Of a stretch of DNA of 42,310 nt, positions 1-42,310 are shown one piece after another. Each line of letters begins with the position of its first letter. Positions within the stretch are counted from its first letter, which is position 1. The stretch is taken from assembly GCA_011375175.1 (NCBI GenBank), contig DRME01000004.1, positions 1-42,310 of the forward strand, read 5' to 3'. Source of the DNA: Deltaproteobacteria bacterium. Lineage in GTDB: Bacteria; Desulfobacterota; GWC2-55-46; DRME01. Made by a program: the position numbers and the translations under genes. The notes beneath the pieces are model-generated. The model was not told the DNA's origin. It made no database searches and worked only from the letters and a program-made list of their open reading frames with translations.

Positions 1-2
1 CC

Positions 3-86
3 GAGGACGCGCTGGCCGCGCTCCGGTTGGCCCTGGCCGTGCGCGAGAGCGCCGCGGGCGGTTACGTGGTGGAGGTGGCCCGATGA
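3..86 (+). CDS. C-terminal end of a Gfo/Idh/MocA-type oxidoreductase (partial)
   Basis: Only the last 27 codons are in the window, ending in TGA at 84-86. The peptide contains an ALAVRESAAGG-like helix followed by a short beta strand ending VVEVAR. This is the usual C-terminus of Gfo/Idh/MocA NAD(P)-dependent sugar oxidoreductases, which in this kind of genome often act in surface-polysaccharide sugar synthesis. The assignment rests on this short tail alone, so the substrate cannot be named. A palindromic repeat begins 11 bases after the stop and may serve as its terminator. Confidence 0.45.
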   Translation, partial: EDALAALRLALAVRESAAGGYVVEVAR

Positions 87-97
87 GGATCGGTATG

Positions 98-217
98 ACC
101 CCGATTTTGCAAGCAAAATCGGGGTGATCCGCAGGGAATTAAAAGTCTTTGAAGGGGGTCCGGGGGAAACTTTCTACAGAAAGTTTCCCCCGGTGCAATA
201 AATCAGAGCTTTCTTAA
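98..217 (+). repeat. Family-1 palindromic element, copy A (partial)
   Basis: Two hairpins and one element end are seen. The first hairpin (98-125) keeps the family's TTTTGC-NN-GCAAAA top but has a different lower stem (ACCCCGA/TCGGGGT). A linker AAAGTCTTTGAAGGGGGTC leads to the GGGGGAAACTTTC hairpin (162-191). The element then ends with ATAAATCAGAG, the inverted-repeat end shared with copies B to E. The third hairpin of the full element is missing. It sits directly after an oxidoreductase stop codon. Confidence 0.8.
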
Positions 218-364
218 TTCAGGGTGATTTCTTTTCTGGTCCGGGCTTCTGACGACGAAGGACGCGCCCTAAATAGTCGTCGGGCATGGCGCATGCCATG
301 ATCGCAACCTTACTCCTTGGTCCCCGTGCCTATCCCTGATCAGCAGCAGTCGCACAGGCCGCCA

Positions 365-1900
365 TCAATCATCGTTCAGGGCGCTGCTTCCGTAGGCGTC
401 CAGCACAGCCTGCTCCATACGGGCTATTTCTTCATCCGAGAGGAAATCGAAGTGACTCGCGCGTTTCCGTGCCGGGAGTCTGCCGTTGTTTTGCAGGCAG
501 AAGCGAATGAAGAGGTCAATCTTCCGGTCGGGCATATCCACTATCTCCTGGATGGCTCTCCTGGTCTCGTCGTAGTTGGCCAGAAACGCCAGTTCGCGGG
601 CGAGTTCCATCTTGATTGTCCGCTCTATGAATCTGAAGAGCGCCTCCGCCTGGGGCGTCATATCGATATAGCGGTACCACTGGGCGGTATCGTTGTGGAC
701 GGTCATGCGGCCTTCTTCATCGAGCGAATATTCCACCAGGCTCATAAGAGGCCGTGAGAATGCCTCCAGAGAGGCGTCATAGTCGGCAGGGTTCTTCAGC
801 ATGGATGCCGATATGGGAAACATGACGCCTTTGGGCGTAAAGCCGCGGCGGGCAAGGATGTTGTGAATCAGGAAACGGTGGATTCGTCCGTTGCCGTCCT
901 CGAAGGGGTGCAGAAAGACGAAGCCATAGGCGATGACGGCAGCGTGGACCACGGCGGACACATCGCTCGCGTCCATGCGCTTATGGGCGGCCACCAGACC
1001 CTCCATCAGGTCGGCCAAGTCCTCAGGCTTAGGACATACGAAGTGTATCCTTTCCTTCTGCCAGGCGATTGTCTCTCCCACATAGTTCTGAGTCGTCCGG
1101 TAGTCGGAATCGCGAAACCGCGGATCGACAATGCGATTCTGAAGCTCGATCAGGCGCTGTTTTTCACAGAAGTCTTCCTGCTCGGCCAGTTGAAGCAGCG
1201 CTACAAATCGCTCGGTCCTCGTCGATGTGGGCTTGATGTGTTCGATCTCAAAAGATGATTTTGTCTCCTTGGCGTACAGGTAGCCGAGCGCCCTCCTCAG
1301 CAATTCCGGCGGATAGCCGGACACCACCCTGTGACATTGCTTGGGAAGGTCGGCTCTCTCGAAGTCACGAAGCGTATCGGTACGGCGAACCGTCGGACAA
1401 AACCGTCGATCACCCAGCAAGTTGTCGTTGATCCGCTGGCGACGAACCCGGCGGGGCGGACCGACCGTGTAGTATTCATCCGGCTCGAGCAGATCAATGT
1501 AGTTACCCTGCTTCACGTCGTCGAGCGGAAGTTCTTTTCCGGTCAGAAACTCGTACAGATACCACAGCCGCCGGGCGTATCTGCCGGTTGGTTTGGACCG
1601 GACATATTCGAGGAAATCTTCCTCTGCAAATTTCTGAAACAGGCCGGCGAGTATCGCGAGATTCGTACCGTCATACTTAAGCGCAAATTCAAGATGATCG
1701 CCCAGTGTATCCCCCGGCCAGTACCTGGGCGGATAGACCTCCTCGACTATGCCCCCGCTCGAGTCGATCCGGTGGACTCCGCTTTTGGCAGCCACCAGGG
1801 ACCTGTGCCAATTCGGAATAACATCGAGGTCGTATCGCTCGATAAGCGCCGCATACCCTGCGGGTCTGTCAGTCGATCCGTCCTGATCGTTTTCAGCCAC
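365..1900 (-). CDS. Fic family protein, predicted AMP-transferase (511 aa)
   Basis: The Fic core motif HPFEDGNGR is complete at about residues 331-339. Its catalytic His and the phosphate-binding DGNGR loop support transfer of a nucleotide monophosphate, normally AMP, to a protein hydroxyl. About 110 residues earlier lies SSFEIEH (S216-E220), which resembles the autoinhibitory helix (S/T)xxxE(G/N) of class II Fic proteins, although the last position is His. The N-terminal 200 residues and the C-terminal 100 residues are helical and I recognise no domain in them. The start is GTG at 1900 with a good GGAGG sequence upstream. The gene stands alone between repeat-rich stretches. No antitoxin partner is visible, so it is more likely a self-regulated Fic protein than a FicTA pair. 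The target protein is unknown. Confidence 0.85.
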   Translation of the reverse strand: MAENDQDGSTDRPAGYAALIERYDLDVIPNWHRSLVAAKSGVHRIDSSGGIVEEVYPPRYWPGDTLGDHLEFALKYDGTNLAILAGLFQKFAEEDFLEYVRSKPTGRYARRLWYLYEFLTGKELPLDDVKQGNYIDLLEPDEYYTVGPPRRVRRQRINDNLLGDRRFCPTVRRTDTLRDFERADLPKQCHRVVSGYPPELLRRALGYLYAKETKSSFEIEHIKPTSTRTERFVALLQLAEQEDFCEKQRLIELQNRIVDPRFRDSDYRTTQNYVGETIAWQKERIHFVCPKPEDLADLMEGLVAAHKRMDASDVSAVVHAAVIAYGFVFLHPFEDGNGRIHRFLIHNILARRGFTPKGVMFPISASMLKNPADYDASLEAFSRPLMSLVEYSLDEEGRMTVHNDTAQWYRYIDMTPQAEALFRFIERTIKMELARELAFLANYDETRRAIQEIVDMPDRKIDLFIRFCLQNNGRLPARKRASHFDFLSDEEIARMEQAVLDAYGSSALNDD

Positions 1901-1967
1901 GGCTTCCTCCCTGGCTGCGCCCTATTACGTCGCGGCAGGCAGGCGGAGAAATGGTTACAATCCAAGA

Positions 1968-1995
1968 ATTATCGTTATATTCCAGCATAAGTCAA
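1968..1995 (-). promoter_or_regulatory. Predicted sigma-70 promoter of the Fic gene
   Basis: Read leftward: TTGACT, a 16-base spacer, then GATAAT. This places transcription start about 60 bases before the GTG at 1900. It is inferred from sequence match only. Confidence 0.5.
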
Positions 1996-2278
1996 GAAAT
2001 ATAATTACAGAACGCCAATCCTTACCACCCCCGCCCCATCGGGAAAAACGGTTACATCACCAGAAAAACAGTTATGATACGGATTGGTACGGGAAATATA
2101 GTTACACAAAATTGGTGCCGGGTCTGCCCGACAACGGCCATGCTTCTTTCTGGCCATGAATGTTTCCAGTATAAAGTGTCCGCCCCCCTGTTGGTGGAAA
2201 CCTTGCGCCCGGAATGTATAATTTCCACCAAAGAGTAGCTGCTTCCGTGGGGACGGGCGACGGATTATAGTGATGTTT
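1996..2278. other. AT-richer non-coding stretch with repeated GTTACA-type motifs; possible insertion-sequence remnant
   Basis: No convincing gene is seen. The stretch is clearly lower in GC than its surroundings. It carries repeated short motifs such as AATATAATTACA, CGGTTACA, CAGTTATG and AATATAGTTACA, each next to A-rich tracts. Repeated sub-terminal motifs of this kind occur at the ends of some insertion sequences (IS21-like elements for example), but no transposase fragment was recognised. The open frames that cross it look like composition artefacts. Confidence 0.3.
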
Positions 2279-2354
2279 GGCGGTCCTCTGGAGGTTCGGC
2301 CCGCGCCAGGCGGGATTTTTACGCCTTTGCGGCCCGAACCTCCAGAGGACCGCC
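2279..2354 (+). repeat. Family-2 hairpin element, copy 1
   Basis: A perfect 21-bp inverted repeat (2279-2299 with 2334-2354) encloses a 34-base loop. The loop contains GCGCCAGGCGGG and TTTACGCCTTTGCG, shared with the copies at 15381 and 23195. The stem sequence (GGCGGTCCTCTGG...) is not shared with the other copies. It lies 85 bases beyond the stop of the radical SAM gene. Confidence 0.8.
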
Positions 2355-2382
2355 CCCCGGGCAGCCAATGCGGACAAAACAC

Positions 2383-2432
2383 CCCCTTCAAAAATTTTAA
2401 TTCCCCGTGGGTCTATGACCCTTTCAAAAAAG
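2383..2432. repeat. Degenerate fragment of the family-1 element
   Basis: Pieces of the family-1 linker (CCCCTTCAAAAATTTTAA) and of its third hairpin (CAAAAAAGGTTCCCTCAG) are present. The pairing arms are incomplete. It follows the stop of the radical SAM gene closely, where it might still act in transcript end formation. Confidence 0.45.
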
Positions 2433-2438
2433 GTTCCC

Positions 2439-4088
2439 TCAGCGGCAGACGCCGCAGCGGGTGCAGCGGCCCACGCTGCAGGGCGGGGTGGTTTGTTCCG
2501 AGAGGGCCCGGCAATACTCCTTCCACAGGTAGTCGTCGGTGACGCCGTGGTCGATGAGCGACCAGGGGAAGAGTTCCTCGCGCTCCCTGGGCCTGCAGGC
2601 AAGGGCCGCCGGGTCGAGACCGGCCTCCCTGAAGGCCCCGCGCCAGCCGAGCCTCGATACCGCGGCGAGCGCGGCCGCAAGGCGCCTGTCGCCGCGGGCG
2701 AGGGCCGCCTGGAAGAGGGCGCGTCTCGGCGACTCGACCTTCAGGGCCACGCCCTTGACGGCGCGAAGGGCGTCCTTGATGATGGAGAGGCGCCTTTCCA
2801 TGACCGCCGCGCTCTCGAAGGGTGACCACTGGAAGGGTGTGACCGGCTTGGGCACGAAGGGGTTTATGCTGACCGTGACGTCGCCCTTTCCGAAGGCCGC
2901 CTTCATGCGCAGCGCAAGCTCTGCGGCGGCCCGGGCGTCGTCGTCCGTCTCGGTGGGCAGGCCGACCATGAAGTAGAGCCTCAGCCTCCCGATGCCGCCC
3001 TCGCCGGCGAGGGCGGCGGCGCGCACGAGGGTCTCGTCGTCCATGCCCTTGTTTATGACGTTGCGAAGCCTCGCGCTGCCCGCCTCGGGCGCCATGGCGA
3101 GGGTCCGCAGGCCGCACTCCCCGAGGAGTCCGACCAGTTCCGCGTCGATCATGTCGGCCCTCACCGACGAGAGGGTGAGACCCGCGCCCCTTTGCGCGCC
3201 GCGGCGCAAGAGGTCCTTCACGGCCGGGTACTCGGAGACCGCCGCTCCCACGAGGCCCACCCTGCCGGCCGCGTCGATGCCGGCGTCGATGGCCGCCGCC
3301 ACGTCCCCCTCCTCGCGCATGCGCGGCGGCAGGTAGACGAAGCCGGCGGCGCAGAAGCGGCACCCCCGCCCGCAGCCGCGCTCTATCTCCACGAGGCTCA
3401 TCGACGAGAACTCGGTCTCCGGCGTGAGCACCGCAGTGCGGGGGGGCTCGAAGCCCCGAAGGTCCAGGTTCTTTACGGCCCGCACCCGCGCCGGAGCGCC
3501 GGGGCGGGGCGAAATGGTCGATACAACGGGACCGGCGTACCCGAAGTCGTAGAGCGAGGGGACGTAGACGCCGTCGAGCCCGGCGAGGGCGCTGAGCAGT
3601 TCGGCCCTGGACGCACCGAGCTCCAGCGCCTCTCTTATGCGCTCGAAGAGCGTGACCGCGGCGCCCTCGGCCTCGCCGAGGTGGAAGAGGTCCATGAAGG
3701 GGGCCGTGGGCTCGGGATTGAGCGTGACGGCTACGCCTCCGGCCACGACAAGCGGCGCACCCTCCCTCCTCTCGGCCAGGGGCTCAATGCCCGACAGCTC
3801 GAGCATGAAGGGAACGTTTGCGTAGTCGTCCTCGAAGGCGATGGAGAATGCCGCCACGTCGAAGTCCCTTACGGGCCGCAGGGACTCGATGGTGAAGAGG
3901 CGGACGCCGCCGCCCTCGTAGCGGGAGAGCTCGTCACGGTCGGGAAGGAAGGCCCTCTCGCAGAGGATCCTTTCCTGCGAGTTGAGGGCGGCGTAGAGGT
4001 ACTGGAAGCCCAGGTTGCTCATGGCGAGCCGGTAGGGACCCGGATAGAGGAGGGCCACGCACAGACGCCCGCCGGGGTCCTTGCGCAC
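2439..4088 (-). CDS. Radical SAM protein with N-terminal B12-binding-like domain (TIGR03960-type)
   Basis: This 549-residue protein carries the radical SAM cluster motif CxxxCxxC at about C239, C243 and C246. The N-terminal half (LLYPGPYRLAMSNLGFQ, then VVAGGVAVTLNPEPTAPFMD) matches the cobalamin-binding-like domain seen in TIGR03960-type proteins. A second cysteine group, CSVGRCTRCGVC, closes the protein and is typical of the family. The reaction is not established for this family as far as I know. It lies 64 bases after coaBC on the same strand and is probably co-transcribed with it. The GTG at 4088 is the only usable start. Coding-like sequence in the same frame (GRKLKERARRRAARERGA) continues upstream without a better start, so the true N-terminus could differ. 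Confidence 0.8.
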   Translation of the reverse strand: MRKDPGGRLCVALLYPGPYRLAMSNLGFQYLYAALNSQERILCERAFLPDRDELSRYEGGGVRLFTIESLRPVRDFDVAAFSIAFEDDYANVPFMLELSGIEPLAERREGAPLVVAGGVAVTLNPEPTAPFMDLFHLGEAEGAAVTLFERIREALELGASRAELLSALAGLDGVYVPSLYDFGYAGPVVSTISPRPGAPARVRAVKNLDLRGFEPPRTAVLTPETEFSSMSLVEIERGCGRGCRFCAAGFVYLPPRMREEGDVAAAIDAGIDAAGRVGLVGAAVSEYPAVKDLLRRGAQRGAGLTLSSVRADMIDAELVGLLGECGLRTLAMAPEAGSARLRNVINKGMDDETLVRAAALAGEGGIGRLRLYFMVGLPTETDDDARAAAELALRMKAAFGKGDVTVSINPFVPKPVTPFQWSPFESAAVMERRLSIIKDALRAVKGVALKVESPRRALFQAALARGDRRLAAALAAVSRLGWRGAFREAGLDPAALACRPREREELFPWSLIDHGVTDDYLWKEYCRALSEQTTPPCSVGRCTRCGVCR

Positions 4089-4152
4089 GGCGCCGCGCTC
4101 GCGGGCGGCGCGCCGGCGGGCGCGCTCTTTGAGCTTGCGGCCTATGGGTCCG

Positions 4153-5337
4153 CTACCTCCTCAGCCTCGCCACCTCGTCGAAGATGCGGTCGGCCACGTC
4201 GAACTTGTTCATCGGCTCGAGCCTGGTCTGGCCGCCCCGGCGGTCGATTATGGTCACCTCGTTGGTGTCGCTGCTTATGCCGCTGGGGCTGTTGGCCACC
4301 ACGAGATCGAGGCTCTTTTCGCGGAGCTTTTCGAGGGCCCGCTCCACGTGGTCCTCGGTCTCGAGGGCGAATCCCACGAGCGTCTGGTCCCGCTTCTTGC
4401 GCGCCGCAAGCTCCTTGAGGATGTCCTTCGTCCTCTCAAGCTCCAGCTCAAGACGCGGCCTGTCCTTCTTGACCTTCCGCGCATGGGTCTTCACGGGCCT
4501 GTAGTCGGAGACGGCCGCGGCCATTACTACGACCGTCGACTGGGGGAAGAAACTCACGCAGGCGTCGTACATCTCCTCGGCCGTGGTCACGCCCACGAGG
4601 TCTATGCCGTGGGGTCTCGCAAGGGCGGTCGGGCCGCTAACGAGCACCACCTCGGCGCCGCGCCGCTTGGCCGCCCTGGCCAGCGCAAAGCCCATCTTGC
4701 CCGACGAGGCGTTGGATATGAAACGCACGGGGTCTATCATCTCGCGGGTTGCGCCGGCGGTGACGAGCACCTTCTCGCCCGCCAGGTCCTTTACGCTCAG
4801 GCACTCGAAGACGGCGTCCATTATGTCCTCCACCGGGGCGAGCCTCCCCCTGCCCTCGTAGCCGCAGGCGAGCTCCCCCTCGGCGGGGCCGACGAAGCGG
4901 TAGCCGAGCCCCTCGAGACGCCCCACGTTGGCCTCCACGATGGGGTTTTCGTACATGCGGTGGTTCATGGCCGGCGCAAAGAGCACCGGCGCCTTCGAGG
5001 CCATGACGACGGTCGTCAGGAGGTCGTCGGCTATGCCGCACGCTATCTTGCCTATGACGTTGGCCGTCGCCGGAGCTATGACAATCAGGTCGGCGCTCTC
5101 GGCGAGCTCTATGTGGTTTATGGCGGCCCCCTCCGCGGACTCGAAGAGCCCCGTGAGGACCGGGTTCCCCGCAAGGGTTGCGAGACTGAGCGGCGTTATG
5201 AACTCCGTGGCCGCACGGGTCATGACGGGCCGAAGCTCCACCCCCTCCCCGCGCAGAAGCCGCGCAAGCTCCAGGGCCTTGTAGGCCGCTATGCCGCCCG
5301 TCACGCCGAGCACTATGCGCCTTCCCGCTATCTTCAC
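4153..5337 (-). CDS. coaBC: Bifunctional phosphopantothenoylcysteine decarboxylase / phosphopantothenate-cysteine ligase
   Basis: This enzyme makes 4'-phosphopantetheine for coenzyme A in two steps. CoaB joins cysteine to 4'-phosphopantothenate using CTP, and the FMN-dependent CoaC domain decarboxylates the product. CoaC (about 1-180) shows GGIAAYK, the catalytic His75 in NHIELAESADL, PAMNHRMY at 122-129 and the active-site Cys158 in ACGYEGRG. CoaB (about 185-394) shows GATREMIDPVRFISNASSGKMG with Asn209, AAAVSDYRP and the KVKKD substrate loop. Its length of 394 residues is normal. ATG start. It is first in a probable two-gene unit with the radical SAM gene downstream, and a full family-1 repeat lies upstream. 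Confidence 0.95.
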   Translation of the reverse strand: MKIAGRRIVLGVTGGIAAYKALELARLLRGEGVELRPVMTRAATEFITPLSLATLAGNPVLTGLFESAEGAAINHIELAESADLIVIAPATANVIGKIACGIADDLLTTVVMASKAPVLFAPAMNHRMYENPIVEANVGRLEGLGYRFVGPAEGELACGYEGRGRLAPVEDIMDAVFECLSVKDLAGEKVLVTAGATREMIDPVRFISNASSGKMGFALARAAKRRGAEVVLVSGPTALARPHGIDLVGVTTAEEMYDACVSFFPQSTVVVMAAAVSDYRPVKTHARKVKKDRPRLELELERTKDILKELAARKKRDQTLVGFALETEDHVERALEKLREKSLDLVVANSPSGISSDTNEVTIIDRRGGQTRLEPMNKFDVADRIFDEVARLRR

Positions 5338-5430
5338 GACGTCGCTCCCTCTCCCCAGGCGGGGCTTTCCGAAGAAAACCCCCGCGTACAGCGCCTGTTG
5401 CGCTCCGGTCGGTGTGATCGCGTGGCGGAC

Positions 5431-5637
5431 AAGGAGACTCTGATTGATTACACTGGGGGAAACTTTCTGTAGAAAGTTTCCCCCAGACCCCCTTCAAAGA
5501 CTTTCGATACGAGTTGGTTTCCCCTGTTTTGCCAGGCAAAACAGGGGAAACCAACTCGCGTCAAAAGTTTTTGGAGGGAGTCTGAGGGAACCTTTTTACA
5601 AAAAGGTTCCCTCAGGGTAATCAATCAGAGTTTCCTT
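5431..5637 (-). repeat. Family-1 palindromic element, copy B (complete)
   Basis: This is the most complete copy: three hairpins between inverted ends. The hairpins are GGGGGAAACTTTC (5455-5484), GAGTTGGTTTCCCC with a TTTTGC/GCAAAA top (5511-5557) and GAGGGAACCTTTTT (5584-5613). The linkers are CCCCCTTCAAAGACTTT and AAAAGTTTTTGGAGGGAG. The outer ends, CTCTGATTGATTACACTG and its inverted partner near 5614-5632, form terminal inverted repeats. The order of hairpins is reversed relative to copies D and E. It fills the gap between coaBC and the hydrolase gene. Confidence 0.9.
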
Positions 5638-5668
5638 GAGTACTCTCCGGTTCCGTTCTTCCGTCGCC

Positions 5669-6322
5669 TCACGGGTCCGCAAGGAAGGGGTTGGTCGTCC
5701 GTTCCCGGCCCACGGTGCTCGGCGGGCCGTGGCCGGGGCAGACGGTCACGTCGTCGTCGAGCGGAAGTATCTTCTCCTTTATGGAGCTCATGAGCGTTTC
5801 GTAGGATCCGCCGGGAAGGTCGGTCCTGCCCACGCTTCCGGCAAAGAGGGTATCGCCCGTGAGGAGCAGGGCGCGCTCCCTGAGAAAGAGGCAGAGGCTT
5901 CCGCGCGTGTGGCCCGGCGTGTGGAGGAACTCGAGAGTGAGCGAGCCGGCCCGCAGCGTCGTCGATTCGTCGAGCAGCAGGTCGGGTTCCGGCGAATCGG
6001 CGGCCTCCACGCCGAAGACCCGGCCCTGGCAGGCGGCCTCGCGCAGCAGCCCCGCGTCTTCGGCGTGGATGGCGAGTCCGGCGCCGGTTGCGTCGACCAC
6101 CGCCCTGTTGGCGCCCACGTGGTCGAAGTGGCCGTGGGTGTTGATCACGTACCGCACGTCGAGGCCAAGGCCCTCTATGCGCGGCAGTATGAGGTCCGCG
6201 TCGCCGCCCGGGTCGACGACGAAGGCCTCCCTCGTGGCGGCGTCGGCCAGGAGGTAGCAGTTGACCTCCAGCGGGCCGACGACGAGGCTCTCGAAGATGG
6301 GGGGCGTCACTTCTCCTGCCAT
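5669..6322 (-). CDS. Metallo-beta-lactamase fold hydrolase, glyoxalase II-like
   Basis: This 217-residue protein shows the full metal-binding set of the glyoxalase II branch: THGHFDHVG (His63, His65, Asp67, His68), HTPGHTRG (His138), TGDTLF (Asp157) and PGHG (His198). It therefore probably binds two metal ions in the cytoplasm and hydrolyses a thioester such as S-lactoylglutathione or a related compound. It is shorter than classical GloB and closer to the compact YcbL type, so the substrate is uncertain. The ATG at 6322 overlaps the end of the upstream nucleotidyltransferase gene by 16 bases, which suggests coupled translation. A longer open frame upstream in this frame is a shadow of the neighbour. 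Confidence 0.88.
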   Translation of the reverse strand: MAGEVTPPIFESLVVGPLEVNCYLLADAATREAFVVDPGGDADLILPRIEGLGLDVRYVINTHGHFDHVGANRAVVDATGAGLAIHAEDAGLLREAACQGRVFGVEAADSPEPDLLLDESTTLRAGSLTLEFLHTPGHTRGSLCLFLRERALLLTGDTLFAGSVGRTDLPGGSYETLMSSIKEKILPLDDDVTVCPGHGPPSTVGRERTTNPFLADP

Positions 6323-8820
6323 CTCCTTATCTTCTCCGAGTAGGTCTCGATGAGCTTTCGCGCCGCCTCCTCGGTGGAGGCCTCGGCCACTATGTGGAAG
6401 CAGGGCTGGTCCTGGCTCGGATAGGCGAGCACCCAGTCGTCGCCGTAGCTGAGCCTGATGCCGTCGAGAAGGAGTGTCTCCTTGTCCTTGGAGTCCTCGG
6501 TGAGAAGCCTCATGACCGTTCCCTTCTTCTCCCAGGGGCAGTGGATGCGCTCGCGCACCATGATGCTCGGCGGTATCTCGCGCATGAGGCGGTGGAGCTT
6601 CGCCTCCTGGGCCGCCAGCATCTCGAGTATCCTGACGATGGCGAACATGCCGTCGAAGCAGGGCATGAAGTGGGGGAAGATGTAGCCGCCGTCCTCCTCG
6701 CCCACGAAGAGCATCTTGCCGGAGGCCGCCGCCTCCATCACCCCCCTGGGCGTGGTCTTGGTGCGCACCACCTCGTAGCCGTAGTTGGCGGCCATCTTCT
6801 CGATGGATCGCGACGCCGAGACCGGCACGGCCACGGCGCCCTCCAGCCCCCGGCTCTTCGCGTACCTGAGCGTAAGGAGGGTGACGAGGTTGAGGGCCGT
6901 GGGGCCGTCGAGGATGTCGCCGGCCTCGTCGACGAGGAATATCTTCTCGCCGCCCGAGTCGAGGAGCACGCCGATGTCGGCGTCCAGCGAGCGGACGATG
7001 GAGGCGAGCTGAGTAAGCGATTTCCTGAACTCCTCGCCGCTCTTTGTGACCTTGGCGCCGTCTATGTTGGCGTTGAGCGCTATGACCTCGCAGTCGAGCT
7101 TGCCGAGGATGGACGGGAATATCCTCGTTGACGAGCCGTAGGAGTAGTCGAGCACCATCTTGAAGCCCGCGCGCTTTATGGTCTCGCCGTCGACGGCCGA
7201 CATGAAGCCGCTCTGGTAGTGCTCGAAGCCGTGGACCGGGAAGAACATCTCGCCCGTTTCGTCCATGCGGACCCTGCCGTAGTCCTCGCGGTAGAAGAGG
7301 CGCTCTATGGTCTTCTCCGCGCCGGGATGGAGATCGAGGCCCGTGTTGTCGAAGAACTTGAGGTCCACCAGTTCGGGGTCGAAGGGCGAGCGGCGCGTGT
7401 GGATGCCTCCCGTCTCGTTGCCGCTGCGGGCCAGGAACCTGACGACGGGGATGGGTGTGACGCCGTAGTCGTGGACGTTTATGCCCGTGGAGAGGATGCC
7501 CGTCATGATGGCGCGGTTTATCATGCGCGACGTCTTGTGGGCGTCGCGGCTCGTGGAGACGGTGGAGCCCTTCTTGAGCGAGGCGCCGTAGGCGGCGCCG
7601 AGCTTGGCGGCGAACTCGGGGCTGAGCTCTATGTTGGCAAGGCCCGTGACGCCGTAGGTGCTGAAGATGTTCTTGCTCCAGCGCTCGCCCCAGACAAGAC
7701 TCGAAGCCAGCGTGGCGTCGTCCTCCACTATCTTGTAGGGCCAGACCTTCACGTTGGCGCGCACGAAGCTGTTGCGGCCGATGCGGCAGTGATCGCTCAC
7801 CACCACGCCTTCGGCGAGCCTTGCGCGGTCGCCTATGGTCGTGTGGCTGCATATGACGTTCTCCTGGAGGCTCGCCCCGCGTCCCACCTTGACGTCGTCC
7901 CAGAGTATGGAGTTTATTATGACGGCGCCGTCCTCGACGACCGTGTCGTCGCCTATGACGGAGTTGACGATCCTCGCCTCGGCCCCTATCCTGCAGCGCC
8001 GCCCTATGACGGCCGCCCCCTCGAAGTCGGTTGTGAAGTCTATCCTCGCCCCCTCGCCGGTCCATACGCGCCGCCCCTTGAGCTCGCTTCCCGGTATCTC
8101 GACCTTCACGCGGCCCTGGAGTATGTCCATGTTGGCGTTGCGGTACTCCTCGAGGCTGCCCACATCGCGCCAGTACCCCTCGGCCACGTAGCCGTAGAGC
8201 GGCTTTCCGTCGGCAAGGAGCCTGGGGAAGAGGTCCTTGGAGAAGTCGAACTCCCTGTCCCCGGGGATATACTCCATGACCTGCGGTTCGAGGATGTAGA
8301 TGCCCGTGTTTATGGTGTCGCTGAAGACCTCGCCCCAGCCCGGCTTTTCGAGGAAGCGCAGGATCCTGCCGTTCTTGTCGGTTATGACTATGCCGAAGGC
8401 CAGCGGGTTTTCGACCCTGGTGAGCACGATGGTGGCCACGGCCCGCCTCTTCCTGTGAAAGGCCACGGCCTCGGCGAGGTCGAAGTCGGTGAGCACGTCG
8501 CCGCTTATGACGAGCACGGGCTCGGACTTGTTGACGCCCCTCGCCGCGAAGGCCACGGCTCCGGCCGTGCCGAGGTCGGAGTCGGGCGTTACGTAGTCTA
8601 TACGGACGCCGTAGTCCGAGCCGTCGCCGAGGTGACTCGTTATGCTCTCGGGCTGGAAGTAGAGCAGCGTGGTGAGGTCCTCTATCGAGTGGCGCCTGAG
8701 GAGCTCCACTATGTAGTCTATTATGGGCCTTGTGGCCATTGGAACGAGAGGCTTGGGCAGGTTGTTGGTAAGGGGCCTGAGCCTCGTGCCGAAACCGCCG
8801 GCCATGATTATGCCTCTCAC
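6307..8820 (-). CDS. Sugar-1-phosphate nucleotidyltransferase fused to a phosphomannomutase-like domain
   Basis: Three parts are seen in 837 residues. The first 230 residues are a nucleotidyltransferase with GGFGTRLRPLTNNLPKPLVP. Left-handed beta-helix hexapeptide repeats follow (about 250-370). A phosphoglucomutase/phosphomannomutase-like region fills about 375-837. The family is usually annotated as mannose-1-phosphate guanylyltransferase/phosphomannomutase, supplying GDP-mannose for surface sugars. The mutase half is unusual. The catalytic serine (S478) is kept, but TASHNP reads RRSPFDP, the metal loop DGDADR reads DSGGEK (621-626), and the phosphate loop SGTEP reads SQDQP. Mutase activity is therefore doubtful. 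The GTG start at 8820 follows a strong AGGAGG. It overlaps the hydrolase gene downstream. Confidence 0.85.
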   Translation of the reverse strand: MRGIIMAGGFGTRLRPLTNNLPKPLVPMATRPIIDYIVELLRRHSIEDLTTLLYFQPESITSHLGDGSDYGVRIDYVTPDSDLGTAGAVAFAARGVNKSEPVLVISGDVLTDFDLAEAVAFHRKRRAVATIVLTRVENPLAFGIVITDKNGRILRFLEKPGWGEVFSDTINTGIYILEPQVMEYIPGDREFDFSKDLFPRLLADGKPLYGYVAEGYWRDVGSLEEYRNANMDILQGRVKVEIPGSELKGRRVWTGEGARIDFTTDFEGAAVIGRRCRIGAEARIVNSVIGDDTVVEDGAVIINSILWDDVKVGRGASLQENVICSHTTIGDRARLAEGVVVSDHCRIGRNSFVRANVKVWPYKIVEDDATLASSLVWGERWSKNIFSTYGVTGLANIELSPEFAAKLGAAYGASLKKGSTVSTSRDAHKTSRMINRAIMTGILSTGINVHDYGVTPIPVVRFLARSGNETGGIHTRRSPFDPELVDLKFFDNTGLDLHPGAEKTIERLFYREDYGRVRMDETGEMFFPVHGFEHYQSGFMSAVDGETIKRAGFKMVLDYSYGSSTRIFPSILGKLDCEVIALNANIDGAKVTKSGEEFRKSLTQLASIVRSLDADIGVLLDSGGEKIFLVDEAGDILDGPTALNLVTLLTLRYAKSRGLEGAVAVPVSASRSIEKMAANYGYEVVRTKTTPRGVMEAAASGKMLFVGEEDGGYIFPHFMPCFDGMFAIVRILEMLAAQEAKLHRLMREIPPSIMVRERIHCPWEKKGTVMRLLTEDSKDKETLLLDGIRLSYGDDWVLAYPSQDQPCFHIVAEASTEEAARKLIETYSEKIRRWQEK

Positions 8821-8919
8821 GGGGACCTCCTCGTCTTGAAGGGTTCCGCCCTTGCGCAGGGTTGGGGTGACGGTCGGGATGGAAAACGCTTTACGCCGCT
8901 GCGTGACGACGTCGGTGGA

Positions 8920-8948
8920 ATTTTAGCAGTAAAGCCGCTCAGCGTCAA
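8920..8948 (-). promoter_or_regulatory. Predicted sigma-70 promoter of the nucleotidyltransferase-hydrolase operon
   Basis: Read leftward: TTGACG, a 17-base spacer, TAAAAT. Both boxes match the consensus at five of six bases. The predicted transcript would have a leader of about 90 bases before the GTG at 8820. Confidence 0.55.
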
Positions 8949-8973
8949 GGCCCGCCCCTGCGCGGCCTTCTTC

Positions 8974-9015
8974 GGCAAGGCTCCCTCGGGGAAACGGTTC
9001 CCCTGCGACCTTGCC
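8974..9015. repeat. Nested inverted repeat between divergent genes
   Basis: The outer arms GGCAAGG and CCTTGCC enclose a second inverted repeat, GGGGAA-ACGG-TTCCCC. It lies between the divergent promoters at 8920-8948 and 9011-9038 and its right arm overlaps the -35 box of the rightward promoter. It could be an operator, a hairpin, or a degenerate family-1 hairpin (it contains CTCCCTCGGGGAAAC-like sequence). Confidence 0.4.
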
Positions 9016-9038
9016 GTCGCCCGCCGCTCTGCTATAAT
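9011..9038 (+). promoter_or_regulatory. Predicted sigma-70 promoter of the K+ channel gene
   Basis: TTGCCG, a 16-base spacer, then a perfect TATAAT. The predicted transcript leader before the ATG at 9187 is about 140 bases. Confidence 0.5.
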
Positions 9039-9186
9039 AAGGAAGCTCCGATTGATTCCACCTTCCCGTGGGAGATGACGGTCAACGTCCGTCGGTGAGC
9101 GAGGCGGCCGGGGGAGCAGGCCGTAGCGCGGCCCGTGGAAGGCCGGGGATGGAGTCGGCGGGAAAGGCGCCACGCAAACGAAAGAG

Positions 9187-10014
9187 ATGAGGAAAGACGG
9201 TAAGGCTGCGGGGCCGGCGCCGTGGCGCAGGGTCCTCCACGAGGTGATCTTCGAGGCCGACACCAGGGCGGGCAGGCTCTTCGACATGGCCCTGCTGGCG
9301 GCCATAGCGGCAAGCGTCCTCTCCGTCATGCTCGACAGCGTGGCGTCGGTGCGCGCCGCCTACGGCGTCCACCTCACGGCGGTGGAGTGGTTCTTCACCG
9401 TCGTCTTCACCGTGGAGTACGTGCTGCGGCTTCTGTGCGTGGGCCGTCCCCTCAAGTACGCCACGAGCTTCTACGGCGTCGTGGACCTGCTCGCCATAGT
9501 GCCCACATACCTGAGCCTCGTCGTCCCTTCCACCAAGTACCTCCTCGTCATCAGGGTGCTGAGGGTCCTGAGGATATTCAGGGTCCTCAAGCTCGCCCAC
9601 TACCTGGTGGAAGCGCGGATGCTCGCCGAGGCCATCCGCATGAGCATGCGCAAGATCACCGTCTTCCTCTTCACCGTCTCGACGCTGGTCGTCATCCTCG
9701 GCTCGCTCATGTACCTCATAGAGGGCGAGGACAACGGCTTTACGAGCATCCCCCGAAGCATATACTGGGCGGTCGTCACCCTCACTACGGTGGGCTACGG
9801 CGACATCTCGCCGCAGACCGACCTGGGCAGGGCCTTCGCCTCACTGGTCATGATCCTCGGCTACGGCATCATAGCCGTGCCCACCGGCATAGTGACGGTC
9901 GAGATCGGCAGGTCCATGACGCGGCAGGTCAGCACGCAGGCGTGTCCGCGCTGCGCCGGCGAGGGCCACGACGCCGACGCCCGCTACTGCAAGTACTGCG
10001 GCTCGGCGCTCTGA
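9187..10014 (+). CDS. Voltage-gated potassium channel with C-terminal zinc ribbon
   Basis: This 275-residue protein looks like a six-helix Kv-type channel subunit in the inner membrane. S1 to S3 occupy about 33-115. S4 carries regularly spaced arginines (RVLRVLRIFRVLK, about 123-135). The pore region has the K+ selectivity filter TTVGYGD (200-206). S6 follows (about 217-240). The tail CPRC...CKYC (C253, C256, C268, C271) is a four-cysteine zinc-ribbon motif. The classical bacterial Kv family has no such tail; it may serve subunit assembly or gating by metal or redox state. The start is ATG after AAAGAG. It is convergent with the MFS gene, 17 bases away. Confidence 0.9.
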   Translation: MRKDGKAAGPAPWRRVLHEVIFEADTRAGRLFDMALLAAIAASVLSVMLDSVASVRAAYGVHLTAVEWFFTVVFTVEYVLRLLCVGRPLKYATSFYGVVDLLAIVPTYLSLVVPSTKYLLVIRVLRVLRIFRVLKLAHYLVEARMLAEAIRMSMRKITVFLFTVSTLVVILGSLMYLIEGEDNGFTSIPRSIYWAVVTLTTVGYGDISPQTDLGRAFASLVMILGYGIIAVPTGIVTVEIGRSMTRQVSTQACPRCAGEGHDADARYCKYCGSAL

Positions 10015-10031
10015 AACGAGGAGGCGCCGCC

Positions 10032-11309
10032 TTACCGCGGCGGCGTCTCCACCCTCTGGAGCAGGACGAGCCCCGCCACGAAGAAGGCCGCCACCGACAG
10101 GAGCGCCGTCCTCTGGTCTCCGCCCAGCCCGTGCGATATCCAGCCGAAGAGAAGCGGTCCCACAACGGACGAGCTCTTGCCGCACAGGGCGTAGAAGCCG
10201 AACATCCGGGCCTCCCTGCCGGCCGGTATGAGAGAGGCCATGAGGGCGCGGCTCGCCGACTGGACGGCGCCGAGCCCGGCTCCGGCCGCGACGGCGACGG
10301 CGAAGAAAAGGGGCCTGGATCGGACGAAGAAGGCGAAGAGGACCACGCACGTCCACACTGCGAGTATGGCCGTGATGACGGCCTTGGGTCCCCATCTGTC
10401 TGTAGGGCCGGCAAGGGCCGCGGCGCCGACGAGCGCCGAGAGCTGGACCGCGAGGAAGAGCCCGATGAGCTGGGACGGCGCAAAGCCCAGCGTTGTGGCC
10501 GCAAAGAGCGCCGTAAAGTAGATGATCGTGTTGATGCCGTCGATGTAGACGAAGAAGGCCGCGAGGAAGCGGCTAAGCTCCTTCAGTTCCATGACCTCTG
10601 CGACGAGAGGGCCGAGGCGCCGAGCCCCTTCGGCGAGGGCGGCGAAGAACCCCGCGCTGCCGCGCCCGCCCGGCAGGACGAGGAACGCCGGGAGAGAGAA
10701 TACGGCGAAGAAGAGGGCGACGAAGAGCCAGGTGAGATCGAACCTGCCTCTGTCTACGAGCACGAGCGCGGCGAGCAGCCCCATTACGGAGCCCGCGTAG
10801 CCCGTGGCGAAGCCGAGGCCGGAGACGAAGCCGCGCCGCCACGGCGGCGCTATGTCGGGCAGGTACGAGTTGTAGTAGACGAGCGCGCCTTCGAAGCCGA
10901 TGTTGGCCAGCACGACGAGCAGAAAGCCCCGGAGCACCATGCCCGGCTCCACGGTGGCGAGCAGCGCCACGGAGCCGACGCACAGGGCGGTGTGGAAGAA
11001 GAGCATCTTCTTCCTCGCCCCCGACCTGTCGGCCGCAGCGCCGAGGAGCGGCGAGGAGAGCGCCACGACGAGCATGGAGAGCGAGACGGCGCGGCCCCAC
11101 CACAGGTCTCCGAGCCCGTCGTCGTTGCCCACTATGGTCGTGGCGTAGTAGACGCTGAAGACCGTGGCCGTTATGACGGCCGGGTAGACGGAGTTGGCGA
11201 AGTCGTAGAGGACCCATGCGGCCACGCTGCGCCGGTCGAGGAGCTGCGCAGCCGCCCCGCGCGCCCCGCCTCCAGGCGGGGCGGCGTCATCGTCCTGCGG
11301 CGCCGTCAT
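10032..11309 (-). CDS. MFS transporter, UMF1/Atg22-like family
   Basis: This 425-residue protein has about twelve hydrophobic segments. Its first segment reads AAWVLYDFANSVYPAV, the signature of the UMF1 (unknown major facilitator) family related to yeast Atg22. The MFS loop motif between helices 2 and 3 appears as GAAADRSGARKK. The transported substrate is unknown for this family in bacteria. The ATG at 11309 overlaps the TGA of the acyl-CoA synthetase gene in ATGA, so the two are translationally coupled. The long open frame that extends further upstream in this frame is a shadow of the synthetase gene. Confidence 0.85.
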   Translation of the reverse strand: MTAPQDDDAAPPGGGARGAAAQLLDRRSVAAWVLYDFANSVYPAVITATVFSVYYATTIVGNDDGLGDLWWGRAVSLSMLVVALSSPLLGAAADRSGARKKMLFFHTALCVGSVALLATVEPGMVLRGFLLVVLANIGFEGALVYYNSYLPDIAPPWRRGFVSGLGFATGYAGSVMGLLAALVLVDRGRFDLTWLFVALFFAVFSLPAFLVLPGGRGSAGFFAALAEGARRLGPLVAEVMELKELSRFLAAFFVYIDGINTIIYFTALFAATTLGFAPSQLIGLFLAVQLSALVGAAALAGPTDRWGPKAVITAILAVWTCVVLFAFFVRSRPLFFAVAVAAGAGLGAVQSASRALMASLIPAGREARMFGFYALCGKSSSVVGPLLFGWISHGLGGDQRTALLSVAAFFVAGLVLLQRVETPPR

Positions 11310-13090
11310 CGGAAGAGAGAGTCCACGAGGTGGCGGTACCTCTCCATCACGACACGCCGCCTGAGCTTGAGCGTGGGCGTCATCTCGCCGCTCTCCACGG
11401 AGAGGTCCCTTTCCAGGAGCGCGAACCTGCGCACCTTCTCGTACTCGGCGAGCCCCCGGCAGGCACGGTCGATCTCGCTGCGCATGAGCGCCCTGACCTC
11501 TCCGCTCGCCGCCAGGGCCGGGTCCTCCCGCGGGACTTCGCCGCCCCGATCGTGAAGCCACCGCCTCACGGCGTCGAAGTCGGGCGCCACGAGGGCGGCC
11601 ACCGTGCTCGCCCCGTCGCCGAGGAGCAGCGCCTGCGAGATGTAACGGCTCTCCCTCAGGCGGTTCTCTATGGGCTGGGGCGCCACCTTCTTGCCGTTCG
11701 ACAGGACGATGAGGTCTTTTTTGCGGTCCGTTATGCGAAGGAAGCCCCGCTCGTCGATCTCTCCCACGTCGCCGGTATGGAACCACCCCTGTGCGTCCAC
11801 GGCCCGTGCCGTCTCCTCGGGCCTGCGGTGGTAGCCCTCCATGACGTTGGGGCCGCGCACGAGTATCTCGCCGTCGTCGGCGATCTTCACCTCCACGCCT
11901 TCGATGACCTCGCCTACGGTGCCGAGCCTCTCCCGTCCCGGACGGTTGATCGCCACGAGCGGCGAGGTCTCGCTTAGGCCGTAGCCCTCGAGCACCGGTA
12001 TGCCCAAGGCCCGGAAGAACCGGGCCGTCGAGAGCGCAAGGGGCGCGCTGCCGGAGATGAAAAACCGCAGCCTGTCGATACCGAGACGGCGGCGGACGGA
12101 GGAGAAGACCAGTCTGTCGGCCAGGCGCCGGGCAAGCCCGGTGCGAAGCGGCGCGGCCGCCTTCTCCCCGGCGGGCCCGGCCGAGCGCCCGCCCACCGAC
12201 AGGGCCCATTCGAAGAGCCTCCGCTTCAGGTACGACTCCTTTGCAAGCGCCGAGACGAGCCCTTCGTGAAAGAGCTCGAGAAGGCGGGGGACGAGCACCA
12301 TGTAGTGGGGCCTCACCTCCACCATCTTCTCCCTTATGCGCCGTATCTTGTCCACGTAGGAGACGGAGGCCCCGCAGGTGAGCGGCAGGTAGTGGTCGGC
12401 CATGCGCCCCATCACGTGGTTGAGCGGCACGGTGGAGAGCATGACGTCGCCGGGACGAAGGCCGAAGATGGCCTGGGCGGCCTCGACGTTGGAGACGAAG
12501 TTCCCGTGGGTGAGCACGGCGCCCTTGGGCTCGCCGGTGGTGCCCGATGTGTAGATGATCGACGCCCTGTCACCGGGGCGGACCGACCGCCACAGCCCTG
12601 CGAAGTCGCCGTCGCCCCCCTTGGCGGCGCCCATGGCGAGCACGTCGTCGAAGCGGAGCACGCCCTCCGGCCGACCGGACGGAGAGTCCATGACGACGAG
12701 CCCGAGCCCCGGCAGCGTGCGTCTCGCCTCCAGGGCCTTGGAAAGCTGGCCGCCGTCGGAGACGACGAGGACCTTTGCGCCCGAGTCGGCCAGGATGTGG
12801 CGCACCTGTGCCGCCGGGAGTGTGGGGAAGAGGGCTACGCAGACGCCTCCGGCGTGTATTATGCCGAGGTCTGCGACGGCCCACCAGGGCCTGTTCTCCG
12901 AAAGCAGGGCCACGGCGTCGCCCCTGCCCACGCCCATGGCCCTGAGCCCCAGGGCGAAGCGGCGGACCAGCGAGCCGAGCTCTTCGTAGCTGACGGGACG
13001 GCGCTCTCCGCGCTCGGCCTCGAGCTGGGCCGCAAGACCGGCGAAGCGCCTCGTGCTCTCCTGGAAAAGGCGGTTGATGGTGCCGCCCAT
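11306..13090 (-). CDS. Long-chain fatty acid-CoA ligase (AMP-forming, FadD15-like)
   Basis: An ANL-superfamily adenylate-forming enzyme of 594 residues. It should activate fatty acids with ATP to acyl-AMP and then acyl-CoA at the inner face of the membrane. Motifs in order are the P-loop YTSGTTGEPKG, the A5-type motif EGYGLSETSP, the hinge and A7/A8 region GWFHTGDVGEIDERGFLRI and DRKKDLIVLSNGKKV, and the C-terminal Lys in TPTLKLRRR. The order and length fit the eukaryote-like FAA1/FadD15 group. I chose the ATG at 13090 because GGAGGT lies nine bases upstream. A TTG at 13096 is possible but too near that site. It is coupled to the MFS gene downstream. Confidence 0.9.
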   Translation of the reverse strand: MGGTINRLFQESTRRFAGLAAQLEAERGERRPVSYEELGSLVRRFALGLRAMGVGRGDAVALLSENRPWWAVADLGIIHAGGVCVALFPTLPAAQVRHILADSGAKVLVVSDGGQLSKALEARRTLPGLGLVVMDSPSGRPEGVLRFDDVLAMGAAKGGDGDFAGLWRSVRPGDRASIIYTSGTTGEPKGAVLTHGNFVSNVEAAQAIFGLRPGDVMLSTVPLNHVMGRMADHYLPLTCGASVSYVDKIRRIREKMVEVRPHYMVLVPRLLELFHEGLVSALAKESYLKRRLFEWALSVGGRSAGPAGEKAAAPLRTGLARRLADRLVFSSVRRRLGIDRLRFFISGSAPLALSTARFFRALGIPVLEGYGLSETSPLVAINRPGRERLGTVGEVIEGVEVKIADDGEILVRGPNVMEGYHRRPEETARAVDAQGWFHTGDVGEIDERGFLRITDRKKDLIVLSNGKKVAPQPIENRLRESRYISQALLLGDGASTVAALVAPDFDAVRRWLHDRGGEVPREDPALAASGEVRALMRSEIDRACRGLAEYEKVRRFALLERDLSVESGEMTPTLKLRRRVVMERYRHLVDSLFR

Positions 13091-13131
13091 GGACAAGCGA
13101 CCTCCCTCGCAGGCGATGGAATCTCCACGTC

Positions 13132-13161
13132 AGCATACCCCCCGTTCTCCCCTGGAGTCAA
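13132..13161 (-). promoter_or_regulatory. Predicted promoter of the acyl-CoA ligase gene
   Basis: Read leftward: TTGACT, an 18-base spacer, TATGCT. It lies in the 100-base gap between tonB and the ligase gene. Confidence 0.4.
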
Positions 13162-13188
13162 GGAAACATTGCGGGAGCTCCGGCAATG
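13162..13188 (-). terminator. Possible weak terminator at the end of the corrinoid operon
   Basis: An inverted repeat with one mismatch (CATTGC...GCAATG, 13167-13188) is followed on the minus strand by TTTCC. The T tract is short, so activity is uncertain. Confidence 0.35.
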
Positions 13189-13191
13189 GGG

Positions 13192-14274
13192 TCACGGCCC
13201 CGCGGCTTCCGCGGACCCGGCTCGTCTCAGGCGGAAGCGCACGGGCACTTCCACCCACATGGCCTTCCTTTCCCCGTCCACGAGGGCCGGCACGAACCGC
13301 CAGCGCCGCACGGCCTCCAGGGCGGAGCGGTCGAGGAGGCGGTGGCCGCTCGATGCGAGGACCTCGACCCGCTCCACCTGACCGGAGGCGCCGACGAGCA
13401 CCCGCAGTGTGACGACCCCTTCCAGCCCCCTGCGGCGGGCGATGCGCGGGTAGCGGGGCGGAGGGTTGAGGTCGTAGCGCGGAACGGCGCGGCGCAGGTC
13501 CTTTCGGGCCGGCGGGTCCTTTCGGGCCGGCGGGGAGCCGCCGCGGGCCGCGGCGGCGCTGCCTCCAGGCGGGGGGTCGCCGGTCTTGCCGCCGGGTCTT
13601 CCGCCATCGGCCGCCGTGACTCCGGGCCTTCCGCTCGAGCGGCGGGACGCCCGCGCCGCCGCAGGCGTCCCGCCGTGGACCGGCTGCACGGCCGGACCGA
13701 AGGCGGTGCGGACCTCACGGCTCTGTCCGGGACCCTGCCGCCCCGGCGGTTCGGCGGTCCCGCCCGCCGCCTCTCCGCCCGAGGCGGGCGACGAAGGATC
13801 GGGCGCGGTCTCCTTCACGGCGTCCCCGCTCGCCGCCCCCGGCGGCCTGAACAGGGCAGCGGGCAAGGGCTCCTTCTCCACGAAGGCCACGGAGCGCAAC
13901 GACACGGCCTTGTCCGCTTTCTCCACGAAGGCCGCAGGCCCGGGCGCCGCCTCTTTCGCCGCGGCCCCATCCGGCGTACCGGCGGAAGGCTCCTCCCCCG
14001 CCTCATCGGCGGCGGCTGCAAGGGCCGCGGGCCCTTCGTCATCGGCGGCGCTTCCGGCTTCGCCCTCCCGCGCTTTCTCCATCTCCCGCTCATTCTCCCC
14101 GCCGCGGCGCGGCGCTTCCTCCAGCGCCACCGTCACCGATGATCCATCGTCTCTCTCTTCGCGGGGGCCTGGGGGCGTCACCGCCGCAGGCAGGGGAAGC
14201 TCTACGCTCAGGAGCGCGCCGTGGATGGCCGCGGCGGCGAGGACGGCGCCGAAGAGCCGCGCCGACGGACTCAT
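13192..14274 (-). CDS. tonB: TonB energy-transducing protein
   Basis: The protein has 360 residues. It has one N-terminal membrane helix (about 6-28), a long low-complexity Ala/Glu/Pro-rich periplasmic spacer, and a C-terminal TonB domain. That domain shows PPPRYPRIARRRGLEGVVTL, then SSGHRLLDRSALEAVRRWRF. TonB passes proton-motive energy from ExbBD to outer-membrane receptors, here most likely BtuB of the same locus. The spacer contains an 18-bp tandem duplication (13498-13533) encoding a repeated ARKDPP unit. Its ATG overlaps the exbD stop as ATGA. It is the last gene of the leftward corrinoid locus. Confidence 0.9.
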   Translation of the reverse strand: MSPSARLFGAVLAAAAIHGALLSVELPLPAAVTPPGPREERDDGSSVTVALEEAPRRGGENEREMEKAREGEAGSAADDEGPAALAAAADEAGEEPSAGTPDGAAAKEAAPGPAAFVEKADKAVSLRSVAFVEKEPLPAALFRPPGAASGDAVKETAPDPSSPASGGEAAGGTAEPPGRQGPGQSREVRTAFGPAVQPVHGGTPAAARASRRSSGRPGVTAADGGRPGGKTGDPPPGGSAAAARGGSPPARKDPPARKDLRRAVPRYDLNPPPRYPRIARRRGLEGVVTLRVLVGASGQVERVEVLASSGHRLLDRSALEAVRRWRFVPALVDGERKAMWVEVPVRFRLRRAGSAEAAGP

Positions 14275-14693
14275 CTTGCGCCGCGCCGGGGGCCTGCCTG
14301 GAGCGAGATGCGCGACAGCCCCGCCTCCTTCACCATGTCGAGCACGGAGAAGAGCTGCTCGTAGGATACGCTCCTGTCGGCGAAGACCCTCACCTTGCGG
14401 TCCGCCGACCCGCCGGCCCGCTCGCGCAGGAGTCCGACGAAACCGTCACGGGGCACGGCCTCGCCGTCGACGAGCAGCTCCACGGCCTCGCCCTCTCTGC
14501 GTATGGTCACGGCCACGGCCTCGCCGGTCTCGACGGCCGCCGCCCGCGAGGCCGGAAGCTCCACCCGCCCGCCCCGGTGGACGGCCATGGAGAGCATGGC
14601 GTAGATGAAGAAGACGAGCAGCAGGAAGACCACGTCGATGAGGGGAAGCATCTCGATGCGCGGCCCCCGCGTCTCTCTTCGGCCCAGCCTCAA
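14271..14693 (-). CDS. exbD: Biopolymer transport protein ExbD
   Basis: A 140-residue ExbD/TolR protein: a short cytoplasmic N-terminus (LRLGRRETRGPRIEM), one membrane helix with the proton-carrying Asp in LPLIDVVFLLLVFF, and a periplasmic domain. The start is inferred as TTG at 14693. It overlaps the exbB stop as TTGA and has AGGGAG six bases upstream, and no ATG or GTG precedes the conserved helix. It forms the TonB motor with ExbB and is coupled to both neighbours by overlapping stop and start codons. Confidence 0.88.
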   Translation of the reverse strand: MRLGRRETRGPRIEMLPLIDVVFLLLVFFIYAMLSMAVHRGGRVELPASRAAAVETGEAVAVTIRREGEAVELLVDGEAVPRDGFVGLLRERAGGSADRKVRVFADRSVSYEQLFSVLDMVKEAGLSRISLQAGPRRGAR

Positions 14694-15352
14694 GGTCGGC
14701 TCCCTGCGCGGCGGGCCGTAAAGGACTTCTCTTCGGCCTTCGCGCCGTCTCCCCCGACGCTCCAGGCGGCCTCGAGCCTTGAGCCGTAGTCTTCCATATG
14801 GTGGACGGCCTCGTCGACGAGGCCCCGGAAGTAGTTGTAGGGGAAGACCGCGGCAATCGAGACGGCAAGCCCCGCGGCGGTCGTGATGAGCGCCTCGGCG
14901 ATGCCCCCGCCGACGAGCCTCGGGTCCGCGGCGTCTCCGTGGCCGAGCGTGCTGAAGGCCGTGATGATGCCCGTCACGGTGCCGAAGATGCCTATGAGAG
15001 GGGCCGCCGTTATCATCGTGTCGAGCGCCTTCATGTAGCGGCCCATCTCTCTCTCCGCCCGCCTCGCCTCGGCCTCCATCGCCGCCGTCATGCCCCCGTG
15101 CCTGTGCCTGGCGCCTGCTCCAAGCACGGCGAGCACGTAGTCGCCGCTTCCGGCGGTCTTCTTTTCGACCGCCTCCCAGAGCCCGCGCCCGGCAAGGGCC
15201 ACGACCTCTTCCCTCAGGGCGCATCTTCCGCCGAGCCGGAGCCTGACCCAGAATACCGCTCGCTCGATCACCACCGCTACGACGACGACCGAACAGGCAA
15301 GGAGCGGCCACATGACGGGTCCGCCCCGCTCCAGGAGATCGTAAAGACTCAT
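14690..15352 (-). CDS. exbB: Biopolymer transport protein ExbB (MotA/TolQ/ExbB family)
   Basis: A 220-residue inner-membrane proton-channel subunit. Helix 1 is at about 14-34. A cytoplasmic domain follows. Helices 2 and 3 contain APLIGIFGTVTGIITAF and the ALITTAAGLAVSIAAVFPYNYF segment typical of ExbB. Two ATG codons lie close together. I chose 15352 because GGAGGG is six bases upstream of it but directly abuts the ATG at 15358. A family-2 hairpin separates it from the cobN-like gene upstream. Confidence 0.9.
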   Translation of the reverse strand: MSLYDLLERGGPVMWPLLACSVVVVAVVIERAVFWVRLRLGGRCALREEVVALAGRGLWEAVEKKTAGSGDYVLAVLGAGARHRHGGMTAAMEAEARRAEREMGRYMKALDTMITAAPLIGIFGTVTGIITAFSTLGHGDAADPRLVGGGIAEALITTAAGLAVSIAAVFPYNYFRGLVDEAVHHMEDYGSRLEAAWSVGGDGAKAEEKSFTARRAGSRP

Positions 15353-15380
15353 AGGCATCCCTCCAGAGAAATTCCCGTAA

Positions 15381-15458
15381 CCCCCGCCCCCGGGGAGGTC
15401 GGGTCGCAAAGGCGTAACACCCCCGCCTGGCGCGAGCCGACCTCCCCGGGGGCGGGGG
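15381..15458 (-). repeat. Family-2 hairpin element, copy 2 (inverted orientation)
   Basis: A perfect 22-bp inverted repeat (15381-15402 with 15437-15458) encloses a 34-base loop. Read on the minus strand the loop contains GCGCCAGGCGGG and TTACGCCTTTGCG, as in the other copies. The stem is a different GC-rich sequence. It lies between the cobN-like gene and exbB and could set different expression of the two parts of the operon. Confidence 0.8.
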
Positions 15459-15509
15459 GGGAAGAGGGGGAAAAAACGGCGGGGCCGCCGGCGCCCCCGC
15501 GGCAAGGGC

Positions 15510-18500
15510 TCATCGCCTCCGGGCCCGTCTCGCGCCGTAGAAGAGAAGGGCCGCCACGGCGGCGGCGAGCGCCGCCGTGGCGGCCGCAGCGGACCGCGGC
15601 GGCCCTTCCCCCTTCCCGGCCGTCCCGGCCCCCACCTCCTCCATGGCGAAGCCTTCCACCTCCACGGTTCCGTCGCCTCCAGGCGCGCTCCCCTCCCCCG
15701 CCTCGAGAGGGCGGCCCCGGGCCGGGCCGACGCCGATCTCCTCGAGTTCTTCGTCCCTTGGCCTCGATTGCCTGCCTGCGGCGCGCTCCAGCAGGGAGAC
15801 GAAGGTCTCCACCGTTTCAGAAGCCACGCCCGCCCGCGCCGCAAGGTCTGCGGCGAGCCGGGCAAGCCGCGGGTTGGCGCAGACAAGCTCGCTGCATGCC
15901 GGACCGGCGGCGGCCACGCTCTCCACGTACTCCGAGGCGAGCTCGGCCTTCACCTCGTCGGACGGGCTCCAGTAGCCCCTGCGCACGGCCTCGAGCATCC
16001 GCGCCGTCATGGCCTGCCGGGCCCAGGGGTTCGCCCCGGCGGTGAAGCCCTCGATGTCGAGACCTCGGCTGTCCCTCACGTAGACCTCGAAGACCTGCCG
16101 CCACAGCGATGCGTCCACCTCCTCCGGTGTCGTCACCTGCCAGCCCCAGAGGTTCTCGACGAAGTCGGCCATGGCCCCGGCCCCGGCGTAGTCCTCGCCC
16201 TTCATGCCCTCGATCCAGCGGGGGTTGAGGTTTCGGCTCCTGAGCTCGCGGCCCATGACCCTCGATAGCTCCTCCACCTCCACGGCGCCGGGGCGGAGCT
16301 GGGAAGTAACGAGCGTTTCCGGGGCCCGTCCCGCCCGGCGGCGCACGGCCGCGGCGAGCCCGCCGAGGTACTGGAACATGTCGTCGTTGTCGAGCAGGCC
16401 GTAGAGGCTGGAGGAGCGCGAGTGGACGGCCACGTCCACGTCGGCAAGCTGCGCCGCCAGCAGCCTCCCGGCCTTGCCGCCCCACCTGCCGCCTCCGAAT
16501 ACGAAACCCATGCGCCTTTCGTAGATGTCGGCTATCTCCGATTCGTCGCGCCAGCGTGGAGAGGCCGCCGCCTCGGCCACGCCGTTTCCGTAGGAGCCCG
16601 GCTCCTCGGAGAATACGCGCAGGCGGCTCAGCTCACGGGCCTCCTCCTCGTCGAGCCCCATTTCGATAAGCCGCGCCTTCGCGCGGCGGGCGGCCGCGGC
16701 CACGAGATTCTCCACGTCGGTCTGGCGCAGGGCCAGGCCGACCGCCTCGTCGAGCCACTCGATCATGTGGGGAAAGAGGTCGCGGTAGAGGCCCGAGGCG
16801 CTTACGAGCACGTCTATGCGCGGTCTGCCGAGCTCCCGGCCCGGGACGACCTCAAGCCCCGCCACACGGCCCGATGGAAGCCACCTCGGTCTTACGCCCA
16901 GAAGCCAGAGGATCGTCGACTCGTTTACGCCTTCGTTTCTCAGGAGCTCCACGGCCCAGAGCACGACGGCCACCTTGCGGGGATAGCGGCCGTGCTCTTC
17001 GAGGTGGGTGCGTATTATCTCGTCGGCCGCCTCCTTGCCGAGCCGCCAGGCCTCGCGGCTCGGAAGCCTTGCGGGGTTGAAGCCGTAGAGGTTGCGGCCC
17101 GTGGGCAGGGCCTGGGGGTTTCGCAGCGGGTCGTTGCCCTCGCCGGGCTCGACGTAGCGGCCCTCGAGCCCGCGCAGAAGGTTTTCCATCTCCCTTTGCG
17201 CCGACGCCTCGACAAGCCGCGCCACCTCGGCCTCGTCGGCGTCCGGGTTCCGGCCCGCGACGGCCCCGGCCATGGCCCTCGCCTCGTCGGCGTCCATGGC
17301 GCGGCCGTAGGTGTGCATGCCGTAGGGGATCATCTCCTCTCTCATCTCCTCGAGGTAGTGGGTCAGCTCATGGACGAAACGGCTGCGCCCGTCGGCGCCG
17401 CCGTGGAGGCGATCCTCACCGCGGCCCGCGGTCTCGGCGGCCAGGCCCGTTGCCTGCGCGAGCCTCACAAGCTCGCTGAACTTCTCGTCGGCCGTCACCG
17501 AGCCCACGCTCCTTGCCCGCTCGTACTCGTCGGCCAGCTCGGCCATGCGGGCGTACTCCGCGTAGAGGCCCGAAGGGCGCAGCAGGGGCGTCATGTGCGA
17601 GAGCATGACGCCCCGGCCGCGCCGCTTGGCCTGCAGCGCCTCGCCCACGTCGTCGACTATGTAGGGATAGAAGTTCGGTATGTCCGTTGTCAGCACCTCG
17701 GGCGAGCACGACGGCGAAAGGCCCGCCTGCTTGCCCGGCGTCCACTCGTAGGTTGCGTGGGTGCCGAGGTGGATCACGGCGTCGGCCCCGAAGACCTCCT
17801 TGAGCCAGAGGTAGGCGGCGATGTACTGGTGGTGGGGGTAGAGGGTCGTATCGTGGGCGAGGCCGGCCGGGTTGTCGCTCCAGGCCCTGGCGGGCTCGGG
17901 CATCATCACCAGGTTTTCGCTGCGCACCATGGGTATGACGATCTTTGCTCCGTGGACCATGAGGCCTGAATCTTCCGGCTCGCCCCACTGGGCGATGACG
18001 GCCTCCCGAAAGTCCGCGGGCAGGCGCGAGAACCACTCCCTGTAGGTCTCCATGTCGAGGAGGACGGCCCGGCCCGCGGCGACGAGCCCATCGAGCTCGC
18101 CGGGCGCCCAGGAGCCGATGTTGCGCGCGCCGGCCACTATGGTCTCCCTGAGCTCCCGCTCGCCGGGCACCCCGCCCGTCCTGTAGCCCCGCGCGGCGAG
18201 CGCCGCGGCGATCTCGCGCAGCGAGGCGAAGACGTTCAGGTAGCTTGCGCCGATGTTGTGTTTACCGCGGCTGTGGTTATAGAAGATGACGGCCACCTTC
18301 TTTTCGGCGTTGGGCTTTCGCCGCAGCTCCGCCCACGCCCGAAGACGCGGTATGAGGCGTTCCACGTTCTCCGCCACCGGACGGCTCAGGTAGTATCTCT
18401 TCGAGGTCTCGGGGTCCGCCACCTCCTCCTTGGCCGAAAGGACCGTGGGCTCGACGAGCCCCGATATCTCGGGCGCGGCCATGGTCCATGCCGCCTCGGT

Positions 18501-19409
18501 GGAGCCTATGCCCACGGGGCTCTCCCGCCACTTCTCGATCGTGTCCCCGTAGAGGTTCACGGCCGAGAGTATGGGCACGTCGAGGTTTCGCAGGGCCCGG
18601 GCCAGACCCTCCGTCAGGGCCGAGTAGAACTTGAGCGAGAAGGCGAGCACCAGGTCGACCCTCCCCACGCCGTCTTCGTCGAGGAGGAACTTCCTTACGG
18701 CCTCCTCGTCGCGTCCGAAGCAGGCGGTGACAGAAAAGCCCGCCTCCTCGAGACGCCTTATAATGTAGTCCACCGGCTCGCGCTGCCCCTCGGTGAGAAA
18801 GGACGCAAAGAACAGGAGCCCGATGCGCGGGCTCCGGGGGTCGTGGCCTGGCCTGCCCCGCAGCCAGCGCTCGTAGGCGCCGGCGTCGGTGAAGAGCCCG
18901 TCCGCGTCGGGGTGATATATGCCGAGCCTTGTCACGGGTTCCGCCTCGCCGTAGGAGAGGCCCTCGTCGAGGTGGCGGCTTATGACGAGCCGCAGCATGT
19001 TGCGCACGTTCCCGACGCTCATGTTGTCGTAGTAGGCGCTCACCTCTTCGTCGAAGATGTAGCCCCTGCGCCGCAGCCCCTCGTCGTCCACCGAGCTTCG
19101 CAGGGCGTAGACCGTCTTGCCCGCAAGCCCTATGTGGCCGTCGAGGTAGTCGGTGAGCTCCCGGCCCATGACGTCCACAACCAGGACCTTCGCCTCGTCG
19201 ATTGAGCGGCGGAGCCTTTCACCGCCTCCTGCGAGCTCTCCTGCGGCCACGACCTCGACGTCGGCGGCCGTGTCGAGGCCGGCGGCGGCGCGGTTTGCGA
19301 GGTAGGAGTTGTTGTCGATGACCATGAGGACGAGGTCGGCCGCCTGAGAGGACACGGGCGGCAGCAGCACGGCGAACAGCGCCGCGAGCGCCGCAGCCGC
19401 CGCCTTCAC
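15510..19409 (-). CDS. CobN-like chelatase with signal peptide and C-terminal membrane anchor
   Basis: This 1299-residue protein belongs to the CobN/BchH chelatase large-subunit family. It shows FYNHSRGKHNIGASYLNVF, then GTHATYEWTPGKQAGLS and SPEVLTTDIPNFYPYIVDD, which match the family core. Classical CobN inserts Co2+ into hydrogenobyrinic acid diamide in the cytoplasm with the ATPase pair CobS/CobT. This protein instead has a signal peptide (about residues 1-23, ending SSQAA) and a C-terminal hydrophobic helix followed by RRARRR, so the chelatase body should face the periplasm. No CobS, CobT, ChlI or ChlD is nearby. The closest concept known to me is HmuS of Bacteroidota heme-uptake operons. 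The GTG start overlaps the btuF-cbiZ stop as GTGA. It may bind or remodel corrinoids, or add or remove metal, using energy from the ExbB-like module. Confidence 0.85.
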   Translation of the reverse strand: MKAAAAALAALFAVLLPPVSSQAADLVLMVIDNNSYLANRAAAGLDTAADVEVVAAGELAGGGERLRRSIDEAKVLVVDVMGRELTDYLDGHIGLAGKTVYALRSSVDDEGLRRRGYIFDEEVSAYYDNMSVGNVRNMLRLVISRHLDEGLSYGEAEPVTRLGIYHPDADGLFTDAGAYERWLRGRPGHDPRSPRIGLLFFASFLTEGQREPVDYIIRRLEEAGFSVTACFGRDEEAVRKFLLDEDGVGRVDLVLAFSLKFYSALTEGLARALRNLDVPILSAVNLYGDTIEKWRESPVGIGSTEAAWTMAAPEISGLVEPTVLSAKEEVADPETSKRYYLSRPVAENVERLIPRLRAWAELRRKPNAEKKVAVIFYNHSRGKHNIGASYLNVFASLREIAAALAARGYRTGGVPGERELRETIVAGARNIGSWAPGELDGLVAAGRAVLLDMETYREWFSRLPADFREAVIAQWGEPEDSGLMVHGAKIVIPMVRSENLVMMPEPARAWSDNPAGLAHDTTLYPHHQYIAAYLWLKEVFGADAVIHLGTHATYEWTPGKQAGLSPSCSPEVLTTDIPNFYPYIVDDVGEALQAKRRGRGVMLSHMTPLLRPSGLYAEYARMAELADEYERARSVGSVTADEKFSELVRLAQATGLAAETAGRGEDRLHGGADGRSRFVHELTHYLEEMREEMIPYGMHTYGRAMDADEARAMAGAVAGRNPDADEAEVARLVEASAQREMENLLRGLEGRYVEPGEGNDPLRNPQALPTGRNLYGFNPARLPSREAWRLGKEAADEIIRTHLEEHGRYPRKVAVVLWAVELLRNEGVNESTILWLLGVRPRWLPSGRVAGLEVVPGRELGRPRIDVLVSASGLYRDLFPHMIEWLDEAVGLALRQTDVENLVAAAARRAKARLIEMGLDEEEARELSRLRVFSEEPGSYGNGVAEAAASPRWRDESEIADIYERRMGFVFGGGRWGGKAGRLLAAQLADVDVAVHSRSSSLYGLLDNDDMFQYLGGLAAAVRRRAGRAPETLVTSQLRPGAVEVEELSRVMGRELRSRNLNPRWIEGMKGEDYAGAGAMADFVENLWGWQVTTPEEVDASLWRQVFEVYVRDSRGLDIEGFTAGANPWARQAMTARMLEAVRRGYWSPSDEVKAELASEYVESVAAAGPACSELVCANPRLARLAADLAARAGVASETVETFVSLLERAAGRQSRPRDEELEEIGVGPARGRPLEAGEGSAPGGDGTVEVEGFAMEEVGAGTAGKGEGPPRSAAAATAALAAAVAALLFYGARRARRR

Positions 19410-21457
19410 GGTCCCGGCCCCGCCGGCCCGGCGGCCGGACGTCCCGATGCCTTGTCCGCCTCCCTTGCGGCGAGCCCCGAGAAGATCGCCCCCACGGCCC
19501 TCGACAGCACGGGCGGCACCCCCGGCACATCGACGGCCTCCGCCCGCACGGGCCGTCCGGCTATACGGGCCGCAACGGCGTCGGCCCAGTCGCCGACGGA
19601 CCCGGAGTCGGCCACCAGCCCCCTTTCCACGCCGTCGCTTACGGCGAGCATGGACTCAACGAAGCCGGCGTAGAACGGATCGAGCAGCAAGCGCTCGGCC
19701 TCGGCGCAGAGCCGCCGGTCCCCGCCGCCGAAGACGCTGCACAGCCCGTGGAACTCGATGCCCCTTTCGCGCAGCCGCCGGAATACCGGCCGGTCGGCCC
19801 TGAGGCCGTTGCCCGCCTCGACGGCCCGCATCACCCCGCGACGCACGGCCCGCGCAATGAGCTCGCCCATCTTCGTGTGGCCGCCGGCGGCGTCCACGAG
19901 GGGACCGCGTCCCTCGACCACCATGACGTTGTCCGTGCCCGTCCCCGTCGCGCCGTTTGCCGCACCGCTGTAGCTCGACCTTATGTCGAGGTCCTGGAGC
20001 GCCGCGCTCTTGGCCTCCGTTGCGGTAACCACGGCACGGGCCATGGCGCGCCCCGTAAGGCGCATGTTGGTCATTACGATGATGTTTACGGTGCCGGGGC
20101 CGCGCCGTTCCGGCTCGTAGAACGCCCCCTCGTCGTAGCCCATCCGCATGGCGTTGCCCGTCACGCCGGCGGTGACCACGACCGTTACCTCCATCTCCCT
20201 GAAGGACTCGGTGACAACGGCGGCGTCGTCCATGTCGGCACCCGTGAAGAGCACGGCCGTCGACGCCGGGTCAAGGCCCAGCGCCGCCAGGGTCTCCCGG
20301 CGCAGCCCCTCCACCCCCAGCCTGTGCCCAAGGCCCCAGGCCGGCGGCGGAAAGTAGTGGTTCGCCGCCGCCGTAACGCCGCTTCGCGGTCCATCGAGGG
20401 TTGAGAGCACCTCCATGGGCTCGCTGAAGGTGACGACGAGTGTTTTGTTCCGGAAGTCAAAGACGTCGCTCTCCACGAGCTCGGCCCGTTCAACGTAGGG
20501 GAGCTCGACGGACAGGGGCCTGCGCCTTATGACGCCCGCGGGCAGGACCGTATTGCCGGGACCGGCGAAGAGGTCTTCATAGACGGTGGCGGCGAGCCAG
20601 GCGGTGAAGTAGCCCGCATGGGTCGATACGCGGCAGGTGAGCTCGCAGGGAAAGAAGTATATGCGGCCCTCCTTCACGGCCTCGACCCCGTTCCACGGTT
20701 CGCTGTGGAGGATGGAGAGCAGGGCCCTGTCGCCGCCGCAGCCGTAGACGACCTGGGGGTCGAAGGCGAGCCACTCTTGCGCCGATACGGGCACCACGGC
20801 GCCGTCCCTGCCCCAGTGCGGCGCGATGGCCCCGGCCGCCCGTATGTACTCGTTCTGGAACGAGTCGTCGCCGGGAGCCATGAGGCGCTCTCTCCCCATT
20901 ATGCGCATGACGCGAAGCCTCTGTTCCGCTGGGATGAGCGCCGTCTTGCGCGCCGTCAGCTCAAGCAGCCTGCGCTGCTCGGCGACCACCGCGGCGGCCT
21001 CTTGCTCGCGGCCGAAGATGCGGCCCAGAAGCTCGATCTCTTCGAAGCCCTCGGCCACCGTGCGGGCCGACAGGTTTACGAGCGTGGTGTGTCCCCGGAG
21101 AGGGGAGAGCGCCTCCCGGTTCAGGGCCGAATGGAAGACGAGGTCCGGGGCCAGCGCCTCGATCCGTTCGATGTCCGGCGAGACGAAGCCGCCGACGACC
21201 TCTTTGCCGGCCGCCTGGGGCCACGAGGTGTCGTGGTATGTGATGCCTGCCACGGCGTCGGCGGCTCCTATGCGAAAGAGCATCTCCGTCACCGCCGGAG
21301 ACAGCGACACCACGCGGCGCGGCCTCTCATCGAGTCTCGTCTCCACGCCCGCCGAATCGGTGAAGACCAGCGGGTAGTCTCGGGCAGGTGCCGCCGCCGG
21401 CGCAAGGAGCAAGAGCAGAAGGAGCGCCGCGGCGCGCTGAAGGGTCTTCGTCTTCAT
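19406..21457 (-). CDS. Exported BtuF-CbiZ fusion: corrinoid-binding protein plus cobinamide amidohydrolase
   Basis: This 683-residue protein has a signal peptide (residues 1-25, Leu/Ala-rich, ending APA). A BtuF-like binding-protein domain follows (about 30-290: RRVVSLSPAVTEMLFRIGA, then GGFVSPDIERIEALAPDLV). A CbiZ-like domain comes next (about 320-550: VTAGVTGNAMRMG, VNIIVMTNMRLTGRAMARAV, TATEAKSAALQDLDI, GATGTGTDNVMVVEG, GGHTKMGELIARAV). CbiZ cuts the amide bond of adenosyl-pseudocobalamin or cobinamide amides so that the ring can be salvaged. The last 130 residues are unassigned. The signal peptide implies that CbiZ works outside the cytoplasm, which is unusual. The ATG overlaps the DUF2149 stop as ATGA. 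Confidence 0.85.
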   Translation of the reverse strand: MKTKTLQRAAALLLLLLLAPAAAPARDYPLVFTDSAGVETRLDERPRRVVSLSPAVTEMLFRIGAADAVAGITYHDTSWPQAAGKEVVGGFVSPDIERIEALAPDLVFHSALNREALSPLRGHTTLVNLSARTVAEGFEEIELLGRIFGREQEAAAVVAEQRRLLELTARKTALIPAEQRLRVMRIMGRERLMAPGDDSFQNEYIRAAGAIAPHWGRDGAVVPVSAQEWLAFDPQVVYGCGGDRALLSILHSEPWNGVEAVKEGRIYFFPCELTCRVSTHAGYFTAWLAATVYEDLFAGPGNTVLPAGVIRRRPLSVELPYVERAELVESDVFDFRNKTLVVTFSEPMEVLSTLDGPRSGVTAAANHYFPPPAWGLGHRLGVEGLRRETLAALGLDPASTAVLFTGADMDDAAVVTESFREMEVTVVVTAGVTGNAMRMGYDEGAFYEPERRGPGTVNIIVMTNMRLTGRAMARAVVTATEAKSAALQDLDIRSSYSGAANGATGTGTDNVMVVEGRGPLVDAAGGHTKMGELIARAVRRGVMRAVEAGNGLRADRPVFRRLRERGIEFHGLCSVFGGGDRRLCAEAERLLLDPFYAGFVESMLAVSDGVERGLVADSGSVGDWADAVAARIAGRPVRAEAVDVPGVPPVLSRAVGAIFSGLAAREADKASGRPAAGPAGPGP

Positions 21458-21831
21458 TGTTTTGCGCCTCCCCCGCCGCCCGCGCCCGGTCCCCAGGTAC
21501 CGTCGTCGGGCACGTAGACGACCGTGCCGTCTTCGAGGCGGTAGGCCGTGCCGAGACGGCGGCCCCGGCCCCGGCTCTTCTCCTCGGTCAGCCTCAGGGC
21601 CTCGATCCTCTTACCCTTCTTCATGATTATCTCCATCGTTCCGTCGGCGGAACGCTTGGTTATGGTCACCTCGGAGTCGTCGCGCAGCAGCTCGTCGAGG
21701 TGGTAGGCCCCGAAGAGGGCCAGCAGGAGTCCGACGATGAAGACGAGCCCCAGGTCAAAGAGGTTGGCTATACCGCTCAGGGGGTCGTCGTCCGAAGGGG
21801 GGCCGACCGGCCGGCGTCCGAGGTATCTCAC
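21454..21831 (-). CDS. DUF2149 family membrane protein, possible ExbD-like partner
   Basis: A 125-residue protein with one membrane helix near residues 24-42 (ANLFDLGLVFIVGLLLALFG) and a soluble C-terminal domain. I recognise it as DUF2149, a family often found beside CobN-like and ExbB-like genes. Its function is not established. The Asp placed inside the helix entry (NLFDLGLVF) resembles the proton-carrying Asp of ExbD/TolR. This and its coupling to the ExbB-like gene (GTGA overlap) make it a candidate stator partner. GTG start. Confidence 0.8.
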   Translation of the reverse strand: MRYLGRRPVGPPSDDDPLSGIANLFDLGLVFIVGLLLALFGAYHLDELLRDDSEVTITKRSADGTMEIIMKKGKRIEALRLTEEKSRGRGRRLGTAYRLEDGTVVYVPDDGTWGPGAGGGGGAKQ

Positions 21832-22421
21832 CGGCCGTCCTCCCCCGAAGTCGCAAGCTCGGCGGCTATCTCCATGTGCCTTACGTCCTCCTCCACCCAG
21901 CGGCGCTGCACGGTATGAAAGAAGTGGCTCAACAGACCAAGTGTCATGCCCACGACCGTGGTCGTGAAGGCCACGACGAGTTCCCCGGAAAGGCGCGTCA
22001 GGTCGCCGTCGCCGAGCGAGGCGAGGGCCGTGCCCATGGGTATGAGGGTCCCGACCAGCCCCAGCCCCGGCCCGGCGCGCGTTACGATACGCAGCACGTC
22101 GAGCTCCTTCCAGAGCCGGTGCTCCGTCTCGCGCAGCAGGCTCATGACCGCCACGTCGGCCCGCCCGCCGCGGTCCACCTCGGCGAGCCTGCGGCAGAAC
22201 GTCTCTACAGCCGGCCCGAAGCTCCTGTACTCGCCGCGCGCCAGGGCCTCAACGGCGTCTGCTGGCCTGCCGGCGCGGCGGCGTTCGAGCCAGAGGGCGA
22301 AGAACGAACCGCCGTGGACGACGACCCAGACCGTAAGCGCCGCGAGCATGGCGAGCACGGGCAGCAGAAGCGACGACGCCGTAAGAAATATGAACGACTT
22401 GAGAAGGGCCGTCACTTCCAT
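21828..22421 (-). CDS. MotA/TolQ/ExbB-family proton channel protein
   Basis: A 197-residue protein, distinct from the ExbB at 14690. Helix 1 is at about 12-35. The C-terminal pair of helices contains RAGPGLGLVGTLIPMGTAL and GELVVAFTTTVVGMTLGLLSHFF, the TolQ/ExbB pore signature. It should form an inner-membrane proton channel. Its genomic partner is DUF2149 and not a standard ExbD. ATG at 22421 follows AAGGAGG. It overlaps the DUF2162 gene by 10 bases and DUF2149 by four, so all three are probably made in fixed ratio. Confidence 0.88.
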   Translation of the reverse strand: MEVTALLKSFIFLTASSLLLPVLAMLAALTVWVVVHGGSFFALWLERRRAGRPADAVEALARGEYRSFGPAVETFCRRLAEVDRGGRADVAVMSLLRETEHRLWKELDVLRIVTRAGPGLGLVGTLIPMGTALASLGDGDLTRLSGELVVAFTTTVVGMTLGLLSHFFHTVQRRWVEEDVRHMEIAAELATSGEDGR

Positions 22422-23092
22422 GCTCCCCTCCTTCGCCGCATAGCTGCGCCGGCGAGGAAGGCCCCGCCGAAGAGGACGGCGAGGACCTCTCCACCGCCCC
22501 GGTCCTGCCGGGGCCCCTCGATGCTCAGGCGGTAGACCCGCGCCGCGTCTTCGAAGGGAGGCGAGACGGCCAGGACGACGAGACAGGCCGCTCCAAGGGC
22601 CATGGAGCCCGCAAGGAGGCGGGGCACGGTCCTCGAGCCTCCACGGGCGGCCCTGAAGCCCGCCGCCGCGCTCGCAGCCGTAACGGCGACGGCGCAGGCA
22701 GCGGCCGCCGCCTTCCACGCCCCCATGAGCTCGCCGAGCCCCGGCGCGCACAGGACAGAAAGCCCCGCGGCCGCCGCGAAAAGGAGAACGAAGGGCTGCG
22801 GCGCTCCGTTCCCTCCGGCCTCTCCATGGCCGCCTCCGAGGAGCGCGGCCCCGCAACCGAGAAGAAGGGCCGCGGCGAGGAGCAGGAGCTGCGGTGCGCC
22901 GGCGGCCGCCCCCTCCGGGCCGGCGGAGGCCGCAAGGACGACGGCGAGCGCAGCCCCGCCGGCGACACCGCCCCGTAGACGGCGCAGCGAGGAACGTCCG
23001 CCGCGGCCCGCCGCGGAGAGCCCGGTCCCGCTCCCCGCCCCGAGCAGCAATGCGGAAAGCGCAAGAGCGCACAGCAAGGTGAGAATATCCAT
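22412..23092 (-). CDS. DUF2162-type polytopic membrane protein
   Basis: A 226-residue protein made almost wholly of Ala/Leu/Gly-rich hydrophobic segments, about six to seven membrane helices. Sequence character and position match DUF2162, a putative transporter found with CobN-like, ExbB-like and DUF2149 genes. It is the only polytopic candidate in the locus for moving a corrinoid or metal across the inner membrane. It also resembles low-complexity Ala-rich proteins, so recognition by motif is weak and leans on the neighbourhood. ATG at 23092, with GGAGG 11 bases upstream. Confidence 0.65.
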   Translation of the reverse strand: MDILTLLCALALSALLLGAGSGTGLSAAGRGGRSSLRRLRGGVAGGAALAVVLAASAGPEGAAAGAPQLLLLAAALLLGCGAALLGGGHGEAGGNGAPQPFVLLFAAAAGLSVLCAPGLGELMGAWKAAAAACAVAVTAASAAAGFRAARGGSRTVPRLLAGSMALGAACLVVLAVSPPFEDAARVYRLSIEGPRQDRGGGEVLAVLFGGAFLAGAAMRRRRGAWK

Positions 23093-23194
23093 AGACCGAA
23101 AAACCTCCGGCTCTTTCTCGATGGAACCCTCCCGGTCGTATCCCGGTTTTATTGCCCGCCGGTACCGCCGTCACCGGCGGCACAGGAGGCACCC

Positions 23195-23270
23195 GGCGTC
23201 ACCCGGAGGGCCGGGCCGCGCCAGGCGGGGTCTTTTTACGCCTTTGCGGCCCGGCCCTCCGGGTGACGCC
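23195..23270 (+). repeat. Family-2 hairpin element, copy 3
   Basis: A perfect 23-bp inverted repeat (23195-23217 with 23248-23270) encloses a 30-base loop with GCGCCAGGCGGGG and TTTACGCCTTTGC. The stem (GGCGTCACCCGG...) differs fully from those of copies 1 and 2. It lies in the 243-base gap between btuB and the DUF2162 gene. Confidence 0.8.
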
Positions 23271-23290
23271 TTGGAGGGGGCGCCGCGGTC

Positions 23291-23345
23291 CGTTTTTCAA
23301 GGAGGCTCCCTCGGGGGAACAAACCGGGACCTCCTTCAAAAAACG
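23291..23345 (-). repeat. Inverted repeat overlapping the 3' end of btuB
   Basis: The arms CGTTTTTCAAGGAGG (23291-23305) and CCTCCTTCAAAAAACG (23330-23345) pair with a single bulge. The right arm lies inside the last codons and stop of btuB. It could slow readthrough into the downstream genes or protect the btuB transcript end. Confidence 0.45.
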
Positions 23346-25357
23346 TAGCGGTAGCCCGCAAAGAGGGCGCGGCCCTGCTTGGGATAGCCCTTCTTCTCGT
23401 AGTAGTACCTGTCGAAGAGGTTGTCGGCCTTGAAGGTCAGCCTGTGATGGTCGCGCAGGGTTACGGCCACGACGAGATCCACCACCGTGAATGAGGGATA
23501 CTGGATCTCCGGGTATCCTGGCGCGTTCCAATCCGTGTCCTTCATGGAGCCCCGGCTTCGCAGGTGGAGCTTGCCCTCCACCCACTCGTCCTCGTAGCGT
23601 ATGCCGTAGTTGATGGTATAGCGGGCCACGTTGTGGATATCGCGCATCGAGCCGCCGGGCCGCTCCTCCTCTGCCCTGAGCATGTGGGTGGAGTTGACGA
23701 ACAGCGAGAGCGAGCGCTCCCAGTCGAGCGCCGCCCCCATGTCGAAGGAGACGTCCGTCTCCACCCCCTCCATCTCGGCGCTCAGGCTGTTGACGTAGGT
23801 CGTGGTGTAGCCGCTCGTTACGGTCGTTATCTTGTCGTCCACAGAGGTGCGGAAGTAGGTGACGTCGGCCCATATGCCGAGGCGGCGGCTATGGTAGCCG
23901 AGACCGGCGTCGTATGTGACCGACGACTCGGGGTCGAGGCCGGCGTTGCCGGTGGTCACCATGGTCACGCCGCCCACGACCCGCTCCGAGTAGCCGGCAA
24001 GCTGCGCGGCCGTGGGAGGGACGAAGGCCCGGCCCGCCGTGGCGTGCAGGCGCAGGCCCCCGCCGAGGAGGTAGCTCAGGCCGGCCCTGGGGCTGAAGGT
24101 GGAAAAACCCTCCGAGCGCGGCGTGAAGTCCGTCTTGTACGGCGTGGGCCTCGTCTCCACGTCGAAGGAGTCGTAGCGGCCTCCGGCCGTGACCGTGAGC
24201 CTGCCGCCCCCGAGGCTCCAGACCGTCTCCACGTAGCCCGCCCGGTTTGTGCGTCCCTCGTCGGGCGAGTAGGGGGCCTTCCTCGTACCGTCGGTCTTGT
24301 AGCTCCGGCTCTCCATGTCGATCTCCTGATAGTCGAAGCCTGCTATTATGCGGTGGTCCCCGACGGCGAGCTCGTCTCTGAGCTGGAGGCCGAACCAGTC
24401 GATCTCCGAATCGTAGCTGCGGTAGGGGTCCGACGGCACGGGCGTGGACCAGCCGGTGTAGCGCTTGTAGTTCTCGGAGGTCTCGTTCGCCTTGTAGACG
24501 GTGAGGGTGACGCGGTTGTGCGGGCCGAGGCCGCCTCCCACGGTGAGGTCGAGGCCGTAGCGGTCCAGGTCCTTGTAGCCCGCCTTCGAGTCGCCGTAGA
24601 AGATGTCGCCCGGAGTTTCGATGTCACGGCCCCGGTAGAAGTCCGCGGCTGCGTCGGCCCGCCATGTGCCGCCCATGTCGATGCCGAGGCGCAGGCCGCC
24701 GTTCTCCGTCTCATAGGTCGTGTTGGCCCTTGTGCGGCCGTCTCCCGTATCGTAGTCGCCGGAGCGGTCGTAGCGGCCGGCGTGGACGTCGAGGTCGAGG
24801 GCCTTGGTCAGGGAGCCGCCGACGGAGAACTTCTGGAAATTGGTGGCAAAGGAGCCCAGGCCCGCCTCGACCATGCCACTTGCAGGCCCCGTGCTCTTTT
24901 TTGTGATGATGTTCACCACCCCGCCCATGGCCTCGGCGCCGTAGAGAGAGGAGGCCGGTCCCTTGAGGACCTCGATCCGCTCTATGTTGTCGGCAAGGAG
25001 GGCGGCCAGGTTGGTGGCCCCCGCGGGCCTGCCGTTTACGAGCACCAGCGAGTGCTTGGTGATGCCCGAGAACTCGGGCCTGAAGCCGCGGATGCCTATG
25101 CCGGCCAGGGCCCCGGGGTACTCGATGACGTCGACCGAGCTGTTCTTCTTGAGCTGTTCGGTCAGGGTGTCGCCGGTTGTGAGCTCCACGGTGGAAGAGT
25201 CGATCACCTCCACCCTGGCCGGCACGCGCGTTGCGTCGTAGCCGCTCCTTGTGGCCGTCACCACCACCTCGGCCATGACGGGTGTGGCGGCGTCGTCTCC
25301 GGCCGAGGCCGGCGACGCCGCAAGAAGCGACGCCAGAGCAAACCATACCTTCTTCAT
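23336..25357 (-). CDS. btuB: TonB-dependent outer-membrane receptor, BtuB-like
   Basis: A 673-residue precursor. A signal peptide occupies about 1-19 (ASPASA). A TonB-box-like stretch follows (TPVMAEVVVTAT). The plug domain (about 40-150) contains IRGFRPEFSGITKHSLVLVN and LKGPASSLYGAEAMGGVVN. The rest is a 22-strand beta-barrel that ends GYRYVF with the terminal aromatic needed for outer-membrane insertion. Cobalamin riboswitches upstream and corrinoid genes downstream make cobalamin or another corrinoid the likely ligand; sequence alone would also allow a siderophore or heme. ATG at 25357 follows AAGGAG. Confidence 0.9.
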   Translation of the reverse strand: MKKVWFALASLLAASPASAGDDAATPVMAEVVVTATRSGYDATRVPARVEVIDSSTVELTTGDTLTEQLKKNSSVDVIEYPGALAGIGIRGFRPEFSGITKHSLVLVNGRPAGATNLAALLADNIERIEVLKGPASSLYGAEAMGGVVNIITKKSTGPASGMVEAGLGSFATNFQKFSVGGSLTKALDLDVHAGRYDRSGDYDTGDGRTRANTTYETENGGLRLGIDMGGTWRADAAADFYRGRDIETPGDIFYGDSKAGYKDLDRYGLDLTVGGGLGPHNRVTLTVYKANETSENYKRYTGWSTPVPSDPYRSYDSEIDWFGLQLRDELAVGDHRIIAGFDYQEIDMESRSYKTDGTRKAPYSPDEGRTNRAGYVETVWSLGGGRLTVTAGGRYDSFDVETRPTPYKTDFTPRSEGFSTFSPRAGLSYLLGGGLRLHATAGRAFVPPTAAQLAGYSERVVGGVTMVTTGNAGLDPESSVTYDAGLGYHSRRLGIWADVTYFRTSVDDKITTVTSGYTTTYVNSLSAEMEGVETDVSFDMGAALDWERSLSLFVNSTHMLRAEEERPGGSMRDIHNVARYTINYGIRYEDEWVEGKLHLRSRGSMKDTDWNAPGYPEIQYPSFTVVDLVVAVTLRDHHRLTFKADNLFDRYYYEKKGYPKQGRALFAGYRYVF

Positions 25358-25407
25358 CGTTTGCGCTCCTTTCTCCCCCCTCGGGGAATCGGGATATCGT
25401 CAGCTTC

Positions 25408-25540
25408 GAAGCAGGTCTCCTGGCTCTCGGTCATCCTACCGGCCGCGCCTTCCCGTCCCGACTGCGGACAGTGGCTTACGATGCGGCTTTCGTCACGATT
25501 ACAGTCGCGGGGCGGCGGGAGCTTCCCACTCCCTTCCCTT
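25408..25540 (-). promoter_or_regulatory. Cobalamin riboswitch, 5'-truncated (btuB-proximal copy)
   Basis: Read leftward it contains the AGGGAA junction, a P3-like hairpin (GGGAG/CTCCC), the CCGCGACTGTAA segment, GACGAAAGCCGCATCGTAA, the B12 box GCCACTGTCC, and the end AGCCAGGAGACCTGC. These match the cobalamin riboswitch core and the intact copy at 25778-25943. The strands that should lie before AGGGAA, the 5' sides of P1 and P2, are absent. A family-1 repeat begins exactly there. It probably no longer forms the closing helix. Confidence 0.8.
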
Positions 25541-25618
25541 AAGGAAACTCTGATTAATTACCCTGAGGGAACCTTTTTACAAAAAGGTTCCCTCAGGGTA
25601 ATTAATCAGAGCTTCCTT
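25541..25618. repeat. Family-1 palindromic element, copy C (minimal form)
   Basis: A nearly perfect 78-base palindrome. The inverted ends (AAGGAAACTCTGATTAATTA and partner) close directly on the GAGGGAACCTTTTT hairpin (25565-25594), without the other two hairpins. It separates the two cobalamin riboswitches and abuts the truncated one. Confidence 0.85.
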
Positions 25619-25668
25619 GACTCCGAAGCACCTTGCCGCGGGGCCTTCGCCGGGAAGGCCCCGGCCCA

Positions 25669-25708
25669 TAAAAAAACCCCGAACCTCCAAAAGAGAAGAG
25701 GTCCGGGG
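25669..25708 (-). terminator. Intrinsic terminator downstream of the intact cobalamin riboswitch
   Basis: On the minus strand, CCCCGGACCTC pairs with GAGGTTCGGGG (one G-T pair) around a short loop and is followed by seven T residues. It begins about 70 bases after the riboswitch and before btuB. This suits B12-dependent transcription termination. Confidence 0.75.
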
Positions 25709-25777
25709 ATGCCGTTTTTCACCCACGGGGATACGGCCGCGACCGACCACCACGACGGCCGCGGGCGACGTCATATC

Positions 25778-25943
25778 ATCGCAGGCAGGTCTTCTGGCTT
25801 CCGGATCGTCCTACTCGCCGCGCCTTCCCGTCCCGGTTACGGACAGTGGCTTACGATGCGGCTTTCGTCCCCGGTTACAGCGGCGGGTCCGCGACGGTCT
25901 TGCACCGTACTTCCCTATCAAGGCCTTTGCGGCCACCTGCGAT
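25778..25943 (-). promoter_or_regulatory. Cobalamin riboswitch (intact copy)
   Basis: The P1 strands ATCGCAGG (near 25936-25943) and CCTGCGAT (25778-25785) pair. Between them, in order on the minus strand, are ATAGGGAAG, CGGTGCAAGACCG (P3 loop), CCCGCCGCTGTAA, GACGAAAGCCGCATCGTAA, the B12 box GCCACTGTCC, and AGCCAGAAGACCTGCC. This is the full cobalamin-element pattern. With cobalamin bound, the terminator at 25669-25708 would be expected to form and stop transcription of the btuB operon. Confidence 0.92.
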
Positions 25944-25959
25944 TATTTTCCGGTGGGAG

Positions 25960-25988
25960 AATATACACCGGGCGCAACAGACTGTCAA
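25960..25988 (-). promoter_or_regulatory. Strong sigma-70 promoter of the corrinoid operon
   Basis: Read leftward: a perfect TTGACA, a 17-base spacer, TATATT. Transcription would start near 25953, about ten bases before the riboswitch P1. The leader to the btuB ATG is then almost 600 bases. Confidence 0.75.
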
Positions 25989-26074
25989 GTCTTTTTCGCC
26001 GGAGACCTTCGGAGAGAGGGATAGGGGCGAGAGGAATCGAAAAATTTTGGCGTCCTGCAGCTCGGTCCGCTTTG

Positions 26075-26218
26075 CAGACAAAGTACCGCGACCTCCATGC
26101 CGACCGCGGGGTTGACTGCGTCACCGCCAATCCGCCCTTCAACGACAGCGACTGACGCGGCTATCTGCTCAAGGACTACAAAGACTTGGAAGTACGGGAC
26201 ACCGCCTGGATTCAATAG
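26075..26218 (+). pseudogene. Decayed fragment of a type I restriction-modification methyltransferase (HsdM)
   Basis: Read rightward in one frame, the sequence gives DCVTANPPFNDSD, a TGA stop, then RGYLLKDYKDLE...DTAWIQ and a TAG. The NPPF motif IV of N6-adenine methylases in the context NPPFNDSDW, and the later AWIQ, are typical of HsdM. The expected Trp codon TGG after NDSD reads TGA, and the stretch between LLKD and AWIQ is much shorter than normal. No start or flanking hsdM sequence remains. It overlaps the end of the CARF-like gene on the other strand. Confidence 0.65.
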
Positions 26219-27078
26219 CTGTCCGTCCTGTAGGTGATGTCGTAGGTCTTCACCTTGTAGTCGACGGTACTGACGTACTGGAAGCGGCGCCCCTCGGCGA
26301 GCGCCACGGCAGCGCCGGCTACGGTCGGAGGCTTCTGGCCGCCGGTTATATCAACCAGTATGTCGCAGGCGTTTATGCCCACACCGCCGAGGTACTCGTA
26401 GGCCGCCTCGACGGCCCTTACGAGCTCGTCGGCGTCCTCGAAGTCCACGCCCTTTCGCCACCGCTCATCGAGGTCGCCGGCCGACACGAAACTGATATTC
26501 TTCTTGCCCGTGAGCAAACGGCTCATCTCCTCAAACTTCTCGTAGTGACGCCATGTGCCCTCTATATTTTTTCCTCCCACCTCCCTGTCAATGGACGGAC
26601 ATACGACGACACGTTCAAGCCGGGCGAGGTGATAGGAAAAGGCGAGGAAGGGCATGAACCAGCTCTTGAAAATATCCTTACTTTTTTCGAGCCTCGGCCG
26701 GTCGGCAAGGAGACCGGCCAGCCCTTTTTCTTTGATTTCTTCGACGGTAAGGTCCTTGGGGGGAGGGCTGAGGAATATGACGAGCGCCCTGACCTCCTGG
26801 GGGGAATCGTCCTGCTGGATCCGCAGCCTCACGTGGCCCGCGGCATTCCGGCTCTCACGATATAACCACCACAAATAAACAGGGAAGAGCAGCAGGCCCA
26901 ACAGAACGCCCTTGGAGCAGTTACCTGTAAGGATGGCGAACAGGCTGTTGGAGAAGACCCCGAGGAGGACGAGAAAACCTATGATGAGGGATACTATCAT
27001 GATGTTGCTCGTCCTGAAGAGCGAGCGTATCACCTCGATACCGAACTCCACCGTCATACGGGGCGGTCTGTTCGCCAT
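26212..27078 (-). CDS. Membrane-anchored CARF-like protein, putative cyclic oligoadenylate effector
   Basis: A 288-residue protein with two hydrophobic helices near the N-terminus (about 26-49 and 56-71) and a cytoplasmic domain of about 200 residues. The domain ends VDITGGQKPPTVAGAAVAL (D243 to K249), the conserved DxTGGxK motif of CARF-type ligand-binding domains. CARF domains bind cyclic oligoadenylates made by Cas10. No HEPN or nuclease motif is seen, so the membrane helices are the likely effector part, as in membrane CARF proteins such as Cam1 that permeabilise or depolarise the membrane. It is last in the cas10 operon. ATG follows AAGGAG. The family assignment is by motif only. Confidence 0.7.
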   Translation of the reverse strand: MANRPPRMTVEFGIEVIRSLFRTSNIMIVSLIIGFLVLLGVFSNSLFAILTGNCSKGVLLGLLLFPVYLWWLYRESRNAAGHVRLRIQQDDSPQEVRALVIFLSPPPKDLTVEEIKEKGLAGLLADRPRLEKSKDIFKSWFMPFLAFSYHLARLERVVVCPSIDREVGGKNIEGTWRHYEKFEEMSRLLTGKKNISFVSAGDLDERWRKGVDFEDADELVRAVEAAYEYLGGVGINACDILVDITGGQKPPTVAGAAVALAEGRRFQYVSTVDYKVKTYDITYRTDSY

Positions 27079-27116
27079 AACGCAATCTCCTTATCCCGCC
27101 ACGGCGGGATGTCGCC

Positions 27117-28535
27117 TCAGGCGGGCCCTACCTTCTTTATCCTGAAATCGCCGCCTACTTCGAGCACCTTGACCTTGTGTCTCTCTCCATCGCGCCAATT
27201 GATGTAGCCCCCTGAGACCCTGCAGGAGAAGCATTCTGCATCATCGGGCTTGAGCGTGAATATGTCGCCTCTCTTCCCCATCATCGTCACCATGAGCTTG
27301 TCGCCTCTCCGTGGCGGCCTCTTATTCGCAGACCTACGATCTTCTTTAGAAGACTTTTTGTCAGAAGACTCGACACGGACGGACGAGCCGCCGGAACCGC
27401 CATGGCCGCCTCTCATGTAACAGCCGTTTTTATCTATGCCTACACCTTTGTAGTTGTTATACCGGAGGTAGCCGATCTCCGCGTGTTCGTGCTTGTCAAG
27501 ACGAAGAAGCCCCATCAGCTCGTCGGGTATCGTGACCGCCTCGGCTTCCTTCTTAAGCTCGTCTGCCTTTACTGATTCCCCGCCGTCCTTCTTGTAGCGC
27601 TCCCCGCCGCGGTGGACGCGGGACTCGTCCCACTTTATGGTTATGGAGCACGAGCCGAAGCCCAAGGGCCTTGCCATCCCAACCTTGTGGCCGAGCCCCT
27701 CTTCCAGCACCATGACGCGGACGAGCGTCTTTAGTTCCTCATCAGTGAGCCCATTGAGCAGGACGTCGAAGTCGAACCTGGCGCCACTCGGGGCGTACTC
27801 CTCTATGCCGCAGGCCCTCTTCGACCACCTGTCCCCTACGTCTTCAGGCTCCTCGAACCCTTCGTGGTGGTAATAGAACTTGCGGCCGGCGATGGAACCA
27901 TTACACAGCCCGTTGCCGCTGTATATGGCGTAGTGGTATGGCTTGGGGGCGGAGAGTTCCGCGAGTCTTATGTAAGCTTTGTAAGCTTCCTGGAGGGAGC
28001 ATCCTTGGTCGAGCACGGCGTCGGTGAAGACCACCCTGCCGCGCAGGTGCAGGGTCTCCCCCTCGATGGCTCCGAAGAGGCGACAGGCCGGGCACAGGCT
28101 TTCGGGGCCGCGGCATCGCATGTGCTCTTCCCCCAGAGGCTTGAAAGAAAATTCTCTGGTACGCTTACCGAGCTTGACTCCGCCCTCGGTCGCCGCCAGG
28201 GGGAGGCACGAGTTCGTCACGGCCTCGAAGACGCTTCGCACCATGCCGCGGATGGAGGCGCCCTGGATGATGGGCTTGTCCGCTCCGTTCCTGAGAAACC
28301 GGAAGACCTTCTGGCCGCCCGCTCCGTTCGGGGCCGGAGTGCGCTGGTCGGCGGTGAAGAGAGGGCTCTTCGCCTCCAGCGTGCATACGAGCCTTCCGGT
28401 GTAAAGCTCCCCGAGGTCGTGCCACAGTACTGGAGCCCCCCGTTTGCTCTCCCCATTTTTCAGAGAGACGAAGTTGTAGGGATTCACCGATGGCTTGAAC
28501 TCTCCGCTCACTCGTCTATCCCCCTTCCTCACCAC
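27117..28535 (-). CDS. Type III CRISPR RAMP protein, TIGR03986-like (Cas7 group)
   Basis: A 472-residue RAMP protein. The N-terminal NPYNFVSL and the Cas7-like FRFLRNGADKPIIQGASIRGMVRS match the TIGR03986 family of type III-D-like loci. CRGPESLCPACRLFGA is a cysteine-bearing loop also seen in the neighbouring RAMPs. The C-terminal 60 residues (RGDKLMVTMMGKRGDIFTL...) look like a small OB or S1-like beta domain and follow a Lys/Arg/Ser-rich linker. It is probably a backbone or capping subunit of the crRNA complex. It overlaps csx19 by 20 bases; GTG starts at 28535 and 28511 are both supported by purine-rich sites, and I kept the upstream one. Confidence 0.8.
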   Translation of the reverse strand: MVRKGDRRVSGEFKPSVNPYNFVSLKNGESKRGAPVLWHDLGELYTGRLVCTLEAKSPLFTADQRTPAPNGAGGQKVFRFLRNGADKPIIQGASIRGMVRSVFEAVTNSCLPLAATEGGVKLGKRTREFSFKPLGEEHMRCRGPESLCPACRLFGAIEGETLHLRGRVVFTDAVLDQGCSLQEAYKAYIRLAELSAPKPYHYAIYSGNGLCNGSIAGRKFYYHHEGFEEPEDVGDRWSKRACGIEEYAPSGARFDFDVLLNGLTDEELKTLVRVMVLEEGLGHKVGMARPLGFGSCSITIKWDESRVHRGGERYKKDGGESVKADELKKEAEAVTIPDELMGLLRLDKHEHAEIGYLRYNNYKGVGIDKNGCYMRGGHGGSGGSSVRVESSDKKSSKEDRRSANKRPPRRGDKLMVTMMGKRGDIFTLKPDDAECFSCRVSGGYINWRDGERHKVKVLEVGGDFRIKKVGPA

Positions 28536-29070
28536 CGAATATCTCCATCTTCACGGCCAAGCAGCGCTCGAACTCGCCGCTGCCGTTGCGCCCCCTGTAC
28601 CTGCGCACAGTGAGACAGGGTGCTGCCTTTGCGTGCTGACCGACCTTACCCCACGTTATGGGGTATTTCAAATAACCCGGTATGGTGTTGTCATGAAAGA
28701 CCACCATCCCGACACCGCCTTCGGGGTCCCCTGCCGGGTCCACCGGCTCGCCCCACAGGATGAGCCCGGCATCGCCGGTCTTTTCAAGCTCCAGTTCTCC
28801 ACCGAACTCATCGGGCATCTTGCCATCGTCTAATATGAGCACGCAATGGAGCTTACCGTCCGACTTCTTTCGCCAGCGGTACTCGCCGTTTTCGCCGAAT
28901 ATGCGGCCCTGGGGCCAGATATCTGGTATACTCCAGGAGACGTTGTCGGTAAGATCGAGCCTTGCCGCGACGGGCGACTCCAACCAGGCGAAGCACAGGC
29001 CGAAACAATCCGGCTTTACCGAAGACGGATGCTCATTGGCGCCGGCGATGAAGAAACCTATAACGGCCAT
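28516..29070 (-). CDS. csx19: CRISPR-associated protein Csx19 (TIGR03984-like)
   Basis: A 184-residue protein without RAMP glycine loops. Size, the N-terminal block, the WPQGRIFGENGEYRWRK segment and its place beside a TIGR03986 protein fit Csx19, a subunit typical of type III-D systems. Its role in the complex is not known to me. Its ATG overlaps the stop of the preceding RAMP gene by one base (TGATG), so the two are tightly coupled. Confidence 0.7.
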   Translation of the reverse strand: MAVIGFFIAGANEHPSSVKPDCFGLCFAWLESPVAARLDLTDNVSWSIPDIWPQGRIFGENGEYRWRKKSDGKLHCVLILDDGKMPDEFGGELELEKTGDAGLILWGEPVDPAGDPEGGVGMVVFHDNTIPGYLKYPITWGKVGQHAKAAPCLTVRRYRGRNGSGEFERCLAVKMEIFGGEEGG

Positions 29071-30080
29071 CAGCTCTCGCCTCCACCGCCGGAGCCGTCG
29101 GAAGACTTCTTGTTCATCTCGTCCATGCGACCGTTGAAGGCCGCGGCCGCGGCCTTCCAGAAACCTTGGGGCTCTGTTGGGATGAACTTCTCGTAGAGCG
29201 AGAGAGAACCGCCGACGCCGTTACGCTTCAGGACCTCCTCACTCGTCTCATCGTCCTGGACGAATCCGTACCTCTTCCTCTCCTCCTCTTCCACGAGCGA
29301 CCCCACGCCGACAAGGCGCCCCGCGCACCGCTCCTTCGGGTAGAACAACTTCACATCCCGGACCTCGCCTTTCACAGCGCCGAACCCTTTGCTCTTTCCA
29401 AAGCCGATCTGGACGAGGCCGTCCTCGAAGTCCTTGAGGACGTAAGCCATCAGACCGAGCTGCCAGAGCTCGAAGTTGACGACGGTGATCTTAGTCTCGA
29501 ATTCCGCCCCCTCCAGCACGTGGAACCTCATGTTGGCGCCTCCGCCACCGCCTCCCCCGGTGTAGACGCCGCCTGTAAACCTGTCTATGCCTATCATGTC
29601 GCGGAAGGCCGACGTGCCTCTCACGTCGGCGTCGGCGAAGGTGATCCGGCTCGCATGGCCGGCGAGGCCGAAGAGCTTACAGGCGAGACACGCCTCTTTG
29701 TATACGTCAGCTTTTCCTTCGAGGCGCTTGCCGCAGGAGCGAAAGCGGCTCCCGCCGTCCTGCTCGAAGGGGTCGCAGGCCGCCTCTGCCGGCTTATCGC
29801 CATTGTAGAGCGTGCGGATTATCCTCTCGGCCTGGGCCCGGAAAGGGCCGCGGATCGACGTGGCCGGGACGTAGAAATCGAGCACCCCGAGCCCGGCCCC
29901 GTCGCCGCCGGCCTCCTTCACCTTCTTCTTCACATCCCGCAGGGGCGTGCGGCTTATAAAGACCTTGTGGGGCGCCTTGTCTCCCTTCGTCTTCTCGTAC
30001 CTTCCGTCCGCTATAAGAAGCGGTCCATCGCATTTGAGCCTCCAGGTTATGACCGCCTCGCAAAGTTTCTTCTTGAGCAT
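29070..30080 (-). CDS. RAMP superfamily CRISPR protein, Csm3/Cas7-like (336 aa)
   Basis: Cas7-like features are LDFYVPATSIRGPFRAQAERI near the N-terminal third, a Cys-containing CLACKLFGLAGHASRI block, IGIDRFTGGVYTGGGGGGG (a Csm3-type IDRxTG loop followed by a seven-glycine run) and GFGKSKGFGAVKG. It should bind the crRNA as a backbone subunit. An acidic catalytic residue like Asp33 of Csm3 is not obvious in the first loop. The C-terminus is low complexity (SSDGSGGGGES). ATG at 30080, two bases after the stop of the preceding gene. Confidence 0.8.
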   Translation of the reverse strand: MLKKKLCEAVITWRLKCDGPLLIADGRYEKTKGDKAPHKVFISRTPLRDVKKKVKEAGGDGAGLGVLDFYVPATSIRGPFRAQAERIIRTLYNGDKPAEAACDPFEQDGGSRFRSCGKRLEGKADVYKEACLACKLFGLAGHASRITFADADVRGTSAFRDMIGIDRFTGGVYTGGGGGGGANMRFHVLEGAEFETKITVVNFELWQLGLMAYVLKDFEDGLVQIGFGKSKGFGAVKGEVRDVKLFYPKERCAGRLVGVGSLVEEEERKRYGFVQDDETSEEVLKRNGVGGSLSLYEKFIPTEPQGFWKAAAAAFNGRMDEMNKKSSDGSGGGGES

Positions 30081-30082
30081 CG

Positions 30083-30937
30083 CTACACCTCAGGCCCCGA
30101 TTTCGAAGATGCCGAAGGATCGAAGATTTCAAAGGACCAGCTTATCTTTTTCTCACTGAGAGGCTCCTCTCCCCTGGCGAGCATCTCGAGCATGGCCGCC
30201 GTGTCGTCAAAGCCCTTGACCTTCACATCGCTGAGCTTCACGAGTCCCAGCCCCGCAGCCCGCTTGCCGCCCACGTGGATGCCGCCCTTGAGCACGAGTA
30301 AGGCTATGTTTATGAGTAGATGATCGCTTCCCTCCTTCTCGATATTCTCCGCCGTCATCTCGAATCCGAAAGAGAGGCCGCCGCTGTCCAGCACCTCGTA
30401 GTCGAACTTCACATTCTCTCTCGCCGCCCCGGTGTCGCGGTCGATGCCCACGCCGTCCCTGATGATGGACCGGTCGCGGTGCTCACCTCTCTTCAGCGGG
30501 ACGGAGTCGTGGAATACGAGCCTTGAGGCGAAGACCGTAGAGCCGAAGAGCCGACAGACGTCGCAGTGGGCGGTCAGTATATGATTCATGAGCCGCTCCT
30601 CCCGCTCCGCGCTGTCGGTCACCCCACCGTCTTCGAGCTCTTCGAGGAACGCCTTGGCCTTCTCGTTGCAGTCGTCCCCGGTGAAGAGCGTGCAGCTTTT
30701 AAGGCCCTTGACTACGCCCGCCCCGATTATCCGCTCCACCTCGGAGCGGACGGCTCCGCGCAGGCTGCTGCCGGGGATGAGCGGCCTCCTCGATGCGTCA
30801 CGCATGAGCGGTGCGTCGGTCTCGTCGGAGGCGACACCGCTGGAGAGCCGCAAGGGGGTCTTGAGCTCCAGTGTGCCGGTGAATATGTAGCGGTTTGCAA
30901 GAACGCCATGGTCCTTCATGGTAGTGCCGCTCATCAT
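30083..30937 (-). CDS. RAMP superfamily CRISPR protein, Csm3/Csx7-like (284 aa)
   Basis: This has the strongest Csm3/Csx7 character of the set: APLMRDASRRPLIPGSSLRGAVRSEVER, then CDVCRLFGSTVFASRLVF, DGVGIDRDTGAARENVKFDYEV and GKRAAGLGLVKL. The Asp in TDAPLMRD lies where Csm3 carries its target-RNA cleaving aspartate, so this may be one of the active backbone subunits; that is inferred from alignment by eye. It starts with two ATG codons after AGGAGGAGG and overlaps the csx10 stop by one base. Confidence 0.85.
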   Translation of the reverse strand: MMSGTTMKDHGVLANRYIFTGTLELKTPLRLSSGVASDETDAPLMRDASRRPLIPGSSLRGAVRSEVERIIGAGVVKGLKSCTLFTGDDCNEKAKAFLEELEDGGVTDSAEREERLMNHILTAHCDVCRLFGSTVFASRLVFHDSVPLKRGEHRDRSIIRDGVGIDRDTGAARENVKFDYEVLDSGGLSFGFEMTAENIEKEGSDHLLINIALLVLKGGIHVGGKRAAGLGLVKLSDVKVKGFDDTAAMLEMLARGEEPLSEKKISWSFEIFDPSASSKSGPEV

Positions 30938-32487
30938 TATTCCTCCTCCTTACAACAGTCCATCGGCACGGGCTCCTTGAAGCTTGCCTCGATGCGGTAT
31001 CTGTTATGAAACTTCCTCCAGAAACGGCGCAGCAAATCGAGTCCTTCGGCGCCGCCGGCGCAGAGGCCGCGCCTGTAGCGCTTCTCCTTCACCACGTAAT
31101 CCTTGAAGAGGTCGCCAAGGCTCTCGCGCCTTCTCCTCCCTTCAAGGAGCCACGAACCCTTCTTGCCGGTACGCTCGGCCCCTTTCCGGAGCTTGCCCAA
31201 CTGGTTGTCGATGAAGCTGCAAATATTCTCCTCCGCCTCCTCAAGGTCTTTCGCGCGCCTTATGCGTTCGGCGAGGGCCGCCATCTGAGAGGACGATATC
31301 CGTGACGGCCCGAACCCCAGGGCATAGAGGTCCCCGGCCCTCTCGGCGAGGATTGAGTCCAGGTCGCGGCCCGGCAGCCCTTCGGCGACGTCTTCCCGCT
31401 CCGCCTCCACATGGAAAGGGTGCCACAGCATGGCCCTGCCGTAGCCCTCGAGCCTCCCTTCGCCGATGAAGCCGACGCCGTCGCCATCTGGTATGCAAGG
31501 GTTATCGACCCCCTTCTCGGCCTCGAAGAGGAAGACACTGCCGGCCGCAAGCGCCGTCTTCGGCGTCCTCGGGAGCCCTATGGGCTCGCCGTCGAACCCG
31601 AAGACCCTGCGGGTGGCGGCGAAGACATTTGCCGGCGCCTCCTTCCAGTCGCTCACCTTTATGCCGAGCGGCTCGAGGTCCTTTATGGTAAGAGACGTCC
31701 TGTCACGGAGGTAATCGTCGGTGAAGAGGGCGTCGCAAAGCAGCGTAACGGCGAGCACGGGCCGCCCGAACTTCTCTTTAAATGCCTCGAAGCGCTCTTT
31801 CGCGCCGGCCGGAGGCCAGGCCCAGGCCGCCTCGCCGGCCATCGAGACCCGCGCCCATCCCATACCGCGGCTCACGCCCTTGCCGATGCGGACCTCGAAC
31901 CCGTCCCCCACGAGTTTCCTTATCTTAGCCACGAGGTCCTCGTCACCGTAGATGCGGCCCACGAAGCGCTGCCCCTCTTCCATGACCCGCTGCGTATAGA
32001 GCCTGCCGTGGTCGGCCGAGCCCCTGGCGCGGCTTATGGCGGTCCTCGTGACGAGCCTTCTCGTTACGCCGACCTCCCTGAACCGCATGGGGTCGTAGAA
32101 GCCATTGCAGTAGTCCAGGGGCTTGCTGCAGGGAGTGTCCTCATACTCGCACCGGAGTTCGCCGTTCGATGCGAGCAGGTCCATTACGCCGTGGCCTCCG
32201 TCGGCCCTGAACCCCCCGTAGTACTTGCAGGTGCGGGCCGAGAGGGGTATCGCCTGCGCACCGTCCTTGAAGGCGAAGCCGAAGGAGAGCTTGTCGCCCA
32301 GAAAAAGTCGCTTGAACTCCGGGGAGGAGGCGTCTCCGCCCTCATCTATGTACCGCCACGCGAGCACGCCGCGAAGCGTGTTGCCGGGGATGAAAGTCAG
32401 CGTATCGACGAGATTGGACGATGGCGGCCCTGCGGCTATGAGGGTCGGCGAGTCGAGCCTTATCTCCAAGGCCGTCCGTCCCGTCAT
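30937..32487 (-). CDS. csx10: CRISPR-associated RAMP protein Csx10
   Basis: A 516-residue protein. The N-terminal RAMP domain shows LEIRLDSPTLIAAGPPSSNLVDTLTFIPGNTLRGVLAWRYI, and GKGVSRGMGWARVSM forms a second glycine loop. GFIGEGRLEGYGRAMLWHPFHV marks a later RAMP half, and the C-terminal 150 residues are helical. Together this fits Csx10, the large Cas5-like fusion protein of type III-D systems, which holds the crRNA 5' end. The ATG at 32487 overlaps the previous stop as ATGA. The open frame upstream of that ATG is a shadow. Confidence 0.82.
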   Translation of the reverse strand: MTGRTALEIRLDSPTLIAAGPPSSNLVDTLTFIPGNTLRGVLAWRYIDEGGDASSPEFKRLFLGDKLSFGFAFKDGAQAIPLSARTCKYYGGFRADGGHGVMDLLASNGELRCEYEDTPCSKPLDYCNGFYDPMRFREVGVTRRLVTRTAISRARGSADHGRLYTQRVMEEGQRFVGRIYGDEDLVAKIRKLVGDGFEVRIGKGVSRGMGWARVSMAGEAAWAWPPAGAKERFEAFKEKFGRPVLAVTLLCDALFTDDYLRDRTSLTIKDLEPLGIKVSDWKEAPANVFAATRRVFGFDGEPIGLPRTPKTALAAGSVFLFEAEKGVDNPCIPDGDGVGFIGEGRLEGYGRAMLWHPFHVEAEREDVAEGLPGRDLDSILAERAGDLYALGFGPSRISSSQMAALAERIRRAKDLEEAEENICSFIDNQLGKLRKGAERTGKKGSWLLEGRRRRESLGDLFKDYVVKEKRYRRGLCAGGAEGLDLLRRFWRKFHNRYRIEASFKEPVPMDCCKEEE

Positions 32488-33125
32488 CCTTCGTCCTCCC
32501 TTATCACTATGCCGCCCCTGAGGCGTCCCCGTCCCGCGGCCTTGCGGCCGCCCACGGCGTCGACGAGCCGCGCAACGCCCTTGAGGAAAGCGATCTCTTC
32601 TTCTTTCAGCCCGCGGCAGACGATCCTTCCCTTGAAGACCGCGGGTCCGACGACCTCGTCGAAGTATAGGTGATCTTCCATGGCCCGCCTCGTCCGGCGC
32701 GAGAGTGCCACGCCGGGCCGCACAATGGAGCCGGGCCTGAAGACAGGGCCGTGGCGGAGGCCGCCCACGGCCTCTTTGAGGGACTCCCATACCGCGCCGT
32801 CCATCACGGCGTCGCTGAAATGGAGCATCGCAGGGATGGCGGGGGCGCCGAACAGCCTGCATACGACGCAGGCCCGGTCCGCCTCCTTGCATAGCGGCTT
32901 GTCCTCACCGTGCATGGTAAAGTCGTGATACTTGCCTTGAGAGGCGCGCAAGACCCGCTCGACGAAGAACCGCAGGCGCCCCTTGACGGTGGAGCCCGGT
33001 ATGCATGGCGCTCCGTCGCTCCGCCGCACCACCGTCCTGTCCAGGAGCCCGGTCACGCCGAGGCCGGTGAATACCCCCACGGGGGAGTCGAACTCGAGTG
33101 TGTAGACAAGCTTCGTATCGGTCAT
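32484..33125 (-). CDS. RAMP superfamily CRISPR protein, small Csm3-like (213 aa)
   Basis: A compact Cas7-like protein: YTLEFDSPVGVFTGLGVTG, then LLDRTVVRRSDGAPCIPGSTVKGRLRFFVER, CVVCRLFGAPAIPAMLHF and GGRKAAGRGRLRGGIVI. The Asp in LLDRTVVR is in the position of the Csm3 cleavage residue. It lies between cas10 and csx10, sharing ATGA-type overlaps with both, and should form part of the crRNA backbone. Confidence 0.8.
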   Translation of the reverse strand: MTDTKLVYTLEFDSPVGVFTGLGVTGLLDRTVVRRSDGAPCIPGSTVKGRLRFFVERVLRASQGKYHDFTMHGEDKPLCKEADRACVVCRLFGAPAIPAMLHFSDAVMDGAVWESLKEAVGGLRHGPVFRPGSIVRPGVALSRRTRRAMEDHLYFDEVVGPAVFKGRIVCRGLKEEEIAFLKGVARLVDAVGGRKAAGRGRLRGGIVIREDEG

Positions 33126-34915
33126 GGAGCCGTCCCTTGTCTTCGGGGATGGACGAAGTCATAGAGCTCAACAAGCTCCGACAGGGGAGAGGCGCATCTT
33201 CCTCCGCGACGCCGGAAAGGGAATCTGTCAACATCGAACTTCCCTGTACCGAAGAAGAAGGAAACAAAGGGGTTTTCCGTGGTATTTTCAGACGTGAGCG
33301 TCCCCCCGTCCTTGAGTCTTGCGAGGAGGGAGATGGAGTCGAACCGGGCCTGCAATACATTGTCCTGAAAGAGAGAAGAGTAAAGCGCCTCGAGCTTGCC
33401 GCGGGGGAAACTCTCCTTCTTCATCTTCCTTATGGTTTCCACGAGCCGTCGGGTCTCGTCGGGCGTATAGGGCCGCTCGGTGAGCATCACGGTCTCGCCA
33501 TCGTGGCGGCGCTCGTACTCCTTGCGCCTCGTCTTGAGTGACTCGCTCACCGAACTGTGCTCCACCATGAAATCGAGCGTCCCCATGGCGCAGCCTTCCT
33601 GCGCCTCCCGCCGCTTGGCCGACTTCATCAGCTCCGAGGCCAGCTCGACGAGCATGACCGCCGGGTAGGTGCAGTGCGACACGACGACCCCCGCCGATGT
33701 GGAGAGTCCTTCTTCGCGGAAAGGCCTCTTGAGGCGTCCGTAGGCGATCCACTCCTGTTGAAGAAGCTTCGTCTTCTCGTGGAAGAGCTCCAGGAAAGTC
33801 GCGGCCGTCTCCACCGCGCAGTGAGCCGGAACGGCCAGTATGAGGTCGTCTCCGCCGGCCATGATGAACTCGGCCGGTACGTACCTGCCCTTGCCCTTTC
33901 TGCCGTCATTGATGTCGATGTCGTCGTATTCCTTGAAACTGGTCGCCCCAAGAAGAGCAGCGCTGCTCCACTTTTCGCCGTCATTGATGTCGATGTTGTC
34001 GTATTCCTTGAAACCGACGTGTTTTATGACGGCCTCAGCGGCCGCCTCCTTTGTGGCCCTGTCGACTATCTCGGAGAAGGCCCTGTAGGCCTGCTTGCAC
34101 TCTTCTTCGTCGCCGAATCGCTCTCCGATCCCCTTGACGACCTCGCCCATGCGGTTGCCGTCGGCGTAAATGAGACCCATGTAGTTTCCAGGCCGCGACG
34201 CCTCGCCGATGTCGTCGAAGTCGACCGGAAGCAGCAGCAGCTCTGTCCCGCTGCCGTACCGACGGTCGAGCTCGCCGGCGAGGAAGGAGAGTATGAAGTC
34301 CGGCCTCTCATTCCTGATCTTTTCGAGATTGACGGGGAGCCAGCGGCTGCAGTTGCACTTTTCGTACCTGTAGAAGTAGTTTATCTCCGTTCTCTTGCAG
34401 TGGCACGACCGGCACAGCATGTGTTCGCCCTGGATGTCCGCCATGGGCCTTTCGGCCGGGAAGGCGCCGCAGGAGGTGCAGGGCCTCACCCATCGCCCGC
34501 CTACGGCCGGGCCTGCCCAGCCGCCCGCGAGCTTCTCCTCCCTGGAGCGGCCCACGGCCCTCGCCACCCACCCGGCGAAGTTCTCGCCTTCCCTGCGCTC
34601 CTCGACAGGAGCCGAGACCCGGGCGTTCACGGTGTACTCTCTGTAGAGGTCCTTGACACGAGCTGCGAATGCGTCGGCCTCTTCCCGTTTTTCGAAGAGC
34701 GCCCTCCCCGATCCTCCGCCGAAGTAGACTTCTTCGACGCCGCCGGACCAGGTGGTCTTTGAGAGGCACTTTCCGACGCAATGGGTGTTGAGCTTGTCGA
34801 GCAGCATGCTGGCGCCGCGCACCTCGCGCAGGAAGGGGGAGGCGAAGAGATAGTCCTTTACCTTCAGGGTCTCGACGACGACGAGAAATCTTTTTCGGCC
34901 TGGCGATGAGGGCAT
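33122..34915 (-). CDS. cas10: Cas10, type III CRISPR large subunit with GGDD cyclase motif and no HD domain
   Basis: A 597-residue Cas10/Cmr2-like protein. It begins with LVVVETLKVKDYLFASPFLREVRGASMLLDKLN and lacks any HD nuclease motif. A zinc-finger-like group CTSC...CRSC is near residues 145-165. The palm has IYADGNRMGE (Asp about 252) and AGGDDLILAVP (GGDD at about 354-357), so it should make cyclic oligoadenylate when target RNA is bound. Between them is an in-frame near-duplication of FKEYDxIDINDG, 25 residues apart. I chose ATG at 34915; a TTG at 34948 would add 11 residues, and neither has a good ribosome site. It is the first gene of the effector operon. Confidence 0.92.
   Translation of the reverse strand: MPSSPGRKRFLVVVETLKVKDYLFASPFLREVRGASMLLDKLNTHCVGKCLSKTTWSGGVEEVYFGGGSGRALFEKREEADAFAARVKDLYREYTVNARVSAPVEERREGENFAGWVARAVGRSREEKLAGGWAGPAVGGRWVRPCTSCGAFPAERPMADIQGEHMLCRSCHCKRTEINYFYRYEKCNCSRWLPVNLEKIRNERPDFILSFLAGELDRRYGSGTELLLLPVDFDDIGEASRPGNYMGLIYADGNRMGEVVKGIGERFGDEEECKQAYRAFSEIVDRATKEAAAEAVIKHVGFKEYDNIDINDGEKWSSAALLGATSFKEYDDIDINDGRKGKGRYVPAEFIMAGGDDLILAVPAHCAVETAATFLELFHEKTKLLQQEWIAYGRLKRPFREEGLSTSAGVVVSHCTYPAVMLVELASELMKSAKRREAQEGCAMGTLDFMVEHSSVSESLKTRRKEYERRHDGETVMLTERPYTPDETRRLVETIRKMKKESFPRGKLEALYSSLFQDNVLQARFDSISLLARLKDGGTLTSENTTENPFVSFFFGTGKFDVDRFPFRRRGGRCASPLSELVELYDFVHPRRQGTAP
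33902..34014. repeat. Direct repeat inside cas10
   Basis: Two 38-base copies (33902-33939 and 33977-34014) differ at one position and are 75 bases apart, an exact 25-codon unit. They encode the doubled FKEYD(N/D)IDINDG. The segment between them, EKWSSAALLGATS, is not itself repeated beyond the unit. Confidence 0.85.
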
Positions 34916-35103
34916 AGCTTGAGAGTCGAGAGAGGCTTTCGACTGCAAGAGAGAAGAGATACCGGACCGGTGCCCTGCGGCACCGCCGGCAGACCCGATA
35001 TAGACTGACGGCCTGGTCGATGGCTCAGGCCGCCGGAACCGTCAGATGGCAGGCGGTCGTTGGGATGGCTTATCGATGGATGTCCGGCCGCTGACGCACC
35101 GTA

Positions 35104-35133
35104 ATATTACACTGATCACGGCGCCGGTGTCAA
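35104..35133 (-). promoter_or_regulatory. Predicted promoter of the cas10 effector operon
   Basis: Read leftward: a perfect TTGACA, an 18-base spacer, TAATAT. The leader to the cas10 start would be about 180 bases. It contains two stable hairpins: CGGCCTG/CAGGCCG (35009-35032) and GGTGCC-CTGC-GGCACC (34969-34984). Confidence 0.65.
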
Positions 35134-35209
35134 GCGTATGTTTATATTTGCTTGAAGGCAATATGAAGCCTTTTTGCGTGAAGACGGAGAGGCGGTTAGC
35201 GCCGTCCCT

Positions 35210-36151
35210 TCACTCTCCTTCCAGCACGTAGCGTCCGAGTCCGAAGGTGGCTCCCTTGCCGGCGTGCAGCGCCTCGCCCAGGCGCAGTATGGGCGCGAAC
35301 CCGGCGTCCACCCCCCTGAAGACGACCGTCCCCACGAGTCCGCCGAGGCGCATGCGGGTCTTCTGGCGCGACGAGTAGCGTTCCCAGTCGTGCCAGCGGA
35401 GGTCGGCGTGCGCCCTCTCCACGGCCGACGCCCTTTCGATGAGCCCCCTGAAGTCGAGCTCCAGTCTCACTGCGCAGTGGAACCAGGCGAGCGCCGAGAG
35501 CCTGCGAAGAAGCGTTCTCACCAGGTGGTGGAAGGCGAGGTCCGAGACGAGCGAGCCGCCGTGGACGATGCGAAGCGGCGTCAGCAGGCGAAGGCGCAGC
35601 CCGCCGCCGGGCCGGATGGGCAGCGTCGCGCCGCGGGCCGGCCTCAGGACGCCAGCCGTGGCGCCGAACCTCTCGCTTACGCCGTCGTAGACGACCTTTC
35701 CGTCCGAGCCGTCGCAGACGGCCTCGACCGTGAACCTGCCGCGTCCCCTGCCGGCGCCCGCTCGTCCGAATCCGACGAAGGCCCGCACGAACCATGGCAG
35801 GTAGTCTACGGCCCTGCCCACGAGCACGGCCCCGGCCTCGAAGGTTCGGCCGGGCTCGTAGTACGTAATGCCGTCGTCCGGCGGTTCGAGGACGAAGGGG
35901 TGGGGGACGGAACGGTATAGGCGGAGCATGGCGGCGTCCGGCGGTGGCGGCGTCTCGAAGAGGTAGGCGTAGGGGCAGGTCGCTCGGAAGGCGCAGTCCA
36001 GGCATTCCACGCCCTTGACCATACAGGCGGCGCGCTTCAGGGCGCGACCCAGGCCGCCGCGCAGGGCCGATCCCTTGAAGGGCGGCAGCCTTACGGCATC
36101 GACGGCCCGCAGCCGCAGGGTGTATCTGGAGCAGGTCACGGCATGGAGCAC
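35210..36151 (-). CDS. cas6: Cas6-type CRISPR RNA endoribonuclease
   Basis: A 313-residue RAMP protein. The N-terminal VRLPPFKGSALRGGLGRALKRAACM is followed by a Cys group (CLDCAFRATCPYAYLFETP). The C-terminal FAPILRLGEALHAGKGATFGLGRYVLE carries the glycine-rich loop of the Cas6 C-terminal family. Cas6 cuts the repeat RNA to release crRNAs with an 8-base repeat tag. A general-base His cannot be assigned by eye. GTG start at 36151 with GAGAGG eight bases upstream. It lies between the array and the cas10 promoter on the same strand. Confidence 0.85.
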   Translation of the reverse strand: MLHAVTCSRYTLRLRAVDAVRLPPFKGSALRGGLGRALKRAACMVKGVECLDCAFRATCPYAYLFETPPPPDAAMLRLYRSVPHPFVLEPPDDGITYYEPGRTFEAGAVLVGRAVDYLPWFVRAFVGFGRAGAGRGRGRFTVEAVCDGSDGKVVYDGVSERFGATAGVLRPARGATLPIRPGGGLRLRLLTPLRIVHGGSLVSDLAFHHLVRTLLRRLSALAWFHCAVRLELDFRGLIERASAVERAHADLRWHDWERYSSRQKTRMRLGGLVGTVVFRGVDAGFAPILRLGEALHAGKGATFGLGRYVLEGE

Positions 36152-36389
36152 GGAAACGGCCTCTCAGGCCTGGACGCCGGCGGCATGGCCGGGCGGTCCT
36201 TCAAGGAAACCCGGCTCTACCGCCCATGGGAGACTCTCCCAGGAAAGTTGCTCCCGGCACCCCCCGAAATAAATCAGAGCCTCCACGAGTGCTCGGCGGT
36301 TAACGCTTGAGGAATGATTTACAGGAATATCAGGCCGGACTCAAGGCGTCTTCAGGCGGCGTTCCCCAGGCGGAGTGAACGGAGGGGCT

Positions 36390-36576
36390 TACGCCTTCCC
36401 TTCTACTTCAGGTCATATGTTGCAAGTCTGCGCGCTCGGGACCCAGATGGTTTATCTTCCCGGGTTGTTTCAATCCCTTCTACTTCAGGTCATATGTTGC
36501 AAGTTGGTGTGCCGACGGGCCCGGTTTTCCGGGCGATGAGTTTCAATCCCTTCTACTTCAGGTCATATGTTGCAAG
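36390..36576 (-). CRISPR. Short CRISPR array: three repeats, two spacers
   Basis: Two identical 37-base repeats (36467-36503 and 36540-36576; plus strand begins GTTTCAATCCC and ends GTTGCAAG) and one with a degenerate left end (36390-36426) enclose spacers of 40 bases (36427-36466) and 36 bases (36504-36539). Read leftward the repeat ends ATTGAAAC, the usual 8-base crRNA 5' tag of Cas6-processed arrays. Transcription is therefore leftward, and the degenerate repeat is the leader-distal one, as expected. Confidence 0.92.
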
Positions 36577-36773
36577 GGCGCCCCTTTTTTTCCTTTTCTT
36601 TCCAGGCAGTTACACCAAGCCTTTTCATAACCCCCCTTTCTTGATATCGGTTTTCAATTAGCGGGACCGCAACAGAAGGCGGCAAAAACGGTTTTTCCCA
36701 ATAACCGCAAGCAGTTACGAGCTTCAGATAACCTCCCGTACTTTCATCCCCTTTTGCGGCTTCCGCCAACTCA
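36577..36773 (-). other. Probable CRISPR leader region
   Basis: This 197-base stretch lies between the leader-proximal repeat and the end of cas2 and is less GC-rich than its surroundings. It has long pyrimidine tracts on the plus strand. A 78-codon open frame crosses it and runs into cas2, but it has no recognisable protein family and is probably not a gene. No clear promoter was found. Confidence 0.5.
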
Positions 36774-37049
36774 CTATAAAATATAGTGTTTTTCGTCAAC
36801 CGTCCTGTCTCCGCGCCCGATTATCACGAGCCGGCGCTCGCAGGACGCGCAGACGCCGTAGACGCGGACGCTGTCCTCGCCGCCGTCCACTACGTCGGCT
36901 ATCCGGCCGAGCATCTCGTCGAGCTCACCATCGGCGAGGAGACACTCGAATACGCTGTAGTGAACGCGACGGCCGAAGTCCTTCAAAAGCTCGGAGAGCC
37001 TGGTGCGTCTCGGCGTATCGGGGATGTCGTACGACACAATATACAACAT
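36774..37049 (-). CDS. cas2: CRISPR-associated endonuclease Cas2
   Basis: The 91 residues start MLYIVSYDIPDTPRRTRLSELLKDFGRRVHYSVFECLL, the complete Cas2 ferredoxin-like core with the conserved Asp after the first strand (YDI). Cas2 is the structural centre of the Cas1-Cas2 spacer integrase. ATG at 37049, three bases after the stop of the cas1 remnant. Because cas1 is truncated, Cas2 may have no local partner. Confidence 0.92.
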   Translation of the reverse strand: MLYIVSYDIPDTPRRTRLSELLKDFGRRVHYSVFECLLADGELDEMLGRIADVVDGGEDSVRVYGVCASCERRLVIIGRGDRTVDEKHYIL

Positions 37050-37052
37050 CGC

Positions 37053-37316
37053 TCATGGCCTTTCAAGAGAAAACGCACAGTAGGCGGGACCGCCCATGAG
37101 CGCCGCAGCGAGACGTTCGGCCTGACGGCGGAAGGAGCGGCGGAGATCGGTGCCATGGCCGCCGGCCAGGGGACGGGTCAGGTGCTCCTCCCATGCGGCG
37201 AGGTAACGCTTCATGGCATCACGACGCAGGTAGACGCCGCCGCCGCCGCGCTCGTGGAAGTCGGAGGCCTTCATGACGCGCCTGTTGACGAGCCGCAGGG
37301 TGAGCCTGTCCACCAC
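37053..37316 (-). pseudogene. cas1: cas1 remnant: C-terminal part only
   Basis: The 87 codons read VDRLTLRLVNRRVMKASDF, then GGGVYLRRDAMKRYLAAWEEHL. This matches the Cas1 C-terminal segment that follows the DLMEPFRP motif (normally VVDRLVLRLVN...F...GGVYL...). Full Cas1 has about 320-340 residues, so about three quarters is missing. Upstream the Cas1 frame soon meets a stop, and csx3 ends only 95 bases away, so the missing part is not hidden nearby. The metal-binding Glu and His residues of Cas1 lie in the lost or last retained portions and cannot form a full active site. Confidence 0.8.
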
Positions 37317-37411
37317 CGGGGCGCCAGCGGCTCGCCTTCACGCGAAGGCAGGCCGGGCGGAGATTCCCGCCGGTCGTCACGCGGTCAAGCACGGCGGCCT
37401 CAAACACAGAT

Positions 37412-37678
37412 TCAGAAAGGGTCGTGATCGAATATCTCCACCTCGCCGGTAACGGGCGAGTCGTAAACGAGCCGCCTCACACGGCCGTGGAGGGCGTGGG
37501 CGACCTTGAGGTACAGCCACACCGGCGCCCGGCCCGTAAGGACCGCCTCGCAGCCGGGGGTGACGAGCTCCTCGACCCTGGCGATGTAGCCGTCGAGCCC
37601 GCCGAGCCTCGCCGTGCCGTCGAAGAGGGTGGAGAGGTCCACCACTACACGCCCCCTGTCTCCGCCCTCCCGCTTCAT
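37412..37678 (-). CDS. csx3: Csx3-like (Crn3) ring nuclease
   Basis: An 88-residue protein. VLTGRAPVWLYLKVAHALHGRVRRLVYD aligns with the Csx3 core (GRGPIWL...AH...VAVYDPRLG), and the His of the AH pair is kept. Csx3 proteins degrade cyclic tetra-adenylate and so switch off type III CRISPR effectors. I chose ATG at 37678, which overlaps the stop of the SAVED-like gene as ATGA; a GTG at 37693 would add five residues. Csx3 proteins in some phyla are fused to other domains, but this one is free-standing. Confidence 0.75.
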   Translation of the reverse strand: MKREGGDRGRVVVDLSTLFDGTARLGGLDGYIARVEELVTPGCEAVLTGRAPVWLYLKVAHALHGRVRRLVYDSPVTGEVEIFDHDPF

Positions 37679-38220
37679 TTCACCAGCGGACACCAGTAGT
37701 CGTAGAGACGAGGCGAGACGCCAGCGGGACTCTTCTGGTAAAGGATTACGGGCCTCCAGTTGTCGAAGACGGCGCCAATAAGCACCCCGGCCATGACCGG
37801 CCCCTGTAAGAAGAGATGGACCTCGCTTGCCATCATGGTTTCGAGCTCCCTTCGCATGGCGCGAAGCCGGTTTATGAACTTCTCGATGCCGTCGCGGCCC
37901 TTTATGCCGTCCATGTTGAGCTCCATCACTTTCATCTTCTTACCACTGGCCTTGAGGTACGCCTCCACGTCGCCCTTTATCGAGTGCGTCGCAGAGACGA
38001 GCGAGACGGCGAGGGCCACGGGGGTCTCGGACACCGGAGCCTTTTCGTAGAACTCGATCCGCTCCCTTAAGCCGTCGAGACTCGGCGTCTTGCGGGCGAG
38101 CTCGCGCAACTGCCTGTTCTGCCGCCACAGCCTCCAGCCGGAAAAACCGGAGAAGACCATGGCTAAAAAACTGAATATCGCCTCCACGTTCGTGAACCAC
38201 GTCCATAATATATCCGACAT
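37675..38220 (-). CDS. Membrane-anchored SAVED-like protein, putative cyclic nucleotide effector
   Basis: A 181-residue protein with one N-terminal membrane helix (about 10-32, FTNVEAIFSFLAMVFSGFSGW), a basic stretch (RLWRQNRQLRELARK) and a cytoplasmic domain. The domain shows ETPVALAVSLVSATHSIKGDV and SEVHLFLQGPVMAGVLIGAVFDNWRPVILYQ, which is the SAVED-domain pattern. SAVED domains sense cyclic oligonucleotides in CBASS and type III CRISPR. No nuclease, protease or TIR motif is present, so the membrane helix is the likely output. ATG at 38220 follows GGAGG at ideal spacing; the open frame upstream is not used. It is translationally coupled to csx3. Confidence 0.7.
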   Translation of the reverse strand: MSDILWTWFTNVEAIFSFLAMVFSGFSGWRLWRQNRQLRELARKTPSLDGLRERIEFYEKAPVSETPVALAVSLVSATHSIKGDVEAYLKASGKKMKVMELNMDGIKGRDGIEKFINRLRAMRRELETMMASEVHLFLQGPVMAGVLIGAVFDNWRPVILYQKSPAGVSPRLYDYWCPLVK

Positions 38221-38321
38221 ATATGCGCCTCCCCGGTTCGCAGACGGTCGTGAAACCTGGAAAAGAGTGCGGCACACGACGAATGACCCCATGCCGACAA
38301 GGAGTGAAAGATATCACGAGA

Positions 38322-38348
38322 ATATTACCCTTTCCCCCTCCCTGTCAA
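38322..38348 (-). promoter_or_regulatory. Predicted promoter of the SAVED-csx3-cas1'-cas2 unit
   Basis: Read leftward: a perfect TTGACA, a 15-base spacer, TAATAT (or overlapping AATATT with 16). The -10 region resembles that of the cas10 promoter. The start site would be about 100 bases before the ATG at 38220. Confidence 0.5.
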
Positions 38349-38492
38349 CTCGATTTTTCACGGAACACCGATTTGTCTGAAAGGGTTTCATCATGACATA
38401 TACGAGCGTGCCCGCCCCTTCCGGGAAGAGCCCCCTTGCCTCGCATCCGGCGCTTGAGAAGCTCGAAGATCGGGCACTCAATGGACACAAAG

Positions 38493-38522
38493 AAAAAGGG
38501 GCTGCGGCATCGCCGCAACCCC
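38493..38522 (-). terminator. Intrinsic terminator of the tRNA-Arg gene
   Basis: On the minus strand GGGGTTGCGGC pairs with GCCGCAGCCCC (one G-T pair) around a three-base loop and is followed by TTTTTC. It starts 11 bases after the tRNA CCA end. Confidence 0.85.
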
Positions 38523-38532
38523 TTGATTTCCA

Positions 38533-38608
38533 TGGCGCCCCCGGCACGACTCGAACGTGCGACACACGGATTAGGAATCCGTTGCTCTGTCCTCTGAGCT
38601 ACGGGGGC
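38533..38608 (-). tRNA. tRNA-Arg (anticodon CCU)
   Basis: The 76 bases fold as a full cloverleaf. The acceptor GCCCCCG pairs with CGGGGGC. The D-arm has TAGCTCAG...GAGC. The anticodon stem ACGGA/TCCGT closes the loop TTCCTAA (anticodon CCT, codon AGG). The T-arm is GCACG-TTCGAGT-CGTGC. Discriminator G and an encoded CCA end follow. AGG codons are frequent in this window's genes. It marks the right edge of the CRISPR-containing island, with its 3' end facing the island. Confidence 0.95.
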
Positions 38609-38684
38609 GCTCGAAGTTGGATATTTTACCACCGCCGCCCCCCAAGTCAAGACTTTTCCGCCGGACCGCCCGGCGGCCGGCCTC

Positions 38685-38712
38685 TTGACAAGGCACTTTC
38701 TGATGGTAAACT
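38685..38712 (+). promoter_or_regulatory. Predicted promoter of the pdh genes
   Basis: A perfect TTGACA, a 16-base spacer, TAAACT. The expected start site (about 38719) falls at the very edge of the ATG at 38720, so the transcript could be leaderless. Confidence 0.45.
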
Positions 38713-38719
38713 CAAAAGG

Positions 38720-39787
38720 ATGGCGCTTCGGACGATCAAGAACTTCGAGGTCAAATACCTCCAGATACTCGACGAGGACGGCCGCTTCGACGCTTCGCTC
38801 ATGGACGAGCCGCCTGATGCGGTCGTCAGGGAGTTCTTCTCCAAGATAATCCTTGCCAGGACCTTCAACTCCAGGGCCCTGAGCCTCCAGCGCGAAGGGC
38901 GCATCGGCACATACGCCTCCATCTTCGGCCAGGAGGCCTCACAGATAGGCACGGCCCTAACCTTTGAAAAGGACGACTGGATATTTCCCACCTTCAGGGA
39001 GTCGGGCGTATACGTGGCGCTCGGCCATCCCATCTCCGCGCTCTTCAACTACTGGAAGGGCGACGAGCGGGGCATGTCCCCTCCCCAGGGGCTCAACATC
39101 TTCCCCATGAGCATCCCCGTGGGCACCCAGATACCGCACATAGCAGGCGCCGCCATGGCGCTCAGGATCAAGGGCGCCGACGCGGCGGCGGCCGGATACT
39201 TCGGCGACGGCGGCACCTCAAAGGGCGACTTCCACGAAGGGCTCAACTTCGCCGGCGTCTACAACCTGCCCGCCGTCTTCCTCTGCCAGAACAACCAGTT
39301 CGCCATATCCATTCCACGGACACAACAGACGGCGGCCGAGACCATGGCCCAGAAGGCGATAGCCTACGGCTTCGAGGGGGTGCAGGTGGACGGCAACGAC
39401 GTCTTCGCCGTCTACAAGGCCACACGCGACGCCCTCGAAAAGGCCCGCTCCGGCAGGGGACCCACCCTCATCGAGTGCTTTACCTACAGGCTCGACGACC
39501 ACACCACGGCCGACGACGCCTCGCGCTACCGCGACGAAAGCGAGGTGGCCGCCTGGCAGGGACGCGAACCGCTCATCCGGCTCCGCGCCTACATGAAGGG
39601 CCGCGGCCTGTGGAGCGAGGAGTACGAGCGGCAGGTGACCGGAGAGGCCGAGCGGACGGTCGACGCGGCCATAGAAGAAGCCGAGTCCGCGGCGCCGCCC
39701 GAGCCCGCCGACATGGTGCGCCACACCTACGGCGAGCTCACGCCGCGACAGATAAACGAGCTCGAGGAGTTGGGATGGCGACGCTGA
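38720..39787 (+). CDS. pdhA: Pyruvate / 2-oxo acid dehydrogenase E1 component, alpha subunit
   Basis: A 355-residue thiamine-diphosphate enzyme subunit. It decarboxylates pyruvate (or a related 2-oxo acid) and passes the acyl group to E2 lipoate. The cofactor motif is GDGGTSKGDFHEGLNFAGV...QNN (GDG at 162-164, NN at 191-192). GQEASQIGTAL and QNNQFAISIP resemble Bacillus-type PdhA, which favours pyruvate over branched-chain acids, but that choice is tentative. ATG at 38720 was chosen because conserved sequence begins after it and the upstream frame crosses the tRNA. It overlaps pdhB by 13 bases. Confidence 0.9.
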   Translation: MALRTIKNFEVKYLQILDEDGRFDASLMDEPPDAVVREFFSKIILARTFNSRALSLQREGRIGTYASIFGQEASQIGTALTFEKDDWIFPTFRESGVYVALGHPISALFNYWKGDERGMSPPQGLNIFPMSIPVGTQIPHIAGAAMALRIKGADAAAAGYFGDGGTSKGDFHEGLNFAGVYNLPAVFLCQNNQFAISIPRTQQTAAETMAQKAIAYGFEGVQVDGNDVFAVYKATRDALEKARSGRGPTLIECFTYRLDDHTTADDASRYRDESEVAAWQGREPLIRLRAYMKGRGLWSEEYERQVTGEAERTVDAAIEEAESAAPPEPADMVRHTYGELTPRQINELEELGWRR

Positions 39788-40737
39788 ACCTCGTCCAGGC
39801 CGTCACAAGCGCCCTGGCCGACGAGATGGAGCGCGACGCCCGCGTCGTGCTGCTGGGCGAAGACATAGGCAGGGACGGAGGCGTATTCAGGGCCACCGAG
39901 GGCCTTCTCGAAAGGTTCGGCCCCGAGCGCGTCATCGACACGCCGCTCGCCGAGCTCGGCATCATCGGCGCCTCCATCGCCATGGCGGCCTGCGGACTAA
40001 GACCGGTCGCCGAGATACAGTTCATGGCCTTCATCTACGGCGGCCTCGAACAGCTCATAAGCCACGCCGCCAGGCTGCGCTCGCGAAGCCGCGGCCGCTT
40101 CACCGTCCCCATGGTCGTGCGCACCCCCTACGGCATAGGCATAAAGGCCCCTGAACTCCACTCCGAGTCCACCGAGGCCATCCTCTGCCACGTGCCGGGA
40201 CTCAAGGTCGTCGTCCCCTCCACGCCGTACAACGCCAGGGGACTTCTCACGGCCGCCATCCGCGACCCCGACCCCGTCATCTTCCTCGAACCCTCGAGGC
40301 TCTACCGCGGCGTCAAGGGCGAGGTGCCGGAAAGACCATACGAGATCGAACTCGGCAGGGCGAGCGTCTACCAGGAAGGCACAGACCTCACCGTCGTGGC
40401 CTGGGGCACCATGCTCCACAGGGCCGTCGAGGCGAGCGAAGGCTTCGACGCCGAGATAATAGACCTCATGACGCTCAAACCCTTCGACGAAGAGACAATC
40501 ATCGAGTCGGTGAAGAAGACGGGCCGGCTCGTCATAGTCCACGAGGCGACCAGGAACTGCGGCCTGGGGGCCGAGATATCGGCGCTCGTCGCCGAAGAGG
40601 CCATCCTCCACCTCAAGGCGCCGATAGTGAGAGTGGCGGGCCCCGAGGCCGTCGTGCCCCTTGCGCTGCTCGAAGACCATTACATGCCGTCGAAAGAACG
40701 AATACGGCGCGCCTACGAACGGGTCATGGAGTTTTAG
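39775..40737 (+). CDS. pdhB: Pyruvate / 2-oxo acid dehydrogenase E1 component, beta subunit
   Basis: A 320-residue transketolase-like beta subunit. LNLVQAVTSALADEMERDARVVLLGEDIGRDGGVFRATEGL is the conserved N-terminus, with the Glu of LGED that activates thiamine diphosphate. It also shows DTPLAELGIIGASIAMA, EIQFMAFIYGGLEQL and the C-terminal HEATRNCGLGAEI. It forms the E1 heterotetramer with PdhA. The ATG at 39775 lies inside the end of pdhA and has GAGGAG upstream. Confidence 0.92.
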   Translation: MATLNLVQAVTSALADEMERDARVVLLGEDIGRDGGVFRATEGLLERFGPERVIDTPLAELGIIGASIAMAACGLRPVAEIQFMAFIYGGLEQLISHAARLRSRSRGRFTVPMVVRTPYGIGIKAPELHSESTEAILCHVPGLKVVVPSTPYNARGLLTAAIRDPDPVIFLEPSRLYRGVKGEVPERPYEIELGRASVYQEGTDLTVVAWGTMLHRAVEASEGFDAEIIDLMTLKPFDEETIIESVKKTGRLVIVHEATRNCGLGAEISALVAEEAILHLKAPIVRVAGPEAVVPLALLEDHYMPSKERIRRAYERVMEF

Positions 40738-40943
40738 GGAAACTCTGATTTATTGCACTGAGGGAACCTTTTTGTAAAAGGTTCCCTCAGACTCCCTCCA
40801 AAAACTTTTAACGCGACTTGGTTTCCCCCTGTTTTGCCAAGCAAAACAGGGGGAAACCAAGTCGTATTGAAAGTCTTTGAAGGGGGTCTGGGGGAAACTT
40901 TCTACAGAAAGTTTCCCCCAGAGTAATTAACAGAGTAATTAAC
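40738..40943 (+). repeat. Family-1 palindromic element, copy D (complete)
   Basis: It starts at the base after the pdhB stop. The order is end CTCTGATTTATTGCACTG, hairpin GAGGGAACC (40760-40788, one base shorter on one arm), hairpin CGACTTGGTTTCCCCC with TTTTGC/GCAAAA top (40814-40864), hairpin GGGGGAAACTTTC (40890-40919), and a decayed end AGAGTAATTAACAGAG. The lower stem of the middle hairpin reads GACTTGG/CCAAGTC where copies B and E read GAGTTGG/CCAACTC, a paired change. It separates pdhB from the E2 gene. Confidence 0.9.
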
Positions 40944-40984
40944 GACCGTCGCCGCAAAGCGGAGCAAGAAGGCGAGGTGTGAAG

Positions 40985-42163
40985 ATGCCCCATGAATTCA
41001 AGCTGCCCGACCTCGGCGAGGGCATAACGGAAGGCGAGATAGTGAGGTGGCTCGTCAAGGAGGGGGACCGCGTCGACGCCCACCAGGGGGTGGTCGAGGT
41101 GGAGACCGACAAGGCCATCGTGGAGGTGCCGTCTCCGAAGAAAGGGGTCGTCGCAAGGCTCAACAGGAAGGAGGGCGACACCGTCGAGGTGGGAGAGGTC
41201 ATATTCACCCTGACCGTCGAGGGCGAGGAGAAGAAGCTCGAGCAGCGGCCCGCCTCGCTCTCCGTCGTCGGCACCATGCCCGAGACCGAAGAGGTGCTCG
41301 CCACCCCCGGCGTGCGCCACCTGGCCAAAAAGCTCGGCGTGGACCTCAACGGCGTGGCCGGCACCGGTCCCGGAGGGCGCATAACCGAGGAGGACGTGCG
41401 CGATGCCGCCATGGCCCAGGGCGCGGCGGCCTCCCCGGGCGGCGACCGCGACAGGTACGGCCCCGTCGAGAGGATAAAGCTCAAGGGCGTGCGAAAGAGC
41501 ATCACCCGAAGGCTCATCCGCTCACAGAAGGTCTCGGCCTTCGTCACGGCCATGGACGAGGCCGACGTCACCGGCCTGTGGAACCTCAAGAACCGCGAAA
41601 AGGAGGCGGCCGCGAAGCTGGGCGCACACCTCACCTTCATGCCCTTCTTCATCAAGGCCGTCCAACACGCCCTCAAGGCCCACCCCTTGCTCAACGGCTC
41701 GGTCGACGACGAGGGCGAGGAGATCGTGGTGAAAAAGTACTACAACATCGGCATCGCCGTGGACACCGACGAGGGACTCATGGTGCCGGTCGTAAAGGAA
41801 GTGGACCGCAAATCCATAGTGGAGCTCGCCGCCGAACTCGGAGAGCTGAGCCGCAAGGCCAGGGAGAGGAAGATAACGCTGGACGAACTCAAGGGCTCCA
41901 CCTTCACCATCACCAACTACGGCACCTTCGGCGGCCTCTTCGCCACCCCCATCCTCAACCACCCCGACGTGGGCATACTCGGCACAGGACGCATCCGCGA
42001 CAAACCCTGGATCCACGAGGGCGAGATCAAAATACGCAAAATACTGCCCATCTCGCTCACCTTCGACCACCGCGTGGTGGACGGCTCCGAAGCATCGCTG
42101 TTCATGAGCCGCATCATCAACTACCTCGAAGACCCGGGCAAACTCTTCATCGAAAGCGCTTAG
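40985..42163 (+). CDS. pdhC: Dihydrolipoamide acyltransferase, E2 component of the 2-oxo acid dehydrogenase complex
   Basis: A 392-residue E2. It has one N-terminal lipoyl domain (about 1-80) with the lipoylated Lys43 in VETDKAIVEV, a peripheral subunit-binding domain (about 104-140: LATPGVRHLAKKLGVDL...GPGGRITEEDV) and the catalytic CoA-acyltransferase domain (about 160-392) with TFDHRVVDGSEASLF (His362, Asp366). It transfers the acyl group from lipoate to CoA and forms the core of the complex. ATG at 40985 was preferred over a GTG six bases earlier because GAGGTG is well placed for it. The E3 gene is not in the window. Confidence 0.93.
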   Translation: MPHEFKLPDLGEGITEGEIVRWLVKEGDRVDAHQGVVEVETDKAIVEVPSPKKGVVARLNRKEGDTVEVGEVIFTLTVEGEEKKLEQRPASLSVVGTMPETEEVLATPGVRHLAKKLGVDLNGVAGTGPGGRITEEDVRDAAMAQGAAASPGGDRDRYGPVERIKLKGVRKSITRRLIRSQKVSAFVTAMDEADVTGLWNLKNREKEAAAKLGAHLTFMPFFIKAVQHALKAHPLLNGSVDDEGEEIVVKKYYNIGIAVDTDEGLMVPVVKEVDRKSIVELAAELGELSRKARERKITLDELKGSTFTITNYGTFGGLFATPILNHPDVGILGTGRIRDKPWIHEGEIKIRKILPISLTFDHRVVDGSEASLFMSRIINYLEDPGKLFIESA

Positions 42164-42165
42164 GT

Positions 42166-42310
42166 AAGCTCTGATTTATTGCACTGAGGGAACCTTTTTG
42201 TAAAAAGGTTCCCTCAGACTCCCTCCAAAAACTTTTAATGCGAGTTGGTTTCCCCCTGTTTTGCCTGGCAAAACAGGGGGAAACCAACTCGTATTGAAAG
42301 TCTTTGAAGG
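42166..42310 (+). repeat. Family-1 palindromic element, copy E (cut by window end)
   Basis: It begins two bases after the E2 stop: end CTCTGATTTATTGCACTG, hairpin GAGGGAACCTTTTT (42186-42215), middle hairpin CGAGTTGGTTTCCCCC with TTTTGCC-TGGCAAAA top (42241-42291), then the linker TTGAAAGTCTTTGAAGG at the edge. It is in the same orientation as copy D, again directly after a gene of the pdh cluster. Confidence 0.9.

Follow-up and report, generated by a model that had tools for sequence, protein, structure and literature searches.

Gene content and regulation of the locus

The window, by which we mean the whole 42,310-nucleotide stretch of DNA that was analysed, contains nine genes, all running leftward between positions 13192 and 25357, downstream of two tandem cobalamin riboswitches (Table 1). 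The locus is confirmed as real, with Pfam matches and coordinates bearing out the gene content, order and strand of the preliminary description. The accompanying claim that the genes are joined by overlaps stands for most junctions, where adjacent genes share a few bases, but not for the 157 nt gap between cobN and the next exbB gene or the 243 nt gap after the receptor gene. Both riboswitches pass the Rfam gathering score for RF00174 over the full aptamer, and the two share 91% identity over 64 nt; the B12 control proposed earlier is upheld, with two riboswitches in place of the one described. Only three cobalamin riboswitches occur in the 2.49 Mb of the window genome, which is 98.6% complete. 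All riboswitch counts given here are Rfam matches only, because a home-made riboswitch pattern overlooked over half of those already known.

Table 1. Features of the locus, in window positions, listed in the direction of transcription
Feature	Positions	Strand	Basis
Putative promoter-like site, TTGACA-17-TATATT	25960..25988	-	Consensus scan, 11/12 positions; just upstream of riboswitch 1
Cobalamin riboswitch 1, complete aptamer	25767..25955	-	RF00174, 116.9 bits, model 1-189
Strong terminator-like hairpin and T-run between the riboswitches, after riboswitch 1	25677..25708	-	12-pair stem, 8 GC
Cobalamin riboswitch 2, complete aptamer	25393..25580	-	RF00174, 97.8 bits, model 1-189
TonB-dependent outer-membrane receptor	23336..25357	-	TonB_dep_Rec 166 bits, Plug 68 bits; assigned to B12 solely by its regulation
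Polytopic 226-aa protein, degenerate DUF2162 homologue	22412..23092	-	No Pfam match of its own; homologues match PF09930
ExbB1, ExbB-like channel protein	21828..22421	-	MotA_ExbB 50.6 bits; translation
DUF2149, single-TM protein, invariant Asp within the TM segment	21454..21831	-	PF09919 101 bits; alignment
BtuF-CbiZ fusion, predicted exported	19406..21457	-	Peripla_BP_2 65 bits, CbiZ 186 bits
CobN-like class I chelatase, predicted exported and C-terminally membrane-anchored	15510..19409	-	PF02514 1045 bits; best PDB relative HmuS 478 bits; topology
ExbB2, TonB energizer component	14690..15352	-	MotA_ExbB 106 bits
ExbD	14271..14693	-	PF02472 84 bits
TonB	13192..14274	-	TonB_C 94 bits

The receptor, previously named BtuB, is indeed TonB-dependent by Pfam, but its B12 specificity derives from the riboswitches only, since it scores below the cut-offs of both the B12 receptor model NCBIfam TIGR01779 (155.8 vs 599.7 bits) and a heme receptor model (220 vs 317 bits). 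A complete ExbB-ExbD-TonB set, recognized by Pfam, is also encoded in the operon and is, as described before, distinct from the ExbB1-DUF2149 pair, whose ExbB1 scores lower against MotA_ExbB (51 bits) than does ExbB2 (106 bits). The DUF2149 alignment shows a single TM helix that carries an invariant Asp, and a profile comparison with ExbD gave no significant similarity. The CbiZ and Peripla_BP_2 domains are found by Pfam in a single protein, in which CbiZ, a predicted amidohydrolase, scores above the PF01955 cut-off over 191 of 191 positions (186 bits), and the proposed export is supported by a hydrophobic N-terminus in 52 of 55 full BtuF-CbiZ fusions.

Export and C-terminal anchoring of the CobN-like protein are supported as well. 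Among 88 CobN proteins of the cassette type, that of the window included, 75 have a hydrophobic N-terminus and 82 a C-terminal TM segment, the latter seen in 0/29 canonical CobN proteins, and 67 of 69 CobN tails obey the positive-inside rule. The protein is predicted to have N- and C-terminal membrane anchors, like HmuS and unlike the cytoplasmic, unanchored CobN of CobNST, and window-type CobN forms a clade apart from the latter in the tree. Its closest PDB match is the heme dechelatase HmuS, as anticipated when HmuS was named the nearest known parallel. The general chelatase His (HmuS His538) is conserved in 75/75 sequences. At the position of His1209, the second axial heme ligand of HmuS, the window protein and 74 of 75 relatives have Asp. 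The His254-Gly-Arg head/neck heme site is absent, with Tyr and Ala in the window; HmuS Met79 lies outside the alignment used for this comparison. One protein, L055, groups with HmuS in the tree at 0.914, a pairing given no weight because L055 also lacks His1209.

The polytopic protein has no PF09930 (DUF2162) match in the Pfam search, yet all 50 homologues at the equivalent locus position match that family, so the family name given earlier is correct by descent, if not by the protein's own sequence. Of the residues that mark the family (an invariant K, H, PCPxC and Y), the window copy lacks K20, H83, C118, C121 and Y187, i.e. every invariant polar one, and because of this degeneracy the machine may be partly decayed in the window genome. 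Structure models predicted for the window protein (pLDDT 70) and for an intact relative (pLDDT 89) had no PDB match below E 0.001; CcdA reached a TM-score of only about 0.3 and was not used. Our literature search found no papers on DUF2162.

Recurrence of the gene set and genomic context

A survey of 55 non-redundant loci, fetched by DUF2149 alone, provided the co-occurrence data that the preliminary description had called for. An exported, membrane-anchored CobN lies within 9 kb and on the same strand as ExbB1-DUF2149 in 54 of these loci, accompanied by a TonB-dependent receptor in 46, DUF2162 in 45 and BtuF-CbiZ in 32, with TonB nearby in only 13 and ExbD in 9. DUF2162 went undetected in about ten loci, some of them with ExbB1-DUF2149-CobN. 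The same gene set recurs across many bacterial phyla, with culturable carriers such as Desulfatitalea alkaliphila, Propionivibrio dicarboxylicus and Azonexus, and in Desulfobacterota, the phylum of the window, 18 of 24 testable loci have an RF00174 riboswitch at most 1.5 kb upstream. The association of CobN with DUF2149 and the riboswitch link are beyond chance, and the partnership of ExbB1-DUF2149 with CobN is near-exclusive; the riboswitches, together with CbiZ and BtuF, point to corrinoids as the substrate class. Members of PF02514, PF01618 and PF09919 are all present in Methanosarcina acetivorans, an archaeon without an outer membrane (a result on presence in the genome only); of these families, M. 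jannaschii and H. volcanii have CobN alone.

The absence of BtuC and CobT had been predicted, and for the window genome this holds: there is no PF01032 (FecCD) match for a BtuC-type permease and no PF06213 match for CobT, and the best ChlID score (TIGR02442, 43 bits) is at noise level. The operon's CobN is the only CobN in this genome. ChlID is also absent in four further genomes (G054, G029, G254 and G002), and is found elsewhere in 8 of the 13 genomes whose sole CobN is of the cassette type. A role for CobN in de novo B12 synthesis is unlikely, because the window genome's riboswitch-linked CbiX-CbiC fusion and CbiB indicate early cobalt insertion. The relative G054 likewise lacks a FecCD permease, as does the window's class whether or not the cassette is present. 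FecCD-family permeases nevertheless occur in 28 of 30 cassette genomes, the same as in the phylum (269 of 297), which rules out a general replacement of BtuCD by the cassette and leaves the earlier view of a system distinct from BtuCDF unsupported as a general rule.

A proposed corrinoid-processing system and its alternatives

We propose, as a reading nearly as likely to hold as to fail when its whole chain is considered, that the locus encodes a B12-repressible system for processing corrinoids in the periplasm, equivalent for corrinoids to the Hmu system that handles heme in Bacteroidota. When B12 is scarce, both riboswitches would allow expression, and the TonB-dependent receptor, powered by the operon's ExbB2-ExbD-TonB, would carry corrinoids into the periplasm, where the BtuF domain may bind them and the fused CbiZ domain may trim them toward cobyric acid. 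The inner-membrane-anchored CobN-like protein would then bind the corrin and insert or remove metal, with proton flow via ExbB1-DUF2149 replacing the CobS/CobT ATPase, and the product would reach the cytoplasm, a step for which DUF2162 or BtuCD may serve in other genomes. The analysis shows the gene set, the riboswitches, the predicted export and membrane anchorage, the near-exclusive pairing of ExbB1-DUF2149 and CobN, and the lack of CobT, ChlID and a BtuC-family permease in this genome; we infer the BtuF and CbiZ activities, the metal chemistry and energy coupling of the CobN-like protein, and the entry of the product into the cytoplasm. A corrinoid system in which the ExbB1-DUF2149 pair serves CobN is probable, and proton-driven coupling by the pair is plausible. 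Metal chemistry by the CobN-like protein is close to evenly balanced, leaning slightly to the negative. The most specific form of the proposal, a class I tetrapyrrole chelatase with periplasmic corrinoids as its substrate and powered by an ExbB-DUF2149 inner-membrane proton motor instead of an AAA+ ATPase, is somewhat doubtful. In our assessment, the proposal is favored by the survey counts for CobN compared with TonB and ExbD, the loci without detectable DUF2162, the separate energizer in the operon, the archaeal occurrence of the families, the CobN anchor, the invariant chelatase His, the absence of CobT and ChlID, and the riboswitches and CbiZ/BtuF; the non-significant DUF2149-ExbD match, the ChlID proteins elsewhere in other genomes, the degenerate window DUF2162 and the high inertness of corrin-bound cobalt, for which we know of no removing enzyme, count against it, as does the restriction of the archaeal result to presence.

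Among the alternatives, a proton-driven inner-membrane corrinoid importer, in which the CobN-like protein does no more than receive the corrin and pass it on and ExbB1-DUF2149-DUF2162 translocate it in place of BtuCD, is unlikely. It would fit the B12 control, the missing FecCD permease in the window genome and G054, the frequency of DUF2162, which is annotated as a predicted transporter, and the proposal of HmuTUV as a transport complex (PMC13227078), but it is at odds with the FecCD permeases of most cassette genomes, the invariant chelatase His, the loci where DUF2162 is undetected and the loss of its invariant residues in the very genome without BtuC; the earlier idea of DUF2162 as a proton-powered transporter is weakened by the latter two.

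The ExbB1-DUF2149 pair could also stand in for ExbB-ExbD and energize TonB and the receptor of the outer membrane. This is the role published for HmuU/HmuV (PMC10100974, PMC12583661), and it would be in keeping with the receptor at most loci. The operon already has a full ExbB-ExbD-TonB set, TonB is rarely near, and the families occur in an archaeon that has no outer membrane, all of which makes this improbable. Least probable of all is a system for heme or another porphyrin, i.e. an Hmu operon proper with incidental B12 riboswitches, even though HmuS is the best solved relative, the receptor scores higher with the heme model than with the B12 model and the gene set equals hmu except for HmuY. 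The HmuS residues missing from the CobN-like protein rule out a heme dechelatase proper, and with the BtuF-CbiZ fusion in the same operon and the riboswitches across the phylum they disfavor heme, which had been kept as a possible substrate.

Relation to known systems

HmuYRSTUV of Bacteroidota (PMC10434189, PMC12583661) shares with the window operon a TonB receptor, a membrane-anchored periplasmic CobN homologue, a small TM protein, an ExbB-like protein and DUF2149, as well as the T-U-V gene order. The window differs by its two cobalamin riboswitches and exported BtuF-CbiZ, by a CobN without the His1209 and His254 sites, and by the lack of a detectable HmuY at the locus; its TM subunit belongs to the DUF2162 family, while HmuT is annotated merely as hypothetical. 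The BtuS proteins of Bacteroides hmu-like operons are CobN-like, exported and anchored, as is the window protein (PMC10100974, PMC6460266). Riboswitch-linked operons of this kind have been mentioned before, with a cobalamin riboswitch preceding HmuY-less hmu-like operons in B. fragilis (PMC10100974). The BtuS1/2 work concerned heme iron only, and the BtuF-CbiZ fusion, DUF2162 and the spread beyond Bacteroidota are not described there (PMC10100974, PMC6460266); our literature search found no papers linking BtuS with a riboswitch.

With the CobNST cobaltochelatase, the window protein shares the CobN fold family and the invariant chelatase His, but it is predicted to be exported and anchored, belongs to a separate clade and resides in a genome without CobT or ChlID. 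BtuB-BtuCDF has a B12 riboswitch, a TonB receptor and a BtuF-like binding domain in common with the locus, whereas in the window genome BtuF is fused to CbiZ and a BtuC-family permease is lacking. The survey suggests that anaerobes of many phyla have an uncharacterised route of corrinoid salvage, of relevance to community B12 sharing, and cautions that a "cobN" annotation in genomes of this kind is no sign of aerobic B12 synthesis.

According to the published view, the outer-membrane receptor is powered by the ExbB-like protein and DUF2149 encoded next to HmuS. As the survey links the pair with the CobN-like protein and not with TonB, a proton-driven chelatase becomes a testable idea. Like the TonB-ExbB-ExbD and MotAB motors, the pair combines a MotA_ExbB family member with a one-helix protein carrying an invariant Asp, but DUF2149 is not significantly ExbD-like and the pair tracks CobN, not TonB; if the proposal is true, a proton-driven metal chelatase would give the MotA/TolQ/ExbB motor family a new type of client.

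The operon and its leader

The preliminary description named nine leftward genes, and Pfam matches agree with it (see table). Most junctions are overlaps of a few bases, the exceptions being gaps of 243 nt after the receptor gene and 157 nt after the CobN-like gene. The cobalamin riboswitch reported earlier is present, but the leader is richer than that account, with two complete riboswitches, a promoter-like site and a terminator-like hairpin.

Features of the operon and its surroundings in the window
Feature	Position	Strand or location	Remark
TonB-dependent receptor, polytopic protein, ExbB1, DUF2149, BtuF-CbiZ fusion, CobN-like protein, ExbB2, ExbD, TonB	25357 down to 13192	leftward	Pfam
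Polytopic protein	22412-23092	leftward	no DUF2162 match
Cobalamin riboswitch 2, complete	25393-25580	receptor gene next	Rfam
Inverted repeat	25541-25618	overlaps 5' end of riboswitch 2	38 nt, 97% perfect, 2-nt loop
Strong terminator-like hairpin	25677-25708	between riboswitches 1 and 2	
Cobalamin riboswitch 1, complete	25767-25955		Rfam
Promoter-like TTGACA-17-TATATT		ahead of riboswitch 1	
Two RAMP-superfamily genes	27117-30080	upstream of operon, same strand	part of a probable type III CRISPR-Cas module

The core of the inverted repeat, CTGATTAATTACCCTGAGGGAACC, occurs five times in the window against an expectation of zero by chance, so that the repeat looks like a dispersed element.

Among related loci of the window's phylum whose upstream end is visible, 18 of 24 carry a cobalamin riboswitch on the right strand no more than 1.5 kb from the operon's first gene, and the same criterion gives 20 of 36 for all scanned loci (Rfam). 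Several others have one farther upstream on the same strand, and Rfam detected none in the scanned Sphingobacterium, Parasulfuritortus and Lentisphaerae loci. The association of riboswitch and cassette is strong without being universal. Tandem riboswitches ahead of the operon recur in distant genomes, as in the leaders of loci L036 (13559-14147) and L056 (12178-12674); in Brocadia (L180, 1885-2522) they precede the receptor gene.

Spread and composition of the gene set

Relatives were retrieved by DUF2149 alone, and all loci were scanned with profiles made from the window proteins. Within the phylum, 37 of 297 genomes have a DUF2149 match; a further 200 matching places lie in a named genome collection, where carriers include Desulfobacterota, Synergistaceae, Planctomycetes with Brocadia, Betaproteobacteria, Sphingobacterium, Lentisphaerae, Thermodesulfovibrio and Methylomirabilis. 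Counted over 55 non-redundant loci, each flanked by 6 kb or more on either side, ExbB1 occurs in all 55 and CobN, on the same strand, in 54, followed by the receptor (46), the polytopic protein (45) and BtuF-CbiZ (32), versus only 13 with TonB and 9 with ExbD; the ExbB1-DUF2149 pair thus accompanies CobN rather than TonB. ExbB1, DUF2149 and CobN also occur without detectable DUF2162, in Sphingobacterium (L155, L172) and at L152, L160, L161, L164, L176, L180 and L121. Locus L055, from the same order as the window, holds an ExbB2-ExbD-TonB-receptor-CobN-ExbB1-DUF2149 variant, with neither riboswitch nor DUF2162.

The polytopic protein was rightly labelled DUF2162 by descent, as all 50 homologues at its position match this family (best 2.9e-63), although the window protein itself, unlike them, does not. 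K20, H83, C118, C121 and Y187, plus P117 and P119, are invariant across 57 relatives, which share a PCPxC motif; the window copy retains none of the first five, and a search of its genome found no further DUF2162. The window subunit may be decaying, structural or repurposed. A confident model of a relative (pLDDT 89) had no significant likeness to any solved fold.

The CobN-like protein and its proposed motor

The export proposed earlier for the CobN-like protein is borne out by an N-terminal hydrophobic stretch in 75 of 88 cassette CobN proteins and a C-terminal transmembrane helix in 82 of 88, versus 0 of 29 canonical CobN proteins of the same phylum. Transmembrane-bearing tails are more positive after the helix than before in 67 of 69 cases. 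These features are consistent with a periplasmic, C-terminally anchored enzyme. HmuS, the heme dechelatase of Bacteroidota, had been named as the nearest parallel, and among solved structures it does score best against the window protein (478 bits; CobN 449, ChlH 416); in a tree built on C-terminal halves, cassette CobN and HmuS split from canonical CobN with support 0.907. The chelatase His is kept in 75 of 75 sequences. Asp replaces the proposed second axial His of HmuS (1209) in 74 of the 75, and the His254-Gly-Arg heme site of HmuS is missing. Judged by these residues, the protein is a HmuS relative retaining the general catalytic residue, not the heme ligands. The CobN of L055 groups with HmuS (0.914), yet lacks His1209.

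HmuU and HmuV, which adjoin HmuS and are the counterparts of ExbB1 and DUF2149, have been assigned to powering the outer-membrane receptor (PMC10100974; PMC12583661), and HmuTUV is presumed to be a transport complex (PMC13227078). The pair's preference for CobN over TonB, the second, complete ExbB-ExbD-TonB set in the window operon, and the CobN, MotA_ExbB and DUF2149 family members of Methanosarcina acetivorans (scored by presence in the genome) argue for a client other than that receptor. M. acetivorans has no outer membrane; M. jannaschii and H. volcanii have, of these three families, CobN only. Our proposal is that ExbB1-DUF2149 works as a proton motor for the CobN-like protein in the periplasm and would take over the role of CobST. 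When the DUF2149 and ExbD profiles were compared, likeness was confined to the transmembrane Asp and not significant. Both the riboswitches and the exported BtuF-CbiZ suggest a corrinoid substrate, and the metal step could be either insertion or removal.

Missing partners, B12 synthesis and known systems

The window's assembly (2.49 Mb, 98.6% complete) has one CobN. Genome searches found no FecCD/BtuC-family permease (the same search was positive in 13 of 14 control genomes), no CobT and no ChlID-type subunit above noise, so the absences predicted earlier hold for this genome. Replacement of BtuCD as a rule does not follow, as FecCD-family matches are present in 28 of 30 cassette genomes, in the same proportion as across the phylum (269 of 297), and the window's class is without strong matches, cassette present or not; because FecCD proteins take part in iron transport too, finding them is no proof of BtuC. 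Of 13 genomes in which a cassette-type CobN is the sole CobN, 8 encode a ChlID protein elsewhere, and independence from ATPase partners is thus shown only for the window's genome and four others. Other CobN homologues adjoin FecCD permease genes (G128:C1:615766, G037:C1:723559, G233:C53:5101 and others; genome, contig, position), with ChlID-type genes near such homologues in genomes G128, G037 and G180, which suggests that the phylum also has a distinct, ABC-linked type of CobN.

The window's genome has one more cobalamin riboswitch, its third and last, which precedes a single gene fusing CbiX and CbiC (PF01903 + PF02570; G000:C101:192-1583, locus L005), an unusual fusion for the anaerobic B12 pathway. 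Since CbiB was also found, the organism probably makes B12 via early cobalt insertion, with CobN dispensable for that synthesis.

A literature search covering few subscription papers returned no BtuF-CbiZ fusion, DUF2162 subunit, HmuS residue difference or near-exclusive ExbB1-DUF2149-CobN link. Hmu-like operons preceded by B12 riboswitches had been noted in one passage (PMC10100974), and PMC6460266 credits Rodionov 2003 with a BtuS family related to CobN. The interest lies in the proton-motor idea, which is testable.

Follow-up and report, generated by a model that had tools for sequence, protein, structure and literature searches.

Paired changes and turned loops in the middle hairpin of a MITE-like bacterial repeat are consistent with quasipalindrome template switching

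Here, we describe a MITE-like repeat of ~205 bp whose middle hairpin (HP2; 24-bp arms, loop of 2–5 nt) shows both signs of template switching, namely, homogenized arms and inverted spacers. We consider it probable (at roughly 0.62) that HP2 stays paired mainly at the DNA level, by quasipalindrome template switching that homogenizes the arms and inverts the loop.

The element combines an outer stem, a first hairpin (HP1), an arm in which the linkers LK1 and LK2 pair and carry HP2, and a third hairpin (HP3) into a cloverleaf, with the parts in the order outer arm GGAARCTCTGATT…, HP1 (CTGAGGGAACCTTTTT-GT-…), LK1, HP2, LK2, HP3 (CTGGGGGAAACTTTCT-AC-…), and outer arm …AATCAGAGYTTCC. One copy, designated D (208 nt), folds as single-stranded DNA into this cloverleaf, including the long LK1/LK2 and HP2 arm, at −75.9 kcal/mol versus −24.3 ± 3.3 kcal/mol for shuffled sequences, and pairing in the element is therefore far above chance. 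Within the window (i.e., the whole stretch of 42,310 nucleotides analyzed), copy D occupies positions 40734–40945 on the (+) strand, with a degenerate right outer arm, and comprises HP1 (40758–40790), LK1 (40791–40811; imperfectly paired with LK2), HP2 (40814–40864; 24-bp arms, loop CAA), LK2 (40867–40887; G-rich and partly mirror-symmetric with the HP3 arm), and HP3 (40888–40921), all on the (+) strand. Copy E (42160–42310, [+] strand; HP2 at 42241–42291, loop CTG) is incomplete, ending at the window edge; copy B lies at 5433–5635 on the (−) strand, with HP2 at 5506–5562; and copy A (93–216, [+] strand; HP2 at 93–130) lacks the 5′ part. Copy C (25539–25620, [+] strand) is a short form, a near-perfect palindrome made up of outer arm, HP1, and outer arm only, and may represent the simplest mobile unit. 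Judged by Pfam matches of the flanking genes, copies D and E are hosted by a 2-oxoacid dehydrogenase operon, with D separating the E1-beta and E2 genes and E following that for E2. The window also holds a CRISPR type III-like gene cluster (26212–36151; RAMP protein, Cas10, and Cas6, three proteins assigned by Pfam) and, ~4 kb apart, a CobN/magnesium-chelatase-like protein (15510–19409) and a gene (23336–25357) that appears TonB-receptor-like, as judged by its translation only. Several copies of the own genome (L018, L026, L027, and others) have HP1 or HP3 variants with an extra small hairpin, GGGTCACAGACCC / GTGGGCCTATGGCCC, at matching places of both halves, which suggests homology between the left half of the element and its right half read in reverse.

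Across the whole genome (2.49 Mb in 138 contigs), there are 208 HP3 sites and 395 LK2 linker sites (≤3 mismatches). The reading covered about one third of the linker sites, in part selected for a perfect LK2 or HP3, and 129 distinct copies were parsed via LK1 and LK2, with the linkers giving the orientation. The LK1…LK2 order beats its reverse by at least 4 letters in 128 of the 129 copies (by 1 in the odd copy, L106); since this order is constant, inversion is confined to HP2. The element ends, GGAARC…GYTTCC, are terminal inverted repeats, and the repeat is multi-copy and non-coding, its ~205 bp being too short for a transposase, which are all features of MITEs. Identical 4-bp sequences directly flank both ends in 19 of the 39 copies with both ends recognized, compared with 3 of 39 in one mismatched control; they are A/T-rich (TTAA in four copies, CTAA in three, ATAA in two, and ten others once each). 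Because these 4-bp repeats outside the ends are target duplications, the repeat has been mobile. At two contig ends (L065 and L075), the repeat runs straight into an unrelated stretch of at least 100 nt that is almost identical in both copies and may be another repeat or an insertion.

MITEs and REP/BIME palindromes are likewise small, non-coding, intergenic, hairpin-forming, and often present in many copies, but the repeat described here differs from them in its 205-bp cloverleaf and in its genomic setting: a search of the genome (98.6% complete) for three domains, PF13358 (IS630-type DDE_3), PF01797 (Y1_Tnp, IS200/RAYT), and PF01609 (DDE_Tnp_1), found none of them. Assignment to REP/BIME elements with a RAYT was rejected on the missing Y1_Tnp transposase, and a role as terminator was rejected on the lack of enrichment where gene ends converge (56 tandem, 5 convergent, 17 divergent, and 51 incomplete contexts among the 129 copies, a rough classification in which the simple gene caller overlooked the E1-beta gene of the window). 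A search of viral contigs gave no match, and a literature search by words, rather than by sequence, found no description of the element among the papers covered.

By their HP2 arms, the 129 copies divide into 106 of type I, 21 of type II, and 2 others. What the first-pass annotation had reported for HP2 in the window was confirmed: the lower stem reads GAGTTGG/CCAACTC in copies B and E and GACTTGG/CCAAGTC in copy D (CGACTTGG…/…CCAAGTCG), a single paired change between D and B/E; in addition, copy B has C4/G4 instead of C5/G5, being one base shorter in both arms. The sequence given for copy A, GACCCCGATTTTGC/GCAAAATCGGGGT, is also correct; copy A carries the second arm type (CCCTGCGGATCAYCCCGATTTTGC), a different arm altogether from that of the others, and departs from type II near the stem base. 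The statement that pairing is kept while the sequence changes extends to the whole genome, where 83 of 95 type I copies of standard length and 17 of 21 type II copies have a fully paired HP2, though 30 and 16 of these copies, respectively, differ from the consensus. The remaining 11 type I copies were set aside for length: in six, the tract measures 4 nt rather than 5 nt on either side of the stem; in another two, a single arm is short by one base; the loop is extended in two more; and the last is truncated.

Relative to the consensus, distinct changes in type I HP2s number 9 two-sided (27 cells) and 12 one-sided (14 cells), and those in type II HP2s number 7 (18 cells) and 8 (8 cells), respectively, with one extra cell per type in which both sides changed without pairing. 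The suggestion that unpaired single changes might prove as frequent as paired ones thus fails when cells are counted (two-sided to one-sided, 27:14 and 18:8), although by distinct types the ratio is 16:20 and unpaired singles do exist; half-states are present at several of the two-sided positions. When the HP2 partner was slid by 1–3 bases, 0–2 two-sided types remained, and column shuffles gave averages of 1.3 and 2.1 two-sided types (maxima of 4 and 5). Other parts of the element behave differently. HP1, parsed in 69 of the 129 copies (inserts, indels, or contig ends interrupt it in the rest), has 0 two-sided and 10 one-sided types (Fisher's test versus HP2, P = 0.009), and HP3 (102 copies) has 2 and 8, counts that are biased because the 0-mismatch site listing preferred a perfect HP3; the comparison with HP2 therefore rests on HP1. 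LK1/LK2 (123 copies) shows 2 distinct two-sided and 21 one-sided changes and keeps fixed mismatches, and the outer stem (35 copies) shows 4 and 39, respectively.

Could the paired variants simply be old haplotypes passed on by descent, with pairing not enforced at all? The first-pass annotation had proposed a covariation test against shared ancestry, and in simulated descent along Kingman or star trees with mutations arising independently (4,000 runs for each arm type and tree shape, with mutation numbers set from the observed counts), two-sided types averaged 0.04–0.78, and the observed 9 (type I) and 7 (type II) were never reached (maxima of 6 and 4). Shared ancestry alone is therefore inadequate for the pairs, and we find this explanation hardly credible, all the more so since five type I and four type II two-sided variants occur in a single copy each. 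What speaks for it is the G to C change at position 3, shared by 14 of the 95 type I copies. This variant is scattered on a tree of the outer parts of the element (14 changes for 14 copies), a poorly resolved tree that yields only three supported independent pairs; these are concordant (3/3) in most pairings, an underpowered result (P = 0.25).

The loops of HP2 occur in both orientations in both arm types. Type I loops are CTG (35), CAG (31), CAA (19), and TTG (9), which form two pairs of reverse complements, plus seven others found once each, and the orientation ratio is 42:48 (CTG/TTG versus CAG/CAA). Among the 21 type II copies, AA and TT occur nine times each, three loops are longer, and no AT or TA intermediate was found. 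We rejected a single-base origin of the loops as a general account: CTG and CAG are one base apart, so that type I taken alone is weak, and it is the AA/TT loops of type II and the longer spacers of relatives that carry the argument for inversion. In contrast to HP2, the loop of HP1 is inverted in one copy only (84 GT-type to 0 AC-type; 9 GA to 1 TC), and that of HP3 is also nearly fixed (AC to GT, 81:2; TC to GA, 11:0). The fixed loops of HP1 and HP3, whose sequence is also conserved, may reflect selection rather than an absence of switching.

Many contig ends fall inside the element, as would be the case if short-read assembly had turned the loops or perfected the arms; nonetheless, an artifact of this kind seems very improbable. 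Such contigs mostly run from unique flank through HP2 to the far linker or hairpin, a few of them stopping within or before HP2, and their commonest exact end overlaps measure 113–137 nt (some 31–95 nt), compared with 51 nt for HP2. Moreover, in 94 of the 129 copies the contig continues for at least 40 nt past both linkers, and inverted spacers are also found in relatives assembled into few contigs, e.g., L145 (one-contig genome G009) and L195 (G035, ~40 contigs).

Matches to the element were found in 25 of 59 searched genomes, own genome included, all within the order (11 of the 59 belong to the same class only, and none of those 11 match), and a stricter pattern matched 6 of 395 genomes across the phylum, own genome included, one of the 6 lying outside the order. 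Linker sites number 5–20 per genome in seven relatives. The 127 loci examined in 20 related genomes gave 90 parsed HP2 hairpins (16 genomes), 13 unparsed loci, 12 that held the anchor but added no new copy (apparently, in most cases, because the copy had been read before or a contig end interrupted it), and 12 without an anchor. Parsing and thresholds were set by us, and a few of the 90 hairpins are not clean HP2s (e.g., L262 is an HP1); conversely, the unparsed loci include at least two real hairpins below the score (L152 and L169), several without an element-like HP2, and three copies from genome G017, of another family of the order (L159, L165, and L171), which have the short hairpin GGTGGGCACAGCCCACC in place of HP2, the same in several copies.

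Most of the 90 hairpins share the frame TTCC, 8 variable positions, CCCCC, spacer, GGGGG, and the 90 comprise 83 distinct left arms; 64 of the hairpins are perfect, and 30 of 1,584 pairs are unpaired. Pairwise identity is 0.44 in the 8-bp HP2 core and about 0.88–0.89 in LK1 and the HP1/HP3 arms. The latter values are raised, because those parts were located with patterns that tolerated 5 changes, and conservation of TTCC is by construction (64 of the 90 were chosen on it). Between close pairs of the same genome, differences were two-sided in 140 cases versus one-sided in 39, although the pairs are not independent; this, too, counts against descent without enforced pairing. Spacers were turned round between copies in seven cases (7–17 nt), including an exact 12-nt inversion in genome G041 (GGTGTTACTGGG in L209 versus CCCAGTAACACC in L204) and an exact 9-nt inversion in genome G047 (GATAAAACA in L226 versus TGTTTTATC in L224); further exact or near inversions are L145/L195, L156/L180, L031/L176, L189/L234, and L206/L208. 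Among the 46 of 82 relative spacers that are 7–40 nt long, 35 pairs proved similar, 20 in the same and 15 in the inverted orientation, compared with 4.6 for shuffled sequences; the weaker of these similarities are A/T runs.

The relatives also bear on exchange between copies, whereby HP2 cassettes would spread by recombination or gene conversion, in either orientation owing to the palindrome and with both arms traveling together. Copies do exchange, since at least one copy, L100, is a mosaic of two HP2 types; in addition, types I and II switch 18 times on the best, poorly supported, outer-part tree, and each of the four common loops is found together with the position-3 variant. Exchange can spread the distinct two-sided variants but cannot create them, and no clearly symmetric recombinant (LK1…reverse of LK1) was seen among the 129 copies, though parsing required LK1-like and LK2-like sides. 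The relatives have far fewer copies and almost all of their arms differ, which is the opposite of between-copy homogenization. As the cause of pairing in HP2, we therefore regard such exchange as quite improbable.

A further explanation is structural selection, in which HP2 must pair either as RNA or as single-stranded or cruciform DNA recognized in transposition, so that single changes are removed or compensated. The strong fold of the whole element agrees with it, as does the conservation of HP1, HP3, and the linkers across genera, with the HP2 core keeping pairing only. The outer stem points the same way: it covaries in relatives (own-pair score of 12.5 versus 7.1 for cross pairs; own partner best in 14 of 25) and shows an excess of G·T over A·C mismatches, both in relatives (65 versus 39; P = 0.014) and in the own genome (37 versus 16; P = 0.005), and selection on the element may thus still operate. 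The G·T excess is absent from HP2, however, where G·T and A·C mismatches number 6 and 7 among 24 in the own copies, 9 and 10 among 30 in relatives, and 6 and 6 in the strand of the flanking gene, where callable; because G·T does not exceed A·C, HP2 pairing does not look RNA-enforced. Nor does structural selection predict that about half of the loops be inverted, and the spectrum of two-sided changes resembles that of one-sided changes, with many transversions (transitions to transversions, 9:7 two-sided and 12:8 one-sided among distinct changes, counted from the change lists). Relative to genes, moreover, copies are found either way round (32 sense and 24 antisense among the 56 in tandem context, by the rough gene caller), and no Rfam family reached the gathering score in window positions 40000–42310, where 23 matches were to miRNA models. 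Overall, we judge it unlikely that structural selection is what keeps HP2 paired.

The alternatives named in the first-pass annotation, selection for the hairpin or a copying mechanism that enforces it, are together supported, and in HP2 the evidence favors copying, because loops are found both ways, G·T is not preferred, two-sided changes have about the same spectrum as one-sided ones with equal shortening of both arms, and HP1 has one-sided changes only. By quasipalindrome template switching, the nascent or lagging strand would fold back as HP2 is being replicated, and the polymerase would occasionally copy one arm off the other or cross to the opposite strand and copy through the loop. A mutation in one arm would then be erased or transferred to the other arm, so that changes would come in compensatory pairs, transversions and length changes of one base among them, and copying through the loop would turn it round. 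We infer that the agent is template switching by the polymerase and not some other process that copies one arm from the other, and the switching presumably takes place in resident copies and not just in active source copies. Two points count against template switching: covariation of the outer stem, whose arms are ~150–170 nt apart, is explained less well by a local process, and the G·T excess there is as RNA-level selection would produce. Because the adjacent LK1/LK2 retains fixed mismatches and mostly one-sided changes, correction stops at HP2; and because the 8-bp core varies more than the linkers or HP1/HP3, constraint on the non-HP2 parts must be added to the account. With 24 of 2,784 HP2 pairs unpaired in the own genome, and counting the relatives (0.9–1.9% in all), a balance of mutation and correction in the absence of selection would put correction at ~100–230 times the rate of point mutation, as a rough estimate.

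A bolder version, which we hold to be doubtful, is that HP2 is palindromic by mutation and not by selection, with the conserved, G-rich, near-triplex LK1-HP1 and LK2-HP3 units stalling forks from either direction and switching occurring many-fold more often than point mutation. The LK2-HP3 unit is partly mirror-symmetric (GAAGGGGG / GGGGGAAA, mirror 7/8 with a 3-nt loop; 18 of 2,000 shuffles reach the mirror score), and the symmetry of the HP1 side is weak (179 of 2,000 shuffles). As described in PMC4666352, intrastrand triplexes (ITxF) have been linked with genome instability and consist of three consecutive blocks with a stem of 6–15 nt and loops of 1–6 nt; we rejected this structure for LK2-HP3, whose second loop, itself a hairpin, has ~14 nt and falls outside the required 1–6 nt. 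A role of LK2-HP3 in fork stalling, and thereby as the driver of switching within HP2, is speculation.

According to PMC7202029, PMC8604942, and PMC8794818, quasipalindrome template switching predicts both copying with one arm as template and loop inversion upon crossing. As reported for E. coli and yeast (PMC7202029 and PMC8604942), it makes imperfect inverted repeats more perfect and, in yeast, homogenizes arms and inverts spacers, as in HP2; those systems were scored in reporters or coding genes, whereas HP2 belongs to a repeat family in a genome and its relatives, with many records and loops near 50:50. For rRNA and miRNA hairpins, the same cause of compensatory change and loop inversion has been proposed (Monttinen and Loytynoja 2022, PMC8794818), the combination being described there as extremely rare (6 cases in Table 1, versus 69 with loop inversion only). 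The same study notes the strong conservation of rRNA loops, whereas the loop of HP2 seems unconstrained and is widely inverted. Inverted repeats of nematomorph mitochondria (PMC6649704) likewise keep their arms identical, for which active conversion has been proposed and template switching named, but they are long and lie in coding mitochondrial DNA, unlike HP2 in its bacterial mobile repeat. Template switching itself is already known, and what is new here is a natural, many-fold replicated record of it in a repeat family.

With more than 100 copies in one genome and 90 hairpins from relatives, paired change, loop inversion, and the missing G·T signature can be weighed together, so that the repeat makes the template-switch account of compensatory change directly testable. 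Compensatory change is routinely taken as proof of a functional structure, and the HP2 data suggest that covariation can arise from a copying process, which calls for caution toward claims of structured RNA in palindromic repeats that are founded on covariation only. If the bolder version were true, each copy would carry its own ever-changing, perfectly paired stem and freely turning loop, and the repeat would serve as a natural, replicated clock of template switching.
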